From Streptomyces sp. ATexAB-D23 (GTDB lineage Bacteria > Actinomycetota > Actinomycetes > Streptomycetales > Streptomycetaceae): DNA of 64,000 bases. Of the stretch, positions 1 to 64,000 are shown piece after piece; within the stretch, counting starts at the first letter, position 1, and each line of letters opens with the position of its first letter. The translations under genes were made by a program, and so were the position numbers. The notes beneath the pieces are model-generated. The model had not been told where the DNA came from, searched no databases, and saw only the letters and a program-made list of their open reading frames with translations. The DNA lies in the NCBI RefSeq assembly GCF_000373645.1, contig NZ_KB892013.1:62001-126000 (forward strand), given 5' to 3'.

Positions 1-523
1 CGTTGGCCGGGCCCAGCGCGGCGACGTACACGGGAATCGTGTCGCGCACCGGGTGGTTCAGCAGCTTCAGCGGCTTGCCGAGGGTGCCGCCCTTCTCGGG
101 CGGCAGGGGCAGGTCGGTGATCCCGTGGTGCTCGATCACCTCGCGCCGCCAGATCCGCCGGGACAGCTCGATGACCTCGCGGGTGCGGCCGAGCGGGCGG
201 TCGTAGCGGCGGCCGTGCCAGCCCTCGACCACCTGGGGCCCGGACGCGCCGACCCCGAGGAGGGCCTGGCCACCGCTGACCGCGTCCAGGCCGGCGGCGG
301 TCTGGGCGATCAGGGCGGGGGTGCGGGAGTAGACGTTGACGATGGCCGAGCCGATCCGCATCCGGTCGGTCCTCGCGGCCAGATATCCCATGACCGTAGG
401 GGAGTCGAAGCCGTACGCCTCCGCCACCCAGACGGCATCGAGTCCCGCCGACTCCAGGGCGGCGGCCCGGTCGGCGGCGGCACGCGGATCGCCGGCATAC
501 GTCAGGGGTGAGGACAGTTCCAT
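1..523 (-). CDS. LLM-class F420-dependent oxidoreductase, 3' part outside the window
   Basis: The reading frame opens at an ATG at 523, behind a GAGAGG ribosome site, and runs off the left edge after 174 codons. The visible part has the luciferase-like monooxygenase layout: an N-terminal strand-helix unit ending DAVWVAEAYGFDS, then TDRMRIGSAIVNVYSRTPA, then the LGVGASGPQVVEGWHG segment seen in F420-dependent members. Family knowledge suggests a reduced-F420 or FMN flavin-type oxidation or reduction; the substrate cannot be read. It is divergent from a TetR gene and shares with it a 260-bp control region holding two matching operator-like palindromes, so joint regulation is likely. Confidence 0.85.
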   Translation of the reverse strand, partial: MELSSPLTYAGDPRAAADRAAALESAGLDAVWVAEAYGFDSPTVMGYLAARTDRMRIGSAIVNVYSRTPALIAQTAAGLDAVSGGQALLGVGASGPQVVEGWHGRRYDRPLGRTREVIELSRRIWRREVIEHHGITDLPLPPEKGGTLGKPLKLLNHPVRDTIPVYVAALGPAN

Positions 524-575
524 GGATTCCTCTCTCGGCGCGCTCAGGGCCCGCCTCAGCCCGGCCGGGATCTAC

Positions 576-589
576 TGAGCGTTCGCTAA
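576..589. promoter_or_regulatory. Operator-like palindrome 1 (TGAGCG-TT-CGCTAA)
   Basis: This imperfect 14-bp palindrome lies 53 bp upstream of the oxidoreductase start. It shares the pattern TGA(G/T)CG-NN-CGCTAA with a second copy at 698-711. Two matching copies between divergent genes, one of them a TetR regulator, suggest autoregulation plus control of the oxidoreductase. The binding protein is inferred. Confidence 0.55.
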
Positions 590-697
590 GAACGTAGAAG
601 TGCGGAGTCGGGTGGTCAACTCCCCGTACGTCACCAGTTTTTACGGGCATCTACCGGCAAGGCGCGCGCAGGCGGTACGCTGACCGCCGAAGTTTCC

Positions 698-711
698 TGA
701 TCGATCGCTAA
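698..711. promoter_or_regulatory. Operator-like palindrome 2 (TGATCG-AT-CGCTAA)
   Basis: This is the second copy of the 14-bp pattern also found at 576-589. It sits 75 bp upstream of the TetR gene start, where it would overlap or flank that gene's promoter. Confidence 0.55.
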
Positions 712-785
712 GTAACAGGAATGAGGCACCCGCGACGCACGGGCCGCACGAGGCCGCCGGTCGCCGCCCGTCCCGAGGAGAGCAG

Positions 786-1427
786 TTGAGCACCGAGACC
801 AGCCAGGACATCGCGGCACCGGCGGAGCACTGGCGCTCCTACCGCCCGCTCGACCTGCACCCGATCCTGTTGCACGCCATGGAGGCGTTCAACGAGCACG
901 GCTACCACGGGACCTCGGTCCGGGACATCGCGGGCCGGGTGGGTGTCACCGTGCCCGCGCTCTACTACCACTACGCGAACAAGCAGGCCCTGCTGGCCAC
1001 CTTGCTGGAGACCTCCATCAAGGACGTCCTGGACCGGTGCCGGGCGGCGGCGGCCGAGGCCGGGGACGATCCGCTGGCGCGGTTCGGCGGCATGGTCGAG
1101 TCGATCGTGCTCTCCATGGCCCACCGCCGCCAACTGGCCTTCCTGGACACGGAGATCCGGAGCCTGGAGCCGGAGAACCGGGCACGTTACGTCGCGCTGC
1201 GCGACTACCTCGAACACATGCTTCTGGACACCGTGGAGGCGGGGCGCGCCCGGGGGGTGTTCGCCACGCCGATCCCCGCCGACGCGGTGCGCGCGGTGCT
1301 CATCATGTGCCAGGGGGTCGCCAACTGGTTCCGCGCGGACGGCCCGCTCACCGCCGAGCAGGTCGCGGAACGGCACGTCCTGCTGAGCCTCGGCACCGTG
1401 GGCCACCCCCCGGCGCCGGCGTCCTGA
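786..1427 (+). CDS. TetR family transcriptional regulator
   Basis: A 213-residue protein, the usual TetR length. The N-terminal helix-turn-helix spans about residues 25-72, with the signature TSVRDIAGRVGVTVPALYYHY and the following NKQALL; the remainder is an alpha-helical ligand domain. The start is a TTG at 786, chosen because a strong GAGGAG site lies just upstream. It is followed 59 bp later by the DUF4334 gene and the alcohol dehydrogenase, so the three may be co-transcribed. The palindromes at 576-589 and 698-711 are its most likely targets. The effector is unknown; a lipid or aldehyde would fit the oxidoreductase neighbours, but that is inference. Confidence 0.88.
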   Translation: MSTETSQDIAAPAEHWRSYRPLDLHPILLHAMEAFNEHGYHGTSVRDIAGRVGVTVPALYYHYANKQALLATLLETSIKDVLDRCRAAAAEAGDDPLARFGGMVESIVLSMAHRRQLAFLDTEIRSLEPENRARYVALRDYLEHMLLDTVEAGRARGVFATPIPADAVRAVLIMCQGVANWFRADGPLTAEQVAERHVLLSLGTVGHPPAPAS

Positions 1428-1486
1428 CCGATCCCCCGCTCCCTCGGCCCGCTCCGACGTGGCCGTACCGACGAGAGGACTCCCCC

Positions 1487-1987
1487 ATGAACGTGCTCGA
1501 CGCCCGCGCCCGGTTCCAGGAGCTTCGGGAGCAGGACGGCCCGGTCGATCCGCTCGAACTCGACGCCGTCTGGGCCGTGCTGGACACCGTACGCCCGCAG
1601 GACATACTCGGCGCGTGGAAGGGCGGCGAGTTCCGCACCGGCCACCCGCTCGAAGGCATGCTGGCCAAGGCCGGCTGGTACGGCAAGACGTTCGCCTCGG
1701 TGCACGACGCCAAGCCGCTGATCTGCCGTGACGAGTCGGGCGCGCTGTACTCCAACCTGGAGCTGGGCCAGGGCGAGGCCAGCCTCTGGACGGTCGAGTT
1801 CCGCGGCGAGGCGACGGCCACCATGGTCTACGACGGCAGGCCGGTCCTCGACCACTTCAAGCGGGTGGACGGAGTCACGCTGATGGGGATCATGAACGCC
1901 AAGGGGGTGCCCGCCGACGGCCCCTTCTACTACTTCTTCCTGGAACGGGCCCCCGAGGCGGCGCCCGCCGCCGGAGAGGACGCGTGA
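1487..1987 (+). CDS. DUF4334 / GXWXG domain protein
   Basis: A 166-residue protein of unknown biochemical role. The GXWXG motif that names its N-terminal domain is at residues 42-46 (GAWKG). The C-terminal half carries the DUF4334 pattern, including YSNLELGQGEASLW and the aromatic FYYFFLE ending. No signal peptide is visible. Members often lie beside oxidoreductases and are thought to have a small-ligand-binding barrel fold, but no reaction is established. The ATG follows ACGAGAGGA at good spacing. Its stop overlaps the start of the alcohol dehydrogenase (GTGA), which implies translational coupling and a shared process. Confidence 0.85.
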   Translation: MNVLDARARFQELREQDGPVDPLELDAVWAVLDTVRPQDILGAWKGGEFRTGHPLEGMLAKAGWYGKTFASVHDAKPLICRDESGALYSNLELGQGEASLWTVEFRGEATATMVYDGRPVLDHFKRVDGVTLMGIMNAKGVPADGPFYYFFLERAPEAAPAAGEDA

Positions 1988-3072
1988 GGCGCGTCCGCGC
2001 GGCGGTCACCGACGCCCCCGGCGCCCCGTTCACCGTCCGGGACGCGGACCTCGAAGACCCCCGCCCGCACGAGGTGCTGGTGCGGATGACCGCGGCGGGC
2101 CTGTGCCACACCGACCTCGCGATGGCGGGCACCTGGCCGCCCCGCCTCACGCCGATGGTCTTCGGCCACGAGGGCGCCGGCCGGGTCGAGGCGGTGGGTG
2201 CGCGGGTGACCGGACTCTCGGCGGGCGACCACGTCTGTCTGACGTTCGCCAGCTGCGGGGCCTGCGAACAGTGCGCGGCGGACCACCCGGCCTACTGCCT
2301 CGCCGCGCGGACCCTGAACCTCTCCGGGGGCCGCGACGACGCCACCTCGCCCCTGTCCATGGACGGCGCGCCGCTGTACGCCGGCTTCTTCGGCCAGTCC
2401 AGCTTCGCCACGTACGCCGTCGTCCACGAGCGCGGTGCGGTCAAGGTGCCCTCCGGCCTTCCGCCCTCGGTCGCGGCCCCGCTGGGGTGCGGTGGCCAGA
2501 CGGGCGCCGGGACGGTGCTCAACCGGCTGCGGCCGGAGCCCGGCTCCTCGCTGGTCGTCCTGGGCGCCGGCGGGGTCGGCCTGAGCGCGCTGATGGCCGC
2601 CGTCGCCGTGGGCTGCGATCCGGTGGTGGCGGTCGATCCGGTCGCCTCCCGCCGGGAGCTGGCGCTCTCGCTCGGCGCGGCGGCGGCGCTGGCCCCCGGG
2701 GGCGGCCTGGCGGCGGCGCTGCGCGAACTGACCGGGGGCGGCGCGCATCACGTCGTGGAGACGACCGGCCGCCCGGAGACGGTCCGCCGGGCGGTCGGCG
2801 CGCTGCGCCCGCGCGGCGCGCTCGCCCTGCTCGGCCTCGGCGGCGAGGTGACGTTCGACGTGATGGGGCTGCTCGCCAAGGGGGTCAGGGTGCACGGGGT
2901 CGTCGAGGGCGACTCCGACCCCGGACGCTTCATCCCGGAGCTGATCGCCCTGCACGGGCGCGGTCTCTTCCCGCTCGACCGGCTGGTCACCACGTTCCCG
3001 TTCGAGGAGATCGGCAGGGCGGTGGCCGCCATGCGGGACGGCAGCGTGGTCAAACCGGTCCTCACCTTCTGA
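1984..3072 (+). CDS. Zinc-dependent MDR alcohol dehydrogenase
   Basis: A 362-residue medium-chain dehydrogenase/reductase. The catalytic zinc ligands are Cys41 (GLCHTD), His62 (GHEGAG) and Cys169. The structural zinc site is complete, with Cys91, Cys94, Cys97 and Cys105. The NAD(P)-binding motif GAGGVG is at 194-199. The overall pattern is closest to class III or aryl-alcohol dehydrogenases, which interconvert primary or benzylic alcohols and aldehydes. The GTG start overlaps the preceding stop by four bases, so it is coupled to the DUF4334 gene. Substrate specificity cannot be read from the sequence; an aldehyde-metabolising unit with the upstream F420 enzyme is plausible. Confidence 0.9.
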   Translation: MRRVRAAVTDAPGAPFTVRDADLEDPRPHEVLVRMTAAGLCHTDLAMAGTWPPRLTPMVFGHEGAGRVEAVGARVTGLSAGDHVCLTFASCGACEQCAADHPAYCLAARTLNLSGGRDDATSPLSMDGAPLYAGFFGQSSFATYAVVHERGAVKVPSGLPPSVAAPLGCGGQTGAGTVLNRLRPEPGSSLVVLGAGGVGLSALMAAVAVGCDPVVAVDPVASRRELALSLGAAAALAPGGGLAAALRELTGGGAHHVVETTGRPETVRRAVGALRPRGALALLGLGGEVTFDVMGLLAKGVRVHGVVEGDSDPGRFIPELIALHGRGLFPLDRLVTTFPFEEIGRAVAAMRDGSVVKPVLTF

Positions 3073-3156
3073 ACGGCGGCGTGGGTGAGCCGGCGCCCAC
3101 CGTCCGGGGCGTCACGGCGGGCCGGCCCTCTGACCCTGTGTGATTGACTGATCCGC

Positions 3157-4353
3157 ATGGTCCCAGCCCCCCGCTCCGCCCGCCGGGCCGCGACCGGCGA
3201 CCGGGCGACGGCGACCCGCCCCCGCAACCGCAGGCAGCTGATCGTCGAGGCGGCCGGGCGCGTCTTCAGCGAGCGCGGCTACCACACGGCGTCCATGGAG
3301 GAGGTGGCCTCCGCGGTGGGGATCACCGCCGCCGCCCTGTACCGGCACTTCCCGAACAAGTACGCCCTGTTCGCCGAGTGCGCCGACGTCATGGTGGACG
3401 GGCTGGTCGCCGCACTGGACGAGGTGCCGCCCGGGGCGGCCCTGACCGACGTACTGCTGCCGCTCGCCCGGATCACCGTCGCACATCGCGCGTCGGGCGG
3501 GGTGTACCGCTGGGAGGCCCGCTACCTCAGCCGCGAGGACCGGCGGCGTCTCGCGGCGAAGTTCGGCCGCCTGGTCGAGCGGGTGGACGAGGCGGTACGG
3601 CGCGAGCACCCGCTGCCCGACGACCGCCTGCGGGCCTTGGCCGCCCTCGGTGCGATCGCCTCGATCACCATGCATCACACCTCCATCGCGCAGCGCCGGG
3701 CCGAGGACCTGCTGCTGGCGTCGGCGCTGGACGTGGCCTCCTGCGATCCCTCGGCGGGCCGGCCCGCCGCGCGCCCGGTCGAACTGCCCGTGCAGCCGGT
3801 GCCGCGCACCCGGCGCGCGCAGATCCTCGCGGCGTCCGTGCCACTGTTCGCCCGGGACGGCTTCGCCAGCGTCACGAACGGGCAGATCGCGCAGGCGGTG
3901 GGGCTGACCCCGTCCGCGCTCTACCGCCATTACCCCGGCAAGATCGACATCCTGGCGGCGGCGTGCCTCCAGGCGGCGGGGCTGCTGGCCCAGGGCGTGG
4001 AGCAGAGTCTGCGGGGGGTGGCGGGCCCGCACGAGGCCATCGTCGCGCTGGCGGCGACGTACGTGGCCTACAGCTTCGAGCACACCGAGCTCAACAGCGT
4101 CGCCGAGGCGGAGGTGGCCGGCCTTCCGGCTGATCTGCGGCGGCCCCTGGTCCTCGCCCAGCGCGAGCACATCGCCGTCTGGGAGCAGCAGTTGCGCCTG
4201 GCCCGCCCGGAGCTGGATCCGCGCCAGGCCAGGGTGCTGGTGCACGCGGGGTTCGGGGTGGCGGTCGAGGCGGGACGCGGACTGCGATGGCGGGACAGTC
4301 ACGGTCACCGCCAGGCCGTGACCGCGCTGGTCGTGAGCGCGCTGGGTCTTTGA
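3157..4353 (+). CDS. Double TetR-domain transcriptional regulator (Mce3R-like architecture)
   Basis: At 398 residues this is about twice the usual TetR length. It contains two complete TetR N-terminal DNA-binding domains. The first is near residues 25-72 (TASMEEVASAVGITAAALYRHF, then PNKYALF). The second is near 215-265 (SVTNGQIAQAVGLTPSALYRHY, then PGKIDIL). Each is followed by its own helical ligand domain. Mycobacterial Mce3R is the best-known regulator of this design and controls lipid and steroid genes; one chain may read a non-palindromic operator. The ATG at 3157 lacks a clear ribosome site, so the start is provisional. The gene converges on the rubber oxygenase gene across a terminator hairpin. 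Confidence 0.88.
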   Translation: MVPAPRSARRAATGDRATATRPRNRRQLIVEAAGRVFSERGYHTASMEEVASAVGITAAALYRHFPNKYALFAECADVMVDGLVAALDEVPPGAALTDVLLPLARITVAHRASGGVYRWEARYLSREDRRRLAAKFGRLVERVDEAVRREHPLPDDRLRALAALGAIASITMHHTSIAQRRAEDLLLASALDVASCDPSAGRPAARPVELPVQPVPRTRRAQILAASVPLFARDGFASVTNGQIAQAVGLTPSALYRHYPGKIDILAAACLQAAGLLAQGVEQSLRGVAGPHEAIVALAATYVAYSFEHTELNSVAEAEVAGLPADLRRPLVLAQREHIAVWEQQLRLARPELDPRQARVLVHAGFGVAVEAGRGLRWRDSHGHRQAVTALVVSALGL

Positions 4354-4385
4354 ACGGCCCTTCCCCCCACGGTGGTTCCGGACCT

Positions 4386-4413
4386 CTCCGCGCCCCGCGC
4401 CCGGGGCGCGGAG
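4386..4413. terminator. Bidirectional terminator hairpin
   Basis: A perfect 12-bp GC stem (4386-4397 with 4402-4413) and a 4-base loop lie between the convergent double-TetR and rubber oxygenase genes. Confidence 0.7.
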
Positions 4414-4425
4414 GGGCCGGTACGC

Positions 4426-5625
4426 TCAGGCCGCCCTGTTCCCGGTGGGGATGGTGATGGGCGTGGTGGTCCCGGAGGAGCCCTTGTTGAGGAAGAGCAT
4501 CGCGAGACCGCGGACCATCTGGTCGACCGCGTAGAACGTTCCCGGCATGATGGGCGAGAGCCCCTCGCGGAACAGGATGTACGCGGGCCACGCGGTGCGG
4601 ACCAGCGCCGCCGCCACGTAGTCGCGCTTCAGGCCGAGCCAGTCGCCGACGTCGTCGCTCAGGACGTAGCGCACGAACTCGTTGAGGAACCCCCGGGTGA
4701 CGCCGAGGTCGATCTGCGCGGTCAGGCCCAGCAGTTCCCTGGCCAGATCGATGCCCTCGGTCGTCGGGGTGAGGATCGGGGTGAGTACCTGCGCCGACTG
4801 CGCCTCCGCCTCCGCCCAGGTCTGCGGGATGTACTCGTCCGGCACGCCGAGCAGGTGGATGGCGACCTGCCAGGAGTGCAGGAAGGCGTCCTGGTCCGCC
4901 GCCGGGAAGGGCACCTTCCAGTCGAGCAGCTTGCGGTGCACGTAGGTGCCCAGGCTGTGGAAGGTGACCAGGATGTCGGCGGCGCTGATCGGGATGGACT
5001 CGTCGGCGACGGCCCGCCAGTGCGGCGACTGCGGCAGCAGGTGGCGCACCGCCGCGTGCACCACGCGGGTCTTGTTGGCGGTGACGACGAACTGCCCCTG
5101 CGGCCGGAAGGCCCCCAGCTGGGACAGGTCGTAGCCGAAGGTGAACGTCTTGGCCGCCCGGTCCTGCATGTCGGCGCCGCCCGCGGACCAGTAGACGCTC
5201 CTGGCCTCGCGGGGGATGACGGTGCTCATGATCCCGCTGCCGAGGCCGTACAGCATGAACAGGTACGTGTCCTTGCGGCGGTTGAAGTCGGCGGCGCGGT
5301 CCAGCTTGGCCTGGTCGGCCCAGGAGGGCAACCGGTTGACCTGCTGGAGGTAGGCGCTGAACTCGGCCGGCAGCCCCGTGGGCAGCGGGTCGTTGTTGTT
5401 CACCCACGACGCCCACGCGGTGTTGATGGCGGGTACCTGGCCGTTCTCCAGCATCGACACCATCAGCGGGTCCGCCGTGTCGTCCCAGATCCACTGCGGG
5501 CCGGTCCCGGCGTCGACGGCGGTCACCGGGCCCGCGGACGCCCACGCCTGGGCCGGGACCGCCACACCCGCGATGCCGAGTGCGGCACCGAGCGTCAGGA
5601 GCTTTCGCCTGCTGAGATTTTCCAT
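4426..5625 (-). CDS. lcp: Latex-clearing protein, secreted haem rubber oxygenase
   Basis: A 399-residue protein, matching the roughly 400 residues of Streptomyces Lcp. It starts with a Tat-type signal (SRRKLLTLGAALGIAG, cleavage near AWA at about 29). The Lcp haem and catalytic residues are present in the right order and spacing: Arg156, Thr160, His190 (axial haem ligand), Arg194 and His195. These correspond to Arg164, Thr168, His198, Arg202 and His203 of strain K30 Lcp. The 34-residue gap from Arg to His is identical. Lcp cleaves poly(cis-1,4-isoprene) outside the cell into aldehyde- and ketone-ended oligo-isoprenoids. The gene faces an oxidoreductase and double-TetR cluster that could process or sense such aldehydes; that link is inference. 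Confidence 0.88.
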   Translation of the reverse strand: MENLSRRKLLTLGAALGIAGVAVPAQAWASAGPVTAVDAGTGPQWIWDDTADPLMVSMLENGQVPAINTAWASWVNNNDPLPTGLPAEFSAYLQQVNRLPSWADQAKLDRAADFNRRKDTYLFMLYGLGSGIMSTVIPREARSVYWSAGGADMQDRAAKTFTFGYDLSQLGAFRPQGQFVVTANKTRVVHAAVRHLLPQSPHWRAVADESIPISAADILVTFHSLGTYVHRKLLDWKVPFPAADQDAFLHSWQVAIHLLGVPDEYIPQTWAEAEAQSAQVLTPILTPTTEGIDLARELLGLTAQIDLGVTRGFLNEFVRYVLSDDVGDWLGLKRDYVAAALVRTAWPAYILFREGLSPIMPGTFYAVDQMVRGLAMLFLNKGSSGTTTPITIPTGNRAA

Positions 5626-5837
5626 TGACTTACCTGCTTCCGTGAGGGACCAGACAGTTCCAGGCGCCTTCTCAGACTTGCTGATTGCGCGACCGACGCG
5701 CTGTGGATCTTGTCACGCAGATGTGATTTCTGATTAACATAGCGAGGTGCGTTGCCCTCGGCAATGGTGGTGACCGAGGGCGTGTGGACGAGGCATCATG
5801 GAGGATGCCCGCACGCTTCCTGGAACGAGGACGCCGC

Positions 5838-6878
5838 ATGGACACCGACACCGGACACCGTGGCCCGCGCGTGACGTCCGTACTGCGGGGCCTTCGCGCA
5901 CCTGGAATCGCCCCCTGGGCCCATCTGTACGAGCCGCCGGCGCCGTCCCTGCCGGGTGCGCCGCGCGCCGTGTTCCTGGGTGTGTCGACGCTTCTGCTGG
6001 ACGACGGCGAAACCGCGATCCTCACGGACGGGTTCTTCAGCCGCCCCGGCCTCCTGCGGATGCGGTTCGGCCGGCTGCGCCCCGATCCCGCACGCGTCGC
6101 GGCAGGTCTGCGCAGGGGCGGGATCGACCGGCTCGACGCCGTGTTCGTGGTCCACTCGCACTACGACCACGCCCTGGACTCGCCCCAGGTGGCCGCCGCC
6201 ACGGGCGCCCGGCTCATCGGCTCCCCGTCCACCCGCAACATCGCCCGGGGCCAGGGCTTTCCCGACGACCGGTTCCAACTCGCGGCCACCGGCGAGCCGT
6301 TCGCGGTCGGCGCCTTCACGCTGACCGCCCTGCCCGCCCGGCACAGTCCGGGCGACCTGGCCCCCGGACGGATCGACCGGCCGCTACGGCCCCCGGCCCG
6401 GGCCACCGACTACAGGACCGGCGACTGCTACACCCTCCACGTGAGCCACGGCGCGCGTGAACTCCTGATCCACGCCAGCGCCCACACCCTCCCCGGCGCC
6501 CTCGACGGCCACCGCGCCGAGACCGTCTACCTGGGGATCGGCGCGCTCGGCCATCAGAGCGAGGCGTTCCGGGAGGAGTACTGGCACCGCCTGGTCACCG
6601 GGACGGGCGCCCGGCGCGTCGTCCCCATCCACTGGGACGACTTCTTCCGCCCGCTCGACCGGCCCCTTCGCCCGTTCCGCGCGTTCCTCGACGACTTCCC
6701 GGCCACCATGGACTTCCTGACCCGCGCGGCGGACCGTACGGGCGTCCGTCTGGCCCTGCCCACGCTGGGCGTGCGGACCGACCCCTGGCCGGCGGACGCC
6801 GCGCCGGACACCGTCAGCAGAGCAGGGCGGCACGCAGGTCGAGCCGGTGATCGAGACGGGACAGGTCGCGTCCGGTGA
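5838..6878 (+). CDS. Metallo-beta-lactamase-fold hydrolase
   Basis: A 346-residue MBL-fold protein. The metal-binding motif HSHYDH is near residue 105; further histidines follow in PARHSPGD, in ELLIHAS and in the late VVPIHWDDF segment, as in the family. No signal peptide is evident. The start is taken at ATG 5838, behind ACGAGGACG; an upstream in-frame GTG at 5784 has no ribosome site. The family covers lactonases, phosphodiesterases and others, and nothing here fixes the substrate. Its last 65 bp overlap the 3' end of the convergent PucR gene, an unusually deep tail-to-tail overlap. Confidence 0.85.
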   Translation: MDTDTGHRGPRVTSVLRGLRAPGIAPWAHLYEPPAPSLPGAPRAVFLGVSTLLLDDGETAILTDGFFSRPGLLRMRFGRLRPDPARVAAGLRRGGIDRLDAVFVVHSHYDHALDSPQVAAATGARLIGSPSTRNIARGQGFPDDRFQLAATGEPFAVGAFTLTALPARHSPGDLAPGRIDRPLRPPARATDYRTGDCYTLHVSHGARELLIHASAHTLPGALDGHRAETVYLGIGALGHQSEAFREEYWHRLVTGTGARRVVPIHWDDFFRPLDRPLRPFRAFLDDFPATMDFLTRAADRTGVRLALPTLGVRTDPWPADAAPDTVSRAGRHAGRAGDRDGTGRVR

Positions 6879-7923
6879 GGATCTCGATGCGCCGGACACG
6901 GTAGTGGACCGTGTTGACGTGCACGTGCAGGGCCTGGGCCGTCCTCGCCCAGGAGCAGTCGTGCGCGAGGAAGAGCTCCAGGGTCTCCAGGAGCACGCCG
7001 CCCGGTTTCGCCCCGGCCTTCAGCAGCGGACCGAGGACCGTCTCGCGGTAGACGCTCCGCACCTCGGCGGGGACCCCGGCCAGCAGCAGAGCCACTCCTC
7101 CGGATGCGCGCGGACCGGTGACCGCAGGGGGCGTCGCGGCAGCGGCGTGCGCTGCCGCGAGGGAGTAACGAGCCTGCTTCAGCGCGGCGTTCAGCTCGGC
7201 GGGCGTGGCGACCGCTGCGCTCAGACCGATCCGCCAGACGCTCTCCGGGCAGCAGCTCCGGATCAGCGGCCACACCTCGCGCAGCCGCTCCGCCACGGCG
7301 CCCGCCGCGCATTCCTGGTGCGCGAGGACCGCTGTCGCCTCGCCGTCGACACCCCGGGCGGCGGCGAAGACGACGGACGGCACATGGCCCAGGGCTTCGG
7401 TGAGCGCGGCGGTTCCGTCCTCTCCCCTGCCCCCGCGCGTCTCCGGCGCGGCGGTGACCACGGTGTACGCGGCCCGGCCGGCCAGTCCGCAGGACTCCAG
7501 CGCGGCGCCCAGCCGGCCGGGGTCGGCACGCGGTGCGCCAACGGCTTCCAGAAGGCGGGCGGCCACGGACGTACGGGCCGCCAGGTCACGGTCCACGCGG
7601 CGGCGGTACCGGCCGAGGAGTCCGGATATCTCCTCCAGATCCCCTGACGGCACCCGGCTCCCCTCGGGAAGGTGCAGGTACCAGGCATCGAAGACCGCGC
7701 CCCCGGACCCGACCCGCACGGTCGTGCCCCGCCCCTCGCGCAGGATCTCCACGGCCCGCCGGGCGGGCAGCGGATCCGCGCCCCCGGTGCGGGCGACGGT
7801 CCGGCCGCTGCCGGTGAGCAGATGGCAGTCGGGCGCCCCGAGGCGGGCGAAGGCGCGGTCGAGCAGTTCGCCCGCCGCCGCGCCGCTCTCCAACGCCCGG
7901 TCGAGGTCCTGGCGGACGTGCAT
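6814..7923 (-). CDS. PucR family transcriptional regulator
   Basis: A 369-residue regulator. The C-terminal PucR-type helix-turn-helix is clear (TAQALHVHVNTVHYRVRRIE, then ILTGRDLSRL), preceded by a GGDEF-like middle domain (LIRSCCPESVWRIGLSAAV, then ALKQARYSLAAA). The N-terminal part, about residues 1-130, is a putative sensory region. The frame stays open far upstream, but the ATG at 7923 has an excellent AAGGAG site and the sequence before it includes a tandem repeat, so this start was chosen. It is divergent from the lipoprotein and I36-inhibitor pair and may control them. The effector is unknown. Confidence 0.88.
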   Translation of the reverse strand: MHVRQDLDRALESGAAAGELLDRAFARLGAPDCHLLTGSGRTVARTGGADPLPARRAVEILREGRGTTVRVGSGGAVFDAWYLHLPEGSRVPSGDLEEISGLLGRYRRRVDRDLAARTSVAARLLEAVGAPRADPGRLGAALESCGLAGRAAYTVVTAAPETRGGRGEDGTAALTEALGHVPSVVFAAARGVDGEATAVLAHQECAAGAVAERLREVWPLIRSCCPESVWRIGLSAAVATPAELNAALKQARYSLAAAHAAAATPPAVTGPRASGGVALLLAGVPAEVRSVYRETVLGPLLKAGAKPGGVLLETLELFLAHDCSWARTAQALHVHVNTVHYRVRRIEILTGRDLSRLDHRLDLRAALLC

Positions 7924-8091
7924 ACGAGACTCCTTGCGCGCACACGGGACGGAACCCGCCCTCGCATTCACGAGGCGAATACGAGTCATCGCATCGTAGA
8001 TGCACAGCCGACGACGTAAAACAGCTCTTGGCTGATCCACCAGAGGCCCGGGGCGGACGTCTTGGTAGGGGTGCACGGGGACGCCGTCGGA

Positions 8092-8135
8092 GTACGGGCC
8101 TGCCGCAACGTTTGTACGGGCCTGCCGCAACGTTT
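8092..8135. repeat. Perfect 22-bp tandem duplication in a promoter region
   Basis: Two identical, directly adjacent 22-bp units (8092-8113 and 8114-8135), each beginning GTACGGGCC and ending CAACGTTT, lie between the PucR gene and the divergent lipoprotein gene. They could be two operator copies or a recent duplication. Confidence 0.8.
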
Positions 8136-8215
8136 CCCCGGGTGAAATCCGCACCCACACGGGTGAGTTCCCGCCCCGGCCCCTGTTGCGGTGAGGCCCG
8201 CGGCCACTAGACACC

Positions 8216-8812
8216 ATGGCTGTGATCAACGTGCTTCTCACGGCGGGGACACGCCGTCGCTCATGCCGGGCCGGCAGGCCGACCCCGGCCGCTGCCCTGG
8301 TCTGCGCGGTCATGACCGCCTGCACCGTCCTGGCCGGTTGCGCCGCCGGGGCGTCCGGGCCCGCCGATGACCCGGACGAGGTGATCAAGGCGGCCACGCA
8401 GCGCCTGACGGACGCGTGCCTGACCCGGCAGGGACTCGTACCGCCCCGCGGCGGGCCGGGCAGCCGGCCGTCCGGGGACGAGGACGACCGGGTCGACGCG
8501 GCTCTCTTCGGGACGGGCCGGGCCGAACTGTCCGTGTCACTGCCCACGGGCTACGTCGTACGCGGCCATACGGACGGGTGCCTGGCCGCGGCGCAGCGGC
8601 GACTCTACGGGGACCAGCCCGGCTGGTTCCGGGCGTCGGTCGTCGTCAACAACCTCCGGCCGGAGGCCGATCACACCCACCGGACACTCGCCGAGGTCCG
8701 GGCCCGCCACCACACCGAGATCGCCGACTGGCAGCGCCTGCGCGCGCACGCCCTCGCCGAAGCCACCACCGTTCTGAACAACACGCCACCGAAGGGAAAT
8801 CCATCCGCATGA
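8216..8812 (+). CDS. Putative secreted lipoprotein of unknown function
   Basis: A 198-residue protein not assigned to a named family. An N-terminal hydrophobic stretch (AAALVCAVMTACTVLAGCAA) ends in a lipobox-like LAGC around residue 42, which suggests a membrane-anchored exported protein. After the anchor come a Pro/Gly-rich linker and a mixed domain with several Cys and Trp residues and a helical end. The ATG at 8216 has only a weak ribosome site, so a slightly later start is possible. The stop overlaps the ATG of the I36-type inhibitor (ATGA), so the two are translated together. Confidence 0.7.
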   Translation: MAVINVLLTAGTRRRSCRAGRPTPAAALVCAVMTACTVLAGCAAGASGPADDPDEVIKAATQRLTDACLTRQGLVPPRGGPGSRPSGDEDDRVDAALFGTGRAELSVSLPTGYVVRGHTDGCLAAAQRRLYGDQPGWFRASVVVNNLRPEADHTHRTLAEVRARHHTEIADWQRLRAHALAEATTVLNNTPPKGNPSA

Positions 8813-9180
8813 AGCGCCTCATCACCCTCCTCGCAGCCCTCGTGGTCTCCGTCACCGGCCTGCTGGCCACCTCCGCCTCCGCCGAGGCGGCCAGCTGCCG
8901 CAGCGGCTACTTCTGCGTCTGGACCGACGCCAACTTCAACGGCATGAAGATCGAGCACTCCGGCGACGACCACTGGTGGGAGGGCGACATGTCGAACCAG
9001 GACTCCTCCTGGGCCAACCACGGCGTCTCCGGACCGGGCGTGCCCGACCACGTCAAGATCTACGACGGCCGCGAGCTGACCGGCGGGGTCACGCTCTGTC
9101 TCGCCCCCGGCCAGGAGGTCGGCTACAACGCGGGCGCGAACGACCGCGGCAGCTCCCACACCTGGACCACCGGCTGCTGA
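8809..9180 (+). CDS. Secreted peptidase inhibitor family I36 protein
   Basis: A 123-residue protein with a classical Sec signal peptide (MKRLITLLAALVVSVTGLLA, cleavage near AEA|AS at about 28). The mature part of about 95 residues has paired Cys residues and a beta/gamma-crystallin-like pattern: CRSGYFCVWTDANFNG, a DDHWW turn, then SSHTWTTGC at the end. This is the layout of Streptomyces metalloproteinase-inhibitor-like I36 proteins. The start overlaps the stop of the lipoprotein gene. The inhibitory target is not known, and many members have no shown activity. Confidence 0.82.
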   Translation: MKRLITLLAALVVSVTGLLATSASAEAASCRSGYFCVWTDANFNGMKIEHSGDDHWWEGDMSNQDSSWANHGVSGPGVPDHVKIYDGRELTGGVTLCLAPGQEVGYNAGANDRGSSHTWTTGC

Positions 9181-9215
9181 GACCCTTCCCCGACGACCTG
9201 CCACCGATGGTGCGC

Positions 9216-9257
9216 GGCGGCGCCGGCTCCCCGTGGGACGCGGGAGCCGGCGCCGCC
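9216..9257. terminator. Bidirectional terminator hairpin
   Basis: A perfect 16-bp GC-rich stem (9216-9231 with 9242-9257) and a 10-base loop lie between the convergent I36 and LPMO genes. Confidence 0.75.
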
Positions 9258-9268
9258 GCCTTCCGCGG

Positions 9269-10420
9269 CTACGGGGTGACGCAGCCGATCGAGCCGACCG
9301 GGAAGTCGTTACCGGTCGATGTCGCCGTGAATCCGAAGGTCACGCTGCCGTCCGGCGGGATGGTCCGGTTGTAGTCGGCGTTCTTGACCGTGACCGTGCC
9401 GTCCGACCCCGAGGTCAGCACTCCGCTCCACACGCTGTTGATCTCCGTGCCCGCGCCGGGCGCCCACTGCACCGCCCAGCCGTCACGTGCCGTCGCGTCG
9501 TGGTTCATGACCTCGACGGAGCCCTGGAAACCACCGCTCCAGGAGCTGGTCACGCTGTACACGGCCATGCACCCGGTGTGCGGGTCCGTCGGGTCCGTCG
9601 GGTCCGTGGGATCGGTCGGGTCCGTCGGGTCCGTCGGGTCCGTCGGGTCGGTCGGGTCGGTCGGGTCGGTCGGGTCCGTGGGGTCGGTCGGCGTCTCGCC
9701 CGACCCACGAACGCCGGTCACCTCGCCGTTGCCGCCGTCGAAGACGATGTCGGAGCAGGAGAAGAAGTTCTCCTGACTGTCCGAGCGCACCCACTGGATG
9801 AACATCAGCGCGTCACCCGAGCGGCCCGCCGGCAGGTCCAGATTCCAGTAGTAGTGCCCGCCGTCCGTGCCCGGCGATCCGACCTGCGGCGGGTCGGTGA
9901 CGGTGTCGATCAGCTCCAGGTCGTCCCAGCCCAGTTCGTTGGTGGGCGAGTAGCCGGGCTTGGTGAGGTACACGCGGAACGAGCCGGGGTGCGCGGCCCA
10001 GTTGCTGTGCTTGACCTCGATCGTGCTCCCGGACGTCAGGTGGGTCAGGGGCCAGTCGTCGCGCGCGGCGTTGTATCCGGTGAAGTCGTACGGCGACCGG
10101 TCACCGGCGCTGCACAGTTTCCCGTCCGGCACATAACCCTCACCGCGTCCACCCGCGTTGGAGTCGAGTACGGCGAACCAGTTGTACAGCGCGGTCGGGC
10201 CGCTCTCGGCGAGCGCGGCCTTGCACGCCGGGTTGGTCGGATCGAGGGCACCCGTGCTGGTCTGGGCGTCCAGGTAGCAGAGGTAGGTGCGCGATCCCGG
10301 CATCATCGTCACGCCGTGCGCCTGCGCGCTGCCCTGGCCCAGAAAGGTCAGAGCGATCCCGCCGAGCATCGTCGCGAACGCCACGATCAGGGAAGCGAGT
10401 TGTTTCCTGCGTCGAGCCAT
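9269..10420 (-). CDS. AA10 lytic polysaccharide monooxygenase with CBM2 (cellulose-active type)
   Basis: A 383-residue secreted copper enzyme. The signal peptide ends at GSAQA|HG, leaving the obligatory N-terminal His; the second copper-brace His lies in the KHSNWAAHPGSF segment. The AA10 catalytic domain (MMPGSRTYLCYLD through FFSCSDIVFDGG) fills about residues 35-235. It is followed by a rigid (DPT)n linker and a C-terminal CBM2 (CMAVYSVTSSWSGGFQG onward, about 100 residues). This is the design of CelS2-like cellulose oxidisers. The upstream region holds a perfect TGGGAGCGCTCCCA box at 10648-10661, shared with the cellulase and LacI genes, so cello-oligosaccharide induction is likely. Confidence 0.93.
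   Translation of the reverse strand: MARRRKQLASLIVAFATMLGGIALTFLGQGSAQAHGVTMMPGSRTYLCYLDAQTSTGALDPTNPACKAALAESGPTALYNWFAVLDSNAGGRGEGYVPDGKLCSAGDRSPYDFTGYNAARDDWPLTHLTSGSTIEVKHSNWAAHPGSFRVYLTKPGYSPTNELGWDDLELIDTVTDPPQVGSPGTDGGHYYWNLDLPAGRSGDALMFIQWVRSDSQENFFSCSDIVFDGGNGEVTGVRGSGETPTDPTDPTDPTDPTDPTDPTDPTDPTDPTDPTDPTDPHTGCMAVYSVTSSWSGGFQGSVEVMNHDATARDGWAVQWAPGAGTEINSVWSGVLTSGSDGTVTVKNADYNRTIPPDGSVTFGFTATSTGNDFPVGSIGCVTP
9582..9689. repeat. 9-bp minisatellite (12 units) encoding the LPMO Asp-Pro-Thr linker
   Basis: Twelve in-frame 9-bp units of the type GGGTCCGTC or GGGTCGGTC encode the Asp-Pro-Thr linker between the catalytic domain and CBM2. Third-position variants (C/G) show some drift. Copy number could vary between strains without a frameshift. 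Confidence 0.9.
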
Positions 10421-10647
10421 GGTGTCTCCTGTGCCTGTGTGAGGACTGCCTTCCGGCCGGACCTTTCTCCTCTCCTGCGGTCACACCGTTCGTGAACGAA
10501 ACCTTCGTCCGCCCCGGGCCCGCGCGCCGGGGTGGGAGCGCGTGGTTCCGGGACGGTCTGCGGGATAGGGCGAGTGGGGCGCCCGGGACGATTCAGGAAG
10601 GACCGGGTGGGGTGGCAAGGGGCATCGGAAGCGCCGACCGCCAAGCT

Positions 10648-10661
10648 TGGGAGCGCTCCCA
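10648..10661. promoter_or_regulatory. CebR-type operator upstream of the LPMO gene
   Basis: The exact 14-bp palindrome TGGGAGCGCTCCCA lies 228 bp upstream of the LPMO start. This is the published binding site of CebR, the Streptomyces cello-oligosaccharide-responsive LacI repressor. Confidence 0.85.
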
Positions 10662-11007
10662 CTCAATGGTTCGTAGGGACTGTAGGAGCTAGCCATGCCC
10701 CTGACAACCCTCGCGGCGGAAACCGTCGCACAAGCCCGCCGGGACGGCTCCGGGACCGATGGGGGGGGCGGGAGTCGGCGGCCCGACGACGACAGCGGCT
10801 CAGGCCGGGCGGCAGCGCGCGGCGCGCAGTCCGCAGCCGCACGGAGCACGGAGCACGGAGCACGGAGCACGGAGGAGTGTCAGAAGCCGCACCTCACCGA
10901 CCGGACCGAAGCCGCGCGCACCGGCCCAAGCGGTGCGCACCGGCCCATGCGGCGCGCACCGGCCGAACCGGCGCGGCGTGGTCGCAGCGATGCGCGCGGG
11001 CGCCGCC
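10662..11007. other. Intergenic region downstream of the LacI gene, with two short tandem repeats
   Basis: No convincing gene was found. The stretch holds a 7-bp ACGGAGC array (10841-10875, five units, the last imperfect) and a 19-bp array beginning GCGCACCGGCC (10916-10972, three diverged units). Several open frames cross it, but they lack ribosome sites and are compositional. Confidence 0.6.
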
Positions 11008-12030
11008 TCAGGCCGACTCGCGCACCACCAGCCGGGTCCGCAGGATCACATGGCGCCAGGCCACCTCGGGCTGGTCGATCTCCTCAAGGAGCAGCCTCAC
11101 CATGGTCCGGCCGATCTCCTCCATCGGCTGACGGACCGTGGTCAGCGCCGGCTCGGTCTGCTCGGCCAGCTCGAAGTCGTCGAAGCCGACCACCGCCACG
11201 TCCTGCGGCACCCGCCGGCCGGCCCCGTGCAGGGCCGCCAGCGCCCCGGCCGCCATGCTGTCCGACGCCGCGAAGACGGCGTCCACCTCCGGGTGCCGCT
11301 CGATGAGCCCGGCCATCGCCCGCCGCCCGCTGGCCTCGGTGAAATCGCCCTGGGCGACCAGGGACGGCATCTCGCCGAGCCCCGCGTCGCGCAGCGCTTC
11401 CCGGTAGCCGAGCAGCCTGCACCGGGCGACGTACATCTCGGGCGGACCCGTGATCGCGGCGATGGCGCGTCGCCCGCCGCTCACCAGGTGTCCGACCGCT
11501 GCCCGCGCCCCACCGACGTTGTCCGCGTCCACATAGGTCACCCGCTCCTCGCCCGAGCGCCTGCCCAGCAGCACCGTGGGCAGCCCGGCGTCGGCGAGCA
11601 TGTCGGGCAACCGGTCCCCCGCCGGTACGGACATCAGCAGGGCCCCGTCGACCCGGCCGCCCCGCACGTACTCCACGAGCCGCTGCCGTTCGGTGTCCGT
11701 GTGCACCAGCGTGAGCAGCAGCTGCACGCCCGCCTCCGTCAGGGCGTCCCCCACCGCCCGCGCGACCTCCGAGAAGAACGGCTCCCCGAACAGCCGCCAG
11801 TCCGACTTCGTCATCACCAGCGCGACGGCGCCCGCGCGCCGCCCGGCCAGTGAGCGCGCGGCCAGATTGGGCACGTAGTCGAGTTCGTCGATGGCACGCT
11901 GCACCGCGCGGCGCGTGGACGCCTTGACGCCCGAAGCGTTGTTGATCACCCGGGAGACCGTGCCCCGCCCCACTCCGGCCAGGGCGGCCACTTCCTCCAG
12001 CGTCGGCGTCCCGGAACCCCGTTTCGACAT
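11008..12030 (-). CDS. LacI family regulator, CebR-like
   Basis: A 340-residue LacI-family repressor. The helix-turn-helix and hinge occupy residues 8-65 (PTLEEVAALAGVGRGTVSRV, then DYVPNLAARSLAGRR), followed by a periplasmic-binding-protein-like domain with the family signatures VFAASDSMAAGAL and VAVVGFDDFE. It sits between an LPMO gene and a cellulase gene whose upstream regions carry the CebR box. A box at 12237-12250 also lies in its own upstream region, which fits autoregulation. The classical cebR gene lies beside cebEFG; no such transporter is next to this copy, so it may be CebR or a paralogue that reads the same site. Confidence 0.88.
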   Translation of the reverse strand: MSKRGSGTPTLEEVAALAGVGRGTVSRVINNASGVKASTRRAVQRAIDELDYVPNLAARSLAGRRAGAVALVMTKSDWRLFGEPFFSEVARAVGDALTEAGVQLLLTLVHTDTERQRLVEYVRGGRVDGALLMSVPAGDRLPDMLADAGLPTVLLGRRSGEERVTYVDADNVGGARAAVGHLVSGGRRAIAAITGPPEMYVARCRLLGYREALRDAGLGEMPSLVAQGDFTEASGRRAMAGLIERHPEVDAVFAASDSMAAGALAALHGAGRRVPQDVAVVGFDDFELAEQTEPALTTVRQPMEEIGRTMVRLLLEEIDQPEVAWRHVILRTRLVVRESA

Positions 12031-12236
12031 GCTCCCACCCCCAAGAACCCTTGATCCTACGGCCCGCCGGGGGCGCGGGCGGGGCTTCCGGCGGACCGTC
12101 CGCGAGCGCCTGGATCACACGGCCGCCCGGGGCCGCTCGACCGGCGGCCGGGGCCGGACCCCGGCCCGCCCGTCACCGGGCAAGCAACGGCCAATCCTGT
12201 CCAACCGCTTGACGGCGCGTCGGAGAGCCCCGAGAT

Positions 12237-12250
12237 TGGGAGCGCTCCCA
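12237..12250. promoter_or_regulatory. CebR-type operator between the LacI and cellulase genes
   Basis: A perfect TGGGAGCGCTCCCA palindrome lies 207 bp upstream of the LacI gene start and 148 bp upstream of the cellulase start. It can serve both divergent promoters. Confidence 0.85.
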
Positions 12251-12348
12251 TCACTGCGGTGCCCCCTCGGCCCATGTCGGCGCCGGACTGCGCCGACGTT
12301 CCATCCGCTCACCTGGCGAAGTCCGGCCGCTCTCGCACCACCGGCCGT

Positions 12349-12362
12349 CGGGAGCGCTCCCA
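12349..12362. promoter_or_regulatory. CebR-type operator next to the cellulase gene
   Basis: CGGGAGCGCTCCCA, which differs from the consensus only at the first base, ends 36 bp before the cellulase start codon. It is well placed to block transcription initiation. Confidence 0.82.
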
Positions 12363-12397
12363 CCGCATCGTCCCCGCTTCATACATGGAGGAATGCT

Positions 12398-13786
12398 GTG
12401 AAACGCCTACTGGCTCTGCTGTCGACCTGCGCGACGGTGGTGGGTCTCACCGTCGCGTTCAGCCCGCACGCGGTGGCCGCCGCGGGATGCAAGGTCGACT
12501 ACACGGTCACCAGCGAGTGGCAGGGCGGCTTCCAGGCCGGGGTCAAGGTCACCAACCTCGGCGCCCCCGTCGACGGCTGGACCCTCGGCTTCACCCTGCC
12601 GGACCCGGGCCAGAAGCTCGTCCAGGGCTGGAACGCCACTTGGTCGCAGTCCGGCTCCGCGGTCAGCGCCGCGGGCATCGACTGGAACCGCGCGCTGGCC
12701 ACCGGCGCTTCCGCCGACCTGGGCCTGGTGGGTTCGTTCACGGGCGCCAACCCGAAGCCCACGGCGTTCACGCTCAACGGCGTCGCGTGCACGGGCTCCG
12801 TGGACGACGAAACCACACCGCCCGACCCGGGCGACGGCACCCCGTCCGGCACCCCCGTGGGCATCAACGGGCAGGTCCACGTGTGCGGCGTGAACCTCTG
12901 CAACCAGTACGACCGCCCCGTACAGCTGCGCGGCATGAGCACGCACGGCATCCAGTGGTTCGACCAGTGCTACAACGACGCGTCCCTGGACGCGCTGGCG
13001 GACGACTGGAAGGCCGACCTGCTGCGCATCTCCATGTACGTCCAGGAGGACGGTTATGAGACCGACCCGGAGGGCTTCACCAACCGGGTGAACGGCCTCG
13101 TCGACCAGGCCGAGGCGCGGGGCCTGTACGCGTTGATCGATTTCCACACCCTGACGCCGGGCGACCCGAACTTCAACCTCGACCGCGCGAAGACGTTCTT
13201 CGCGTCCGTCGCGGCCCGCAACGCCGGCAGGACGAACGTGATCTACGAGATCGCCAATGAGCCCAACGGGGTGAGCTGGGCCGGCATCAAGAGCTACGCC
13301 GAGCAGGTCATCCCGGTGATCCGGGCCGCCGACCCGGACGCGGTCGTCATCGTCGGCACCCGCGGCTGGTCCTCGCTGGGCGTCTCGGACGGCTCCGACG
13401 AGAACGAGATCGTCAACAGCCCCGTCAACGCCGACAACATCATGTACGCGTTCCACTTCTACGCCGCGAGCCACAAGGACAACTACCGCGCCACGCTGAG
13501 CCGGGCGGCCTCCCGACTGCCCATGTTCGTCACCGAGTTCGGCACGGTGAGCGCGACCGGCGGTGGCGCGATGGACCGCGAGAGCACCACGGCCTGGCTG
13601 AACCTGCTCGATCAGCTGAAGATCGGCTACGCGAACTGGACCTACTCCGACGCCGACGAGAGCAGCGCCGCGTTCCGGCCCGGCACCTGCGACGGCGGCG
13701 ACTACAGCGGCGCCGGCGTGCTGACCGAATCGGGCGCACTGATCAAGAGCCGGATCAGCACTCCGGACAGCTTCCCCACCAGCTGA
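12398..13786 (+). CDS. Secreted GH5 endoglucanase with N-terminal CBM2
   Basis: A 462-residue secreted cellulase. The GTG start follows GGAGGA and opens a Sec signal peptide (cleavage near AVAA|AG at about 30). An N-terminal CBM2 of about 100 residues (CKVDYTVTSEWQGGFQAGVK onward) is joined by a Thr/Pro/Gly linker to a GH5 subfamily-2-like catalytic domain. The acid/base Glu is in YEIANEPNG and the nucleophile Glu in MFVTEFGTV; the substrate-site motif LRGMSTHGIQWF is also present. It should cut internal beta-1,4-glucan bonds and act with the LPMO across the repressor gene. CebR-type boxes at 12237 and 12349 imply induction by cello-oligosaccharides. Confidence 0.93.
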   Translation: MKRLLALLSTCATVVGLTVAFSPHAVAAAGCKVDYTVTSEWQGGFQAGVKVTNLGAPVDGWTLGFTLPDPGQKLVQGWNATWSQSGSAVSAAGIDWNRALATGASADLGLVGSFTGANPKPTAFTLNGVACTGSVDDETTPPDPGDGTPSGTPVGINGQVHVCGVNLCNQYDRPVQLRGMSTHGIQWFDQCYNDASLDALADDWKADLLRISMYVQEDGYETDPEGFTNRVNGLVDQAEARGLYALIDFHTLTPGDPNFNLDRAKTFFASVAARNAGRTNVIYEIANEPNGVSWAGIKSYAEQVIPVIRAADPDAVVIVGTRGWSSLGVSDGSDENEIVNSPVNADNIMYAFHFYAASHKDNYRATLSRAASRLPMFVTEFGTVSATGGGAMDRESTTAWLNLLDQLKIGYANWTYSDADESSAAFRPGTCDGGDYSGAGVLTESGALIKSRISTPDSFPTS

Positions 13787-13807
13787 CCGTACGGCGGCAC
13801 GACACGG

Positions 13808-13840
13808 GTGCGGGGCCACGGCGACGCCGGGGCCCCGCAC
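13808..13840 (+). terminator. Terminator hairpin after the cellulase gene
   Basis: A perfect 10-bp stem, GTGCGGGGCC with GGCCCCGCAC, and a 13-base loop lie 22 bp past the cellulase stop. Confidence 0.65.
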
Positions 13841-14617
13841 CGCGCCGTTCCCATGACGGACGCGCCCCACGGCCGGCCACCGGGGGCGGCGCGCCGGTTC
13901 GCGCGGTCCGCAAGTAGCGACGCGCGCCGACCATTTCGACCGTCCGACGCCGATACGTGCGGCGGCGGCACGCCTGCCGGGCCGGAAGCCACACGGCGAC
14001 TTTCACTCTATATAGTCGGACGTCCTAGTAATCAACGAGCACCTGGCGCGCACCCCGCGCGTCCGAGGCCCGCAGCACCACCGCAATCCGGCTCGGCCGC
14101 ACCGGGCCCACCCTTCGGCCCGCCCCCGCCGGCGCCTCGAAGTGACCGTAAAAGGCGGATAGGAACGGATGTTTCGTTCCGCACCTTTTGGAACCTTGCA
14201 GATTCTCCGTTCTCCGCGCGTCCACCATGGCGTTGAAAACTTTCGCGAAGTATGTCCGTTATGCGGCTTCGGCTTAACCGGATCGCGACCTGACCAGCCT
14301 TGACGTGCCCACAGGCAGTTGGAATCGTCAGCATCGGCACTGCCGAATCGGGTGGTCGCCTTGAATTGACCCAATCCGACGCAAGGTTGTCGCTTCATGC
14401 CCGGCGCACCGCCCGTTCACCCCACCTGTGCAGGACCGCCAGCACGTCCCAGGCTCCTACACCGGACCCCTCTCGCACCAATCATTTTCTGAACCCGAGA
14501 GTCCGCACGTCCTGTCCGAGCGCTCGCAACCCGGTGCCCGGTCAACGCGGCCAAGCGTCCTGTCACTCACCGGAACTGCGGGCCGATTCGTCCCATGTCA
14601 AGAAAGGCCGGCTCACA
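13841..14617. other. Long non-coding leader or intergenic region before an ABC operon
   Basis: No supported gene lies in this stretch of almost 780 bp, which is less GC-rich than its surroundings. It contains an 18-bp near-palindrome at 14013-14030, a GGAACG/CGTTCC hairpin at 14162-14180, and a degenerate CebR-like box at 14515-14528. The operon promoter and perhaps a long untranslated leader are expected here. Confidence 0.6.
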
Positions 14618-15601
14618 GTGCTGCGTTACATCGCCCGCAAAGCAGTCGGCTGGTTTTTGATGATCGCCATCGCAACCAACCTCACGTACTTCCTCGCTAA
14701 TGCCTTCCTCAAGCCAGCGTCGAACTACACCGCGTTGCGACCGCCTCGAACTCCAGCCCAGATCAACCAATCGCTGGCGCTTTACAACCTCAATCCGGAC
14801 AAACCGATCATGGATCGGTGGTGGCACTGGATCTCCGGGGTCGTGACCCGCTTCGACTGGGGCCAGTCGCCGACCGGGGGCAGCGTCAACGACCAGGTCT
14901 CCTACCGGATCTTCGTCAGCGGCCAGCTGGTTCTGGCCTCGACGATCCTCTCCATCGTCATCGGGGTCGGGCTGGGTGTCTACACCGCGTCGCGTCAGTA
15001 CAAGGCCGCCGACCGGGCGTGGCAGGGAATCTCCGTGATCTCCTTCAACACCCCCTCCGCGGTGGCCTCCCTCGGAGTGGTGCTCGCGGCCATCGCGCTG
15101 AACCAGTCCCTGGGCAGCACGCTGCTGCCGGTGGCCGGAGCGCAGAGCCCCGACGTGGTCGGGTTCTGGGCGGTCCTCGGGTCCAGAGCCATGCACGCGA
15201 TCCTGCCGACCATTTCGCTGACGTTCATCTCGTACGCCGGATACCACCTGTTGCAGCGTTCACTCCTGCTGGACCACATCAACTCCGACTACGTCCGTAC
15301 GGCACGGTCCAAGGGGCTGACCCGGAAGCAGGCGATCTACCGGCACGGACTGCGGACCTCGATCATTCCCGTCGCCACCCAGGTCGCGTTCGCGATGCCG
15401 GCCCTGTTCACCGGTGCGGTGATCACGGAGACGGTCTTCGCCTGGCACGGAATGGGTGAGTACTTCACCAGAACCATCAGTACGAACGACGTGCACGGCG
15501 TCGTCGCCGTCGCAGCCTTCGGCGCCCTCATGACGGCCGTCGGCGCGATCCTGGCCGACCTCGTCGTCGTGGCTCTCGACCCCAGGATCAGGGTGAGCTG
15601 A
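14618..15601 (+). CDS. ABC transporter permease, DppB type
   Basis: A 327-residue inner-membrane permease of the peptide/nickel-type importer family. It has an N-terminal membrane segment (AVGWFLMIAIATNLTYFLA), a large external loop with DRWWHWISGVVTRFDWG, and five further hydrophobic segments. The EAA-like loop reads SDYVRTARSKGLTRKQAIYRHGLR. The GTG at 14618 was chosen because it begins the conserved RYIARKA membrane start and has an AAAGG site; the frame stays open upstream but that part is not conserved in character. It is the first gene of a four-gene operon and one base from the next gene. Confidence 0.88.
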   Translation: MLRYIARKAVGWFLMIAIATNLTYFLANAFLKPASNYTALRPPRTPAQINQSLALYNLNPDKPIMDRWWHWISGVVTRFDWGQSPTGGSVNDQVSYRIFVSGQLVLASTILSIVIGVGLGVYTASRQYKAADRAWQGISVISFNTPSAVASLGVVLAAIALNQSLGSTLLPVAGAQSPDVVGFWAVLGSRAMHAILPTISLTFISYAGYHLLQRSLLLDHINSDYVRTARSKGLTRKQAIYRHGLRTSIIPVATQVAFAMPALFTGAVITETVFAWHGMGEYFTRTISTNDVHGVVAVAAFGALMTAVGAILADLVVVALDPRIRVS

Positions 15602-15602
15602 C

Positions 15603-16559
15603 GTGGCCATCAACATGCCCGGTGCCGGACCCGCCGCAGAAGAGGCGCGTCCCGAGAACGCCGAAGCCCTGGAGCCGGGGAAGCCCGCGCCCGGTGGCAA
15701 GCGCCTCTCCCCGTCCAGGCTCTACATGCGGCGCTTCGCACGCAACAAGCCCGCGCTCCTCGGTCTGGTCCTCTTCGTCCTGCTCGTGCTCTTCTCGCTT
15801 TTCGGCCGGTATCTGACCCAGTGGGACCACATGGAGGCGGACTTCACCGCGCTCTCCGTCGCCCCCGGAGTCGACGGCCATCTGCTGGGTACCAACAGCG
15901 CGGGCAACGACACCTACGCCCAGCTCGTGCACGGCCTCGGCAGGTCGCTGATCATCGCCGTGGTGGTGTCGCTCCTGACCACCGCCATCGCCGGTCTCTT
16001 CGGTACCACCGCCGCCTACTTCGGCGGCAAGATCGAGCGGGCGATGCTCGGCTTCGTGCACTTCCTGCTCATCCTGCCCTCGTTCCTCATCATCGCCCTG
16101 GTCGGTACGCACTTCCGGGGTGAGTGGCAGGTTCTGGTCGTGGTCCTCACGCTGTTCGGCTGGATGCTCACCGCCCGGGTGATCTGGTCCCTGGCCACTT
16201 CCCTGCGGGAGCGCGAGTACGTGATGGCGGCCCGTTTCATGGGCGTCAGCGCGATCCGTACCATCATCCGCCACCTGGTGCCGAACATCGGGTCCCTGCT
16301 GATCGTGACGTTCACCCTCGGTGTCGCCTCGACCGTGCAGTCCGAGACGGCGCTCTCCTTCATCGGTTTCGGCGTCAAGCAGCCCGACGTGTCCCTGGGC
16401 TCCATGCTCGCCGACGGGCAGAACACCCTGTCCACCGCTCCCTGGCTGTTCTACATGCCCGCGGCGCTGGTGGTGCTGCTCACCGTGGCCATGGCCCTCA
16501 TCGGTGACGGTCTGCGCGACGCCCTGGACCCCACATCGCAGTCTGGAGGCCGCGCATGA
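15603..16559 (+). CDS. ABC transporter permease, DppC type
   Basis: A 318-residue partner permease with the DppC layout: a Pro/Ala-rich cytoplasmic start, a first membrane segment (PALLGLVLFVLLVLFSLFGR), then the signature DGHLLGTNSAGNDTYAQLVHG. The C-terminal permease domain includes EREYVMAARFMGVSAIRTII, the contact loop for the ATPase. The final segments SFIGFGVKQPDVSLGSML are typical. The GTG start lies one base after the preceding stop, and its own stop overlaps the ATPase start, so the operon is tightly coupled. Confidence 0.9.
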   Translation: MAINMPGAGPAAEEARPENAEALEPGKPAPGGKRLSPSRLYMRRFARNKPALLGLVLFVLLVLFSLFGRYLTQWDHMEADFTALSVAPGVDGHLLGTNSAGNDTYAQLVHGLGRSLIIAVVVSLLTTAIAGLFGTTAAYFGGKIERAMLGFVHFLLILPSFLIIALVGTHFRGEWQVLVVVLTLFGWMLTARVIWSLATSLREREYVMAARFMGVSAIRTIIRHLVPNIGSLLIVTFTLGVASTVQSETALSFIGFGVKQPDVSLGSMLADGQNTLSTAPWLFYMPAALVVLLTVAMALIGDGLRDALDPTSQSGGRA

Positions 16560-18682
16560 TCGAGCAGCGCGCAGTCACGACCGAGCCCGGTACCAAGCGG
16601 GCACTGCTGTCCGTACGCGACCTGAAGGTGGCCTTCCCCTCGGAGGCCGGCCGGGTGGAAGCCGTCCGCGGCGTCTCCTTCGACCTGCACCGCGGCAAGA
16701 CCCTCGGCATCGTGGGCGAATCGGGTTCGGGCAAGTCCGTCACGTCGATGGCCATCATGGGGCTGCTCCCCGAGTACGCCTCGGTCACCGGCGAGATCAT
16801 GCTCGACGGGAAGAACCTCCTGGACCTGGACGACCGGCGGATGTCCAAGGTCCGCGGTCAGCAGATCGGCATGATCTTCCAGGACCCGCTCTCGTCGCTC
16901 ACCCCGATCTTCAGCATCGGGGCCCAGATCGTCGAGTCCCTCCAGATCCACCAGGAGATGTCGTCCGCGGCGGCCTGGAAGCGGGCCGTCGAGCTGCTGG
17001 ACCTGGTCGGCATCCCCAACCCCGACCGCCGCGCCAAGGGGTTCCCGCACGAGTTCTCGGGCGGCATGCGGCAGCGGGCCGTCATCGCCATGGCCATCGC
17101 GAACAACCCCGACCTGATCATCGCCGACGAGCCGACGACCGCACTGGACGTCACCGTCCAGGCGCAGATCCTCGAAGTCCTCAAGACGGCCCAGCGTGAG
17201 ACCGGCGCCGCGGTCATCATGATCACCCACGACCTCGGGGTGGTGGCCGGCTCCGCCGACGACGTCATGGTGATGTACGCCGGCCGTCCGGTCGAGCATG
17301 CCGGGGTGGACGAGCTCTTCGCTCAGCCCCGGATGCCGTACACCATCGGCCTGATGGGCGCGATCCCCCGCCTGGACGACCGTGCCAGGGAGGCGCTGAC
17401 CCCGGTCCCGGGGACTCCGCCGCTCCTGGTGGACCTGCCCGACGCCTGCCCCTTCGCGGCGCGTTGCCCGGCGGTCCAGGACGCCTGCCGGGAGGCCGAG
17501 CCGCCCCTGCTGGCGGTCTCCGGGGACGACTCCGTTACCGGCCACTCGACCGCCTGCCGGCGCGCCGCCGAGATCAGCGACGGCGCCATCGGCGGCGAGC
17601 CGATCTTCCCCGTCCCGGCCGACCGGGAGGACCGCGTCGCAGCCGTCCCCCGCGAGGACCGGCCGAAGGTCCTGGAACTCTCCGGTGTCACCAAGACCTT
17701 CCCGCTCACCAAGGGCGGCCTGCTCAAGCGCAAGGTGGGCACGGTCTTCGCCGTCAACGGCATCGACCTGGACATCCGCGAGGGCGAGACGCTCGGTCTG
17801 GTCGGCGAGTCGGGGTGCGGCAAGACCACCACGCTGCTGGAGATCATGGGGCTGAAGCCGCCCGAGCAGGGCAGCATCGCCGTCTGCGGCCGGGACACGG
17901 CGGACCTGAAGCGCAGGCAGGACGTCAGCGCAGTCCGCCGCAACATCCAGATGGTGTTCCAGGACCCCATGGGCGCGCTGGACCCCCGGATGACGGTCTT
18001 CGACATCCTCGCGGAGCCGCTGCGCGCGGTGGGCGAGGGCGACAAGAAGGTGCTCAGCACCAAGGTCTCCGAGCTGATGGAGCTGGTGGGCCTCGACCCC
18101 GAGCACCGCGACCGCTTCCCCTCGGCCTTCTCCGGCGGGCAGCGGCAGCGCATCGGCATCGCCCGCGCCCTCTCCACGAAGCCCCAGCTGCTGGTGCTCG
18201 ACGAGCCGGTCTCGGCCCTCGACGTCTCGGTTCAGGCCGGCGTCATCAACCTGCTCAACGACCTCAAGGCCGAACTGGGCCTGTCCTACCTCTTCGTCGC
18301 CCACGACCTGTCGGTGGTGTGCCACATCTCCGACCGTGTGGCGGTGATGTACCTGGGGCGGATCGTCGAGATCGGAGCCACGGACTCCGTCTTCGACAAC
18401 CCCAGGCACCCCTACACCAAGGCGCTCCTCTCCGCGATTCCCCTGCCCGACCCGGTCGCCGAACGCACCCGGGAACGAGTCCTGCTAGAGGGCGACCTTC
18501 CCAGTCCCACCGACGAACAGCCCGGTTGCCGGTTCGTCTCCAGGTGTCCGCTCCACACAACGCTGTCGGAGCCGCAGAAGGAGCAGTGTCGCGGTATCAC
18601 TCCTCTGCTCACCGAGAGGGGGGACCCGGACCACCGCGACGCATGCCATTTCGCGGGCACGACCACGTCTGTCGACAACTAA
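16556..18682 (+). CDS. Fused double ATPase of a peptide-type ABC importer (DppD-DppF fusion)
   Basis: A 708-residue cytoplasmic protein with two complete nucleotide-binding domains in one chain. Domain 1 has Walker A GESGSGKS, signature SGGMRQR and Walker B LIIADEP. Domain 2, from about residue 370, has GESGCGKT, SGGQRQR and LLVLDEP. Each domain ends with a Cys-rich oligopeptide-transporter C-terminal motif (CPFAARCPAVQDAC and CRFVSRCPLH), which can bind an iron-sulfur cluster in relatives. Most peptide importers encode the two ATPases separately; fused forms are common in actinomycetes. The ATG overlaps the upstream stop. Confidence 0.92.
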   Translation: MIEQRAVTTEPGTKRALLSVRDLKVAFPSEAGRVEAVRGVSFDLHRGKTLGIVGESGSGKSVTSMAIMGLLPEYASVTGEIMLDGKNLLDLDDRRMSKVRGQQIGMIFQDPLSSLTPIFSIGAQIVESLQIHQEMSSAAAWKRAVELLDLVGIPNPDRRAKGFPHEFSGGMRQRAVIAMAIANNPDLIIADEPTTALDVTVQAQILEVLKTAQRETGAAVIMITHDLGVVAGSADDVMVMYAGRPVEHAGVDELFAQPRMPYTIGLMGAIPRLDDRAREALTPVPGTPPLLVDLPDACPFAARCPAVQDACREAEPPLLAVSGDDSVTGHSTACRRAAEISDGAIGGEPIFPVPADREDRVAAVPREDRPKVLELSGVTKTFPLTKGGLLKRKVGTVFAVNGIDLDIREGETLGLVGESGCGKTTTLLEIMGLKPPEQGSIAVCGRDTADLKRRQDVSAVRRNIQMVFQDPMGALDPRMTVFDILAEPLRAVGEGDKKVLSTKVSELMELVGLDPEHRDRFPSAFSGGQRQRIGIARALSTKPQLLVLDEPVSALDVSVQAGVINLLNDLKAELGLSYLFVAHDLSVVCHISDRVAVMYLGRIVEIGATDSVFDNPRHPYTKALLSAIPLPDPVAERTRERVLLEGDLPSPTDEQPGCRFVSRCPLHTTLSEPQKEQCRGITPLLTERGDPDHRDACHFAGTTTSVDN

Positions 18683-18702
18683 GCTGAAAGGCCAAGGCCG
18701 TC

Positions 18703-20403
18703 ATGAGAAAGATCTCTCTGAGCCTGGTGGCGCTCGCCGCCACCACCTCCCTCGTCCTCACCGGGTGCAGCAGCAGCGACTCCGACGACTCCAGCAAGGA
18801 GAAGTCCAAGGGCGCCACCTCGGAGAGCGAGGTCCTGACCTCGTACAACCCGCAGCCCGCGAGCAATCTGAAGGAGGGCGGCAAGCTGACGCTGCCCATC
18901 GTGGAGATTCCCGACCAGCTCAACAACTTCCACGGCAACGCGTCGCTGTACACGTCGAAGATCGCCTGGTTCTACCAGCCGGTGCTGTCCTTCAACGACC
19001 CCAAGGGCAACATCACCTACAACAAGGACTACCTCACCGACGTCAAGCAGGAGACGGTGGGCGGCAACACCCAGGTCACGTACAGCATCAACCCGAAGGC
19101 CAAGTGGAACGACGGCCAGGACATCGACTGGACCTCGTTCCGGGACACCTGGACCGCGCTCAACGGCAAGAACAAGGGATACAACGTCGGCTCGACCGAC
19201 GGATACTCCAGCATCTCCTCGGTCAAGAAGGGTAAGGACGCCAAGGAGGCGGTCATCACCTTCGACGGGCCGTTCGTCTACTGGAAGTCCCTCTTCGCCG
19301 GGCTCGTCAACCCGCACATCGCCAAGGTCGACGACTTCGACAAGAAGTACGTGAGCAACCCGCACGCCGAGTGGGGTGCCGGTCCGTACACCATCTCCAA
19401 GTTCGACGCCAAGGGCGGCACCGTCTCCTACAAGCCCAACCCGAAGTGGTGGGGTGACAAGCCGCATCTGGACGAGCTGACCTTCGTGCAGATGGAGTCG
19501 AGCGCCAGCATCAACGCGTTCAAGAACGGCCAGATCGACGGGGTGCAGGCGGCCAACGCCGAGGAGCTCAACCAGGTGAAGTCGGTGAAGGGCTCCGAGC
19601 TCCGCCGTGGCTCCACCACCTCCAACAACCTCCTCGTCTTCAACAGCACCTCGCCGCAGCTGAAGGACCCGGCGGTGCGCAAGGCCGTGATGGAGGGCAT
19701 CGACCGCTCCCAGCTCGCGAAGATCACCTTCCAGGGCATGGGCTACACGGAGCCGCTGCCCGGCTCCTTCAACCTGTACCCCTTCCAGAAGGGGTACCAG
19801 GACAACTTCGGCAAGCTCGTGAAGTTCGACGCCGAGACGGCGAAGAAGGAGCTGGACGCCGCGGGCTGGAAGGCCGGCTCGGACGGTGTGCGCGCCAAGG
19901 ACGGCAAGAAGCTCGAACTGAGCTTCCCCACCATCGGTGACAGCTCCACCGTCAAGGCCCGTGCCACCGCGGTCGCTCAGATGATGAAGAACATCGGCGT
20001 CAAGGTCGACATCAAGGCGCACCCGTCCGCCGACTTCAACAAGGTGTTCACCGAGCGCTCGTTCGACATCTTCGGCATGGGCTTCATTTCGAGTGACCCG
20101 AACGGTCTGCTCTACATCTGCCAGATGTACTGCTCCGACTCCTCGCTCAACGTCTCCCGCTCGGTGCCGAAGAGCATGGACAAGGAAGTCAAGGCCGTCA
20201 GCAACCTGCCGACGCTCGACGAGCAGATCAAGGCCGGCAACGAGGCCGAGCTGAAGGCCATGGAGACCTACGGCATCATGCCGCTCCACAACGGCCCCAC
20301 CATCTGGGCCGTCAAGAAGGGCCTCGCCAACTTCGGTGCCGCCCAGTTCTACGGCCACTACGGCAACATGGGTGCCCCCGAGCTGATCGGCTGGCAGAAG
20401 TAA
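18703..20403 (+). CDS. ABC transporter substrate-binding lipoprotein, family 5
   Basis: A 566-residue lipoprotein with a textbook signal (MRKISLSLVALAATTSLVLTGC, lipobox LTGC with Cys22) and an acidic Ser/Asp linker. The family-5 solute-binding fold follows, with AEWGAGPYTISKFDAKGGTV and YKPNPKWWGDKPHLDELTF. Family 5 binds peptides, nickel chelates, opines and, in some organisms, cello-oligosaccharides. Lysine is unusually frequent for the window, as expected for an abundant surface protein. It is the last gene of the operon and is followed by a strong terminator. The ligand is unknown; proximity to the cellulase locus makes an oligosaccharide worth considering beside peptides. Confidence 0.92.
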   Translation: MRKISLSLVALAATTSLVLTGCSSSDSDDSSKEKSKGATSESEVLTSYNPQPASNLKEGGKLTLPIVEIPDQLNNFHGNASLYTSKIAWFYQPVLSFNDPKGNITYNKDYLTDVKQETVGGNTQVTYSINPKAKWNDGQDIDWTSFRDTWTALNGKNKGYNVGSTDGYSSISSVKKGKDAKEAVITFDGPFVYWKSLFAGLVNPHIAKVDDFDKKYVSNPHAEWGAGPYTISKFDAKGGTVSYKPNPKWWGDKPHLDELTFVQMESSASINAFKNGQIDGVQAANAEELNQVKSVKGSELRRGSTTSNNLLVFNSTSPQLKDPAVRKAVMEGIDRSQLAKITFQGMGYTEPLPGSFNLYPFQKGYQDNFGKLVKFDAETAKKELDAAGWKAGSDGVRAKDGKKLELSFPTIGDSSTVKARATAVAQMMKNIGVKVDIKAHPSADFNKVFTERSFDIFGMGFISSDPNGLLYICQMYCSDSSLNVSRSVPKSMDKEVKAVSNLPTLDEQIKAGNEAELKAMETYGIMPLHNGPTIWAVKKGLANFGAAQFYGHYGNMGAPELIGWQK

Positions 20404-20414
20404 AGAAGTAAGCA

Positions 20415-20442
20415 GCGGGCTGCCCCGCCAGGGGCAGCCCGC
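20415..20442 (+). terminator. Rho-independent-type terminator of the ABC operon
   Basis: A perfect 12-bp stem, GCGGGCTGCCCC with GGGGCAGCCCGC, and a 4-base loop start 12 bp after the stop codon. Confidence 0.8.
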
Positions 20443-20458
20443 AGTCACCTTCACGTGA

Positions 20459-20490
20459 GAGAGCCGCAACCGGTCAGGGTTGCGGCTCTC
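20459..20490. terminator. Second hairpin after the ABC operon
   Basis: A perfect 13-bp stem (20459-20471 with 20478-20490) directly follows the first terminator. Its right arm is also the start of a 21-bp direct repeat. Confidence 0.6.
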
Positions 20491-20522
20491 CCGCGTTCAC
20501 GTGCGGCTCTCCCGCGTTCACG
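20481..20522. repeat. 21-bp tandem direct repeat
   Basis: Two identical adjacent 21-bp units (20481-20501 and 20502-20522), each starting TGCGGCTCTCCC, overlap the second terminator hairpin and lead towards a transposase remnant. Confidence 0.8.
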
Positions 20523-20584
20523 CGGCCGTATGCCGGCACGTCTCCGGAAGCACAGCCACCGCGGCCATACGATGCGGACAAACG

Positions 20585-20712
20585 TCAGGGGCCGTGCTGG
20601 GCCTCGAATTCCTCGGGTGGGAGGTAGTCGAGGGCGGAGCGCAGGCGCTCGGTGTTGTACCAGCCGACCCACTGGACGACTGCGCGTTCGACCTGGTCAG
20701 CGTCGCGCTACG
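20585..20712 (-). pseudogene. C-terminal remnant of an IS3-family transposase
   Basis: Read on the minus strand, about 40 codons give DQVERAVVQWVGWYNTERLR followed by SALDYLPPEEFEAQHGP and a TGA. This is the conserved tail of the integrase catalytic domain of IS3-type transposases (the WYN..R.H/S..L...P..FE pattern). A TAG stands immediately upstream in frame, and no catalytic DDE region or inverted repeats remain, so the element is dead. The rest of the 20523-20909 stretch shows no supported gene. Confidence 0.72.
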
Positions 20713-20909
20713 GCCGTGGTGTTCGATCAGTTCGGGCGGCGGCCTGCTCCACACCGATGTCGAGCAGCACCTCGTCGGTCAGGTCGGATGCGCCGTGGCC
20801 GGCACGCCTGCTGTCGTGCCGGCCCTTCCGGTACGGCCCGGACGCCGCGTACCGGCGTCCTCCCACCGCCCTGCCCCCCGCGCCGCTCCGGACAACGGAC
20901 GCTCGTGGC

Positions 20910-22352
20910 TCAGCCCGGACTGATGGCCATCGTCACGGCCTTCGGCTCGGTGAAGAACTCCCGGCTGAAGGTGCCGCCTTCACGTCCGATGCCCGAGTCG
21001 CCGAATCCGCCGAAGGGGGCGCGCAGGTCCCGGACGAAGAAGCAGTTGGTCCACACCGTGCCCGCGCGCAGTGCCGCGGAGACGCGGTGGGCGCGGGACA
21101 GGTTCTCTGTGAAGACCATGGCGTTGAGGCCGAACCGGGTGCCGTTGGCGGCCGCCACCGCTTCCTCCTCCGTGTCGAACGGTGTGACCACCACGACCGG
21201 GCCGAAGATCTCCTCCTGGGCGACACGCGCCGAGGCGGGTGCCCCGGTGACGACGGTCGGCCGTACTGTCCAGCCGTCACCGAGACCGCCGAGGGCCACG
21301 GTCCCGCCGTCCGCCTCCACCGTGTCGATGTACGAACGCACCTTGTCGTAGTGGGTCCTCGACGCCAGCGGACCGAGCTGGGTCAACGGGGACTTGGGGT
21401 CGCCGATCACCAGTTCCTCGGCGGCGGCGCAGAACCTCCGGAGGAACTCGTCGTACACCTCGCGCTGGACGAACAGCCGGCTGCCCGCCAGGCACACCTG
21501 CCCGGCGTTGCTGAAGATGGCCTTCACCGACCAGTCGACGGCCAGGTCGAGGTCGGCGTCGGCGAACACCAGGTTGGCGCCCTTGCCGCCCAGTTCGAGG
21601 CTGACCGGGGTGAGGTTCCCGGCTGCGGCGCGGCCGATGATCCGTCCCGTGCCGGACTCCCCGGTGAAGGTGATGCGGTCCACCCGGGGGTCCTGGGTCA
21701 GTGCCTCCCCGGCCGAGTCGGGCCCGTAACCGTGGACGACGTTGAGCACGCCGGGAGGCATTCCGGCCTCCAGGGCGAGGCGCGCCAGGATGGTCGCGGA
21801 AGCAGGGGTGTCCTCGGCCGGCTTCAGGACGACCGTGTTGCCCCAGGCCAGGGCGGGCGCGATCTTCCAAGTCTCCAGCATGAGTGGGAAGTTCCACGGC
21901 GCGATGGCGGTGACGACGCCGGCCGGTTCGAAGCGGGTGTAGGTGTGGTGGCCGCTGTCCATCGGCAGGGCCTCGCCGGCCGACATCCGGGCGTGGTCGG
22001 CGAAGAAGCGGAAGTTCATCGCGGACCGCGGGACGTCCTTGGCCGTGCTGTCCGCGATGGGCTTGCCCATGTCGGTGGTGTCGGCCATGGCGAGCTCGTC
22101 GCGGTGCACGTCGATCAGGTCCGCGAGCCGGTGCAGGACCGCGCCCCGTTCGGCGAAGCCCATCCGTGGCCACGGGCCCTTGTCGAAGGCGTCGCGTGCG
22201 GCGCCGACGGCCTCACCGGCTTCCTCCGCTCCGCCGAGGGCCACCTCGGACCACGGCTGCCGGGTCCACGGGTCGACCGTGTCGAACCGCGCCCCATCGC
22301 GGGACTCCTGCTCCTTGCCGCCAATGATGTGCGGAATGAAGTCCTTCATCAT
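20910..22352 (-). CDS. Aldehyde dehydrogenase, 2-hydroxymuconic-semialdehyde type
   Basis: A 480-residue NAD(P)-dependent aldehyde dehydrogenase. The general base Glu lies in SLELGGKGANLVF and the catalytic Cys in NAGQVCLAGSR; PWNFPLMLETWKIAPALAWG and GFGDSGIGREGG are also family signatures. The opening (GGKEQESRDGARFDTVDPWT) resembles 2-hydroxymuconate or 5-carboxymethyl-2-hydroxymuconate semialdehyde dehydrogenases (PraB/XylG/HpaE group). In this operon it would oxidise the ring-cleavage semialdehyde to 4-oxalocrotonate or an amino analogue. It is the last gene of the operon; its ATG overlaps the stop of the tautomerase gene (ATGA). Confidence 0.88.
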   Translation of the reverse strand: MMKDFIPHIIGGKEQESRDGARFDTVDPWTRQPWSEVALGGAEEAGEAVGAARDAFDKGPWPRMGFAERGAVLHRLADLIDVHRDELAMADTTDMGKPIADSTAKDVPRSAMNFRFFADHARMSAGEALPMDSGHHTYTRFEPAGVVTAIAPWNFPLMLETWKIAPALAWGNTVVLKPAEDTPASATILARLALEAGMPPGVLNVVHGYGPDSAGEALTQDPRVDRITFTGESGTGRIIGRAAAGNLTPVSLELGGKGANLVFADADLDLAVDWSVKAIFSNAGQVCLAGSRLFVQREVYDEFLRRFCAAAEELVIGDPKSPLTQLGPLASRTHYDKVRSYIDTVEADGGTVALGGLGDGWTVRPTVVTGAPASARVAQEEIFGPVVVVTPFDTEEEAVAAANGTRFGLNAMVFTENLSRAHRVSAALRAGTVWTNCFFVRDLRAPFGGFGDSGIGREGGTFSREFFTEPKAVTMAISPG

Positions 22353-22543
22353 TGCCCTCTTCTCTCTTCGATGGTCACGTCTCCCGCCGCCCAGTGCGTG
22401 GGCGGCACTTCGCGGACGATGACCCGGATGCTGTCTCTCGGCGCGCCGACGGAGGTCTCCACCGCGTCTGTCACCGAGGTAATGAGGGCGCGCAGTTGTT
22501 GCGGCGACCTGCCCTCCACGAGCGTCACCTCGATCAGGGGCAT
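22349..22543 (-). CDS. 4-oxalocrotonate tautomerase family protein
   Basis: A 64-residue protein, the standard size for this family. It begins Met-Pro-Leu-Ile-Glu-Val, which leaves the catalytic N-terminal Pro1 after Met removal. The middle RALITSVTDAVETSVGAP is the usual helix and the C-terminal half forms the second strand. It should interconvert enol and keto forms of 2-hydroxymuconate/4-oxalocrotonate between the semialdehyde dehydrogenase and the decarboxylase. It overlaps the isochorismatase-like gene upstream by 10 bp and the dehydrogenase downstream by 4 bp, so expression is tightly coupled. Confidence 0.88.
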   Translation of the reverse strand: MPLIEVTLVEGRSPQQLRALITSVTDAVETSVGAPRDSIRVIVREVPPTHWAAGDVTIEERRGQ

Positions 22544-23190
22544 CGCTGTCCGGACTCCACCGCGGCGGGGGCGAACGCCCCGGCAGCCGCCTCCAGGGGA
22601 ACGACCTCGGCGAAGACCGTGCCCATCAGTCTCAGGCTGTTGTGGTGCAGTTCCTCGAAGTAGCCGGCGACGGCCTCCTCGGGCACGATCGCGTGCAGGT
22701 CGCGGAAGAAGGCGTCCCGGACGGTCGACTCGATGCAGAAGTCGGTGCGCACGCCGGCCACGACCACGGTGCCGACGCCGAGCCGCTCCAGTACGTCGGC
22801 CAGCGCGGTGCGGTGGAAGGCGCTGAAGCGGGCCTTGACCACGACGGTGTCGTCGGGCAGCTGGTCCAGGCCGGGCACGACGGCGGCGCCCCACGTCCCT
22901 TCGCGCAGGCCCTCGGTGCGCAGGAAGGGGCTGCGCTGCGCGAGCAGCCCCACCGCCGCGTCGTCCGCCCACTGCATCCGCACCCAGATCACCGGCTGTC
23001 CGGCCGCGCGGGCCGCGGCGATCAGTGTGTTGATGTGCGCGGTGAGGGTGTCGAGTGCGTCGACGCGCAGGCCGGCCCGGGCGAAGACGCCCGAGGGGTC
23101 GCAGAAGTCGTTCTGCATGTCCACCACGACCAGGGCCGTCCTCGTGGTGCCGTCCCGGCTGTCCGGGACCGTGGTGCGTTCTGTATTCAT
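22534..23190 (-). CDS. Isochorismatase-family cysteine hydrolase
   Basis: A 218-residue hydrolase. The catalytic triad is visible: Asp in LVVVDMQNDF (near residue 25), Lys in VVVKARFSAF and Cys in VRTDFCIESTVRDAFF. Such enzymes cut C-N bonds in amides (nicotinamidase, N-carbamoylsarcosine amidase, maleamate and ureidoacrylate amidases) or the enol ether of isochorismate. Its place between a tautomerase and the regulator of a ring-cleavage operon suggests removal of an amino, amide or carbamoyl group from a substrate or intermediate. The exact substrate is not readable. The ATG has a strong GAGGAGAG site. Confidence 0.85.
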   Translation of the reverse strand: MNTERTTVPDSRDGTTRTALVVVDMQNDFCDPSGVFARAGLRVDALDTLTAHINTLIAAARAAGQPVIWVRMQWADDAAVGLLAQRSPFLRTEGLREGTWGAAVVPGLDQLPDDTVVVKARFSAFHRTALADVLERLGVGTVVVAGVRTDFCIESTVRDAFFRDLHAIVPEEAVAGYFEELHHNSLRLMGTVFAEVVPLEAAAGAFAPAAVESGQRCP

Positions 23191-23200
23191 TCCACTCTCC

Positions 23201-23905
23201 TCACGGGTCGGCCGTCAGCGCCGCGTGGGCCGCCAGCACCTCGTCGAGAACGGCCTGGTCTCCCCCACCGATGGCGTCCACCAGGCGTTGGTGCACCTCC
23301 GCTCCCTCCAGGGTCGATGTGGACTCGGCCGCGGGGGTCACCCGGCGCAGCCGGCTCTCGACGAAGTCCAGGAGAGATACGTAGGTGTGCCGCAGGATCT
23401 CGTTCGGGGTGATGGCCGCGATGCGTTTGTGCAGCGACCAGTTGATGGCCAGGTAGGCCGCCATGTCCGAGCCGGCCTCCGTCATCTGCCGCACCAGGGC
23501 GTTCAGTTCTTCGAGGTCCGCGGGGTTCCGGTGCCGCATGGCCTCAAGGGTGACCAGCGGTTCGAGGGCATGTCGCATGGCGAGGGCGTCGGAGACGGGT
23601 ACCGAGTCCCCGCTCAGTTCGAGCATCTTGCGGCCGAGGCGGACCAGGGCCGGCGGCGAGGAGACGAAGATGCCGCCCTTGGCACCGGGACGGACGGAGA
23701 TGGTGCCCCGTGAGCTGAGCAGCCGCACCGCTTCGGTGAGGGTGGCCGCCGCCACGTTGAACTCCTGCCGCAGGGTGTCCTTCGTACCGAGGCGGTGGCC
23801 ACTGGGCAGGCTCTGTGCCGAAATCCGCTCCTCGATGGCCTTGGCCACCGTTTCGGCCCGGGACGAGGCCCGGAGGAGCTGGATGACGTCGCCATCTGCG
23901 TTCAT
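23201..23905 (-). CDS. GntR/FadR-type transcriptional regulator of the aromatic operon
   Basis: A 234-residue GntR protein of the FadR group. The winged helix spans about residues 15-80 (AETVAKAIEERI, then LRQEFNVAAATLTEAVRLL and SVRPGAKGGIFV). The helical FCD domain follows, with AMRHALEPLVTLEAM and WSLHKRIAAIT. Its ATG overlaps the stop of the amidohydrolase gene, so it is embedded in the operon it probably controls, with a pathway acid as ligand. A longer open frame upstream belongs to the other gene in a different frame. A candidate operator is the palindrome at 31293-31308. Confidence 0.88.
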   Translation of the reverse strand: MNADGDVIQLLRASSRAETVAKAIEERISAQSLPSGHRLGTKDTLRQEFNVAAATLTEAVRLLSSRGTISVRPGAKGGIFVSSPPALVRLGRKMLELSGDSVPVSDALAMRHALEPLVTLEAMRHRNPADLEELNALVRQMTEAGSDMAAYLAINWSLHKRIAAITPNEILRHTYVSLLDFVESRLRRVTPAAESTSTLEGAEVHQRLVDAIGGGDQAVLDEVLAAHAALTADP

Positions 23906-25074
23906 GGTCCATGCCCTTCGACTGCGGTGGATTCGATCTCGAGCGTAGCGAGACCGGCCCCGATGTCCGAGCGCCGCCTCCGCGCTCGGAGGTCGGGAAC
24001 CGGTGAGCCTGCCCCGCTCACCGTAGCCCCGGCGACCCCGGGGGAGAGGCCGCGCAGCAGTGCCGCGGCGTTGCCGCCGAGGACCGCGTTCTCCTGCGAC
24101 ACCTCCAGGCCCAGCGCACGAACCGTCGCCACGGGCTGCTGGTCCCTCAGGTCGAACGGCGCGTCCGTGCCGAGGAGAACGTGCTGCGCGGTCATGTCCT
24201 CCACCAGCCTCGCCAGCGTCTTGGTGTCGAACACCGCCGTGTCGTAGAACAGGCGCCGCAGGTACTCCGTCGGCACCCGCTCGATGACCCGGGCCACCGG
24301 TTTGCGGTGCCAGCCGAGGTCGAGGCGGGGTGCGACGCCCGGCACGCAGCCGCCGCCGTGCGTCAGGCAGAGCACCAGGTCGTGCCGGCCCAGGACGCCG
24401 CCGAAGATCAGCCGCGATACGGCCAGTGCGGTCTCCATCGGGTATCCCAGGAGCTGCACCAGGTGGTAGTCGGCCAGCCGGTCGCGCGAGGACACCCGGC
24501 TCGGGTGCAGGAGGGTGAAGCACCTGCGCTCGGCGAGCGCCGACCACAGGTCCTCGTTGACCGGGTCGTCCAGCTCCCGGCCCGCCCCGTAGCTGCCCAC
24601 GGTCGCACCCGCGAAGCCTAGTTCGTCCATGCACCGGGCCAGCTCCTCGGCCGCGTCGGGCAGTCCGACGGGGACCGTTGCCAGGCCCACCAGGCGGCCG
24701 GACGACGCCGCGACGAACTCCGCGAGGGCGTCGTTCGCCCGGCGGGTGACGTCCATGACGAGCGAGGCGTCCGGTGACTCGGAGGCGAAGACGAACGGCG
24801 GTGCCGCGACCGCCTGGTGGGTCACACCCATGCTCTCCAGTGACGCCAGGCGCAGTTCCAGGTCGTACTGCTCGGGCGGGAACGGGATGGCCGCGCCGGG
24901 GGCCAGGCCGCACAGGTCGGGGTCGAGCCGAAGTACGTGATCGGCCATGCCCGACAGGTCCGCGAGGTCGCGGCGTTCCAGCTGTCGCAGCAAAGGCATC
25001 GGCAGGGCGTGCGTGTGGATGTCGATGACGGGCCGGTCTCTCGCGGCCCGAGCACTCATCAGCTGTTCACTCAT
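23902..25074 (-). CDS. Amidohydrolase-family decarboxylase (ACMSD/PraH type)
   Basis: A 390-residue amidohydrolase_2 protein. Metal ligands are seen in VIDIHTHALP (HxH), in LCLTHGGGCVPG and in LLGTDAPFD (Asp). This is the pattern of zinc decarboxylases such as 2-amino-3-carboxymuconate-6-semialdehyde decarboxylase and 5-carboxy-2-hydroxymuconate-6-semialdehyde decarboxylase (PraH). Next to a LigAB dioxygenase it most likely removes CO2 from a carboxylated ring-cleavage semialdehyde, giving the substrate of the aldehyde dehydrogenase. The start overlaps the LigA-like gene by 8 bp. The last 40 or so residues are Arg-rich and not typical of the family. Confidence 0.85.
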   Translation of the reverse strand: MSEQLMSARAARDRPVIDIHTHALPMPLLRQLERRDLADLSGMADHVLRLDPDLCGLAPGAAIPFPPEQYDLELRLASLESMGVTHQAVAAPPFVFASESPDASLVMDVTRRANDALAEFVAASSGRLVGLATVPVGLPDAAEELARCMDELGFAGATVGSYGAGRELDDPVNEDLWSALAERRCFTLLHPSRVSSRDRLADYHLVQLLGYPMETALAVSRLIFGGVLGRHDLVLCLTHGGGCVPGVAPRLDLGWHRKPVARVIERVPTEYLRRLFYDTAVFDTKTLARLVEDMTAQHVLLGTDAPFDLRDQQPVATVRALGLEVSQENAVLGGNAAALLRGLSPGVAGATVSGAGSPVPDLRARRRRSDIGAGLATLEIESTAVEGHGP

Positions 25075-25396
25075 CGCGCTCCGCCATGTACGTCTCGAAC
25101 TCGTCGCCGAGCAGTGAGCGGATGAGTGCGGTGGCGGCGTCGGAGGTCCCGGCCTTCTCACCGTTGCCGTGCACGAGGCGGGCGAGCTGGGAGAGCAGAT
25201 AAGGGTGCAGGCCCAGCTCGTGCAGCGCGCGGTAGTCGCGGGTGCTGATGGCCGTGCGCTCCTCGTCGGTCAGCGGGTAGTCGGCCAGCACTCGCTGCTC
25301 GTCGGACTCGAACCGCTTGCGCAGCTCGGTGTCCCATTTCAGGTCCTGCACCAGGTCGTTGGTCCGCAGCAGCGGATTGAATCGGTCGAGCGCCAT
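25067..25396 (-). CDS. LigA-type small subunit of an extradiol dioxygenase
   Basis: A 109-residue, mostly helical protein with the LigA pattern: an N-terminal region reaching WDTELRKRFESDEQRVLADY, then LTDEERTAISTRDYRALHELG and HPYLLSQLARL. In LigAB enzymes this small subunit covers the active site of the large subunit and helps position the catechol ring. It is separated by 78 bp from the LigB-like gene upstream and overlaps the decarboxylase gene downstream. An AAGGACC site precedes the ATG. Presence of a separate LigA points to the protocatechuate, gallate or aminohydroxybenzoate dioxygenase branch. Confidence 0.88.
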   Translation of the reverse strand: MALDRFNPLLRTNDLVQDLKWDTELRKRFESDEQRVLADYPLTDEERTAISTRDYRALHELGLHPYLLSQLARLVHGNGEKAGTSDAATALIRSLLGDEFETYMAERDE

Positions 25397-25474
25397 GTCA
25401 CTGGTCCTTCCGTCATCCGGTCGTCGGGGAGGGAGCCGATCGTCGTGGTGGTGGCCGGTCGGCCACCGCGAGGG

Positions 25475-26320
25475 TCACAGGTGCCACCGCACCGCGCCGA
25501 CGCCGCAACGCCACTGGTCGACCGCGGCGTATCCCAGCGACATGCACGGCCGTGGTCCGACGGCTCCCATGACGACCGTCCAGGACAGGAGTTCGGCGGT
25601 GCCTCCGGAGCCGGCTTCCTCCATGCGCTCGAAGGTGGCCTGCGACAGAACCTGCTCGTGGTCGCCGGCCTCCAGAAGGTCGAGGTACCAGCGGTCGAAC
25701 TTCTCATCGATCTCCAGGTAGCGCGGCCCGCCCGGTTCGTGGCTGAGTCCGCCGGACCCCAGCAGGCCGACCCGCAGTCCGTCGGGCAGTTGGGTCCTGA
25801 TGGCGTCGCCGAGCGTCTGGCCAAAGCTGTAGCAGGCGCGTTCGTCCGGGACCGGGGGGACGGTGCAGTTCTGCAGCACCGGCACGATCGCCACCCCGGC
25901 GGACTCCAGGCGCGCCATGTGGACCGGGACCGAAAGGTTGTCGTCGAAGCGGAGGTTGTGCTCGACACCCCTGACGTTCAGTCCGGTGTCGCGTACGGCC
26001 TCGTGGAGAATCGCGGCGCTCTCGGGTGAGCCCGGCAGGTCGTAGTCGGCCATGCGCAGCCACGGCTTGAACCAGTCGTCGGGGCCGGTGTGCCGGGGGG
26101 CCTGGCCGAAGGTGAAGTCGGCGTAGTCGTTGAGCCGGGCGTTGGCCACGTGGTCGTTGCCGATGACGAGGAGTACGTCCGTGCGCGACTCGACCACGGC
26201 GTCGTGGATCGCGTCGTAAGCCTTGCGGACCGTCGCCCGGTCCGCCTCGGGGGCCTTGTCGAACCAGCCGGCCAGGCCAGGAGCGTGACTGGCGGCCATC
26301 GCCAAAGATATCTCTGCCAT
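25475..26320 (-). CDS. LigB-type catalytic subunit of a class III extradiol dioxygenase
   Basis: A 281-residue protein of the LigB superfamily. The iron ligands are expected at His in AASHAPG (near residue 12), His in VIGNDHVA and Glu in GTAELLSW. The catalytic acid/base His is in LLGSGGLSHEPGGPR. It should open a catechol-type ring next to the hydroxyls using Fe(II) and O2. Of two adjacent ATGs, the second (26320) has the better distance to the GGAGG site. With the downstream decarboxylase and dehydrogenase, a carboxylated substrate such as protocatechuate or an amino-hydroxybenzoate fits best; the ring position cut cannot be read. Confidence 0.87.
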   Translation of the reverse strand: MAEISLAMAASHAPGLAGWFDKAPEADRATVRKAYDAIHDAVVESRTDVLLVIGNDHVANARLNDYADFTFGQAPRHTGPDDWFKPWLRMADYDLPGSPESAAILHEAVRDTGLNVRGVEHNLRFDDNLSVPVHMARLESAGVAIVPVLQNCTVPPVPDERACYSFGQTLGDAIRTQLPDGLRVGLLGSGGLSHEPGGPRYLEIDEKFDRWYLDLLEAGDHEQVLSQATFERMEEAGSGGTAELLSWTVVMGAVGPRPCMSLGYAAVDQWRCGVGAVRWHL

Positions 26321-26377
26321 CATTCCTCCGGATTCAGATACCGCCGTAGTTGGCTACGCCGGTTTCCTTGGGCTGCT

Positions 26378-27247
26378 TCAGCCTCGGTCGGCCTTGCCGG
26401 CGGCGGAGCCGTCGCTTGACGTGGTGGTGTGGTACGTCTTCGCCCGCTGCACCTGCTCGTGGACGTGGGCCCGCAGTTCCCCGAAGCGGGGCGCGGAGCG
26501 GGTGGTTATCTGGTCCCGCTCGGCGGGCAGGTCGACGGTGATGTCCTCCATGACCACCGTGGGTGACGCGGACAGCACCAGGACGCGCTGCCCCAGGTAC
26601 ACCGCTTCGTCGATGTCGTGGGTGACGAACAGCAGCGTCATCCCCAGTCGCTGCCACAACGACCGTGTGAGGTCCTCCAGTTCGGCCCGGGTCTGCGCGT
26701 CCACGGCGGCGAACGGCTCGTCCATGAGCAGCACGGCCGGCTCGTAGGCGACGGCCCGGGCGATGGCGACGCGCTGCTGCATGCCACCCGACAGCTGCCA
26801 GGGGTGGGCGTCGGCCACATCGGTCAGGCCGACCGCCTCCAGCGCCTGGGCCACCAGTTCGGCACGGCGCCCCTTGGACAGCTTCTTCTGCCTCAGCGGC
26901 AGGTCGATGTTGCCCTGGACCGTCATCCACGGAAACAGGCTGCGGCCGTACTCCTGGAAGACCACGGCCATGCCCGGCGGCGGCTCCACCACCCGCTCGT
27001 CACCGAGCCGCACCTCGCCGGAGGTGGGGGCAAGCAGGCCGGCGACACACTTCAGGAGTGTGGTCTTGCCCGCCCCGGAGGGGCCGACTATGCAGACCAG
27101 CTCTCCCTCGCCGAGACTGAAGGTGAGGTCGCGTACCGCCTCGACGCTCCGGCCGGCACCCCGGTAGATCTTCTGCACCCCCCGCACGTCGAGACGGGCA
27201 TGGCCCGCACCCGTGGACAGGGCGGAGTCAATATGCGTCATGGTCAT
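26378..27247 (-). CDS. ABC transporter ATPase, NitT/TauT (SsuB/TauB) type
   Basis: A 289-residue ATPase with Walker A GPSGAGKTT, signature LSGGMQQR, Walker B VLLMDEPFAAVD and the His switch in FVTHDIDEA. These match importers for nitrate, taurine, sulfonates and aromatic acids. Two near-tandem starts exist (27247 and 27241); 27247 follows a good GGGGAGAG site. It overlaps the upstream permease stop by four bases. Placed inside the ring-cleavage operon, it should power uptake of the aromatic substrate. Confidence 0.9.
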   Translation of the reverse strand: MTMTHIDSALSTGAGHARLDVRGVQKIYRGAGRSVEAVRDLTFSLGEGELVCIVGPSGAGKTTLLKCVAGLLAPTSGEVRLGDERVVEPPPGMAVVFQEYGRSLFPWMTVQGNIDLPLRQKKLSKGRRAELVAQALEAVGLTDVADAHPWQLSGGMQQRVAIARAVAYEPAVLLMDEPFAAVDAQTRAELEDLTRSLWQRLGMTLLFVTHDIDEAVYLGQRVLVLSASPTVVMEDITVDLPAERDQITTRSAPRFGELRAHVHEQVQRAKTYHTTTSSDGSAAGKADRG

Positions 27248-28032
27248 TTCTCTCCCCTTTGGGAACGCCGCAGGCCGTGGTACCAACCGAGAACTCGGGA
27301 GTCGAAGCGGTCGAAGAGCAGTGAGAGGGCGAACCCGAGCAGGCCGAGCAGGATGATCCCGCTCCACATGGCGGGGACCGCGAAGCTGCGCTGGAACTGG
27401 ACGATGGTGAAGCCGAGTCCGTTCGAGCTGGCGAACATCTCGCTGATCACCATCAGGATGATCGAGATGGACAGGGCCTGCCGCATGCCCGCGACGATCT
27501 GCGGACTCGCCGCGGGCAGGACCAGGTGCCGCAGCCGGGCGAAGCCGGTGATGCCGTAGCACCGCGCGCTGTCCGACAGCACATTGTCGACGGCCCGTAC
27601 GCCTTCCACCGTGTTGAGCAGGACCGGCCAGACGGCGCCCGAGATGATGACGAGAATCTTCATTCCGTCGCCGACACCGCTGAAGAGCATCAGGATCGGG
27701 ATCAGCACCGTGGGCGGGATGGCCCGGAAGAACTCGAGGATCGGCTCGGTCAGGGCCCGCAGCCGGGGCAGGGAGCCCAGGAGCGTGCCGAGGGCCACGC
27801 CCACGCAGACGGCGCCCGCGTAACCGGCGGCAAGGCGGGCCAGGCTCGGCAGCACATCACCGGTGACGCGTTCCCACCCCCAGGTGTCGCCGAACGCGGA
27901 CAGGATCGTGCCGAGCGAGGGGTAGTAGAAGCTGGTGGTCCGGCCGCCGAGCACCGCCCATGAAGCCACCAGCACCGCCGGCAGTGCGAGCAGGTAGGCC
28001 GCCTTGCGGGTCCATACGCCGAGGACGCTCAC
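27244..28032 (-). CDS. ABC transporter permease 2, NitT/TauT type
   Basis: A 262-residue permease with about six membrane segments. The first is KAAYLLALPAVLVASWAVL; the ATPase-contact loop reads DSARCYGITGFARLRHLVLPAASP. The GTG start at 28032 follows GGAGGG and overlaps the stop of the first permease gene (GTGA). It forms a hetero-pair with the next permease, whereas many NitT/TauT systems use one permease as a homodimer. Confidence 0.88.
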   Translation of the reverse strand: MSVLGVWTRKAAYLLALPAVLVASWAVLGGRTTSFYYPSLGTILSAFGDTWGWERVTGDVLPSLARLAAGYAGAVCVGVALGTLLGSLPRLRALTEPILEFFRAIPPTVLIPILMLFSGVGDGMKILVIISGAVWPVLLNTVEGVRAVDNVLSDSARCYGITGFARLRHLVLPAASPQIVAGMRQALSISIILMVISEMFASSNGLGFTIVQFQRSFAVPAMWSGIILLGLLGFALSLLFDRFDSRVLGWYHGLRRSQRGEK

Positions 28033-28952
28033 GCCGTGCCCTCCTTCCGTACCGAGGTGTGCCAGGACAGCAAGGTCCGCTCCAGTACCCGGAAGACGAT
28101 GTTGACGCAGAGTCCGAGCAGCCCGGTCACCGCGACCAGCGCATAGGTCTCCGGTACGGCGTCGGCGGCCTGCGCCGACGCGATCAGGCTGCCGAGCCCG
28201 GAACCGCCGATGATCAGCTCGGCGCTGACAGCCAGGATCAGGGCCACCGAGGCCGCAAGGCGCAATCCGGTCATGAAGTACGGCAGCGTGGTGGGCCACA
28301 GCAGGTAGCGCAGGCGCGCCAGTGGCGACAGCCGGTAGGAGGCCGCGGTGTCACGGGCCACCGGGTCGATGTCCCGTACCCCGCTGAGCACTTGGAGGAG
28401 CACGGGCCAGAACGAGGCATACACGACAAGGAGCAGGGTGGAGCGCAGACCGGTGCCGTAGACAAGCACCGCCAGCGGGACGAGTGCCACCGAAGGGATC
28501 GGCCGCAGGAACTCGATGGTCGAGGCCGTGGCCTTGCGCAGCACCTCCACGCTGCCGAGCAGCAGCCCGAGGGCCGTCCCCGCCACGACGGCGATGGCCA
28601 GTCCGATCCCCCAGCCCTGCAAGGTGTCCGTCAGCGCCGTCCAGAAGGCGGAGCCCCCGGCTTCGCCCGCCAGGGCACGGGCCATGTCGCTGACCGGCGG
28701 CAGGTGGCGGTCGCTCACCAGGCCGAGCCGGGGCAGCGCCTCCACCACACCGGCGAAGATCAGCACTCCGGCCGCCCCGAGCACCGGGTCGGGTACGGAC
28801 CGGCGCCGCGGCCGGCCGTCGGGGGCCGGTGCCGGACGGACGTCGGAGGTCCGGCTCTTCGTCACGGACGCCGGACCGTCCGCGGTCCGTTCGTCCGCAG
28901 CAGATGCGGACGGTGTCGCCGGTCCGTCATCGCTGTGCGGCTGTAGTTTCAT
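28029..28952 (-). CDS. ABC transporter permease 1, NitT/TauT type
   Basis: A 307-residue permease related to, but clearly different from, its neighbour. A disordered cytoplasmic start of about 50 residues rich in Ala, Pro and Asp precedes the first membrane segment (VLGAAGVLIFAGVVEALPRL). The contact loop is ARDTAASYRLSPLARLRYLL. Two distinct permeases point to a heteromeric channel. It is 67 bp downstream of the binding-protein gene. Confidence 0.88.
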   Translation of the reverse strand: MKLQPHSDDGPATPSASAADERTADGPASVTKSRTSDVRPAPAPDGRPRRRSVPDPVLGAAGVLIFAGVVEALPRLGLVSDRHLPPVSDMARALAGEAGGSAFWTALTDTLQGWGIGLAIAVVAGTALGLLLGSVEVLRKATASTIEFLRPIPSVALVPLAVLVYGTGLRSTLLLVVYASFWPVLLQVLSGVRDIDPVARDTAASYRLSPLARLRYLLWPTTLPYFMTGLRLAASVALILAVSAELIIGGSGLGSLIASAQAADAVPETYALVAVTGLLGLCVNIVFRVLERTLLSWHTSVRKEGTA

Positions 28953-29019
28953 GTCGTCTCCCTCCTTGCAGACATCAAGTGACCCAGGTGCACGCTGAGT
29001 TCACGGAGCCGCGCGTTCC

Positions 29020-30006
29020 TCACTTCGCAAGGAGGCTGTCCAGCGCGTCGGTGTTCTTGATGAGCCCCGCGTCGACGGTGTATTGCGCCAGCGGCTTCAT
29101 CTCCGCCGCGTCCGTCGCCGGGTCCCATCCGGGCAGCGTCACCTTTTCGCTGACACCCGGCTTCAGCTTCAGGTAGGTCTTCAGGACGGCCCTCGCCTCG
29201 TCGGGGTGGTCCTCCGCGTAGGTCAGCGACTCCTGGAGCGCGGCCTTGAAACGGGACACGACCTCGGGATTGGCGGCCGCGTACTGCTCGGAGGTGAACC
29301 AGCCGGCGAACGGGGACAGCTTTCCGAGGCTGGCGTAGCTGACCGGCAGTGCGCGAGCGCCGTCGGCCTTGGCCGTCGTGGTGAACGGCTCCCCGATCAG
29401 TGCTGCGGACACCTGCCCCTTCTCGATCGCCGTCTGCATGTTGGGAATCGGCACCTCGACCAGCTCGATGTCGCCGGCCTTGACGCCGTACTTCTCCAGG
29501 CCGGTGCGGACGGCGACTTCGCTGAGTCCCTTGAGCGTGTTGACCGCGACCTTCTTGCCCTTCAGGTCGCCGGCCTTCTTCACCTCTGGGTCACTGGTCA
29601 GCAACTGACCCGAGCCGTCTTCCGATACGTCGTCGGAGGCGCGGGCACCGACGGAGACCATCTTCACCGGCAGCTTCTCCGCACGGGCCACCAGCAGACT
29701 GACGATGTTCGAGTAGCCGAACTGGTAGCTGCCGCTCACCACCGCCGGAACGATGACGGCGCCACCCTGTGCGTCCTGCATGGTGATCTTCAGGTCTCGC
29801 TTGGAGAAGAAACCCTTCTCGATGCCGAGCCGCACGGGTGCTACATCTATGACGGGCATCGTGCCGAGTTTGATCTCGGTGATACCGGACTCGGAAGAGG
29901 CTGCTGCTCCCCCCTGACTGCCACCGCACGCGGTGACCGCTGTCAGCCCCAGGACGACGCACGACGAGGCGATCATGAGCCGGTGTTTTCTCGCGATGAA
30001 GGACAT
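29020..30006 (-). CDS. NMT1/SsuA-type substrate-binding lipoprotein
   Basis: A 328-residue lipoprotein with signal MSFIARKHRLMIASSCVVLG and a lipobox ending TAC. The binding fold contains LGTMPVIDVAPVRLGIEKGF, AGDLKGKKVAVNTLKG and GEPFTT, as in nitrate, sulfonate and aromatic-acid binding proteins. The ATG at 30006 has GGAG at ideal distance; the ATG at 30018 is too close to its site. It should capture the pathway's substrate outside the membrane. Confidence 0.9.
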   Translation of the reverse strand: MSFIARKHRLMIASSCVVLGLTAVTACGGSQGGAAASSESGITEIKLGTMPVIDVAPVRLGIEKGFFSKRDLKITMQDAQGGAVIVPAVVSGSYQFGYSNIVSLLVARAEKLPVKMVSVGARASDDVSEDGSGQLLTSDPEVKKAGDLKGKKVAVNTLKGLSEVAVRTGLEKYGVKAGDIELVEVPIPNMQTAIEKGQVSAALIGEPFTTTAKADGARALPVSYASLGKLSPFAGWFTSEQYAAANPEVVSRFKAALQESLTYAEDHPDEARAVLKTYLKLKPGVSEKVTLPGWDPATDAAEMKPLAQYTVDAGLIKNTDALDSLLAK

Positions 30007-30215
30007 ACGACGCTCCATGCTCCAGAGATTCGGGAAAGATCAATCCGCCACGGCCGGGGCCGATGACAGCTGGGGGCGGCCGGAAGGCCGGGCGCGCGTC
30101 ACGTGCGGGGTGACGCGGAGGAACTCGGTTCGCGGTGCGCGTCCGCGAAAGCGGGAAGCCGTAGCGGCCGGGGAAGCCCGGTGCGCCCCGCGGCGGGCGT
30201 GGTCCGCGCCTTGAA

Positions 30216-31004
30216 CTACGGGTGGCCGGAGGTCACCGTCAGGCTGCCGAGGTGGGCGAACTCCACCGAGACCGTGCGTCCCGGCTCCACGAACACCGCG
30301 TCCGTGAGCCCACCGGTCAGCACGGTCCAGCCCGCTTCGACCGCGATCCCCCGCCGGGCCAGGCTGTTGGCGGCGAGCGCCAGCGCCTGGGCGGGATGCC
30401 CCTGCACGGCCGCCCCGGTGGCCGAGTGGATCAGCTCACCGTCCACGGAGATCGTGCACGCCTCGCCGACCAGGTCGAGCCCGTCGGGCGCGAAGCCTTC
30501 GGCGCTCACCGCGAACCGTGACGACGAGGCGTTGTCCGCCACGACGTCGGGCAGGGCGAAGCTGAAGTCTCGGTAGCGGCTGTCGATGATCTCGAACCCG
30601 GCGTGCACGCTCTCCACGGCGGCCAGCGCCTGCTCCCAGGTCACTCCGGGGCCCTCGAGGCGCCGGCCCATGACGAACACGATCTCGGGTTCGACGCGTG
30701 GGTGGATCATCTCGGCCACGGGCACCGCCTCCCCCGTCGCGAGCGTCATGGCGTCCGTGAGCCATCCGGTCAGCGGCGAATCGATGCCCATGCGCTGCTG
30801 CTTGGCCTGCGAGGTGAGCCCGAGCTTCACGCCGACGATGTTCTCCCCGGCCCGGCGCTTGCGGTCGATCAGCGCGTCCTGGACCCGGTAGGCGGTGGCC
30901 AGATCGAGCTCGGGCCACTGGTCGGTGATCCTCCCGCCGTCCTGCCGTTCCCGCTCGCGCCGGAGGAGTTCCTCGACGGCCCGGTCGATGGTCCAGTCAG
31001 TCAT
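30216..31004 (-). CDS. 4-oxalocrotonate decarboxylase-like enzyme (XylI/DmpH/PraD group)
   Basis: A 262-residue protein of the hydratase/decarboxylase family. It reads more like the decarboxylase than the hydratase branch: GVKLGLTSQAKQQRMGIDSP, IHPRVEPEIVFV, IIDSRYRDFSFALPDVVADN and the following ASSSRF match the XylI/NahK pattern. Metal-binding acidic residues lie in RVEPEI. It would decarboxylate 4-oxalocrotonate to 2-oxopent-4-enoate after the tautomerase. It is the first gene of the long operon, 209 bp upstream of the binding protein. No hydratase or aldolase for the next steps is in the window. Confidence 0.82.
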   Translation of the reverse strand: MTDWTIDRAVEELLRRERERQDGGRITDQWPELDLATAYRVQDALIDRKRRAGENIVGVKLGLTSQAKQQRMGIDSPLTGWLTDAMTLATGEAVPVAEMIHPRVEPEIVFVMGRRLEGPGVTWEQALAAVESVHAGFEIIDSRYRDFSFALPDVVADNASSSRFAVSAEGFAPDGLDLVGEACTISVDGELIHSATGAAVQGHPAQALALAANSLARRGIAVEAGWTVLTGGLTDAVFVEPGRTVSVEFAHLGSLTVTSGHP

Positions 31005-31633
31005 TGGTGTTCTTCTCCCTCGAGCGGGTTTGTGGTCTACGCGCGGCGGCGTCCGGGTGAGTCGGGTTCCTCGTCTGCGTGAGGCGTACGGCACCGGGAA
31101 ATTCAGGCGGGAAATCGGTACGCGGAGTCGCTACGAAGGTCAGTACGCGGGGTCATTGAGCCGGGCCGGAGGCCGGGCCGGGTTGTCCGGCCGTCTCATC
31201 GCGTCCACGTGATTCGAACATCGACAACCGGGTCATCTCGGTCGAAGTGACCGTGTTCCGATGGCTTGAAGTATGCACATCAGAACCACCGGATTCAATA
31301 GGTTGAATATAGTCGGTTGGTGGTCTTCACTCGAGAGATGCGTACTTCCCGCGTGATCCGCTCGCACCGTCCCCGCGTGCCGCAGGCCCCCTTCACCGGC
31401 CCGGCCCGACGCGACCCCGCTCCTCACACACCGCACCTGAGCAAGGCATTCACCGGAATCGACCGCAGGTCGAGGGCAACGACGGCAGCGGCGCCGATCA
31501 CATACGAAGGGGCTTGACCGTGACGCCCCGCGTTACTGACACTCCTCGCAGCGAACAGACGCCGCACCCACATGATCAAGCCACAGGGCACGGACTGCCG
31601 GGCGGTCGCCCGGCCCGAGAGCGGAGTACTCCC
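31005..31633. other. Divergent control region of the aromatic operon and the creatininase-type gene
   Basis: These 629 bp hold no supported gene and include a markedly AT-richer stretch around 31250-31330. The palindrome at 31293-31308 is the clearest candidate operator. The promoter of the long minus-strand operon should lie here. Confidence 0.6.
31293..31308. promoter_or_regulatory. Candidate operator ATTCAA-TAGG-TTGAAT
   Basis: A perfect 6-bp inverted repeat around a 4-bp spacer sits in the AT-rich middle of the divergent control region. It could bind the GntR protein encoded inside the operon. Its sequence does not follow the common FadR-type GT-N-AC core, so assignment is tentative. Confidence 0.45.
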
Positions 31634-32548
31634 ATGCACGGTGCCGACAGTTCGCACACGGACGGAACTCACGAGGACAGGCCGCGCGAGGACAGGCCTC
31701 ACGAGGATGTCGGCAGCGACGTCTTCCGCGACACCATCGCGGAGATGACCTGGCAGGAGGTGGAACGGGCCGCGAACGACGGCGCGGTCCTGCTGTGGGC
31801 CTTCGGCGTGATCGAACAGCACGGTCCGCATCTGCCGGCCGGCACCGACGTATACCTCCCGTCGGCCCAACTTCGCGGTGTGCGCCGGGAACTGGCCCGA
31901 CGCGGGGTACCGGCCCTCATCATGCCCCCGTACTACTGGGGAGTTAACGTCGTCTCCGGGTCCTTTCCCTCCTCCTACAATGTGCGCCCCGAGGTGATGA
32001 AGGCACTGATGGCCGACGTGCTGACCGGGATCGGCAAGGACGGCTTCCGCCACGTCTTCTGTTTCAGCGGCCACGGCGACGCGCTGAACAACCGGACCGT
32101 CCACGAGGGCATCAGGCTGGGCAGCCAACTGACCGGCCTGGACATCAGCTTCGTCATCGACCGCGGGCTCGCCGAGCGGCTTGGACTCGATCCCGACGAT
32201 CCCCATGTGTCCCCCACCGGCGCGGCACTGTCGAAGTCGGACACGTCGGCGACGCCCGCCCACATCGACGTGCACGCCGGCGACTGGGAGACGTCGCAGA
32301 TGCTGGCCGCCCAGCCCTCCCTCGTCAGGAACGACGTGCGGGCCGGACTCAAGAGCACCGAGTACGGCCCCGAGGATCTCGCCGTCTGGCGGAAGGGGTA
32401 CGGACATGCCCGCGTAAAGACCCCACTCGGCTACTTCGGCGACCCCGCGGCGGCCGATGCCGCCAACGGACGGCGCCTGCTGGAGCAGCAGGTGACGAAC
32501 GCGGCGGACGCCATCCAGGAACGACTGCGCCTGATGGGACGGGCGTAG
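31634..32548 (+). CDS. Creatininase-family amidohydrolase
   Basis: A 304-residue protein. The family's metal-site patterns are seen in LWAFGVIEQHGPHLPAGTDV (Glu, His, Asp), CFSGHGDALNN, and HIDVHAGDWETSQML (His and Glu). Creatininase relatives open cyclic or linear amides (creatinine, formamidopyrimidines, MftE peptide). The ATG at 31634 was chosen for its GGAG site and because the in-frame sequence before it (from GTG 31520) has much lower third-position GC. It is divergent from the ring-cleavage operon and shares its control region, so it may act on an amide or lactam form of the substrate. Confidence 0.85.
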   Translation: MHGADSSHTDGTHEDRPREDRPHEDVGSDVFRDTIAEMTWQEVERAANDGAVLLWAFGVIEQHGPHLPAGTDVYLPSAQLRGVRRELARRGVPALIMPPYYWGVNVVSGSFPSSYNVRPEVMKALMADVLTGIGKDGFRHVFCFSGHGDALNNRTVHEGIRLGSQLTGLDISFVIDRGLAERLGLDPDDPHVSPTGAALSKSDTSATPAHIDVHAGDWETSQMLAAQPSLVRNDVRAGLKSTEYGPEDLAVWRKGYGHARVKTPLGYFGDPAAADAANGRRLLEQQVTNAADAIQERLRLMGRA

Positions 32549-32664
32549 GGTCTGTCCGGTGCCGGGTGCCGGGTGCCCCCAAGATGGGAGAGTCTCCTAT
32601 ATCGAGCTCGTGCACGGTGGCCGTGAGGCGTCGAGGATCGCGGCTGGGCCCGATGTTCACACAG

Positions 32665-32856
32665 ATCGTGCCACCGCCGGCCCTCCCAGTACACGTCCTC
32701 CGCAGGATCGCCGGCCACGGTTCGCCGACCACCACCCAGCGCTGCCTTCACCCGGACGTCCACAGGATCACGGCCGCCGGGGCGGCGCTCTCTGGCCACT
32801 TCAACGTGGTGCGCGCACCGCGCTCACTGCCGAGCCCCATCGTCATGGCCCGCTGA
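32665..32856 (+). pseudogene. C-terminal remnant of a tyrosine site-specific recombinase
   Basis: The frame reads VHVLRRIAGHGSPTTTQRCL, then HPDVHRITAAGAALSGHFNV and a typical integrase end (APRSLPSPIVMAR). This is the final 60 or so residues of an actinomycete integrative-element integrase. The catalytic Tyr of the TTTQRY-LHPD motif is Cys here (codon TGC), and the N-terminal and Arg-containing parts are missing. It lies 100 bp from the 3' end of a tRNA-Pro gene, the classic attachment-site position, so it marks an ancient insertion. Confidence 0.78.
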
Positions 32857-32897
32857 CCCGGTCATAGACGCAGGAGCTCCAGCTGGTCCCCAAAAAT

Positions 32898-32941
32898 GAT
32901 CAGGGGCCGGTTTCGGATTTCTCCGAAACCGGCCCCTGATC
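32898..32941 (-). terminator. Intrinsic terminator of the tRNA-Pro gene
   Basis: A perfect 20-bp stem (32898-32917 with 32922-32941) with a 4-base loop is followed, in the minus direction, by a T-run (32892-32896). It lies 16 bp beyond the tRNA 3' end. Confidence 0.85.
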
Positions 32942-32956
32942 TACGACTGTCTCCAG

Positions 32957-33030
<74 letters not shown>

Positions 33031-33081
33031 CCGCGAGTCCGCCCGGTCGGGCCGGGCGGCTGCTGCACGACAAACATTACC

Positions 33082-35715
33082 TCACTCGGCGGACCGGATC
33101 GACGCGCGTGCCTGCTGGGCGCGGGCCGCCACTCCTTCGGCGCCGCAGGCCGTGGCCAGCTTGTGGGCTCGGGCCAGCTCCCGGGGCGAGCGCGTCGCGA
33201 TGCCGAGGTCCACCAGTGCCTGGGCCAACTCGTACGTGGACGGGGACGCCTCCAGATGGCGCACGGCCTCGCCCAGGAGATGCACGGCCTCCTCGGGCGG
33301 GGCGAAGAGGGCGACGCAACGCAGGGCCTCACCGATGGCGGTGTCCGTGCCGAACCGCTCCGCGTGCACCCGTGCGGTGTTGGCGACCTGGGCGGCGCGG
33401 CCCGGGTCCTCTTCGGCCAGGGCACGGGCCAGGTCACCGGCCCAGGGTCCCCAGATGCCGTTGAACCTGCCGCGCGGTTCCAGTGCCCGCCCGGCCGCCT
33501 CAAGCTCGGTCACGGCCTCCCTCGTACGGCCTTCGGCCAGGAGCAGGCGGCCGCGGACGCACGGGGCGTCGGGCAGCACCATGGCGCTGGGGTAGGGCAG
33601 GCCGAAGTTGTACTGGTCGGCGACCTTGCGTGCCTCGGGTACCCGGCCTCGGGCCAGGAGGGTGTCGATCAGCAGGCAGGCGGCGTCCCAGTGGACGGGC
33701 AGTCCGCTGCCGACCCGGTCGGCGAGGCGCAGTCCCTCGCGCAGGAAGCCCTCCGCCTCCGCGAGGCGTCCGCGGCGGCGGTGCACCAGGCCCAGAAGGG
33801 TGTGCGCGAAGGCCAGGTGGGCGCCGCTCCAGCCGGAGATCTCGAAGGCCCGGACCGCTTCGCCGAACAGCTCCTCGGCGCGGTCGAGCCGGTCGGTGAA
33901 GGCGTAGGTGATGCCGACCAGGGCCGGGAGCTCGAAGCCCCACTCGGTGTCGGTCCAGCCGAGTCCGCGTGCGGGGTGGCCGTCGACCAGGGCGCGTTCG
34001 CAGAAGTCGCCGACGATCTGGGCGTTCTCGCCCCGCAGCATCGCGTCGAAGGCCCGCAGGGTGAGCAGGGCGCGTTCGGCGTTGTCGCGGCCGGCGAGGT
34101 GGTCGGTGTTGGCGGCGAGCCGGCGCGACCTTCCGGGGCCGTCCTCCTCGGTGGCCTGCATGCCCTCCCAGAGGAAGTGCGCGGCCTGCAAGCGCATCAG
34201 GCCGGGACCCGGCGCGGTGCGCTCGGCCTCGGCCGCCAGAGCCAGGGCGGCTTCCTTGAGCTGGTTGTTGTGGGAGAGCGCGGCGGCGAGCCGGAAGGTG
34301 GCGTCCACCCGCACGTCGTCGGCGAGACCCGGCATGTCGAGCGCGGCCCGCAGGTGCTGCACGGTGGTGGGCGGGGAGCTGAGGAGTGTCGCGCACCCCA
34401 GCTCGTACAGCAGGGTGGCGCGCACGTCGTGGCGCGGCGGCTCCTGGAGGGCGCGCTCCAGGCAGCGGCGGGCGGCCTCGGGGGCGCCGACGGCGAGGTG
34501 CTGCTTCGCCGCCGCCCGCAGTTGCTCGACCAGTTCCTGGTCGTCGTCCGGGTGGACTTCGAGCAGGTGGCGGGAGGCGGCGGCGGGGCCGAGCCCGGCC
34601 CGGGTGATCGCCCAGGCGGCCCTGCCGTGCATGGCGGTGCGGGTGGCCGGCGGGATGGAGCGGTACACGGCGGAGGCGATCAGCGGGTGCACGAACTCCA
34701 GCGGGTCGAAGCCGCTGACGATGCGGGCCTCGCGCAGCCGGGCGGTGCAGTCGGCCGCCTCGGCCGGGCTCATCCCGGCGAGGGTGGCGGCGAGGTCCTG
34801 GGAGATCTCGGTGCCGAGGACGGCGGCCGCCCAGGCGAACCGGTTGGCGTTGGTGCCGAGCCGTTCGAGCCGGGCGACGAGGCCGCTGCCCCGGGCGGAC
34901 GCGCCGAGTTCGCGCAGCAGCCCGGCGGACTCCTCCAGCGGGACGAGCTCGCGGTCCTGGACCTTGGCGACGAGCTCGACCGCCTCGTAGGGGTTGCCGC
35001 CGGTGACGGCCCAGACCTCGCGGCAGAAGGGGTCGTCGGCGTGCTCTCCGAGGGCCGCGCGGACCAGTTCCGCGGTGGCGTCGGGGGTGAGGGCGCGCAG
35101 CGCGACGCGGATCTGCGCGGGGTGGCCGCCCGCCGCGTTGCGCGCGGCCTCGCGGGCCGCCAGCTCCTCGGGACGGTGTGCCTGGACGACGAGCACGCGC
35201 AGGTCGCCGAGGCGGGCGGTGAACGAGGCGAGCCAGGCCAGGGATTCACCGTCCGCCCAGTGGGCGTCGTCGATGAGGAGCAGCAGCGGGCGGTGGCTCA
35301 GCCGGGAGGCGAGGCGCTTGACGACGTAGTCGAGGCCGTCGCGTACACCCTGGGGGTCGGGCTGCGGGCCGGAGGGCTCGGCGAGTCCGAGGGCCGGGGC
35401 CGCGATGTCGAACCAGGAGCCGAACAGGGCCCGCACGTCGTCCGCCGGGAACTGGTCCAGCGCGGGCTGGAGCAGCTGCCGTACGACGTGGAACGGCACA
35501 GAGGTGACGGTCTCACCGCCGCGTGCGGACCAGATGGTGCACCGGTCCTGCGCCATGGCCCTGACCTCGGCCAGGAGCGCGGTCTTGCCGATGCCTGCTT
35601 CGCCGCTGTAGATCAGCAGCCCGCCGGTCGCCTGCGCACCGCAGAGCGCGTCGATGGCTTGCGCGGCAGTGGCGAGTTCCGGTTCGCGCTCATAAAGCGG
35701 CCGGGACGGCTTCAT
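33082..35715 (-). CDS. Large AAA/STAND ATPase with TPR-like repeats, LAL-type but without the LuxR helix-turn-helix
   Basis: An 877-residue protein. The N-terminal AAA_16-type ATPase has Walker A YSGEAGIGKTALL near residue 40 and Walker B LLLLIDDAHWAD near 145. About 500 residues of helical TPR-like repeats follow, with many paired Ala/Leu/Glu helices such as HRRRGRLAEAEGFLREGLRL. Actinomycete LAL regulators have this layout but end in a LuxR DNA-binding domain. Here the chain stops after ARAQQARASIRSAE with no such domain. It may be a truncated regulator or a non-DNA-binding signalling NTPase. It is 52 bp upstream of the tRNA and transcribed towards it. Confidence 0.85.
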   Translation of the reverse strand: MKPSRPLYEREPELATAAQAIDALCGAQATGGLLIYSGEAGIGKTALLAEVRAMAQDRCTIWSARGGETVTSVPFHVVRQLLQPALDQFPADDVRALFGSWFDIAAPALGLAEPSGPQPDPQGVRDGLDYVVKRLASRLSHRPLLLLIDDAHWADGESLAWLASFTARLGDLRVLVVQAHRPEELAAREAARNAAGGHPAQIRVALRALTPDATAELVRAALGEHADDPFCREVWAVTGGNPYEAVELVAKVQDRELVPLEESAGLLRELGASARGSGLVARLERLGTNANRFAWAAAVLGTEISQDLAATLAGMSPAEAADCTARLREARIVSGFDPLEFVHPLIASAVYRSIPPATRTAMHGRAAWAITRAGLGPAAASRHLLEVHPDDDQELVEQLRAAAKQHLAVGAPEAARRCLERALQEPPRHDVRATLLYELGCATLLSSPPTTVQHLRAALDMPGLADDVRVDATFRLAAALSHNNQLKEAALALAAEAERTAPGPGLMRLQAAHFLWEGMQATEEDGPGRSRRLAANTDHLAGRDNAERALLTLRAFDAMLRGENAQIVGDFCERALVDGHPARGLGWTDTEWGFELPALVGITYAFTDRLDRAEELFGEAVRAFEISGWSGAHLAFAHTLLGLVHRRRGRLAEAEGFLREGLRLADRVGSGLPVHWDAACLLIDTLLARGRVPEARKVADQYNFGLPYPSAMVLPDAPCVRGRLLLAEGRTREAVTELEAAGRALEPRGRFNGIWGPWAGDLARALAEEDPGRAAQVANTARVHAERFGTDTAIGEALRCVALFAPPEEAVHLLGEAVRHLEASPSTYELAQALVDLGIATRSPRELARAHKLATACGAEGVAARAQQARASIRSAE

Positions 35716-35825
35716 GCCTAGCCTCCCCCAAAGTCGTGAACATGGTGGTCGAGCCTAGTCGTGCGCGGGGCCCGACCGACAGTGGTTCGGACAGTTCACC
35801 GCAGGTACGAGGCACAATCGGTGGT

Positions 35826-36320
35826 GTGAACGAGACACGCAGGGACCGGGACTCCGAGGGCAGGGCGCACAACGCGCGCCCCCGCGACGGGCTGGGGCGC
35901 CCGTTGCCGTACGGGACACCGGGGGTGGAGAGGCAGCCTGAGGGGGTCGTGCGCACCGCCGACGAAACGGTGCGGGAGGCCCAGCGGCTGCTGGACGCGG
36001 GCATGCCCTTCCACGCCCACGAGGTTTTCGAGGACGCCTGGAAGTCGGGCCCCGAGGGGGAACGGGAGTTGTGGCGCGGGCTCGCCCAGCTGGCCGTGGG
36101 GCTGACCCACGCGGCCCGGGGCAACGCCACGGGCGGGGCACGGCTGCTGCGGCGTGGCGCGGTGGCCCTGGAGGCGTACGGGACGGCCGGGACGCATGGG
36201 ATCGGGGCCGGTGCGCTGGCCGGCTGGGCCCGGGAGCTGGCGGCGCGGGTGGAGCGTACGGACACGGGGCCCGTCGACGCGGCCGCCGAGGCGCCGAGGC
36301 TCCGGGCGGACGCGTCGTGA
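35826..36320 (+). CDS. DUF309 domain protein
   Basis: A 164-residue protein with the DUF309 core LLDAGMPFHAHEVFEDAWKS, then LWRGLAQLAVGLTHAARGN. The function is unknown; the family is a small helical bundle found in many bacteria, with a conserved His-rich HAHEVFE motif. The GTG has no ribosome site and follows a CACAAT -10-like hexamer (35813-35818) by 7 bases, so the transcript may be leaderless. The first 40 residues are polar and probably disordered. Confidence 0.78.
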   Translation: MNETRRDRDSEGRAHNARPRDGLGRPLPYGTPGVERQPEGVVRTADETVREAQRLLDAGMPFHAHEVFEDAWKSGPEGERELWRGLAQLAVGLTHAARGNATGGARLLRRGAVALEAYGTAGTHGIGAGALAGWARELAARVERTDTGPVDAAAEAPRLRADAS

Positions 36321-36425
36321 CCGCGGCTGGACACGGGTCCGGGGCCGGATGAACTCGGCCTGGTTTCGACGGTGTTGGTTGACAGCGGGGAACAGGTGCG
36401 GTCGGAGCCATTACCATCCGGCCTC

Positions 36426-36809
36426 ATGAGCACTTCTGACCAGGACCGGACCGTGGACGCCCCGATAGCCGACGAGGCGGCCGTGGACGTGGTGGAGGAC
36501 GTCACGGACGAGGCGGCGGACGACGAGGGTGTGGCCGGGGACGGCGGTGAGCACCGGCTGACTCCGCGCCAGGCGAGACAGCTGCGCATCGTGCTCTCGT
36601 CGGTGGGGATGGCGGCGATGGCCGTGGTGCTCGGTCTGCGGATCGCGAGCCGGTCCTCGGTGCTGGTCGTCGGGGTGTACGGGCTGGCGCTCATCCTGTG
36701 CGGAGTCGTGATCGAGCTGAGCCGCAATGGCCGTACGCGGCTGGGCAGTTGGCTGCTGGGACTCGGCCTGATCGCCGCGATCGGCTCGGACTGGCTGCTG
36801 ATTCCCTGA
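36426..36809 (+). CDS. Small membrane protein of unknown function
   Basis: A 127-residue protein with a strongly acidic N-terminal half (many Asp and Glu up to residue 45), a basic patch (TPRQARQLR), then three hydrophobic segments (IVLSSVGMAAMAVVLGL, VLVVGVYGLALILCGVVIEL and LGSWLLGLGLIAAIGSDWLL). It resembles small conserved actinomycete membrane proteins without a known role. A TTGACA hexamer at 36379-36384 is the best -35 candidate. No partner gene suggests a function. Confidence 0.7.
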   Translation: MSTSDQDRTVDAPIADEAAVDVVEDVTDEAADDEGVAGDGGEHRLTPRQARQLRIVLSSVGMAAMAVVLGLRIASRSSVLVVGVYGLALILCGVVIELSRNGRTRLGSWLLGLGLIAAIGSDWLLIP

Positions 36810-36856
36810 GTCACTGAGCCGCCGGTCCCCCGGGCCACCGGCGTCCGGGTCAGCGG

Positions 36857-38071
36857 TCACCCGCCGATGGTCAGGTGCACCGCCCCGCCCCGCGGGTCGG
36901 CCCGCTCCAGCCAGTCGGCGGCCAGGGGAAAGGCTCGGCCCGGCGGGACGGTCCTGGCCACCCGGTGCCGGTGCAGCACGGCCCCGTCCTGCCGGGCGAC
37001 GAGCAGGGGCGCGGTCAGCCGGCGGGCGGTGCGCAGCAGGAGCCGGGTGCCGCCGGGCCCGGCCAGGTTGGGGGCGATCCATTCCAGGGGTTCTTCGACG
37101 GTGAGCGGCGGCCCGCTCGCCGGCCAGGCGCCGGTGGCCAGGTGGCGCAGTACGGGTGCGGTGACGGCCCGGCCCTCTCGGGCGGCGGTGCCCGCGCTCT
37201 CCCCGCCGTGCAGGAGGCTGCCCACGGCGAAGACTCCCGGCTGCCCGGTGCGGTACGCGGGGTCGTGGGCGGGGCCCCGGGTGCCGGGATCCATGGGCAG
37301 CCCGCCGCGTCGCGCGAGTTCGTGGTCCGGGATCCAGTCGGCGGTGAACACCACGGTGTCGCAGGCCAGGGTGGCCGCACGGCCGTCCTCGTGACGCACC
37401 CGGACACCGGTGAGCCGGGGGCGGCCGGTCAGGGCGGTGACGGTGGTGCGGGTGAGCAGCGGTGCGCCGCCTCCCCCGCGCACGGCGGCCAGGGGGCGGG
37501 GCGGGTGGGTGGTGACCCGGGCGACGAGGTGGACTCCGGCGGTGCGCAGGGTGTCGGCCGCCGCGTCGCTGACCGGTTCGTCGCCGATGACCACCGCCCG
37601 GGTGCCGATGTGCTGGTGGTGGAGGTGGACGGCCTGCTGGAGTTCGCCGGTGGTGTAGACGCCGGCGGGGCGGGTGCCGGGGACGAGCCGGGCGGCGCGG
37701 GGGCGTTCGCGGGCGCCGGTGGCGAGGACGACGGTCCGGGCGGTGATCCGTTCGAGGCCGCCGGGGCCGGTGGCGTCGAGGGTGCGGGGCCCGGCCCAGC
37801 CGGTGACGGTGAGGCCGGTGCGCAGCGTGGCACCGGCCCCTCGGGCCTCGGCCGCGCAGTGCAGGGCGTACGCGGGACCGCTGAGGTCGCCGGTCTCGCG
37901 CGTGCCGAAGCCGCCGTGGGCGCAGTGGCGGGGGATGCCGCCCGCGGTCTGTTCGCGTTCCAGGACCTCGACGTGGAGGTGCCCGGCCGCGGCGAGTCCG
38001 GCCGCGGCGGCGAGCCCGGCCGGCCCGGCTCCGACGACCAGGACGTCGACGGCGCGTTCGCGTCGGGTCAT
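36857..38071 (-). CDS. FAD/NAD(P)-dependent oxidoreductase, GlpB-like/HcnB-like partner subunit
   Basis: A 404-residue flavoprotein. It starts with the dinucleotide-binding fingerprint VLVVGAGPAGLAAAAGL, has the second motif ATGARERPRAARL, and ends the FAD site with PGVFAVGSLLHGGESAG. It belongs to the pyridine-nucleotide-disulfide-like group found as second subunits of amino-acid or glycerol-type dehydrogenases. Its ATG overlaps the stop of the GlpA-like gene, so the two probably form one enzyme that passes electrons between flavins and an Fe-S cluster. Confidence 0.82.
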   Translation of the reverse strand: MTRRERAVDVLVVGAGPAGLAAAAGLAAAGHLHVEVLEREQTAGGIPRHCAHGGFGTRETGDLSGPAYALHCAAEARGAGATLRTGLTVTGWAGPRTLDATGPGGLERITARTVVLATGARERPRAARLVPGTRPAGVYTTGELQQAVHLHHQHIGTRAVVIGDEPVSDAAADTLRTAGVHLVARVTTHPPRPLAAVRGGGGAPLLTRTTVTALTGRPRLTGVRVRHEDGRAATLACDTVVFTADWIPDHELARRGGLPMDPGTRGPAHDPAYRTGQPGVFAVGSLLHGGESAGTAAREGRAVTAPVLRHLATGAWPASGPPLTVEEPLEWIAPNLAGPGGTRLLLRTARRLTAPLLVARQDGAVLHRHRVARTVPPGRAFPLAADWLERADPRGGAVHLTIGG

Positions 38072-39480
38072 GAGCGGGCTCCCTCGATACGTGCGCGGAT
38101 CGCGGCCCCGCAGTGGAAGCCCTGGCAGCGTCCGTTGCCGGCCCGGGTCCTGCGGGCGAGCCCTTCGGTGGAGCGCGGCGGGAGTGTGGAGTTGAGGGCG
38201 TCACGGATCTCGCCCTCGGTGACGCGTTCGCAGTGGCAGACGAGGGTGCCGTAGGCGGGGTCCCGGGCGATGAGGCCGGCGTCGAGGTAGGGGCGGTCGG
38301 CCCCCTCGCCGAGGGCGGGCATGGTCAGGGGGGCGAGTTCGGCGGGTTCGCCCGGGTCGAGTCCGGTGCCGGGGAGGAGGGAGACGACGTACTCGGCGAT
38401 GGCCATGGAGGCGGTGAGGCCGGTGGAGCGGATGCCGCCGACGGTGATGGAGCGCTGCTCGGGCCGGGCCGTGATCCGGTAGTCCTCCTGGCCGGTGGCC
38501 GCCCGCAGGCCCGCGTAGACGGCGGTGACCTCCTCGTCGAGCAGCCGGGGCAGGATGCGGCGCCCCTTCTCCCGGAGCAGGGCGAGCCCTTCGGCGGTGG
38601 ACTCGGTGGCGGTCTTGTCGTCCAGGTCCTCGGCGTTGGGGCCGAGCAGGACGTTGCCGAAGACGGTCGGGGCCACCAGGACGCCCTTGCCGGCCGCGGT
38701 GGGGACGGGGAGCAGGATGTGGCCGACCAGGTCGCGGGCGAGCTTGTCGAAGACGATGAGCTGGCCGCGGCGCGGGCGCACGGTGAAGGTGTCGTGGCCG
38801 AGCAGGCGGTCGATCGCGTCGGCGTACAGGCCGGCGGCGTTGATCAGCAGGCCGGTGCGCAGGGTGCCCCGGCCGGTGGTGAGGGTGTGCAGGCCGTCGG
38901 CGTACGCGAGGTCCTGGACGGGGCAGTCCAGATGGAGGTGGACCCCGGCCCGGATCGCCTGGGTGGCGTAGGAGAGCGGGGTGGTCCACGGGCAGATGAC
39001 GGCTTCGTCGGGGATCTCCAGGGCGCCGAGCGCGCCCGGCCCGATGTGGGGTTCGCGTGCGGCGGTCTCCTCGGCGTCCAGGAGCCGGGCGGCGTGGTAG
39101 CCGTTGCGTTCGGCCTTGGCCAACAGGCCGGGCAGGGCGTCCAGTTGTTCCTGGTCCCAGGCGACGAGGAGGGCGCCGACGCGTTCGACGGGGATACCGG
39201 TCCGTTCGGCGTGGGCGGCCAGCAGGCGCTGTCCCTCGCGTACGAGGCGGGCCTCCAGGGTGCCGGGGACGGCGTCGAAGCCGGTGTGCAGGATCGCGGT
39301 GTTGGCCTTGGAGGTGCCGTTGGCGATGTCGTCCGTGGCCTCGACCAGGGCGGTGCGCAGCGGGTGACGGGCCAGTTCCCGGGCGATGGCGGTGCCGACC
39401 ACTCCGGCGCCGATGACCGTGACGTCGTACGGGGGGCCGCCGGGCAGCGGCTGACCGGCCCTGGTGACGGTGGGTGTCAC
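38068..39480 (-). CDS. GlpA-like FAD-dependent glycerol-3-phosphate dehydrogenase with BFD-like [2Fe-2S] domain
   Basis: A 470-residue protein of the DAO superfamily. The FAD site is YDVTVIGAGVVGTAIARELA, followed by the GlpA-like segments TSKANTAILHTGFDA and LRAATGQEDY. The last 90 residues form a bacterioferritin-associated-ferredoxin-like domain with four Cys: LVCHCERVTEGEI and NGRCQGFHCG. This is the architecture of anaerobic-type glycerol-3-phosphate dehydrogenase subunit A. The GTG start lies 19 bp after the kinase gene. Oxidation of a phosphorylated polyol made by the kinase is the simplest role. Confidence 0.85.
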   Translation of the reverse strand: MTPTVTRAGQPLPGGPPYDVTVIGAGVVGTAIARELARHPLRTALVEATDDIANGTSKANTAILHTGFDAVPGTLEARLVREGQRLLAAHAERTGIPVERVGALLVAWDQEQLDALPGLLAKAERNGYHAARLLDAEETAAREPHIGPGALGALEIPDEAVICPWTTPLSYATQAIRAGVHLHLDCPVQDLAYADGLHTLTTGRGTLRTGLLINAAGLYADAIDRLLGHDTFTVRPRRGQLIVFDKLARDLVGHILLPVPTAAGKGVLVAPTVFGNVLLGPNAEDLDDKTATESTAEGLALLREKGRRILPRLLDEEVTAVYAGLRAATGQEDYRITARPEQRSITVGGIRSTGLTASMAIAEYVVSLLPGTGLDPGEPAELAPLTMPALGEGADRPYLDAGLIARDPAYGTLVCHCERVTEGEIRDALNSTLPPRSTEGLARRTRAGNGRCQGFHCGAAIRARIEGARS

Positions 39481-39499
39481 CGGGCGGTCCCGGCGGGGT

Positions 39500-40933
39500 T
39501 CATGACCGTTCCAGGAGGGTGTGCACGGCCGCGCGGAAGGTGCCGAGGCGTTCGGCGGCCTCGTCGGGGCCGACGCGTGGTTCGTAGACCGCGGCCGGTC
39601 TCCAGTCGGGGACGGCCCGGTCGAGCGGGAGCGTGGGGTCGTGGCCCATCCGGGCCACCGCGCCGACGCCGAGCGCGGTGACGTCGGGCAGCGCGGACAC
39701 CTCGACGGGCCGTTGCAGCAGGTCGGCCTGGGTCTGCATGAGGAGGGCCGAGCGGGTCAGGCCGCCGTCGACGCGGAGCACGGACAGGGGTGTGCCCCGG
39801 TCGGCCGTGACCGCGCCGGCCAGCTCGGCCACCTGGGCGGCGATCCCCTCGCACAGGGCCCGCACCAGGTGCCCGGCCGAGGTGTCGAGGCCGAGGCCGG
39901 TGAGCGAGCCGCGCAGGTCGCCGCGCCACCAGGGGGCCGCGAGGCCCGCGAGTGCGGGGACGAAGGTGACGCCTGCGGAGTCGGGCACCGAGGAGCCGAC
40001 CGGGTCGAGGTCGGCGGCGCCGGAGATCACCTTGAGGTCGGTGAGCCAGCGCACCGCGGAGGCCGCGGTGTAGACCTGCCCGTCCAGGCAGTAGCTGGTG
40101 TGCCCGCCGAACCGCCAGGCCACGCAGCTGACGAGGCCGCTGCCGCCCCGGACCGGCGTGGAGCCGGTCCCTGCCAGCAGGAACGCTCCGGTGCCGTAGG
40201 TGCACTTGGCGGTGCCCGGGTCCAGGGCGCTCTGCGCGAGCAGGGCCGCCTGCTGGTCGACGAGGAGGCCGGTGAGCGGGAGGTCGCCGCCGAACGCTCC
40301 GGTCGTGCCGAAGGGGCCGGCGGCGTCGACCACGTCCGGCAGGCGTTCGCCGCCGAGCCCGAAGACGTCGAGGGCGGCCGGTGACCAGGCGGCGCGGTCC
40401 AGGTCGAGCAGCTGGGTGCGCCCGGCGGTGGCGGCGTCCGTGACGAAGGCGCCGGTGAGCTGGTGGACGAGCCAGGCGTCGCTGGTGGTGACGACGCCCT
40501 CGCTGGTCAGCTCGCGGCGGATCCACGCCATTTTCGGGGCGGCGAAGTAGGGGTCGAGCGGAAGTCCGGTGAGCTGCTTCAGCTCTTCCCCGTGGGGGGC
40601 GAGTTCCGTGCAGACCGTCTCGGCGCGCCGGTCCTGCCAGACGATCGCCTCGGTGAGGGGGCGCCCGGTGTCCGGGTCCCAGGCGAGTACGGTCTCGCCC
40701 TGGTTGGCGAGCCCCACGGCGTCAACGGTCCCGCCGGATTCGGCGAGCGCCCGTTCTCCGGCCCCGATGACCGATGCGAGCAATTCCGCGGGGTCGGCCT
40801 CGACCGCTCCGCCCGGACCGTATCGGGGACGCACGGGAGCGGAACCGGAACCGATCACGCCACGCTCGGGACAGATCACCAGCGCCTTCGTTCCCGAAGT
40901 GCCCTGGTCGATTGCGAGCACCGGGCCTGTCAT
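39500..40933 (-). CDS. FGGY-family carbohydrate kinase, glycerol kinase-like
   Basis: A 477-residue sugar/polyol kinase. The phosphate-1 motif is LAIDQGTSGTKALVI. The sequence GLANQGETVLAWDPDTGRPL, IVWQDRR and the late LRVDGGLTRSALLMQTQADL resemble glycerol kinase. The ATG at 40933 was chosen because a GGAGAA site sits 5 bp before it; an upstream ATG adds 15 non-family residues. With the two downstream flavoprotein genes it forms a phosphorylate-then-oxidise module. No facilitator or regulator gene is adjacent. Another polyol, rather than glycerol, cannot be excluded. Confidence 0.85.
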   Translation of the reverse strand: MTGPVLAIDQGTSGTKALVICPERGVIGSGSAPVRPRYGPGGAVEADPAELLASVIGAGERALAESGGTVDAVGLANQGETVLAWDPDTGRPLTEAIVWQDRRAETVCTELAPHGEELKQLTGLPLDPYFAAPKMAWIRRELTSEGVVTTSDAWLVHQLTGAFVTDAATAGRTQLLDLDRAAWSPAALDVFGLGGERLPDVVDAAGPFGTTGAFGGDLPLTGLLVDQQAALLAQSALDPGTAKCTYGTGAFLLAGTGSTPVRGGSGLVSCVAWRFGGHTSYCLDGQVYTAASAVRWLTDLKVISGAADLDPVGSSVPDSAGVTFVPALAGLAAPWWRGDLRGSLTGLGLDTSAGHLVRALCEGIAAQVAELAGAVTADRGTPLSVLRVDGGLTRSALLMQTQADLLQRPVEVSALPDVTALGVGAVARMGHDPTLPLDRAVPDWRPAAVYEPRVGPDEAAERLGTFRAAVHTLLERS

Positions 40934-41253
40934 CGGTTCTCCAGCGGTACGCAAGCCCGGAGGCTTGAACGGAATCATGATCTACGGTCGCGGCAACCCA
41001 GAGTGGTGCAGACCAAGGGTTACGTCAAGCGCCTGCCACCTGTATGTCCGGAACCGTGCGGAGATCACCAACACCGGCCGGTAGCAAGAGACTTCAATGA
41101 AATCCAGGATTCGTTCGAGAGTTCCGCGCAAAGGGCTCTACACTCACCGCCGAGCAGCAACCGGACGCCCAAGAGCAGTTCGCAGTTCAACAGTTTCTTC
41201 GCCGCAATATTCCTGAGGATCGATGAATTCAGCACCCAGTCCCGAGCGCGTCC
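40934..41253. other. Divergent promoter region
   Basis: This 320-bp region between the kinase operon and the TPR-like gene holds no supported gene. A TTGACG hexamer on the minus strand (41028-41023) is a reasonable -35 element for the kinase operon. No convincing palindrome was found. Confidence 0.5.
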
Positions 41254-42255
41254 ATGGCCAACGGTGAATTCCGGCCGGTTTACCATCCGGCCGGCCACGA
41301 CAATGAGCTCAGAGCGGCGTTACAGGACTTACGCACCGGACGCTGGCTCGCCATGCGCGACCTCCTCGACCGCACCCCGGACTGGTCTCTGTGGACGCAG
41401 CGCACCCAGGTGCTCGGCGCGGTCGCCGCGGGCTCGGACGCGGTGCAGGCCTGGCTGACCGAGGAGCCCGGGAGCGTCGCCGCGGTCGTGATGCGCGCCC
41501 GGGTCGCCGTGGAGCGGGCGGTACGGGCCAACCGCGCGGGACACCCCAGCGGTCAGGAGCTCTGGCAGGAGGCCTGGGAGGCGTGCCGGTCGGCGGCCCA
41601 CGCCTCGCCGGCCGACCCGGTGCCGTGGGTGTGCCTGCTGGCCCTGGCCCAGCTCGACGACGACCAGCGCCTGGCCGAGCACCGGCTGCCGCCGCCCGGC
41701 CCGATGCTCTTCCCCGGCCCCTGGGGGCTGCTGGCCGAGGCCGACCAGCGCGACCCGCACAACCGCGAGGCGTACCACCGGATGCTCCAGTTCGTGTACG
41801 CCTGCAAGACCCGCGGCACCCTCTCCGCGGCGGTCAACTTCGTTCAGTGGGCGTCCTCCACGGCCCCCGCCGGCTCCCCCCTCCACGTACTCCCGCTGTA
41901 CGTCCGGGTCGAGCGCTACCGCCGCGAGCACGACCACGGCAAGGCGCTCGACCTGCACTGGATCACCGAGGACGCGGAACGCGAGGCCCTGCGCGCGCTG
42001 GAGATCTGGTACCACCGCTCCCCCGCCGCCGCGCGCACCCTGCTCGACCTCAACCACCTGGCGCACGCCTTGTGGGGGGCGCTCCAGTTCGCGGAGGCCG
42101 CAGCGGTGTTCAGGGAGCTGGGGCCGTACTTCACCTCGCTCCCCTGGGCCTACCGCTCCCGCACGTCCGACGACCCCGGCGGCGCCGAGGAAGTGTTCGT
42201 CCGCGCCCGCAGCCGCGCCCTCGCGGCGGACCGGGGCTCCGGCAGGCAGGGCTGA
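41254..42255 (+). CDS. Conserved helical (TPR-like) protein of unknown function
   Basis: A 333-residue soluble protein with repeating helical pairs such as AVAAVVMRARVAVERAVRAN and LARAEL-type Ala/Glu-rich stretches, and a Trp/His-rich centre (WGLLAEADQRDPHNREAYHR). It looks like a scaffold of tetratricopeptide type. No catalytic motif or signal peptide is visible. The ATG at 41254 has only a weak GAGCG site; a start at 41354 is possible. It precedes an amino-acid permease gene by 64 bp but need not be co-functional. The family is not recognised. Confidence 0.72.
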   Translation: MANGEFRPVYHPAGHDNELRAALQDLRTGRWLAMRDLLDRTPDWSLWTQRTQVLGAVAAGSDAVQAWLTEEPGSVAAVVMRARVAVERAVRANRAGHPSGQELWQEAWEACRSAAHASPADPVPWVCLLALAQLDDDQRLAEHRLPPPGPMLFPGPWGLLAEADQRDPHNREAYHRMLQFVYACKTRGTLSAAVNFVQWASSTAPAGSPLHVLPLYVRVERYRREHDHGKALDLHWITEDAEREALRALEIWYHRSPAAARTLLDLNHLAHALWGALQFAEAAAVFRELGPYFTSLPWAYRSRTSDDPGGAEEVFVRARSRALAADRGSGRQG

Positions 42256-42319
42256 GCACGGCTCCGTCTGCCCTTCCCCGCTCTCTTTTCCTGCCCATCC
42301 ACCGCTCAGGAGGTTCCCC

Positions 42320-43849
42320 ATGTCCGTGTCCACCTCTCCCCGGAAGGGCGCCGGAACGACCACGGCGAAGGACGAGGAGCAACGGCTCCGCGAACTCGGC
42401 TACCAGCCGGTCCTGGCCCGCCGCATGGGCGGGTTCGGCAACTTCGCCATCAGCTTCTCCGTCATCTCGATCCTCTCCGGGTGCATGACCCTGTACGGCT
42501 TCGGCATGTCGACGGGCGGGCCGTCGGTGATGCTCTGGGGCTGGGCGGGGGTCGGTCTGTTCGTGCTCTGCGTCGGCATGGCGCTCGCCGAGGTGACGAG
42601 CGCGTATCCGACGTCCGGCGCCCTGTACTACATGGCGGACCGGCTGGGCGGCCGCAAGTGGGGCTGGTACACCGGCTGGCTGAACCTGCTCGGGCTGCTC
42701 GGTGCGATCGCGGGCATCGACTACGGCGCCGCGCTGTTCACGGGTGCGCTGATGAACCTCCAGTGGGGCTTCACACCCACCCCCGGCAAGACCATGATCA
42801 TCTTTGTCTGCATCCTGCTCCTCCACGCCGTGCTGAACCTCTTCGGCGTCCGGCTCGTCAGCGTCCTGAACTCCATCAGCGTGTGGTGGCACCTGGCCGG
42901 TGTCGCGGTGATCGTCTCCGTACTGGCGATCGTGCCCTCGCACCACCAGTCGCCGTCCTTCGTCTTCACCGAGTTCGTCAACGACACCGGCTGGGAGAAC
43001 CCGCTCTACGTGGCGGCGATCGGGCTGCTGCTGGCGCAGTACACGTTCTGCGGCTACGACGCCTCCGCCCACCTGTCCGAGGAGACGTCGAACGCCTCGG
43101 TCTCGGCCGCGCGCGGCATCGTCCGGGCGATCTGGGTGTCATGGGTGGCCGGTTTCGTGCTGCTGGCCGGGCTCACCTTCGCGATCCAGGACTACGCGGG
43201 AACCCAGGCCAGCGCCACCGGGGTGCCGCCCGCACAGATCCTGATCGACGCGCTCGGCACCTCGGGCGCCACGGCGATGCTGCTGATCGTGATCGCGGCA
43301 CAGCTGTTCTGCGGGAACGCCGAGGTCGCCGCCGCCAGCCGGATGGTGTTCGCCTTCAGCCGCGACAACGCGCTGCCCGGTTCCGCGCTCTGGCGCAAGG
43401 TGAGCGCCCGCACCCAGACGCCCGTCCCCGCGGTGTGGCTCTCGGTGATCGTCGCCGGGGTGCTCGCCGTGCCGTCGCTCTACTCGGAGACCGCGTACGG
43501 TGCGGTGACCGCGATCAACGTCATCGGCATCACCCCGGCGTACGCGATACCGATCTTCCTGAAGCTGCGCGCGGGCAGCCGGTTCGAGCGCGGGCCGTGG
43601 CACCTGGGCCGCTGGTCGAAGCCGGTGGGCTGGATCGCGGTGGCGTGGGTGGCGATCGTGACCGTGCTGTTCCTGCTGCCGCAGTCCTCGCCGGTGACCA
43701 TCGACTCCATGAACTACGCGTCGATCGCGCTGGTCGCCGTGCTGGTCCTGGCCACCGTCTGGTGGTTCATCGCGCGACGCTCGTACGGCACGCCGTCGGC
43801 GTACGGGAACGCGCGCGAGCAGGCCGAGATCGAGGAAGGCATCATCTGA
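42320..43849 (+). CDS. APC-superfamily amino acid permease
   Basis: A 509-residue membrane protein with about 12 hydrophobic segments and the APC start motif FGNFAISFSVISILSGCMTLYG. The family's conserved loop VTSAYPTSGALYYMADRLGG follows, and CGYDASAHLSEETSNAS is typical of GABA or choline-type permeases (the BAT1/UGA4 group). It should import an amino acid, amine or related solute with protons. The ATG follows AGGAGG at good spacing. A strong bidirectional terminator closes the gene. Confidence 0.9.
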   Translation: MSVSTSPRKGAGTTTAKDEEQRLRELGYQPVLARRMGGFGNFAISFSVISILSGCMTLYGFGMSTGGPSVMLWGWAGVGLFVLCVGMALAEVTSAYPTSGALYYMADRLGGRKWGWYTGWLNLLGLLGAIAGIDYGAALFTGALMNLQWGFTPTPGKTMIIFVCILLLHAVLNLFGVRLVSVLNSISVWWHLAGVAVIVSVLAIVPSHHQSPSFVFTEFVNDTGWENPLYVAAIGLLLAQYTFCGYDASAHLSEETSNASVSAARGIVRAIWVSWVAGFVLLAGLTFAIQDYAGTQASATGVPPAQILIDALGTSGATAMLLIVIAAQLFCGNAEVAAASRMVFAFSRDNALPGSALWRKVSARTQTPVPAVWLSVIVAGVLAVPSLYSETAYGAVTAINVIGITPAYAIPIFLKLRAGSRFERGPWHLGRWSKPVGWIAVAWVAIVTVLFLLPQSSPVTIDSMNYASIALVAVLVLATVWWFIARRSYGTPSAYGNAREQAEIEEGII

Positions 43850-43864
43850 CCGGTCCCTCGGGCC

Positions 43865-43900
43865 CCGGCCCCCGGCGGACGCCCGTCCGCCGGGGGCCGG
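43865..43900. terminator. Bidirectional terminator hairpin
   Basis: A perfect 16-bp stem (43865-43880 with 43885-43900) with loop GCCC lies between the convergent permease and TauE-type genes. Confidence 0.8.
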
Positions 43901-43912
43901 CCCGGTTCGCCC

Positions 43913-44680
43913 TCAGGCCAGGAGCAGTTGGAGGCCACCGACGACGGTGGCGGCCAGCACGAGCCGCTCGAAGAGCCGCTCGTTGATCCGGTCCACGCAG
44001 ACGCGGCCGAGCCAGGCGCCCGGGAGCACGAACAGCAGCATGCAGGCGTCCAGCAGCAGCGTCTGCCCGTCGATCAGTCCGAGGCCGACGCTGAACGGCA
44101 CCTTCGAGACGTTCACGATCAGGAAGAACAGCGCCGAGGTGCCCAGGAAGCCGAGTTTGCGGAATCCGGCCGAGAGCAGATAGAGCGACATCACGGGGCC
44201 GCCCGCGTTGGCGACCATGGTGGTGAATCCGCCGAGCACCCCGTACGAGCGGGCCTTGAGCCGCTCGGCAGCGGTGGGCGGCCCGTCCGGCTCGCCCGGT
44301 TCCCCGCCCGCCTCCGTCCGGCGCCGGCGCCAGATGGTGACACCGGCCATGAAGACGAGGATCGCGCCGATGGAGGTCCGTACGGTCGCGTCGTCGGCCC
44401 ACATCATGAACAGCGTCCCCGCCACCACGCCGACGGCCACGGCAGGGAAGAGCCGCAGCAGGGTCGGCCAGTGCGCGTGGCGCCGGTAGACCAGGACGGC
44501 GAGCACATCGCCGACGATCAGGATCGGGAGCAGCACTCCGGTCGACTCGCGGGCGGGAAGTACCGCCGCGAAGACCGCGAGGCTGATCGTGTTGGCACCG
44601 CTGACGGCCGTCTTGGAGAAGCCGACGAGCGCGGATGCCGCGGCCAGTGCCGCCAGTTGCCAGAGGGTAAGTGTGTCCAT
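43913..44680 (-). CDS. TauE/SafE-family membrane transporter
   Basis: A 255-residue membrane protein with two halves of about four hydrophobic segments each. It begins with LAALAAASALVGFSKTAVSG and has the second-half family motif GVLGGFTTMVANAGGPVMSL. TauE/SafE proteins move sulfite, sulfonates or organic acids across the membrane, usually as exporters. The ATG at 44680 begins at the expected N-terminal segment. No sulfur or sulfonate genes are adjacent, so the substrate is open. Confidence 0.87.
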   Translation of the reverse strand: MDTLTLWQLAALAAASALVGFSKTAVSGANTISLAVFAAVLPARESTGVLLPILIVGDVLAVLVYRRHAHWPTLLRLFPAVAVGVVAGTLFMMWADDATVRTSIGAILVFMAGVTIWRRRRTEAGGEPGEPDGPPTAAERLKARSYGVLGGFTTMVANAGGPVMSLYLLSAGFRKLGFLGTSALFFLIVNVSKVPFSVGLGLIDGQTLLLDACMLLFVLPGAWLGRVCVDRINERLFERLVLAATVVGGLQLLLA

Positions 44681-44831
44681 GCCGGACGGAGAGCCTAATC
44701 CCCGGGTCGACCACGCGTGCCCGGGGTCCGGCCTGAACGGGCCCCGGTACGGGCTGGCTATGCTGCGCCGAAGTCGCGCGGCGCCGTCAGGCGGCCGGGA
44801 CCGTCCGCCCGCCCTCGCCACCTGGAGACCG

Positions 44832-45869
44832 ATGCCCAGCACGACACCCGCCCACCGGCCCGACGGACACCGCCCGCGCGCCGCTTTCGCCATGGGATCC
44901 GAGACCGCCGAAGCGATACTGGACGAACGCACCCTGGCGGCGTTCTCCCAGATGTGCGACCTGGCGCCGCCGCCCGTGCTCGACGACTTCACCACCGACC
45001 GGGCCCGCACCGTGCTCGCGGACACCGAACTCCTGGTCACCGGCTGGGGATGCCCGCCCCTGGACTCCGCGGCACTCGCCTCGGCGCCCCGGCTGCGGGC
45101 GGTCGTGCACACGGCGGGCTCCGTGCGGGGACACATCACGGACGCCTGCTGGGAGCGCGGCATCGAGGTGTCGTCCGCCGCCGCGGCCAACGCGCTGCCG
45201 GTCGCCGAATACACCGTCGCGATGATCCTGCTCTCGGGCAAGCGGGTCCTGGAGCGGGCCCGCTCCTACCGTGCCGGCCACCGCGACGACTGGCTCACCG
45301 GCTCCCCGGAGGTGGGCAACTACCGGCGGACCGTGGGCATTCTGTCCGCCTCGCTCATCGGCCGCCGGGTGGTCGAGCTGCTGCGCCCGTACGACCTGCG
45401 GGTGCTGCTGCACGACCCGTACGTCTCCGACGAGGAGGCCGCCGCGCTGGGCGTCCGGCCGGTGGGGCTCGGCGAGCTCTTCGCGGCCGGCGACGTGGTG
45501 AGCGTCCACACCCCGCTGCTGCCCGCGACCCACGGTCTGGTCGGCCGAGAACTGCTGATGTCCATGCGGCCGGACGCGGTGCTCCTCAACACCGCGCGAG
45601 GCGCCGTCATCGACCAGGACGCCCTGGTCGACGTGTTGCGGCAGGACCGTATCCGGGCGGTCCTGGACGTCACGGAACCGGACACCCTGCCGGCCGGACA
45701 CCCACTGTGGGAGTGCGAGAACGCCCTGATCACCCCCCATCTGGCGGGCTCCCAGGGCAACGAGTGGCAGCGCCTGGCCGATCTGGCCGCCACCGAGGCC
45801 GGCCGCTGGGCCACGGGCGAGGGCTTCGCCCATCCCGTACGACGCGAAAGGCTGGCGTTCCTCGCCTGA
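44832..45869 (+). CDS. D-isomer-specific 2-hydroxyacid dehydrogenase
   Basis: A 345-residue dehydrogenase with the catalytic trio Arg (LLNTARGAVIDQ), Glu (LDVTEPDTLPAGHPL) and His (ALITPHLAGSQG). The nucleotide-binding turn reads VGILSASLIGRRV, with Ser where the second Gly of GxxGxxxIG is usual, yet the fold around it is intact. It should reduce or oxidise a 2-hydroxy acid with NAD(P)H. The ATG follows a GGAG site. It converges on the lutABC operon, and 2-keto/2-hydroxy acids link the two loosely. Confidence 0.87.
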   Translation: MPSTTPAHRPDGHRPRAAFAMGSETAEAILDERTLAAFSQMCDLAPPPVLDDFTTDRARTVLADTELLVTGWGCPPLDSAALASAPRLRAVVHTAGSVRGHITDACWERGIEVSSAAAANALPVAEYTVAMILLSGKRVLERARSYRAGHRDDWLTGSPEVGNYRRTVGILSASLIGRRVVELLRPYDLRVLLHDPYVSDEEAAALGVRPVGLGELFAAGDVVSVHTPLLPATHGLVGRELLMSMRPDAVLLNTARGAVIDQDALVDVLRQDRIRAVLDVTEPDTLPAGHPLWECENALITPHLAGSQGNEWQRLADLAATEAGRWATGEGFAHPVRRERLAFLA

Positions 45870-45997
45870 GCGCACCGCACCCGGGCCGGCTGCCCCGGCT
45901 CCCGGCCGACGGGCTGCCGGAGGGCGCCCGGCGGTGCCCCGCCCGACCCGCCGGGTGACACGGCGGCGGGGGCGGTGCGGCCCCGCCCGCCCGTGTC

Positions 45998-46633
45998 CTA
46001 CGCGTCCGTGCGGATGACGACCGCCAGGGTGCGCGGGCCGTGGACGCCCTCGACGCGCTCCAGCTCGATGTCGGAGGTGGCCGAAGGGCCGCTGATCAGC
46101 GTGGTCGGGCGCTCCGGTACCAGCCGGGCCACCGCCTCCGGTACGCCCACCTCCACGGTCGACAGGTCGACCACGCACACATGGAGGTCGGGCACCAGGG
46201 ACAGCGCCCGCCGTCCCTGGTCGGGCGAGCCGTCCAGGAAGATGGTGCCGGTCTCGGCGCAGCTGACGGCGGAGGCGGTGACGACGCCGTCGAGGGCGTC
46301 CAGGCCCGGCGCGGGGATGTCCGCGGAGTCCTGCTGGACCTCGCCGTCGTGGGCGGCGAGCCACCGCGGGTCGAGGCCGGGGGGCACGCCGATCCGTTCG
46401 GCTCCCTGTTCGCGCAGCACTTCGGCGATGACCTCGGCGGTCCGGCCGGCGGTGCAGGGGTGGACCCGTGCCTTGTAGTCGACCAGGCGGTCGGTGAACA
46501 GCGCGAGGCGTTCCTCGTCGGGCAGGGTGCGGCCGGTGCGGTAGGCACGCGGGACGGGGGCGCCGCCGGCGGCGGGTGCGAGGGCGAGTGCGTCCCGGAC
46601 GCGGCCGAGGACGGTCTCACGGGCGGTCGTCAC
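45998..46633 (-). CDS. lutC: LutC, LUD-domain protein of L-lactate utilisation
   Basis: A 211-residue LUD protein with the hallmark SCAETGTIFLDGSPDQGRR and the final VEGVHGPRTLAVVIRTDA. In Bacillus LutABC oxidises L-lactate to pyruvate through Fe-S proteins. The GTG start overlaps the LutB stop by four bases (GTGA), confirming the operon order A-B-C. No other role needs to be assumed. Confidence 0.92.
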   Translation of the reverse strand: MTTARETVLGRVRDALALAPAAGGAPVPRAYRTGRTLPDEERLALFTDRLVDYKARVHPCTAGRTAEVIAEVLREQGAERIGVPPGLDPRWLAAHDGEVQQDSADIPAPGLDALDGVVTASAVSCAETGTIFLDGSPDQGRRALSLVPDLHVCVVDLSTVEVGVPEAVARLVPERPTTLISGPSATSDIELERVEGVHGPRTLAVVIRTDA

Positions 46634-48189
46634 TTGTCCTCCTCCTGCTGCTGGTCGTGGGCGGGCTGTTCGCCGCGGGTGTGCTCGTCGGCGGCCGCGC
46701 GCATGGTCGCCGCGCCCTCCGCCGAGGCCAGCCAGGCCCGGAAGGTCTGTTTGGGCGGGGCCGGGGTGTCGCGGCTGTCGCTCCAGCCGGAGAACGGCGG
46801 CGGCAGGTGCGAGAGCTTCCCGTCGCGGCCGGCCAGGACCCGGCCGAGTCCTGATGCCTTCTGCGCCGCCGTGTACACCTTGGGCCTGCTCATCACTCCG
46901 GCGGCTGCCTTCATGGCCAGCTTCTCGGCGGTGGTGCCGGACTGCTCGGTGTGCTGGTGGCGCAGCTCGACCAGCAGGGAGGGGATGTCGATCTTGACGG
47001 GGCAGGCGTCGAAGCAGGCGCCGCAGAGGCTGGAGGCGTACGGCAGCGAGCTGTTGGGGTCGCCCTTGGCCGCGTCCATACCGGCGAGCTGGGGGGTGAG
47101 GACGGCGCCGATGGGTCCGGGGTAGGTCGAGCCGTAGGCGTGGCCGCCGGTGCGTTCGTACACCGGGCAGACGTTGAGGCAGGCCGAGCAGCGGATGCAG
47201 TTGAGCGCCTCGCGGCCGATCCGGTCGGCGAGGGCCGCGGTCCGGCCGTTGTCGAGGAGGACCAGGTGGAAGGTCTGCGGCCCGTCCCCGGGGGTGACGC
47301 CGGTCCACATCGAGGTGTACGGGTTCATCCGCTCGCCCGTGGACGAGCGCGGCAGGAGCTGGAGGAAGACTTCCAGGTCCTGGTAGCGCGGCAGGACCTT
47401 CTCGATGCCCATGACGGTGATCAGGGTGTCGGGCAGGGTCAGGCACATGCGGCCGTTTCCCTCCGACTCGACGACGGACAGGGTGCCGGTCTCGGCGATG
47501 CCGAAGTTGGCCCCGGAGACGGCCACCTGGGTGGTCATGAACTTCTCGCGCAGATAGACACGGGCCGCGGCGGCCAGGTGCGCGGGGACGTTGTCCAGGG
47601 ACGGATCGACGCCCGGGATCTCCTTGAGGAAGATCTGCCGGATCTCGTCCCGGTTGCGGTGGATCGCGGGCACCAGGATGTGCGAGGGCTTGTCGTGGGC
47701 GAGCTGCACGATGAGTTCGGCGAGGTCGGTCTCGTGCGCGGTGATGCCGAGCGATTCGAGGTGCTCGTTGAGGCCGATCTCCTGGGTGGCCATCGACTTG
47801 ACCTTGATGACCTCCTCGCTGCCCGTCTCCTTGATCAGCCGGGCGACGATCTCGTTGGCCTCGACGCCGTCGCGTGCCCAGTGGACGGTGCCGCCGCGCG
47901 CGGTGACGTTGCGCTCCAGCTCCTCCAGGAGTTCGGGGAGGCGGTTCATGGTGTCGGTCTTGATGGCCGATCCGGCGTCGCGCAGCTGCTCCCAGTCGGG
48001 CAGCTCGCCGGTGACGGTCAGCCGTTTGGCGCGGATGGTGCGGGTGGCGCGGCCGAGGTTGCCGCGCAGCTGTTCGTTGCGCAGTTCGTCGTGGGCGGCG
48101 GCGGGGAACTTCCGGTCACCGCGCAGGTTGCCCGTGCCGTAGGGGGACCGGGGCGGGGTCGCGGGCATGCCGAGAAAGGTTGCGCTCAT
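46630..48189 (-). CDS. lutB: LutB, iron-sulfur subunit of L-lactate oxidation
   Basis: A 519-residue protein. A LUD domain (GSEEVIKVKSMATQEIGLNE, then ISGANFGIAETGTLSVVES-type text) is followed by two 4Fe-4S motifs, CIRCSACLNVCPVY and CGACFDACPVKID. The C-terminal tail has a Trp-rich LutB_C-like segment and ends in a Gln/Glu/Asp-rich stretch. It is the electron-transfer core of the lactate complex. The ATG at 48189 overlaps the LutA stop (ATGA). Confidence 0.93.
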   Translation of the reverse strand: MSATFLGMPATPPRSPYGTGNLRGDRKFPAAAHDELRNEQLRGNLGRATRTIRAKRLTVTGELPDWEQLRDAGSAIKTDTMNRLPELLEELERNVTARGGTVHWARDGVEANEIVARLIKETGSEEVIKVKSMATQEIGLNEHLESLGITAHETDLAELIVQLAHDKPSHILVPAIHRNRDEIRQIFLKEIPGVDPSLDNVPAHLAAAARVYLREKFMTTQVAVSGANFGIAETGTLSVVESEGNGRMCLTLPDTLITVMGIEKVLPRYQDLEVFLQLLPRSSTGERMNPYTSMWTGVTPGDGPQTFHLVLLDNGRTAALADRIGREALNCIRCSACLNVCPVYERTGGHAYGSTYPGPIGAVLTPQLAGMDAAKGDPNSSLPYASSLCGACFDACPVKIDIPSLLVELRHQHTEQSGTTAEKLAMKAAAGVMSRPKVYTAAQKASGLGRVLAGRDGKLSHLPPPFSGWSDSRDTPAPPKQTFRAWLASAEGAATMRAAADEHTRGEQPAHDQQQEEDK

Positions 48190-48953
48190 CGGGCGGCCTC
48201 CGTCAGGACGTGCGGCGAGGTGCGGGTGGAGGAGAGGATCTGCGCCAGGTGCAGGGTGCGGGTGCCGGACGTGATCCGGGAGAGCCCGCCGCCGATGTGC
48301 ATCAGACAGGACGAGTCGCCCGCGGTGCACACGGCCGCGCCGGTGGCGGTGACGTTGCGCGTCTTGTCCTGGAGCATCGCCGTCGAGGTCTCGGCGTTCT
48401 TCACGGCGAAGGTGCCGCCGAACCCGCAGCAGGCGTCCGCCTCGGGCAGCTCGGCCAGATCGATCGAGTCGACGGCCCGCAGCAGCCGCAGTGGCTTGTC
48501 ACCGACGCGCAGCATGCGCAGCGAGTGGCAGGTGGGGTGGTACGTGACGCGGTGCGGGAAGTACGCGCCGACGTCGGTCACGTCCAGCACGTCGACGAGC
48601 AGCTCCGAGAGCTCGTACGTCTTCGCCTTGACGGTGGCGACGCCCGCGCGCAGGGTCGCGTCCCCGTAGCGCTCGGCGATGATCTCGTGCTGGTGGCGGA
48701 CCGAGCCGGCACACGAGCCCGACGGCATGACGACGGCGTCGATGGAGGCGTCGCCGAACTGTTCGGCGAAGTTGCGCACCAGGGGCACGGGCTCGCGCTG
48801 GTAGCCGGTGTTGACGTGCATCTGGCCGCAGCAGGTCTGGCCCGGCGGGAACACCACGTCGTGGCCCAGGCGGGCCAGCAGCACCGCGGTGGATTTCACC
48901 GCCTCGGGGAAGAGCGTGTCTCCCAGACAGGTGGCGAAGAGTCCGATACGCAT
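48186..48953 (-). CDS. lutA: LutA, CCG-domain subunit of L-lactate oxidation
   Basis: A 255-residue protein with two Cys-rich CCG motifs, CGQMHVNTGY (preceded by GQTC) and ACCGFGGTFAVKN, as in heterodisulfide-reductase-type and GlpC-type proteins. It is the first gene of the lut operon. A minus-strand -10 hexamer TAGTAT (48992-48987) precedes an operator at 48977-48987, so repression would block the promoter directly. Confidence 0.92.
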   Translation of the reverse strand: MRIGLFATCLGDTLFPEAVKSTAVLLARLGHDVVFPPGQTCCGQMHVNTGYQREPVPLVRNFAEQFGDASIDAVVMPSGSCAGSVRHQHEIIAERYGDATLRAGVATVKAKTYELSELLVDVLDVTDVGAYFPHRVTYHPTCHSLRMLRVGDKPLRLLRAVDSIDLAELPEADACCGFGGTFAVKNAETSTAMLQDKTRNVTATGAAVCTAGDSSCLMHIGGGLSRITSGTRTLHLAQILSSTRTSPHVLTEAAR

Positions 48954-48976
48954 GGAGCCTCCCCGATCGCAAGTTG

Positions 48977-48987
48977 TGGTCCGACCA
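48977..48987. promoter_or_regulatory. Lut operator 1, TGGTCCGACCA
   Basis: An 11-bp palindrome matching the FadR/LldR-type T-N-GT-N3-AC-N-A core lies immediately downstream of the lutA -10 hexamer. It matches the longer palindrome found upstream of the nearby GntR gene. Confidence 0.75.
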
Positions 48988-49200
48988 TACTACCCTCCGT
49001 CCGATTTCGGCGGATGTACACGCACCCGGAGCGCCTGCCGGACGGGGTCGCCCCGACCCTGCCGGGCAGGATGCGTTCCGAGCCGGGCATCGCGACGTCG
49101 TCGCGGCGATGGCCAGGTTCGGCGGGCCGACCAGCTCGGCGGCCACTCCACCTCCTGGACGCTGCCGCGGCCGCACCGCACGGCCGCCGCGACACGGAAA

Positions 49201-49237
49201 GGGGCCGGTGCGTGGACCAGGTCCACGCACCGGCCCC
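49201..49237 (-). terminator. Terminator hairpin of the lut regulator gene
   Basis: A perfect 17-bp stem (49201-49217 with 49221-49237) with loop CAG lies 21 bp beyond the regulator's stop codon. The remainder of 48993-49200 shows no gene. Confidence 0.75.
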
Positions 49238-49257
49238 ACGCCGTGGGTGAGCGGGCG

Positions 49258-49998
49258 CTACTCGGTGGCGCCGGGCCGGTCCTCGTCGACCAGCGTGCCG
49301 TGGAAGCCGCGGATGTGCTGCTCGGCGAGGTCGGCGGCCTCGGCGCCGTGGCCGGTGCGCACCAGCCTCAGCATCTCGGTGTGCTGGCGGTTGAGATGGG
49401 CCTGGGTGGCCGGCCAGTCGTCCACGTCTTCGAGGGCCCTCAGGATGAGGGAGCGTACGGACTCACGCACCGCGGCGGTCAGCGTCGAGGTGAGCGCGTT
49501 GCCCGAACTGCTCGCCACCTTGACGTGGAACTCGGTGTCGAGCTCGTTGAATTCCTCCGGCTCGATCCCCTCGCGCGACATCCGGCGCACGATCTCGCCC
49601 GCCGCGTCCAGGTCCGTGCCGGAGGCGTGCGCCGCGGCGGCGGCGAAGCTGGCGCGCTCCAGGGCGACCCGGGCCTCCATCACATCGTGGAGGCTGTAGC
49701 TGCCCAGGGCGAAATGGAGCCGCAGCAGCCGCCCGAGGGCGTCGTCCGGATTGCGGACGATGCGGGCCCCGGAGTCGTGCCCCCGGCCGGGCTGCGCGAC
49801 CAGCACCCCGATGGTCTCCAGCACCCGGAGCGCCTCACGCAACGCGGAACGGCTCACCCCGAAGACGGGGGCCAGTTCGCGTTCGGGCGGCAGCCGGTCA
49901 CCGGCCCTGAGCTTCCCCGCGACGACCTGCTCCTCGATGCTCTGCAGCACGAGTTCATGGGTCCGGGCCTGCCGCACGGGCTGCCACTCGACAGGCAT
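49258..49998 (-). CDS. FadR-type GntR regulator of the lactate operon
   Basis: A 246-residue regulator. The winged helix lies at residues 12-80 (LRAGDRLPPERELAPVFGVS, then RSALREALRVLETIGVLV), followed by an FCD ligand domain with metal-site His residues (LDTEFHVKVASSSGN and RQHTEM). It is the expected lactate-responsive LldR/LutR counterpart, encoded just upstream of lutABC on the same strand. Its own upstream region has TGTGGTCGGACCACA (50059-50073), the same core as the operator before lutA, so it probably represses both. The name LldR is avoided because orthology was not tested. Confidence 0.85.
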   Translation of the reverse strand: MPVEWQPVRQARTHELVLQSIEEQVVAGKLRAGDRLPPERELAPVFGVSRSALREALRVLETIGVLVAQPGRGHDSGARIVRNPDDALGRLLRLHFALGSYSLHDVMEARVALERASFAAAAAHASGTDLDAAGEIVRRMSREGIEPEEFNELDTEFHVKVASSSGNALTSTLTAAVRESVRSLILRALEDVDDWPATQAHLNRQHTEMLRLVRTGHGAEAADLAEQHIRGFHGTLVDEDRPGATE

Positions 49999-50058
49999 CC
50001 GCTACTCCCACTCCCCGTACCGGTCTGTACACATATCTCGACTATGTCACACATGCCA

Positions 50059-50073
50059 TGTGGTCGGACCACA
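50059..50073. promoter_or_regulatory. Lut operator 2, TGTGGTC-G-GACCACA
   Basis: A perfect 15-bp palindrome lies 61 bp upstream of the GntR gene start and shares the TGGTC-N-GACCA core with operator 1 before lutA. Confidence 0.78.
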
Positions 50074-50105
50074 GAAGAATGAACCGCACACCGCCGAAAA
50101 CGCGC

Positions 50106-51149
50106 TCAGTACGTGACCACGATGCGCCGGGCCCGCCCGTCCACCCGGATCCGGCCGCCGTACGGAATGATCACCTGCGGGTCGGTGTGCCCGAAGTCGA
50201 CGTCGAAGACGGCCATCATCTCCGGGGCGTACTCCTCCAACACCCGCAGCACCGCCTGCCGTTGCTGCTCGCGGTACTGCTCACCGGCCGCGGCGTCGAG
50301 CGGCCGGTCGAAGGACCAGTTCTTGGCCCGGCCCATCAGCAGGGCGGGGAAGCGCCGCAGCAGGCCCCGCTCCCCCATGTTCCGCAGGATGCGGTACACC
50401 TCGTCGGCGCTCGGCAGTTCCTCGGACGTCTCCAGGAACAGCACCCGGCCCTCGTACGCGTCCGGCGGCAGGATCTCCCGGTCGGCCATCAGCAGCCAGG
50501 ACAGGATCTCCAGGTTGCCGCCCCAGCCCGCGCCCTGGACCACCCGCCCGGGGTTGTGCCAGGTCCAGCCGCCGGCGGGGAGCAGCGTGGATTCGCTGTC
50601 GAAGGTACGCGGGTCCTCCCAGGGCCGGTCGAAGCTGCCGGTCTCCTTCGCCGGAGTCAGCTCGTGGTCGCCATGGGTGAAGAGCGCGGCCCGCAGGGAC
50701 TCGGCCGTCATCGGGTGCAGCGCGCCGGGCCGCCCGAACTCGACCATCACCGAACCACCGTGGTAGCCGACGATGCCGAGGTTGTCGAGGAGCACCAGCA
50801 GGTTGACGCAGTCGCTGTAGCCGAAGAACGGTTTGGGGTGGGCACGCAGCAGTTCCCGGTCCAGATGGGGCAGTACGGTGATCTGATCGTCGCCGCCGAT
50901 GCTGGAGATGACCGCCTTGATGTCCGGGTCGGCGAACGCCGCGTGGAGGTCGGCGGCCCGCTCCTGCGGGGTGGAGCCCATCTTCCGGGTGGACGGGTAC
51001 TCCACCGGCTCCAGCCCGAAGTCCTCGCCAAGACGGCGCAGTCCCAGTTCGTACGGGAGCGGGAGGATGCCGGGAAGCCCGGACGACGGGGAGAGCACGG
51101 CGACGCGGTCGCCGGGGCGGGGCTTGGGCGGATAGTGGGATGGCGTCAT
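50106..51149 (-). CDS. S66-family peptidase, LD-carboxypeptidase/MccF-like
   Basis: A 347-residue serine peptidase. The Ser nucleophile is in KPFFGYSDCVNLLVLL, the Glu in LFLETSEELPSADEV and the His in FDVDFGHTDPQVIIPYGG. These match the Ser-Glu-His triad of family S66, which trims LD-peptide bonds in murein (LdcA) or inactivates microcin C-like compounds (MccF). The sequence GWGGNLEILSWLL is also typical of the MccF side. There is no signal peptide, so it acts in the cytoplasm, in cell-wall recycling or in self-protection. Confidence 0.87.
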   Translation of the reverse strand: MTPSHYPPKPRPGDRVAVLSPSSGLPGILPLPYELGLRRLGEDFGLEPVEYPSTRKMGSTPQERAADLHAAFADPDIKAVISSIGGDDQITVLPHLDRELLRAHPKPFFGYSDCVNLLVLLDNLGIVGYHGGSVMVEFGRPGALHPMTAESLRAALFTHGDHELTPAKETGSFDRPWEDPRTFDSESTLLPAGGWTWHNPGRVVQGAGWGGNLEILSWLLMADREILPPDAYEGRVLFLETSEELPSADEVYRILRNMGERGLLRRFPALLMGRAKNWSFDRPLDAAAGEQYREQQRQAVLRVLEEYAPEMMAVFDVDFGHTDPQVIIPYGGRIRVDGRARRIVVTY

Positions 51150-51158
51150 CCCGTGAGC

Positions 51159-51581
51159 CTAATCAGGGCTGCTCGGGCTGTCCGCCGGATATTCCCCGGC
51201 CTGCTCCGGCCCACCGGCCGGGGTGCCCTGATGGAAGTACAAGCGCCAGCGCCCGCCGGTCCGCCGCCAGAGCGAACTGCGCCGGAACAGGCGGCCGTTG
51301 CGCTCGCTGACGTACGTCAGGTGGACCAGGCCGGGGGCGAGCAGCGTGCCGGACATCGCGGTGGCGACGCTCGGGCCGGTGTCGTCCTCGCCGGCGGCGG
51401 AAGTGACCGTCAGGATGGAAGTGCGGTCGTAGCGGCGGCCGGAGGCGCCGAATTCGGTGAACTCCGGGTCCAGAAGCGCGCGCACCGCTTCGGGTGATGC
51501 CCGTACCGCCGGTTCGAGCAGCCGCAGCTCGCCGCGCGTCGCGGCGCGTACGGCCTGCTCCTCCTCGTCGCTTCGCCTCAT
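51159..51581 (-). CDS. DUF4440/SnoaL-like (NTF2-fold) protein
   Basis: A 140-residue protein with the cone-shaped NTF2-like pattern of DUF4440: an acidic helix ending LLDPEFTEFGASGRRYDR, then strands SGTLLAPGLVHLTYVSERNG and SSLWRRTGGRWRLYFHQGTP. Many relatives are small enzymes or binding proteins without an assigned reaction. The ATG overlaps the stop of a truncated methyltransferase gene upstream. Confidence 0.82.
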   Translation of the reverse strand: MRRSDEEEQAVRAATRGELRLLEPAVRASPEAVRALLDPEFTEFGASGRRYDRTSILTVTSAAGEDDTGPSVATAMSGTLLAPGLVHLTYVSERNGRLFRRSSLWRRTGGRWRLYFHQGTPAGGPEQAGEYPADSPSSPD

Positions 51582-51811
51582 GCGCCCGACTGTACGGGCT
51601 GCCCCACGGCGAGCACCCGCACGCCGACCCAGTCGGCGTACGCCGAGGAGAAGTCGCCGGCACCCGCGCCGACGTCCAGCAGGGTCGCGCCCGGCGCGAG
51701 GTCCACCTCGGCCGCGACGGCCGCCCGCCAGGCGGTGAGCCCGTCGCGCGGGATCTCCCCGGCGAGGCGGTGACCCTCGGCGAAACGGCGGTCGGGAGCG
51801 GTCGCTTCCAC
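51578..51811 (-). pseudogene. Truncated SAM-dependent methyltransferase
   Basis: The 77-codon frame starts at GTG 51811 after GGGGAGAG. It carries a class I methyltransferase start (RFAEGHRLAGEIPRDGLTAW) and the SAM motif LLDVGAGAGDFSSAYADWVG, then stops at VQSGA. The remaining 150 or so residues of a normal enzyme are missing. The stop overlaps the next gene's start, so the fragment may still be translated and couple that gene. It is most likely a decaying copy. Confidence 0.65.
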
Positions 51812-52016
51812 GGGGCTCTCCCCCCAGCCGCGATCGGGCGGGCGGCGGGCGGCCGGCCCCGTCGCGCCTCGTCGGCGGATGCCGGCGAGCACCCCGCCAG
51901 TTGTCTGGGCCAAGCGGGGCTCGACATGGCACCTCGCCCGCTTCGGGCCGGATCGTCCCAGGGATCGGCGCACCCAGTTCATAGGATTCTCAGGCAACCC
52001 GGATACGGTGTGCGGC

Positions 52017-52928
52017 GTGACCCAGACGAGCCCGCCCGGCTGGCATCCAGACCCCGGGTATTCAGGATTTGGCCCCCGCCAGGAGCGCTGGTGGGACGGC
52101 ACCCAGTGGACCGACCACCTGCGCGTGCCACCGGCGTCCGTACGCAGCCGCCGGCTACGCGTCGGCGCCGGCATCACCGCCGCCGTGGTGGTGCTCGCCG
52201 CCATCGGGGGCGGTGTCTATCTGCTGACGGACGACTCGGGCGGCAAGAGCGACACCACGGCCTCCGCGCCTTCCGACTCCCCCTCCCCCGGCCCCGACCG
52301 GCAGCGCGGCGGGCCCGGCGGCGGGAACGGCGAGGACGGCGACAGCGGCGGAAGCGGCGGCGGGCGCGAGACGCCGGAGCAGCCGCAGACCGAGGACGGC
52401 TTCGCGACGGACCTGGCCAGCGGCATCAGCATCCCGGTCCCCGACGGCTGGGAGGGCGAGTCGGGCATGGGCGCCGGGGTGACCACCGGTTCGTACGCCT
52501 GCCCCGGTGACACCGCCAAGAAGTGCGTGCGCGGCGGGGTGTTCTCCGTCCCGGCCCAGGCGCTCGAACTGACCACCAGGACCGCGAAGGCGACCGCCGA
52601 GAAGGACATCGAGGACAACGCCGAGCAGTCCTACGGCGGGAAGATCTACGGCGGCATCACCTCGCACCAGCAGTTGAAGTCCGAGGCGGTCACGGTGGCC
52701 GGCCAGCAGGGCTACCGGGTGCGGTGGAAGGTGGTGACGAAGAACGGCGACGACGGCTACGTCGAGTCGCTCGCCTTCCCCTCGCCGCTGTCCAAGGACA
52801 TGCTGGTCGTCGTCCGCTCGGGGTTCGACATCAACACCAAGGCCCCGGAACTGTCCGTCCTGGACGACATCACCAAGGGCATCAAGGCGGCGTCGGGTGC
52901 GGGCTCGGACCGCGGCACCAACGCCTGA
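52017..52928 (+). CDS. DUF2510 membrane-anchored protein with extracytoplasmic domain
   Basis: A 303-residue protein. It opens with a DUF2510 motif (PPGWHPDPGYSGFGPRQERW and WDGTQWT), then one membrane helix (ITAAVVVLAAIGGGVYLLT, about residues 53-71). A Ser/Pro/Gly-rich linker and an extracytoplasmic domain of about 170 residues (ISIPVPDGWEGESG onward) follow. DUF2510 is common at the N-terminus of actinomycete membrane proteins; the outer domain resembles no enzyme I know. A -10-like TACGGT hexamer ends 7 bp before the GTG, so translation may be leaderless. Confidence 0.82.
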   Translation: MTQTSPPGWHPDPGYSGFGPRQERWWDGTQWTDHLRVPPASVRSRRLRVGAGITAAVVVLAAIGGGVYLLTDDSGGKSDTTASAPSDSPSPGPDRQRGGPGGGNGEDGDSGGSGGGRETPEQPQTEDGFATDLASGISIPVPDGWEGESGMGAGVTTGSYACPGDTAKKCVRGGVFSVPAQALELTTRTAKATAEKDIEDNAEQSYGGKIYGGITSHQQLKSEAVTVAGQQGYRVRWKVVTKNGDDGYVESLAFPSPLSKDMLVVVRSGFDINTKAPELSVLDDITKGIKAASGAGSDRGTNA

Positions 52929-52947
52929 CCCCGCGAAGGCCGGACCA

Positions 52948-52979
52948 TACGTCCCGGGTTGCTGAGTACCCGGGACGTA
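52948..52979 (+). terminator. Terminator hairpin after the DUF2510 gene
   Basis: A perfect 12-bp stem, TACGTCCCGGGT with ACCCGGGACGTA, and an 8-base loop lie 20 bp past the stop. Confidence 0.7.
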
Positions 52980-53025
52980 CGGTCTGAGTACGTCGTGCGG
53001 TCCCGCGTCACGGTCTGAGTACGTC
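52979..53025. repeat. 16-bp direct repeats with 31-bp period
   Basis: ACGGTCTGAGTACGTC occurs at 52979-52994 and again at 53010-53025, just upstream of a small membrane-protein gene. The first copy touches the terminator stem. A regulatory role is possible but untested. Confidence 0.6.
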
Positions 53026-53065
53026 AGCCGATCCCGGGGCGGGCCACGCGCGCTGAAATGGGGTC

Positions 53066-53347
53066 ATGGCTCCCGACGCACAGCGCCCGCGCATGCGGCA
53101 TGTCACCAGTGCCGGCACCACCCTGGCCCTCACACTCGCCCCGCTGGTGGTCGGCGTCCTGCTGGCGCGCACGATGGCCCTGGACCCGCACTCGCCCGTG
53201 AACGCCCTGATCACGCGGGGCGGCCGGGGCGCGGGTGTGTCGCCCGCCGAGTGGCGCGGCTGCGGCCGGAGCGCGATCCGCCGGTGCCGGGGCGTGTGGA
53301 AGCCCCTCACCCGGCGCGCCGGCCGTGCGCCGCGAGGCCGCGCCTGA
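53066..53347 (+). CDS. Small putative membrane protein
   Basis: A 93-residue product with one hydrophobic segment (TTLALTLAPLVVGVLLA, residues 18-34) and a very basic C-terminal half. Third-position GC is above 90% across the frame, which supports coding, and a GGGG sequence precedes the ATG. No family is recognised. A short helper protein or a mis-called frame are both possible. Confidence 0.45.
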   Translation: MAPDAQRPRMRHVTSAGTTLALTLAPLVVGVLLARTMALDPHSPVNALITRGGRGAGVSPAEWRGCGRSAIRRCRGVWKPLTRRAGRAPRGRA

Positions 53348-53434
53348 CGCACCGGGCCGCCTGCCGGTCGCGCCCGGTGCGGTACGGAACGGTCCCCGAA
53401 CCGCTGCGGGGCGGTGACGGTGCGGCCCCGGCCG

Positions 53435-53473
53435 AAAAACCGGTTCCCCCGTGCGTACCCGACTCCCTAGACT
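53435..53473 (+). promoter_or_regulatory. Candidate promoter of the EF-G paralogue leader (A-tract plus TAGACT -10)
   Basis: A -10 hexamer TAGACT (53468-53473) lies 18 bp after a weak -35 TTCCCC (53444-53449). An AAAAA tract at 53435-53439 sits just upstream of the -35. An AT-rich patch in that place is a feature of WhiB7-type promoters; the weak -35 would also fit activator dependence. This is suggestive only. Confidence 0.4.
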
Positions 53474-53537
53474 CGCCGCACATCGCGCGCCGGCCCTCCG
53501 CCGCCGCGCCCGCCGTGACCGTTGAGGGGAGAGCGCC

Positions 53538-53642
53538 GTGCGCCACCGCACCGCCGCCGTCGTCCCCCCGTCGCGGTTCGAGGTGATCCTGGTGTCTCAC
53601 GGGGTCCGGAGCCGGCTGCGCGGCCGGCCCCGGACCCCGTGA
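53538..53642 (+). CDS. 34-residue leader peptide ORF upstream of the EF-G paralogue
   Basis: The ORF has a strong GAGGGGAGAG ribosome site and a GTG start. It encodes MRHRTAAVVPPSRFEVILVS followed by HGVRSRLRGRPRTP and a TGA. Its last 15 codons lie inside a strong hairpin (53598-53641). Such a short translated ORF ending in a hairpin, 159 bp before a translation-factor gene, has the layout of ribosome-mediated attenuation, as known for several ribosome-protection and resistance genes. Expression and function are inferred. Confidence 0.6.
   Translation: MRHRTAAVVPPSRFEVILVSHGVRSRLRGRPRTP
53598..53641 (+). promoter_or_regulatory. Attenuator-like hairpin overlapping the leader ORF
   Basis: A perfect 12-bp outer stem (53598-53609 with 53630-53641) encloses a second GC stem (GCCGGC with GCCGGC-like arms). 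The left arm GGGTCCGG (53602-53609) can also pair with CCGGACCC at 53720-53727, giving a mutually exclusive fold further downstream. A third small hairpin, CCCCCG/CGGGGG, is at 53687-53704. Confidence 0.6.
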
Positions 53643-53801
53643 CGAACGCCCGGGTCCCGCACCTCTTCTGACATCCCGTCGCTCATCCCCCGTTGTCGCG
53701 GGGGCGGCGGGCTCACGGACCGGACCCGCCCCCTCATGGGGCACCGCCTCGTCCGGGCATCGCGCCGTCTTCTTCCGGATCATCCCGAAAGGCCACCGGC
53801 C

Positions 53802-55892
53802 GTGCGTACCGAACAGCACCGTCCCCTCGAATCCGCGCTCGACACCGTCCGTAACCTGGGCATCCTCGCCCACGTCGACGCGGGCAAGACCACCGTCACC
53901 GAGCGCATCCTCTACACCACCGGCACCACTCACAAGCGCGGCGAGGTCCACGACGGGACGACCGTCACGGACTTCGACCCGCAGGAACGCGACCGGGGCA
54001 TCACCATCTTCGCCGCGGCCGTCAGCTGTTCCTGGGCCGGTCACCGCATCAACCTCATCGACACTCCGGGGCACGTCGACTTCGCGGACGAGGTCGAACG
54101 TGCGCTGAGGGTGCTCGACGGGGCGATCGCGGTGTTCGACGCGGTCGCCGGGGTGGAGCCGCAGAGCGAGTCGGTGTGGCGCCAGGCCGACCGGCACGCC
54201 GTCCCGCGCATCGCCTTCGTCAACAAGCTCGACCGGGCGGGCGCCGACCTCGACACCGCGGTCGCCTCGATCCGGGAGCGGCTGCACACGGTCCCGCTCG
54301 TGGTCCAGCTGCCCATCGGCCGGGAGGACGGCTTCCGCGGGGTCGTGGACCTGCTGCGCATGCGCGCCCTGGTGTGGGCCGACGGCGGTGACACGTATGA
54401 GGAGACCGACGTGCCCGTCGGGCTGCGGGAGGAGGCCGGCCGGCGCCGGCGGCTGCTGGAGGAGGCGGTGGCGGAGCTGCACCCGGCCGCGCTGGAGGAG
54501 TTCTGCGCGGGGTCCGGCCTTGCGGAGCGGACGCTGGCCGGGGCGCTGCGGGATCTGACGCGGACCGGTGAGGGGGTCGTGGTGCTGTGCGGTTCGGCGT
54601 ACCGCAACCGGGGCGTGGAACCGTTGCTGGAGGCGGTCGTTGCGTACCTGCCCTCCCCCGCGGACGTGCCGCCGGTACGGGGTACGTCCGGCGGGACGGA
54701 GCAGGAGCGGGCCGCCGATCCGGCGGAGCCGTTCGCCGCGCTGGCGTTCAAGGTGAACGCGACCGCGACCGGCCGGCTGACATATCTGCGCGTGTACTCG
54801 GGGACGGTCGGGAAGGGGGAAACGGTGCTGGACGCCGGCACGGGGCGCCGCGAACGCGTCGGCCGCATCCTGCGGGTCCAGGCGGACCGGCATGTCGATG
54901 TGGACACGGCGGTGGCCGGGGACATCGTCGCGGTCATCGGCCCCAGGACCGTCCGCCCGGGTGCCACCCTGTGCGCGCCCGGTGCCCCGCTGGTCCTCGA
55001 ACCGCCCACGGTGGCCGACCCGGTCGTGTCCGTGGCGGTGGAGGCGCGGCGGAGCACGGACACGGAGCGGCTGATGGCGGCCCTGGTGCGGCTGGCCGAC
55101 GAGGACCCGTCGCTGGCCGTGCGGTCGGACCCGGAGACCGGTCAGACCCTTCTGTCCGGCATGGGCGAGCTGCATCTGGAGGTGGCCGCGGAGAAGGTCC
55201 GCCGCGACCACGGCCTCGATGTGCGGGTCGGCCGGCCGCAGGTCGCCCACCGCGAGACGCTCGTGCGCGGGATCTCCGGGCTGGTCTACCGGCATGTCAA
55301 ACAGGACGGCGGGGCCGGGCAGTTCGCGCACGTCGTCATCGACGTCGAACCGCTGGAGCCGACCGGCGGGGAGAGCGGCGAGGGGGAGGCGGAGTTCGCG
55401 TTCCGTTCGGCGGTCGTCGGCGGCCGGGTGCCGCAGGAGTACGTGCGGGCGGTCGAGGCAGGCTGCCGGGACGCCCTGGTGGAGGGCCCGCTCGGCGGGC
55501 ATCCGGTGACCGGGGTGCGGGTGACGCTGACCGATGGCGCCACCCACTCCAAGGACTCCTCGGAGATGGCGTTCCGTACGGCAGGGAGGTTCGCGCTCCG
55601 GGAGGCCCTGCGCGCCAGTGCGATGGTGCTGCTGGAGCCGGTGGCCGAGGTCACGGTCACCGTGCCCGACGACGCCGTCGGCGGGGTGCTCGGTGACCTG
55701 GCCGCCCGGCGCGGCCGGGTGTCCGGGTCCACCGCGCGGGCCGGCGCCGCGGTGATCACCGCGACCGTGCCGCTGGCCGAGCTGTTCGGTTACGCGACCC
55801 GGCTGCGCGGCCGGACGCGGGGCCGGGGGACGTTCACCACCCGGGCGACGGGGTACGCCCCCGTGCCCGCGGCGGTCTCCGGCACCGCCTAG
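53802..55892 (+). CDS. Elongation factor G paralogue (EF-G2-like ribosomal GTPase)
   Basis: A 696-residue translational GTPase, close to full EF-G length. The G motifs are complete: [13 protein letters not shown] (G1), RDRGITI (G2), DTPGHVDF (G3), NKLDRAGAD (G4) and GSAYRNRG (G5). Domains II to V follow, with [16 protein letters not shown] and the C-terminal region. The housekeeping fusA normally lies in the str operon with rpsL and tufA, which are absent here, so this is a second copy. Such paralogues may assist translocation under stress, ribosome recycling or drug protection. The leader ORF and hairpin upstream suggest induction when ribosomes stall. The GTG has an AAAGG site. Confidence 0.9.
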
Positions 55893-55893
55893 A

Positions 55894-55929
55894 GGCAGGT
55901 CCCGCCCGCGGGAGCGGGCGGGACCTGCC
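55894..55929. terminator. Bidirectional terminator hairpin
   Basis: A perfect 16-bp stem (55894-55909 with 55914-55929) with loop GGGA lies between the convergent EF-G paralogue and GAPDH genes. Confidence 0.85.
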
Positions 55930-55934
55930 GTCCG

Positions 55935-57380
55935 TCAGGCGACCGGCACCGGGTAGGTCGGGTACTCGACCCCGGAGACGTACTGCACGACCCGGATGAC
56001 CTGGCAGGAGTAGCCGAACTCGTTGTCGTACCAGAGGTAGAGGATCGCGTTGTCGCCGTCGACCTGGGTGGGGCCCGCGTCGACGATGGAGGCGTGGCGT
56101 GAGCCGATGAAGTCGCTCGACACCGCGTCGGGGGCGGTGGTGAAGTCGATCTGCCGCTTGAGCGGGGAGGTCAGCGACACGTCGCGGAGGTAGTCGAGCA
56201 CCTCGGCGCGGTTGGTCTCGCGGCCGAGCTTCAGGCTGAGGATCGCGATGGAGACGTCCGGTACGGGGACCCGGATCGAACTGCCCGTGATCGTCGCCTC
56301 CAGGTCGGGCAGCGCCTTGGCGACGGCGGAGGCGGCGCCCGTCTCGGTGATGACCATGTTGAGCGGCGCGGAGCGGCCCCGGCGGTCGGAGCCGTGGTAA
56401 TTGTCCAGCAGGTTCTGGTCGTTGGTGAACGAGTGGATGGTCTCCACATGGCCGCGCAGCACGCCGTACTCGTCCGCCATCGCCTTCAGCGGAGGCACGA
56501 TCGCGTTGGTCGTGCAGGAGGCGCAGGAGATGATCTGCTCGTCCGGCTTGATCGTCTCGTGGTTGACGCCGTGGACGACGTTGAGGACGTCGCCCTTGCC
56601 CGGCGCGGTCAGGACGACCTTGGCGATGCCCGGCCGCAGGTGCTTCGAAAGCCCCTCGCGGTCACGCCACTTGCCGGTGTTGTCGATGAGGATCGCGTCG
56701 TTGACGCCGTAGGCCGTGTAGTCCACCGACGTCGGGTCGTCGGAGTAGATGACCTGGATCTCGTTGCCGTTGGCGATGATCCGGCTGTTGGCCTCGTCCA
56801 CGGTGATCGTGCCCTGGAACTGGCCGTGGATGGAGTCCCGGCGCAGCAGCGAGGCGCGCTTGACGATGTCCTGGCCCGCACCCTTGCGGACGACGATGGC
56901 GCGCAGCCGCAGGCCGTTGCCGGAGCCGGCCTTCTCGATGAGCAGCCGGGCGAGGAGGCGGCCGATGCGGCCGAAGCCGTAGAGGACGACATCGCGCGGC
57001 TCGCGGCGCTCGACCCTGTCGGCTCCGGTGGCGCCGGCGACGGCCTCGGCGGTGAACTCCGCGGCGCTGAGGCCGCGGTCGTCCGCCTTGTACGTCGCGG
57101 CGAGCATGCCGATGTCGATCTGGGAGGGGCCGAGGTCCAGTGTGGTGAGGGCCTGCAGGAAGGGCAGGGTCTCGGTGACCGAGAGCTCGGCGCCGTCGAT
57201 CTGCCGGGCGAATCGGTGGGTCTTGAGGATGCTCACCACCGACTTGTTCACCAGGGAGCGGCTGTGCAGGAGGACGGTGACGTCCCGCTCCCGGTGCAGC
57301 TTCCCGATGATCGGGATCATCGACTCCGCGATTTCCTCGCGGTTCTTCCAGTTGGTGAACGCGTCGTCATTGACAGTCAC
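55935..57380 (-). CDS. Long-form glyceraldehyde-3-phosphate dehydrogenase
   Basis: A 481-residue GAPDH; the classical enzyme has about 335. About 130 extra residues form an N-terminal helical domain (NWKNREEIAESMIPIIGKLH through DDRGLSAAEFTAE). The NAD fingerprint VVLYGFGRIGRLLARLL follows, the catalytic Cys is in SCASCTTNAIVPP near residue 289, and the final segment is WYDNEFGYSCQV. Corynebacterial GapB-like long forms share this build and may favour the gluconeogenic direction or NADP. The ATG start has no strong ribosome site. A separate short GAPDH for glycolysis is presumably elsewhere. Confidence 0.9.
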   Translation of the reverse strand: MTVNDDAFTNWKNREEIAESMIPIIGKLHRERDVTVLLHSRSLVNKSVVSILKTHRFARQIDGAELSVTETLPFLQALTTLDLGPSQIDIGMLAATYKADDRGLSAAEFTAEAVAGATGADRVERREPRDVVLYGFGRIGRLLARLLIEKAGSGNGLRLRAIVVRKGAGQDIVKRASLLRRDSIHGQFQGTITVDEANSRIIANGNEIQVIYSDDPTSVDYTAYGVNDAILIDNTGKWRDREGLSKHLRPGIAKVVLTAPGKGDVLNVVHGVNHETIKPDEQIISCASCTTNAIVPPLKAMADEYGVLRGHVETIHSFTNDQNLLDNYHGSDRRGRSAPLNMVITETGAASAVAKALPDLEATITGSSIRVPVPDVSIAILSLKLGRETNRAEVLDYLRDVSLTSPLKRQIDFTTAPDAVSSDFIGSRHASIVDAGPTQVDGDNAILYLWYDNEFGYSCQVIRVVQYVSGVEYPTYPVPVA

Positions 57381-57461
57381 AGGTTTATCTTTCGAGCTAG
57401 GAGGCGCTCATATGGTAACCAGACCTTGTTCTGATCATCGAACCGGCCTCGCCTCCTGCGC

Positions 57462-58469
57462 TCACCCCGCTTCGGACCCCGCCTCCTCGACCCGCACCGG
57501 CCGTCCGGTACGCCGGGAGCGGTCGGCGGCCTCGGCGATCAGCAGCGCGGCCAGGGCGTCGGCCCCGGTGCACGGGCTGGGCCGCAGACCGGCGGCCACC
57601 TCGGTGAACGCGGTCAGTTCGGCGACGTACGCCGTACGGAAGCGGCTGAGGAAACCGTCGTGCCGGCCGGATCCCGGCGTGGGTCCGCCGGCCGTGGTCC
57701 GCAGCGGGGTGCGGGCATCGAAGCCGGTGGCCAGGGTGCCCAGGGAGCCGGCGACCTCCATGCGCACGTCGTAGCCGGCGCCGTTGTAGCGGGTGGCGGT
57801 GCAGCTGACCAGCGTCCCGTCGTCCAGGGTGAGGACGGCGACGGCGGTGTCCACGTCGTCCGCCGCGGCGAAGGAGGCGTCGCCCCGGTTGGCACCGGTG
57901 GCGCTGACCTCGACGACCTCCCGGCCGGTCACCCAGCGCACGATGTCGAAGTCGTGCACGGCGCAGTCCCGGAAGATCCCGCCGGACAGCCGCAGATAGC
58001 CGGCGGACGGCGGGGCGGGGTCGGCGGTACAGGCCCGTACGATGTGCAGCCGGCCCAGCTCCCCGGCGGCGACGGCGTCCCGCAGGGCGGTGTACCCGGC
58101 ATCGAAACGGCGCTGGAAGCCGACCTGGAGCGGCACGCCGGAGACGGCGAGGTCGGCCAGCAGGACGCGGGTCCCGGCGAGGGTGGCGGCGATCGGCTTC
58201 TCGCAGAAGACGGGCACCCCGGCAAAAGCGGCGGCGCGCACGAGGTCGGCGTGGGCAGCGGTGGGGGCAGCGATCACGACACCGTCGAGGCCCGAGGCGA
58301 GCATCGCGTCGAGGTCCCCGGCGTGCTCGGCGCCGAGTTTTCCGGCGAGTTCGCGGGCCTGCTGCTCGACGGCGTCATGGAGGACGAGGCGGTCGACGGC
58401 CGGCAGCGCGGTCAGGGTCTCGGCATGGAACGCGCCGATGCGGCCGGTTCCGATGAGTCCGATGCGCAT
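57462..58469 (-). CDS. Gfo/Idh/MocA-family dehydrogenase, inositol 2-dehydrogenase-like
   Basis: A 335-residue sugar or cyclitol dehydrogenase. It starts with the NAD motif RIGLIGTGRIGAFHAETL and has the EKP motif (GVPVFCEKPIAATL) with the active-site Lys. It continues with QVGFQRRFDAGY and GGIFRDCAVHDFDIVRWV, which holds the Asp and His of the catalytic site. This is the pattern of IolG-type myo-inositol dehydrogenases, but other polyols are possible. It is divergent from a GntR/UTRA gene that probably controls it; the 178-bp gap holds an inverted repeat at 58566-58587. Confidence 0.87.
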   Translation of the reverse strand: MRIGLIGTGRIGAFHAETLTALPAVDRLVLHDAVEQQARELAGKLGAEHAGDLDAMLASGLDGVVIAAPTAAHADLVRAAAFAGVPVFCEKPIAATLAGTRVLLADLAVSGVPLQVGFQRRFDAGYTALRDAVAAGELGRLHIVRACTADPAPPSAGYLRLSGGIFRDCAVHDFDIVRWVTGREVVEVSATGANRGDASFAAADDVDTAVAVLTLDDGTLVSCTATRYNGAGYDVRMEVAGSLGTLATGFDARTPLRTTAGGPTPGSGRHDGFLSRFRTAYVAELTAFTEVAAGLRPSPCTGADALAALLIAEAADRSRRTGRPVRVEEAGSEAG

Positions 58470-58565
58470 GCGTGAGTGCCTCCGGTTCGGGAAGAGGGCC
58501 GGGTGGCTGCCGCCCCTGACGTGCATCGTCTTTGTATCCTCGCCGCGCACGGAGAGTCAAGATTT

Positions 58566-58587
58566 TGTACTGACATATATACGTACA
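58566..58587. promoter_or_regulatory. Candidate GntR operator (TGTAC...GTACA inverted repeat)
   Basis: A 22-bp AT-rich element has TGTAC and GTACA at its ends, with TATATA inside. It lies between the divergent dehydrogenase and GntR genes, 60 bp before the regulator's start. A related TACATCGATGTA palindrome precedes the secreted hydrolase gene. Confidence 0.5.
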
Positions 58588-58647
58588 GAGCTTGAGTCGA
58601 ACATGCGGCATACTGAGCGGGTGGCACAACCTTCCGAGGAGTCCGGC

Positions 58648-59391
58648 ATGGAGCCGATCACCAGGCTGATCAGCATCGACCGAAGCAGCCCGGTGCCGCT
58701 GTACTTCCAGTTCGCGCAGCAGCTCCAACGCCTCATCGAGGACGGCACGCTGGCGCCGGGCGCCCGCCTGGAGAACGAGATCTCCCTCGCGGACCGGTTC
58801 GGCCTCTCCCGCCCGACGATGCGTCAGGCGATGCAGCACCTGGTGGACAAGGGGCTGCTGGCCCGCAAGCGCGGCGTGGGGACCCAGGTCGTCAACAGCC
58901 GGGTGCGTCGGCCGGTCGAGCTGACCAGCCTCTTCGAGGACCTGCTGCGCGAGAACCGCCGGCCGCGCAGCGAGGTCCTCTCCCTGCGGACCGCGCCCGC
59001 CGCCGGCCGGGTGGCCGCGGCCCTCCGGGTCGAACCCGGGACGGACACCGTGGCGCTGCGCAGGCTGCGGTACGCGGACGACGAACCGATCGCGCTCATG
59101 GAGAACCACCTGCCGGCGGATCTGCTGGACCTCACCGAGGAGAACCTGGCCGAGCGCGGGCTCTACGCCCTGTTCCGGCAGGCCGGCATCGCGCTGCGCT
59201 CCGCCGAGCAGACCATCGGGGCGCGCAGGGCCACGGCGGCGGAGTCCCGTCTGCTGACGGAGTCGCGCGGCGGCACCCTGCTCACCATGGAGCGCACGGC
59301 CCTGGACGACGGTGGCCGGCCAGTGGAATTCGGCTCCCACCTCTACCGGGCGTCCCGGTACTCCTTCGAGATGACGCTGACCGCTTCCTGA
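58648..59391 (+). CDS. GntR/HutC-type (UTRA) transcriptional regulator
   Basis: A 247-residue regulator. The winged helix spans residues 12-80 (PLYFQFAQQLQRLIEDGTLA, then SRPTMRQAMQHLVDKGLLAR). The UTRA ligand domain follows, with FGSHLYRASRYSFEM at its end. The UTRA group usually senses phosphorylated or free sugars, which suits the sugar-active neighbours. The ATG at 58648 was chosen for its GAGGAG site; ATG 58603 and GTG 58621 lie upstream in frame. Confidence 0.87.
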   Translation: MEPITRLISIDRSSPVPLYFQFAQQLQRLIEDGTLAPGARLENEISLADRFGLSRPTMRQAMQHLVDKGLLARKRGVGTQVVNSRVRRPVELTSLFEDLLRENRRPRSEVLSLRTAPAAGRVAAALRVEPGTDTVALRRLRYADDEPIALMENHLPADLLDLTEENLAERGLYALFRQAGIALRSAEQTIGARRATAAESRLLTESRGGTLLTMERTALDDGGRPVEFGSHLYRASRYSFEMTLTAS

Positions 59392-59443
59392 GCCGGGCGC
59401 GGACTTGGGACCGGCACGGGACAGCGGAGCCCGCACGCCTGTT

Positions 59444-59455
59444 TACATCGATGTA
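59444..59455. promoter_or_regulatory. Palindrome TACATCGATGTA upstream of the secreted hydrolase
   Basis: A perfect 12-bp palindrome lies 70 bp before the start of the secreted hydrolase gene. It shares the GTAC/TGTA character of the element at 58566-58587 and could bind the adjacent GntR/UTRA protein. Confidence 0.45.
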
Positions 59456-59525
59456 CATGCGGCTCTACTGTTTCGCCGTCAGCAGCGGCAACCCCCACGC
59501 CTCCGTGCCCCGAGGAAGGAAGCCT

Positions 59526-61247
59526 GTGCTCTCCTTGCGCCGACCACCCCGCCCCGCACCCCACCCCTCCCCCACGACGACGGGCCGGCTCACCCGCTGG
59601 ACGGCACGTGCCGTGGCGCCCGTCCTGGCCGCGCTGCTGGGCCTGTCGCTCACACCGGCCTCCGCCGCACCCGCGCCCGCACCCGCGTCCCCCGCCACGT
59701 CCGCCGCCACCGTCCGGGCCAACGGCACTCCCCTGGGCAGCGGGACCGGCCTCTACCCCCGTGCCATCCGGCTCGAACACAGCGGCGCCGCCAACGGCCG
59801 GGTACTCGCGAGCGTCGTGACCTTCGACGGCGGCAACGGCGTCGGCGCCATCCACGAGAGCACCGACGCCGGAGCCACCTTCCAGCGGGTGGGCAGCGTC
59901 ACCGACCCGGAGTCGGCCGGCGGGCAGGGCCTGTGCTGCTCCACCCTGTTCGAACTGCCCCGGCAGGTGGGCGCCCTGCCGCCCGGCACACTTCTGTGGG
60001 CGGCCTCCTCCGGGCAGGACGAGACGGACCGGCGGATGGCCCTGCGCGTCTGGCGGAGCGACGACGTGGGCCGCACCTGGTCCTACCTCTCCACCTGCGC
60101 CACGGCGAACGGAACGGGCGGGCTGTGGGAGCCGGAGTTCTCGGTGGCCGCCGACGGGGCGCTCGTCTGCCACTACGCCGACGAGACCGACCCGGCGCAC
60201 AACCAGAAGCTCGCCGCCGCCCGCAGCTACGACGGAGTCACCTGGCAGGACCGGCGCGACACGGTCGCCAGTGGCTGGGAGCCGGACCGGCCGGGCATGC
60301 CCATGGTGCGCCGGCTGCCGAACGGCACGTACGTCATGAGCTACGAGATCTGCAACCCGGGCGGCCAGTACCAGTGCGTCGTGCACTACCGGACCTCCCC
60401 GGACGGCTGGGACTGGGGCGATCCCACCTCACTCGGGTTCCGTCCGGAGACCGTGGACGGCAAGTACTTCCGCGCCGCGCCCACCCTCGCCTGGGCCCCC
60501 GCACCGGACGGCGGGCCGAACGGCCGGCTCCTGTTGACCGGCCAGCAGCTCCTCAACCGCGACGGCACGCCCGCCGCCGACAGCGGGCGCACGATCCTGG
60601 CCAACACCGAGAACGGCACCGGGCCCTGGTACGAGATCGAGGCCCCGGTGCGGGTCGAGGCCCCGACCGCGACCTACTGCCCGAACTACAGCTCCCCGCT
60701 CCTGCCGTCGGCGGACGGCCGGACCGTCCTGGAGATCGCGACGGACTGGGACGGCGATGTCTGCCGCCCGTACGTGGCCACGGGACCGGTCACCGGCAGC
60801 GGTGACGCGGCCGGTGTCGTGGACGCGGCGCGCTACCGGCTGGTGAACGCCAACAGCGGCCACTGCCTGGACGTGGCGGCCGACTCGCGGGACGCGGGCG
60901 GCAACGTACAGCAGTGGACCTGCAACGGCCTCGGTCCGCAGGAGTGGACACTGCGGGCGCGCGGCGGCGGGGACTTCACGCTCACCGGAGTCAACAGCGG
61001 CCACTGCGTGGATGTGGAGAACGGCTCCGCCGCCCCCGGCGCCAACGTCCGGCAGTGGTACTGCAACGCCCAGCCGGCCCAGGACTGGCGGCTGGAGAAC
61101 GCGGGGCGGGGCTACTACCGCCTGGTGGTGGAGTCCTCGGGGCAGTGCCTGGACGTCTCCGAGGGCTCCCGTACCGCGGGCGCCAACGTACAGCAGTGGA
61201 CCTGCAACGGCGGGCAGCCGCAGCTCTGGCGGCTCGAACGGGTCTGA
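59526..61247 (+). CDS. Secreted Asp-box (sialidase-superfamily) hydrolase with C-terminal CBM13
   Basis: A 573-residue exported protein. A long signal region (basic start, then ARAVAPVLAALLGLSLTPAS) precedes a six-bladed-propeller-type domain with Asp-box repeats (ESTDAGATF and RSDDVGRTW) over about residues 70-435. A ricin-type CBM13 trefoil forms the last 130 residues, with three QW-type repeats (NVQQWTCNG, NVRQWYCNA and NVQQWTCNG). The family includes sialidases and exo-arabinanases (GH33, GH93); the catalytic residues for either were not confirmed. The GTG follows a GGAAGGAAG site. It probably attacks plant or glycan polysaccharides. Confidence 0.82.
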   Translation: MLSLRRPPRPAPHPSPTTTGRLTRWTARAVAPVLAALLGLSLTPASAAPAPAPASPATSAATVRANGTPLGSGTGLYPRAIRLEHSGAANGRVLASVVTFDGGNGVGAIHESTDAGATFQRVGSVTDPESAGGQGLCCSTLFELPRQVGALPPGTLLWAASSGQDETDRRMALRVWRSDDVGRTWSYLSTCATANGTGGLWEPEFSVAADGALVCHYADETDPAHNQKLAAARSYDGVTWQDRRDTVASGWEPDRPGMPMVRRLPNGTYVMSYEICNPGGQYQCVVHYRTSPDGWDWGDPTSLGFRPETVDGKYFRAAPTLAWAPAPDGGPNGRLLLTGQQLLNRDGTPAADSGRTILANTENGTGPWYEIEAPVRVEAPTATYCPNYSSPLLPSADGRTVLEIATDWDGDVCRPYVATGPVTGSGDAAGVVDAARYRLVNANSGHCLDVAADSRDAGGNVQQWTCNGLGPQEWTLRARGGGDFTLTGVNSGHCVDVENGSAAPGANVRQWYCNAQPAQDWRLENAGRGYYRLVVESSGQCLDVSEGSRTAGANVQQWTCNGGQPQLWRLERV

Positions 61248-61255
61248 CGCACCAC

Positions 61256-61289
61256 ACGGGTGCCCGCCCCGGCAGGAGCGGGCACCCGT
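61256..61289. terminator. Bidirectional terminator hairpin
   Basis: A perfect 12-bp stem (61256-61267 with 61278-61289) with a 10-base loop lies between the convergent Asp-box hydrolase and GH2 genes. Confidence 0.75.
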
Positions 61290-61301
61290 CGGCCTTCCCC
61301 C

Positions 61302-63125
61302 TCAGCCGGCGTCCGGTTCCTCGATCGCGGCGGGCCGCAGCTGGGCCTCCCGGATGCGGGCGACGTCCAGCTTGGTGCCCCGGTCGAAGCGGTAGACGCC
61401 GTTCTGCTCCTGGAAGACGTCGGTGAGCTGGGTGTAGCAGTAGCCGAACATGTCCGGATCCTGGAGCAGCGCACCGGTCAGACCGGCGAAGCGCTCATGG
61501 AACTCGTCCTCGGTGCGCACCCGGTCGCCGTACCCCCAGGAGAGCGTGCGGTCGCTGCCGGACTGCTCGGCGGCGGCCTCCGGGTCCCACCAGATCCCGC
61601 CGAACTCGCTGACGAAGTAGGGCTGTCCCCGGTACGGCTGGGAGTAGGCGGCGCCGTTCTCGTGGGCGTTGACGAAGGGCTCCCCGCCGGCGAGTCCGGA
61701 GACCAGCTGCCGGAAGGCCGCCGGGTCCTGCTCGTAGGAGTGGGAGTCGTAGATGTCGGTCTCCAGGACCCGGTGGGAGTAGCCGGAGGCGTCGATCACC
61801 GGCCGGGAGGTGTCCATGGCCTTGGTGGCGAGGAACATCGCCCGGGTCACATCGTCGAGCTGGGTGATCCGGTCGTGGAGCTTCTGGTACGTCTCGTTCA
61901 GCGGGCACCAGCCGATGATCGAGGGGTGGGAGTAGTCGCGTTCCACGGCTTCGAGCCACTGGGCGACGAAGGAGGCGTCGGGCCGCTGGTTGTCGCCGGA
62001 GGACCCTCCGACCTCGCAGCCCCAGTCGCCGAACTCGCCCCAGACCAGGTAGCCGAGACGGTCCGCGTGGTAGAGGAAGCGCTCCTCGAACACCTTCTGG
62101 TGGAGCCGGGCCCCGTTGAAGCCGGCCTCCATGGCCAGTTCGATGTCACGGACCAGGGCCTCGTCGGTGGGGGCGGTCATCAGGCCGTCCCGGTACCAGC
62201 CCTGGTCGAGGACGAGGCGCTGGAAGCGCGGGCGGCCGTTGAGGAGCACCGCCCTGCCCCGGATACCGACGGCACGCAGGCCCGCGTAGCTCTCGACGGT
62301 GTCGGCCACCTGGCCGTCCGCGTCGAGGAGTTCGAGCCGCAGCCCGTACAGGAACGGGTCCTCGGGGCTCCACTCGCGGCGCCGGTCCTGCGGGAGGGAC
62401 AGGTGCAGGCGGGGCGCGAGGTCGAGGTCGGCGCGGCCCACGGCGCGGCAGACCTCGCCCGCGTCGTCGCTGAGGACGGCGCGCACGCGCTGGCCCGCCC
62501 GGCCGGCGGACAGGGGCAGTTCGAGGGAGAAGGCGCCGCCGGCCAGGTCGGGGGTGATGCGGGGGCGGCGCAGATGGGTCTCGGGGACCGGCTCGGCCCA
62601 GACGGTCTGCCAGATGCCGGTCGTACGGGTGTAGTTGCAGTCGTGGTTGGCGTACTGGACGGCCTGTTTGCCGCGGGCCTGCGGTCCGGCCTTCGGATCG
62701 CGGGCCCGTACGGTGATCTCCACCTCGCGGCCGGCCGGGGCGAGGTCGCCGAGGTCGGCGGTGAAGGGGGTGAACCCGCCCCGGTGGCGTACGACTTCGG
62801 TGCCGTCCACCCAGACGGTGGTGTCGTGGTCGACGGCGCCGAAGTGCAGCAGCACCCGGCGGCCGGCCCACTCGGCGGGCGGGGTGAACCGGCGCCGGTA
62901 CCAGACGGCTTCCAGGAAGTCGGTGTCGCCGACGCCGGACAGTTCGGACTCCGGGGCGAAGGGTACGAGGATCTCGCCGGTCAGGTCGCGGCCGAGCAGA
63001 CCCCGTTCGAGGCCGCTGTCCCCCTGGTCGGTCTCGAACTGCCAGGTCCCGTTGAGGTTGAGCCAGTCGCGGCGCACGAACTGCGGCCGCGGGTACTCCG
63101 GACGGGGGACGGAGGGGGTGTGCAC
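61302..63125 (-). CDS. Glycoside hydrolase family 2 protein
   Basis: A 607-residue GH2 enzyme with the usual order. First comes a jelly-roll sugar-binding domain (LNLNGTWQFETDQGDS, then WYRRRFTPP), then an immunoglobulin-like domain, then a TIM barrel. The acid/base Glu is in IGWCPLNETYQ and the nucleophile Glu in YFVSEFGGIWWDP. GH2 covers beta-galactosidase, beta-mannosidase, beta-glucuronidase and related exo-enzymes; the sequence does not tell which. There is no signal peptide, so it acts on imported oligosaccharides. It is followed upstream by ABC permease genes of the same direction. Confidence 0.9.
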   Translation of the reverse strand: MHTPSVPRPEYPRPQFVRRDWLNLNGTWQFETDQGDSGLERGLLGRDLTGEILVPFAPESELSGVGDTDFLEAVWYRRRFTPPAEWAGRRVLLHFGAVDHDTTVWVDGTEVVRHRGGFTPFTADLGDLAPAGREVEITVRARDPKAGPQARGKQAVQYANHDCNYTRTTGIWQTVWAEPVPETHLRRPRITPDLAGGAFSLELPLSAGRAGQRVRAVLSDDAGEVCRAVGRADLDLAPRLHLSLPQDRRREWSPEDPFLYGLRLELLDADGQVADTVESYAGLRAVGIRGRAVLLNGRPRFQRLVLDQGWYRDGLMTAPTDEALVRDIELAMEAGFNGARLHQKVFEERFLYHADRLGYLVWGEFGDWGCEVGGSSGDNQRPDASFVAQWLEAVERDYSHPSIIGWCPLNETYQKLHDRITQLDDVTRAMFLATKAMDTSRPVIDASGYSHRVLETDIYDSHSYEQDPAAFRQLVSGLAGGEPFVNAHENGAAYSQPYRGQPYFVSEFGGIWWDPEAAAEQSGSDRTLSWGYGDRVRTEDEFHERFAGLTGALLQDPDMFGYCYTQLTDVFQEQNGVYRFDRGTKLDVARIREAQLRPAAIEEPDAG

Positions 63126-63195
63126 AGGTACTCCAGTGGATCGTGGTGGCGGCCGGCCGGGAGGCCGGCGCCGGGGCAGGGACGAGTCGGTGGGG

Positions 63196-64000
63196 TCAGC
63201 CGCCGCCGAGGCCGGTGGTGGCCACGGAGTTGACGATGCGCCGCTGGAAGAGGAGGAACATCACGATCAGCGGGAGCGCGGCCAGCAGGGCGGACGCCAT
63301 GGACTGGGCGTACTGGATGCCGTAGGCGTCCTTGACGGTGGCGAGGCCGACCGGGAGCGTCATGAGGTCCGGGTCGTTGGTGACGACGAAGGGCCACATG
63401 AAGTTGTTCCACGCCCCGATGAAGACGAAGATCGCGACGGCGGCGACGATCGGGCGGGACAGCGGGAGCACGATCGAGCGGAAGACCCGCAGTTCGGAGG
63501 CGCCGTCGATACGGGCGGCGTCCTCCAGTTCGCGGGGTATCCCGTCGAAGAAGCGCTTCAGGATGAAGACCATCATCGGGGCCACCACCTGCGGCAGGAT
63601 GACCGCCGCGTAGGTGTCGACCAGGTGGAACACCGTCATCTGCTCGAAGAGCGGCACGATCAGCAGCTGCGGCGGGACCATGATCGCGGCGACGGTGACG
63701 GCGAGGAGGGCGCGGCGCCCGCGGAAGGTGCCGCGCGAGAACCCGTACGCGGCGAGCGTCGAGACGGCCGTGGTCAGCACGGTGACCAGGACGGCTATGA
63801 GCACGCTGTTGAAGGCCCAGGTGGGGACGTTCCCGCGGTCCAGGATCTGCCGGTAGGCGGAGAACGTGAAGGCGCCCTTGAACGGCGAAAGGCCCGACTT
63901 CATCACGTCCTGCTCGCTCTGCAGCGAGGTGGCGACCGCCCACAGGAAGGGCAGCAGCCAGGCGACGGCGAGGACGCTCAGCGCGGTCCCGGCGAGGACC
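63196..64000 (-). CDS. Carbohydrate ABC transporter permease (MalG type), 5' end outside the window
   Basis: The frame is open to the right edge, so the true start lies beyond 64000; an internal Met at 63906 is not the start. The visible 267 residues include a first membrane segment (VLAVAWLLPFLWAVATSLQS) and four more. The MalG-type EAA loop reads LEDAARIDGASELRVFRSIV followed by LPLSRP. It ends NSVATTGLGGG. With the GH2 gene 70 bp downstream it forms a sugar uptake and cleavage unit. Confidence 0.92.
   Translation of the reverse strand, partial: VLAGTALSVLAVAWLLPFLWAVATSLQSEQDVMKSGLSPFKGAFTFSAYRQILDRGNVPTWAFNSVLIAVLVTVLTTAVSTLAAYGFSRGTFRGRRALLAVTVAAIMVPPQLLIVPLFEQMTVFHLVDTYAAVILPQVVAPMMVFILKRFFDGIPRELEDAARIDGASELRVFRSIVLPLSRPIVAAVAIFVFIGAWNNFMWPFVVTNDPDLMTLPVGLATVKDAYGIQYAQSMASALLAALPLIVMFLLFQRRIVNSVATTGLGGG

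Follow-up and report, generated by a model that had tools for sequence, protein, structure and literature searches.

A Streptomyces operon pairing an Asp-type LigB dioxygenase with a cysteine amidase, and its possible role in degrading a nitrogen-bearing aromatic acid

Introduction

An operon in Streptomyces sp. ATexAB-D23 combines an extradiol dioxygenase and a decarboxylase with two C-N hydrolases, which raises the question of which aromatic compound it degrades and how nitrogen would leave it. The operon lies in a stretch of 64,000 nucleotides (contig NZ_KB892013.1, positions 62,001 to 126,000), referred to here as the window. A first-pass annotation had described a minus-strand meta-cleavage operon that removes a carboxyl group, with a carboxylated catechol or aminophenol as substrate.

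Results

The genes named by that annotation were found in place and belong to the families given. The LigA, LigB, ACMSD-like, Aldedh, Tautomerase, Isochorismatase and NMT1-type genes are Pfam-backed and all lie on the minus strand between 20910 and 31004.

20910..22349, minus: aldehyde dehydrogenase (ALDH) of the 2-hydroxy/2-aminomuconic semialdehyde type; Aldedh 1e-162; TIGR03216 522 bits, below cut-off; nearest PDB entry, 2-aminomuconate semialdehyde dehydrogenase
22349..22543, minus: 4-oxalocrotonate tautomerase; PF01361 5e-19
22534..23190, minus: isochorismatase-type cysteine amidase (predicted); PF00857 5e-45; Asp24, Lys119, Cys152
23201..23905, minus: GntR-family regulator; labelled from the earlier reading and an HTH region seen by eye; orthologue position conserved
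23902..25074, minus: ACMSD/PraH-like decarboxylase (Amidohydro_2); PF04909 6e-26; nearest PDB entry, ACMSD
25067..25396, minus: LigA small subunit; PF07746 6e-12
25475..26320, minus: LigB catalytic subunit; PF02900 E=9e-27; residue map
26378..27247, minus: ABC ATPase; PF00005
27244..28032, minus: ABC permease B; ORF and synteny
28029..28952, minus: ABC permease A; ORF and synteny
29020..30006, minus: ABC substrate-binding protein, NMT1/SsuA type; PF09084, E=2e-26
30216..31004, minus: XylI-type 4-oxalocrotonate decarboxylase; top NCBIfam match TIGR03218 at 244 bits, below its cut-off; nearest PDB entry, NahK
31286..31310, no strand: operator-like site ATTCAATAGGTTGAAT, between the XylI-type and creatininase genes; conserved
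31634..32548, plus: creatininase-family amidohydrolase; PF02633 E=6e-47; divergent in the window genome

Most genes had been described as overlapping by 4-10 bp. By ORF coordinates, six of the eleven junctions overlap (PermA/PermB, PermB/ATPase, LigA/ACMSD, ACMSD/GntR, isochorismatase/tautomerase and tautomerase/dehydrogenase), by 1-10 bases, while the other five are gapped, one by 10 bases and four by about 55-210. The tautomerase was the sole pathway enzyme of the operon to pass an NCBIfam equivalog cut-off (PRK02220). LigA, LigB, the decarboxylase and the dehydrogenase each fell short of any cut-off that would mark them as protocatechuate or 2-hydroxymuconate enzymes, so the labels 'PCA' and 'PraH-type' are valid at family level only; against the protocatechuate 4,5-dioxygenase equivalogs, scores did not exceed 26 bits for LigA and 100 bits for LigB, far short of the cut-offs. 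The PF02900 and PF07746 subunits and the 2-His-1-Glu metal site of a class III extradiol dioxygenase are present.

The carboxy-hydroxymuconate semialdehyde decarboxylase, 2-hydroxymuconic semialdehyde dehydrogenase, tautomerase and oxalocrotonate decarboxylase families of the pra pathway were all matched. The enzymes for the three final steps, a hydratase-aldolase-acetaldehyde dehydrogenase set, are encoded elsewhere on the window's contig. By these families, the back end is predicted to be a meta pathway through 2-hydroxymuconic semialdehyde. Meta-cleavage with carboxyl loss is supported. Some loci carry the dehydrogenase, tautomerase and XylI-type decarboxylase, and in L052 an alpha/beta hydrolase accompanies the same hydratase-aldolase set; these variants correspond to the two routes known to lead on from 2-hydroxymuconic semialdehyde. 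Elsewhere, the same decarboxylase subfamily occurs either in clusters with a PobA-like hydroxylase, a 3-HAO-like cupin dioxygenase and RidA (L091, L094, L104, L105, L107-L111) or beside a His-type LigB with no nitrogen enzyme (L037, L100, L112-L117).

A search for the same gene order in other actinomycetes, as the first-pass annotation had proposed, recovered the unit of importer, creatininase, LigB, LigA, decarboxylase, GntR, isochorismatase-type amidase, tautomerase, dehydrogenase and XylI in more than 15 actinobacterial genomes from several families, with protein identity mostly 55-85%. The arrangement is not due to chance, since it recurs across Streptomyces, Wenjunlia, Actinomadura, Nocardia and Pseudonocardia. 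Pseudomonadota carry a reduced version, and an ACMSD-like gene on a Bosea plasmid is just 29% identical. The earlier description of the combination as new for Streptomyces was thus too narrow in its host range, although no account of it was found in the literature searched; the same search returned no description of an isochorismatase-type enzyme paired with an extradiol dioxygenase, or of a hydantoinase, extradiol dioxygenase and formamidase together. The operon is a modified meta-cleavage pathway, a variant previously undescribed in that literature. It appears to be a rare system of soil bacteria that would take up and open a nitrogen-carrying aromatic acid.

The creatininase had been counted among the operon's C-N hydrolases. 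Here it is divergent on the plus strand, but it lies within the operon in most relatives, which rules out an unrelated neighbour: ten loci (L035, L040, L045, L046, L047, L050, L067, L101-L103) have it flanked by the ATPase and LigB genes, and in L041 and L044 it adjoins LigB. It is absent from some loci, and L049 and L051 have a metallo-beta-lactamase-fold protein instead. The operator-like site is shared by many of the genomes that carry the unit: CCTATTGAAT with at most one mismatch matched 13 times in 679 kb against about 1-2 expected, and each of the 13 lay upstream of the gene that opens an operon of this kind. Looking for palindromes with exact half-sites gave noisy results before the search was anchored on an AT-rich repeat in the window.

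The operon LigB keeps the metal ligands and the base, and its residue map places Asp127 where the catalytic His is expected. Asp occupies this position (His127/His124/His115 of LigAB/DesB/MhpB) in all 38 sequences of the LigB clade, which conserve the metal ligands and base wherever they cover them. His is found there in protocatechuate and gallate LigBs, in MhpB and in the LigBs of the nitrogen-free pathway, and in DesB His124 is essential and touches OH(4) of the substrate (PMC3962378). Among the 37 tree rows of the clade, LigB neighbours a cysteine amidase in 24, spanning two phyla, and a formamidase in 11; one row meets a contig end, and one is an exception, the metagenome-assembled L063, with no amidase nearby. 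The 14 tree rows outside the clade all lack both enzymes beside LigB. Glu and Asn occupy the position in other LigB branches (L038, L039, L073, L071), whose loci are without this amidase, and Asp127 could serve another substrate.

Annotation of the isochorismatase-type enzyme as a nitrogen-releasing hydrolase was likewise supported. It has each of the nine residues that line the active site in the published list for BiuH relatives (D24, Q26, F29, K119, F125, T128, G146, C152 and T156), and its predicted model is nearest to RutB, NicF and BiuH. Since the Asp-Lys-Cys triad is intact, we read it as a predicted true amidase. In clade B, it is replaced by a formamidase-family enzyme, which is unrelated but also an amide hydrolase.

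Several natural products of actinomycetes derive from 3-amino-4-hydroxybenzoate (3,4-AHBA). PF01959, the 3,4-AHBA synthase family, was present in 4/4 sampled Streptomyces carriers of the operon compared to 57/296 Streptomyces (19%; hypergeometric P=0.0013, or 0.007 if the carriers are taken as three species, since two of them are strains of one species and the four are not independent), and also in S. smaragdinus. The window genome holds the aldolase-synthase pair for 3,4-AHBA. The BagC/FevH families turned up for this pair. PF01959 was absent from 10/10 non-Streptomyces carriers searched, so the substrate there may differ or be scavenged. The first-pass proposal of a carboxylated catechol or aminophenol as the probable substrate is supported.

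Discussion

Gene content, conservation, Asp127, the amidase residues, the operator-like site and the downstream genes are sequence-based, and from them we infer the substrate, regiochemistry, amide intermediate, creatininase role and all enzyme activities. Our preferred, though tentative, reading is that the operon serves uptake and degradation of an o-aminophenol that carries a carboxyl group. The likeliest such compound is 3,4-AHBA, or a derivative that the creatininase would free, and the importer would handle uptake. LigAB would open the ring at the nitrogen-bearing carbon, with the amino group rather than a hydroxyl facing Asp127, and the carbon that normally becomes a carboxyl in LigAB chemistry would become a carboxamide; 2,3-cleavage would give 5-carboxy-2-hydroxymuconamide 6-semialdehyde. 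The cysteine amidase would hydrolyse this muconamide to ammonia and 5-carboxy-2-hydroxymuconate 6-semialdehyde, which the ACMSD-type enzyme would decarboxylate to 2-hydroxymuconic semialdehyde. The dehydrogenase, tautomerase and XylI-type decarboxylase would then yield 2-hydroxypenta-2,4-dienoate, and the hydratase-aldolase-acetaldehyde dehydrogenase set pyruvate and acetyl-CoA. We favour an amide because both LigB partners, the cysteine amidase and the formamidase, come from amide-hydrolase families. Known aminophenol dioxygenases open the ring beside the hydroxyl and yield enamines, not amides, which counts against this proposal.

The amidase could instead be a deaminase that replaces RidA in a pathway like that for 4-amino-3-hydroxybenzoate in Bordetella sp. 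10d, with hydroxyl-side cleavage to the enamine 2-amino-5-carboxymuconic 6-semialdehyde. The published deaminase does act prior to decarboxylation, and the back end is shared with the cupin+RidA clusters, which look like such a pathway. We nevertheless think this unlikely, as the full cysteine-amidase triad is kept and suits amides rather than enamines, and clade B substitutes another amide hydrolase. Actinomadura KC06 bears on the same point. It has a unit of substrate-binding protein, creatininase, LigB, LigA and isochorismatase-type enzyme without ACMSD, dehydrogenase, tautomerase or XylI, all four of which lie with RidA in its cupin+RidA cluster. The ends of the two contigs (L041 and L091) do not overlap, and joining them is synteny-based; a probable reading is that the front end supplies substrate to the same decarboxylase. 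KC06 thus retains the amidase despite RidA in the same genome.

Were the creatininase and isochorismatase-type enzyme to free an acid from amides beforehand, an ordinary catechol acid could be the ring-cleavage substrate (protocatechuate 2,3- or 2,3-dihydroxybenzoate 3,4-cleavage). The creatininase adjoins the importer, and the back end is of the same kind as in the pra, dhb and opa pathways (PMC6362003). This is unlikely given Asp127 where an essential His is expected and an amidase accompanying LigAB in nearly all lineages, Pseudomonadota included; the His-type LigBs without a nitrogen enzyme are better candidates. It is improbable that the operon degrades an N-heterocycle of the hydroxypyridine type, with LigAB opening a pyridine ring like PydA and the amidase working like maleamate amidase or RutB. 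In favour, PydA is a LigB-family 3,4-dihydroxypyridine dioxygenase (PMC7356986), and RutB and NicF, the structures nearest to the amidase, act in the breakdown of heterocycles. There is no such ring hydroxylase nearby, and a five-carbon ring cannot give the C6 chain for the dehydrogenase-tautomerase-XylI or hydratase-aldolase set, a carbon count on which we rejected cleavage of a pyridine ring by the operon as a whole. A duplicate 3-hydroxyanthranilate pathway, suggested by the ACMSD-like decarboxylase and aminomuconate-type dehydrogenase, is highly improbable and was rejected, as the HaaO cupin dioxygenase is absent from the operon and a complete canonical cluster lies elsewhere in the genome (HaaO above its equivalog cut-off, RidA, ACMSD).

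The operon would probably recycle, by a new route, a compound that Streptomyces builds into natural products. The wider proposal, that an Asp-type LigAB clade in two phyla, with amidases of two unrelated families, cleaves o-aminophenols at the nitrogen-bearing carbon to a carboxamide and that Streptomyces thereby recycles 3-amino-4-hydroxybenzoate, is possible but doubtful. If true, it would provide a breakdown route for this compound and an additional way of opening aromatic rings, in which an amide is formed and the unstable enamine, with its cyclisation to picolinates, is avoided; picolinic acid from 2-aminophenol is a known side reaction of aminophenol breakdown (PMC3790839). Should the substrate prove to be another, the clade-wide replacement of His by Asp and the near-strict amidase pairing would still offer a directly testable rule for predicting LigBs with nitrogen-bearing substrates.

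Among known systems, LigAB, DesB and MhpB share the LigA and LigB subunits, the 2-His-1-Glu metal site and the base His194 (LigAB His195), but similarity is distant and their essential His127/124/115 is Asp clade-wide. The amidase has the fold and the nine active-site residues of RutB, NicF and BiuH, yet is ~31% identical, meets no equivalog cut-off and is expected to act on a muconamide semialdehyde. AmnAB dioxygenase has alpha and beta subunits and is not known to have one of LigA type. The 2-aminophenol (amn) pathway likewise opens an aminophenol by extradiol cleavage and has a similar lower pathway, but differs in this dioxygenase type, with Tyr129 in its second sphere (PMC5291488), and in its RidA-type 2-aminomuconate deaminase.

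The two closest comparisons drawn by the first-pass annotation have both lost ground. Bordetella sp. 10d likewise loses nitrogen after ring cleavage and then a carboxyl to reach 2-hydroxymuconic semialdehyde, but its deaminase is of the RidA/YjgF family (PMC6449761) where the operon has a cysteine amidase; RidA/YjgF had no match in the operon or orthologous loci, except L054. The actinomycete counterpart of that pathway appears to be separate, and may be the cupin+RidA clusters. With the protocatechuate 2,3-route of Paenibacillus sp. JJ-1b (pra), the operon shares a decarboxylating meta route through 2-hydroxymuconic semialdehyde, the dehydrogenase, the tautomerase and the XylI-type decarboxylase. 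The likeness is weakened because Asp127, in all clade members, takes the place of the second-sphere acid His that contacts the catechol hydroxyl (PMC3962378) and is assumed for PraA, which was compared by description only; the nitrogen-free version of the route uses a different, His-bearing LigB. Beyond the shared steps, the operon differs from pra in its Asp127 LigB clade, cysteine amidase, creatininase, importer and GntR regulator.

Operon content and conservation

The ORF coordinates in the window delineate a minus-strand operon of twelve genes, opening with a XylI-type decarboxylase and closing with a dehydrogenase, with a divergent creatininase-family gene:

30216-31004, minus strand, XylI-type decarboxylase, first gene of the operon
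20910-22349, minus strand, dehydrogenase, last gene of the operon
31634-32548, plus strand, creatininase-family gene, divergent from the operon

The operon observed in the first-pass annotation was confirmed, and Pfam agreed with its enzyme families for each enzyme tested. None of LigA, LigB, the decarboxylase, or the dehydrogenase reached an NCBIfam equivalog cut-off for the protocatechuate or 2-hydroxymuconate pathway, so we infer the sub-family names. The window also encodes an elongation factor G-like protein (53736-55892, 718 aa) and a glyceraldehyde-3-phosphate dehydrogenase-like protein with a long N-terminal extension (55935-57380, 481 aa).

LigB orthologues (70-81% identity) were rare yet spread over Streptomyces, Wenjunlia, Actinomadura, Nocardia, and Pseudonocardia, and the decarboxylase subfamily was found in 6 of 393 Streptomyces, 16 of 65 Actinomadura-group, and 10 of 62 Pseudonocardia-group genomes. 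The commonest gene order was XylI, binding protein, two permeases, ATPase, creatininase, LigB, LigA, decarboxylase, GntR, isochorismatase-type amidase, tautomerase, and dehydrogenase. Since the creatininase lies within this order, it belongs to the operon unit; among the loci compared, its divergent position was seen only in the window species. A Bosea plasmid (Alphaproteobacteria) retains LigA, LigB, the amidase, an ACMSD-family gene, an FCD-type regulator, and a creatininase, with an ABC importer of another class, and LigA-LigB-amidase is retained in three proteobacterial MAGs.

Between the XylI-type and creatininase genes of the window lies an AT-rich site, ATTCAATAGGTTGAAT, at 31293. Allowing at most one mismatch, the 679 kb of collected loci contained 13 matches to its core, CCTATTGAAT, compared with 0-1 match per 200 kb expected by chance in a first-order Markov simulation. 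All 13 were in the upstream region of the first gene in operons of this type; other cluster types in these loci had none. The site is a putative operator that the GntR protein may bind.

A LigB clade with a replaced histidine

In a LigB tree of 51 rows, 37 formed one clade (support 100/98). Twenty-four of these adjoin a cysteine amidase and 11 a formamidase-family enzyme, the latter in IclR-HyuA-HyuB-LigB-LigA-FmdA-hydrolase clusters; one of the others is cut by a contig end and one has neither enzyme. Neither was found beside LigB in any of the 14 rows outside the clade. We compared residues in 38 LigB sequences, the 37 clade rows and one from another strain of the window species. In all 38, Asp, within a conserved DDN motif, replaces the second-sphere His (LigAB His127, DesB His124, MhpB His115). 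Metal ligands and base are retained, apart from the last two columns, which one partial sequence lacks. The His of DesB is an essential residue in contact with OH(4) (PMC3962378).

Other replacements were seen at the catalytic-His position. One LigB branch (L038, L039, L073) has Glu, in an FDENF motif; in L039 it adjoins a Rieske dioxygenase and DHDPS-family and amidohydrolase genes. A LigB-family protein on a Sinorhizobium americanum plasmid (L071) has Asn, alongside an alpha/beta hydrolase, importer, FAA hydrolase, and RidA; a relationship of this locus to the mimosine pyd genes is possible.

The formamidase-paired clusters of clade B (L036, L055-L062, L068, L069), in which an alpha/beta hydrolase follows the formamidase, occur in Gordonia, Nocardia, Skermania, Amycolatopsis, Streptomyces, Janibacter, and C. 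glutamicum plasmid p48A, where no alpha/beta hydrolase is annotated. We found no description of them in the literature searched. Record L068 bears the title Rhodococcus sp. JCM 9791 and is placed in Cyanobacteriota by the tree tool; the assembly is probably mislabelled or contaminated.

Three front ends share one decarboxylase subfamily

The decarboxylase subfamily occurs with LigAB and the cysteine amidase (front end 1), with a 3-HAO-like cupin and RidA, plus a PobA-like hydroxylase in Actinomadura (front end 2), or with a LigB of 32-38% identity (front end 3). In the decarboxylase tree, three changes explain these groups, versus 15 in shuffles, and the front end 3 group is a single clade (support 99/97). 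Because no nitrogen-removing enzyme was detected at front end 3 loci, only front ends 1 and 2 are associated with nitrogen removal.

The front end 1 unit of Actinomadura sp. KC06 comprises only the binding protein, creatininase, LigB, LigA, and amidase, placed after a type-2 transporter, and a type-2 cluster (decarboxylase, tautomerase, dehydrogenase, XylI, RidA) is on another contig. In relatives, the type-2 cluster runs on into the same transporter, without LigAB. By synteny, which is not proof, the two contigs probably adjoin; no overlap was found between their ends. This arrangement suggests a LigAB front end that supplies the shared decarboxylase, and a role for the amidase that RidA cannot fill. 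Actinomadura clusters L091, L104, L105, and L107-L110 (PobA-like hydroxylase, 3-HAO-like cupin, RidA, ACMSD-like decarboxylase, tautomerase, dehydrogenase) are candidates for an aminobenzoate or 4-amino-3-hydroxybenzoate pathway.

The back end and a probable ring-derived intermediate

The dehydrogenase, tautomerase, and XylI-type enzyme are a known set converting 2-hydroxymuconic semialdehyde to 2-hydroxypenta-2,4-dienoate; this set and an alpha/beta hydrolase represent the two classical branches from the semialdehyde. Hydratase, acetaldehyde dehydrogenase, and aldolase genes lie next to the operon in L035, L040, and L045, and elsewhere on the operon's contig in the window genome. Nocardia abscessus (L052) is without the dehydrogenase-tautomerase-XylI set, and an alpha/beta hydrolase adjoins the same hydratase-aldolase set. 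As both branches were found, the intermediate is likely a C6 chain derived from a benzene ring.

The simplest alternative role for the operon would be the 3-hydroxyanthranilate pathway, but the window genome already holds a separate canonical cluster for it, with HaaO above the equivalog cut-off, RidA, and ACMSD. That pathway (L095, contig C13, 246-266 kb) includes hydratase-aldolase-acetaldehyde dehydrogenase genes; their identity to the genes beside the operon in Wenjunlia is 70-90%.

Proposed chemistry and substrate

Enzymes of the amidase family use a cysteine nucleophile to hydrolyse amides and ureides. Asp24, Lys119, and Cys152 are common to 16 homologues from two phyla. In a structure search, the best match to the predicted model (mean pLDDT 89.6) was RutB; NicF, triuret hydrolase, and BiuH were among those that followed. 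All nine active-site residues reported for the BiuH family (PMC5806882) are present in the window amidase.

In established LigAB chemistry, the carbon bearing the His-facing hydroxyl turns into the new carboxyl. With an amino group in place of that hydroxyl, facing a carboxylate (Asp), the ring-cleavage product would be a carboxamide; we infer that Asp-type LigAB forms this product, which would account for the presence of amidases from two unrelated families alongside the LigB clade. Amide hydrolysis would then give 5-carboxy-2-hydroxymuconate semialdehyde, the decarboxylase substrate, and since the decarboxylase would need this compound, the ring should be 3-amino-4-hydroxybenzoate (3,4-AHBA), cleaved between C2 and C3.

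This prediction preceded the test for a synthase. The 3,4-AHBA synthase family PF01959 was present in 57 of 296 Streptomyces versus 4 of 4 sampled operon carriers (hypergeometric P=0.0013; 0.007 if three species are counted, two of the four carriers being conspecific). S. smaragdinus also has a PF01959 gene, which passes the BagC/FevH cut-off for 3,4-AHBA synthase. In the window genome there is an aldolase-synthase pair, whose synthase has BagC/FevH as its best match but scores under the cut-off. PF01959 was found in none of the 10 Actinomadura, Nocardia, and Pseudonocardia carriers searched, so support from the synthase is limited to Streptomyces. In the window genome, an AMP ligase, the 3,4-AHBA aldolase and synthase homologues (6236-8159), and a flavin monooxygenase lie in series (L127, 4563-9400), a possible small biosynthetic cluster.

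Upstream, the creatininase would liberate the aminophenol from a cyclic or N-acylated precursor, with a metallo-beta-lactamase-fold protein (L049 and L051) and HyuAB (clade B) as counterparts; that these proteins probably release the aminophenol is our guess from position and family.

Comparison with known pathways

These data support the substrate class proposed in the first-pass annotation, a carboxylated catechol or aminophenol, together with nitrogen release. Its comparison with the protocatechuate route is weakened. The operon represents a new version of the modified meta-cleavage route, marked by an exchange of a catalytic residue that is unusual and can be tested, and its LigB and LigA are only distantly similar to the subunits of protocatechuate 4,5-dioxygenase.
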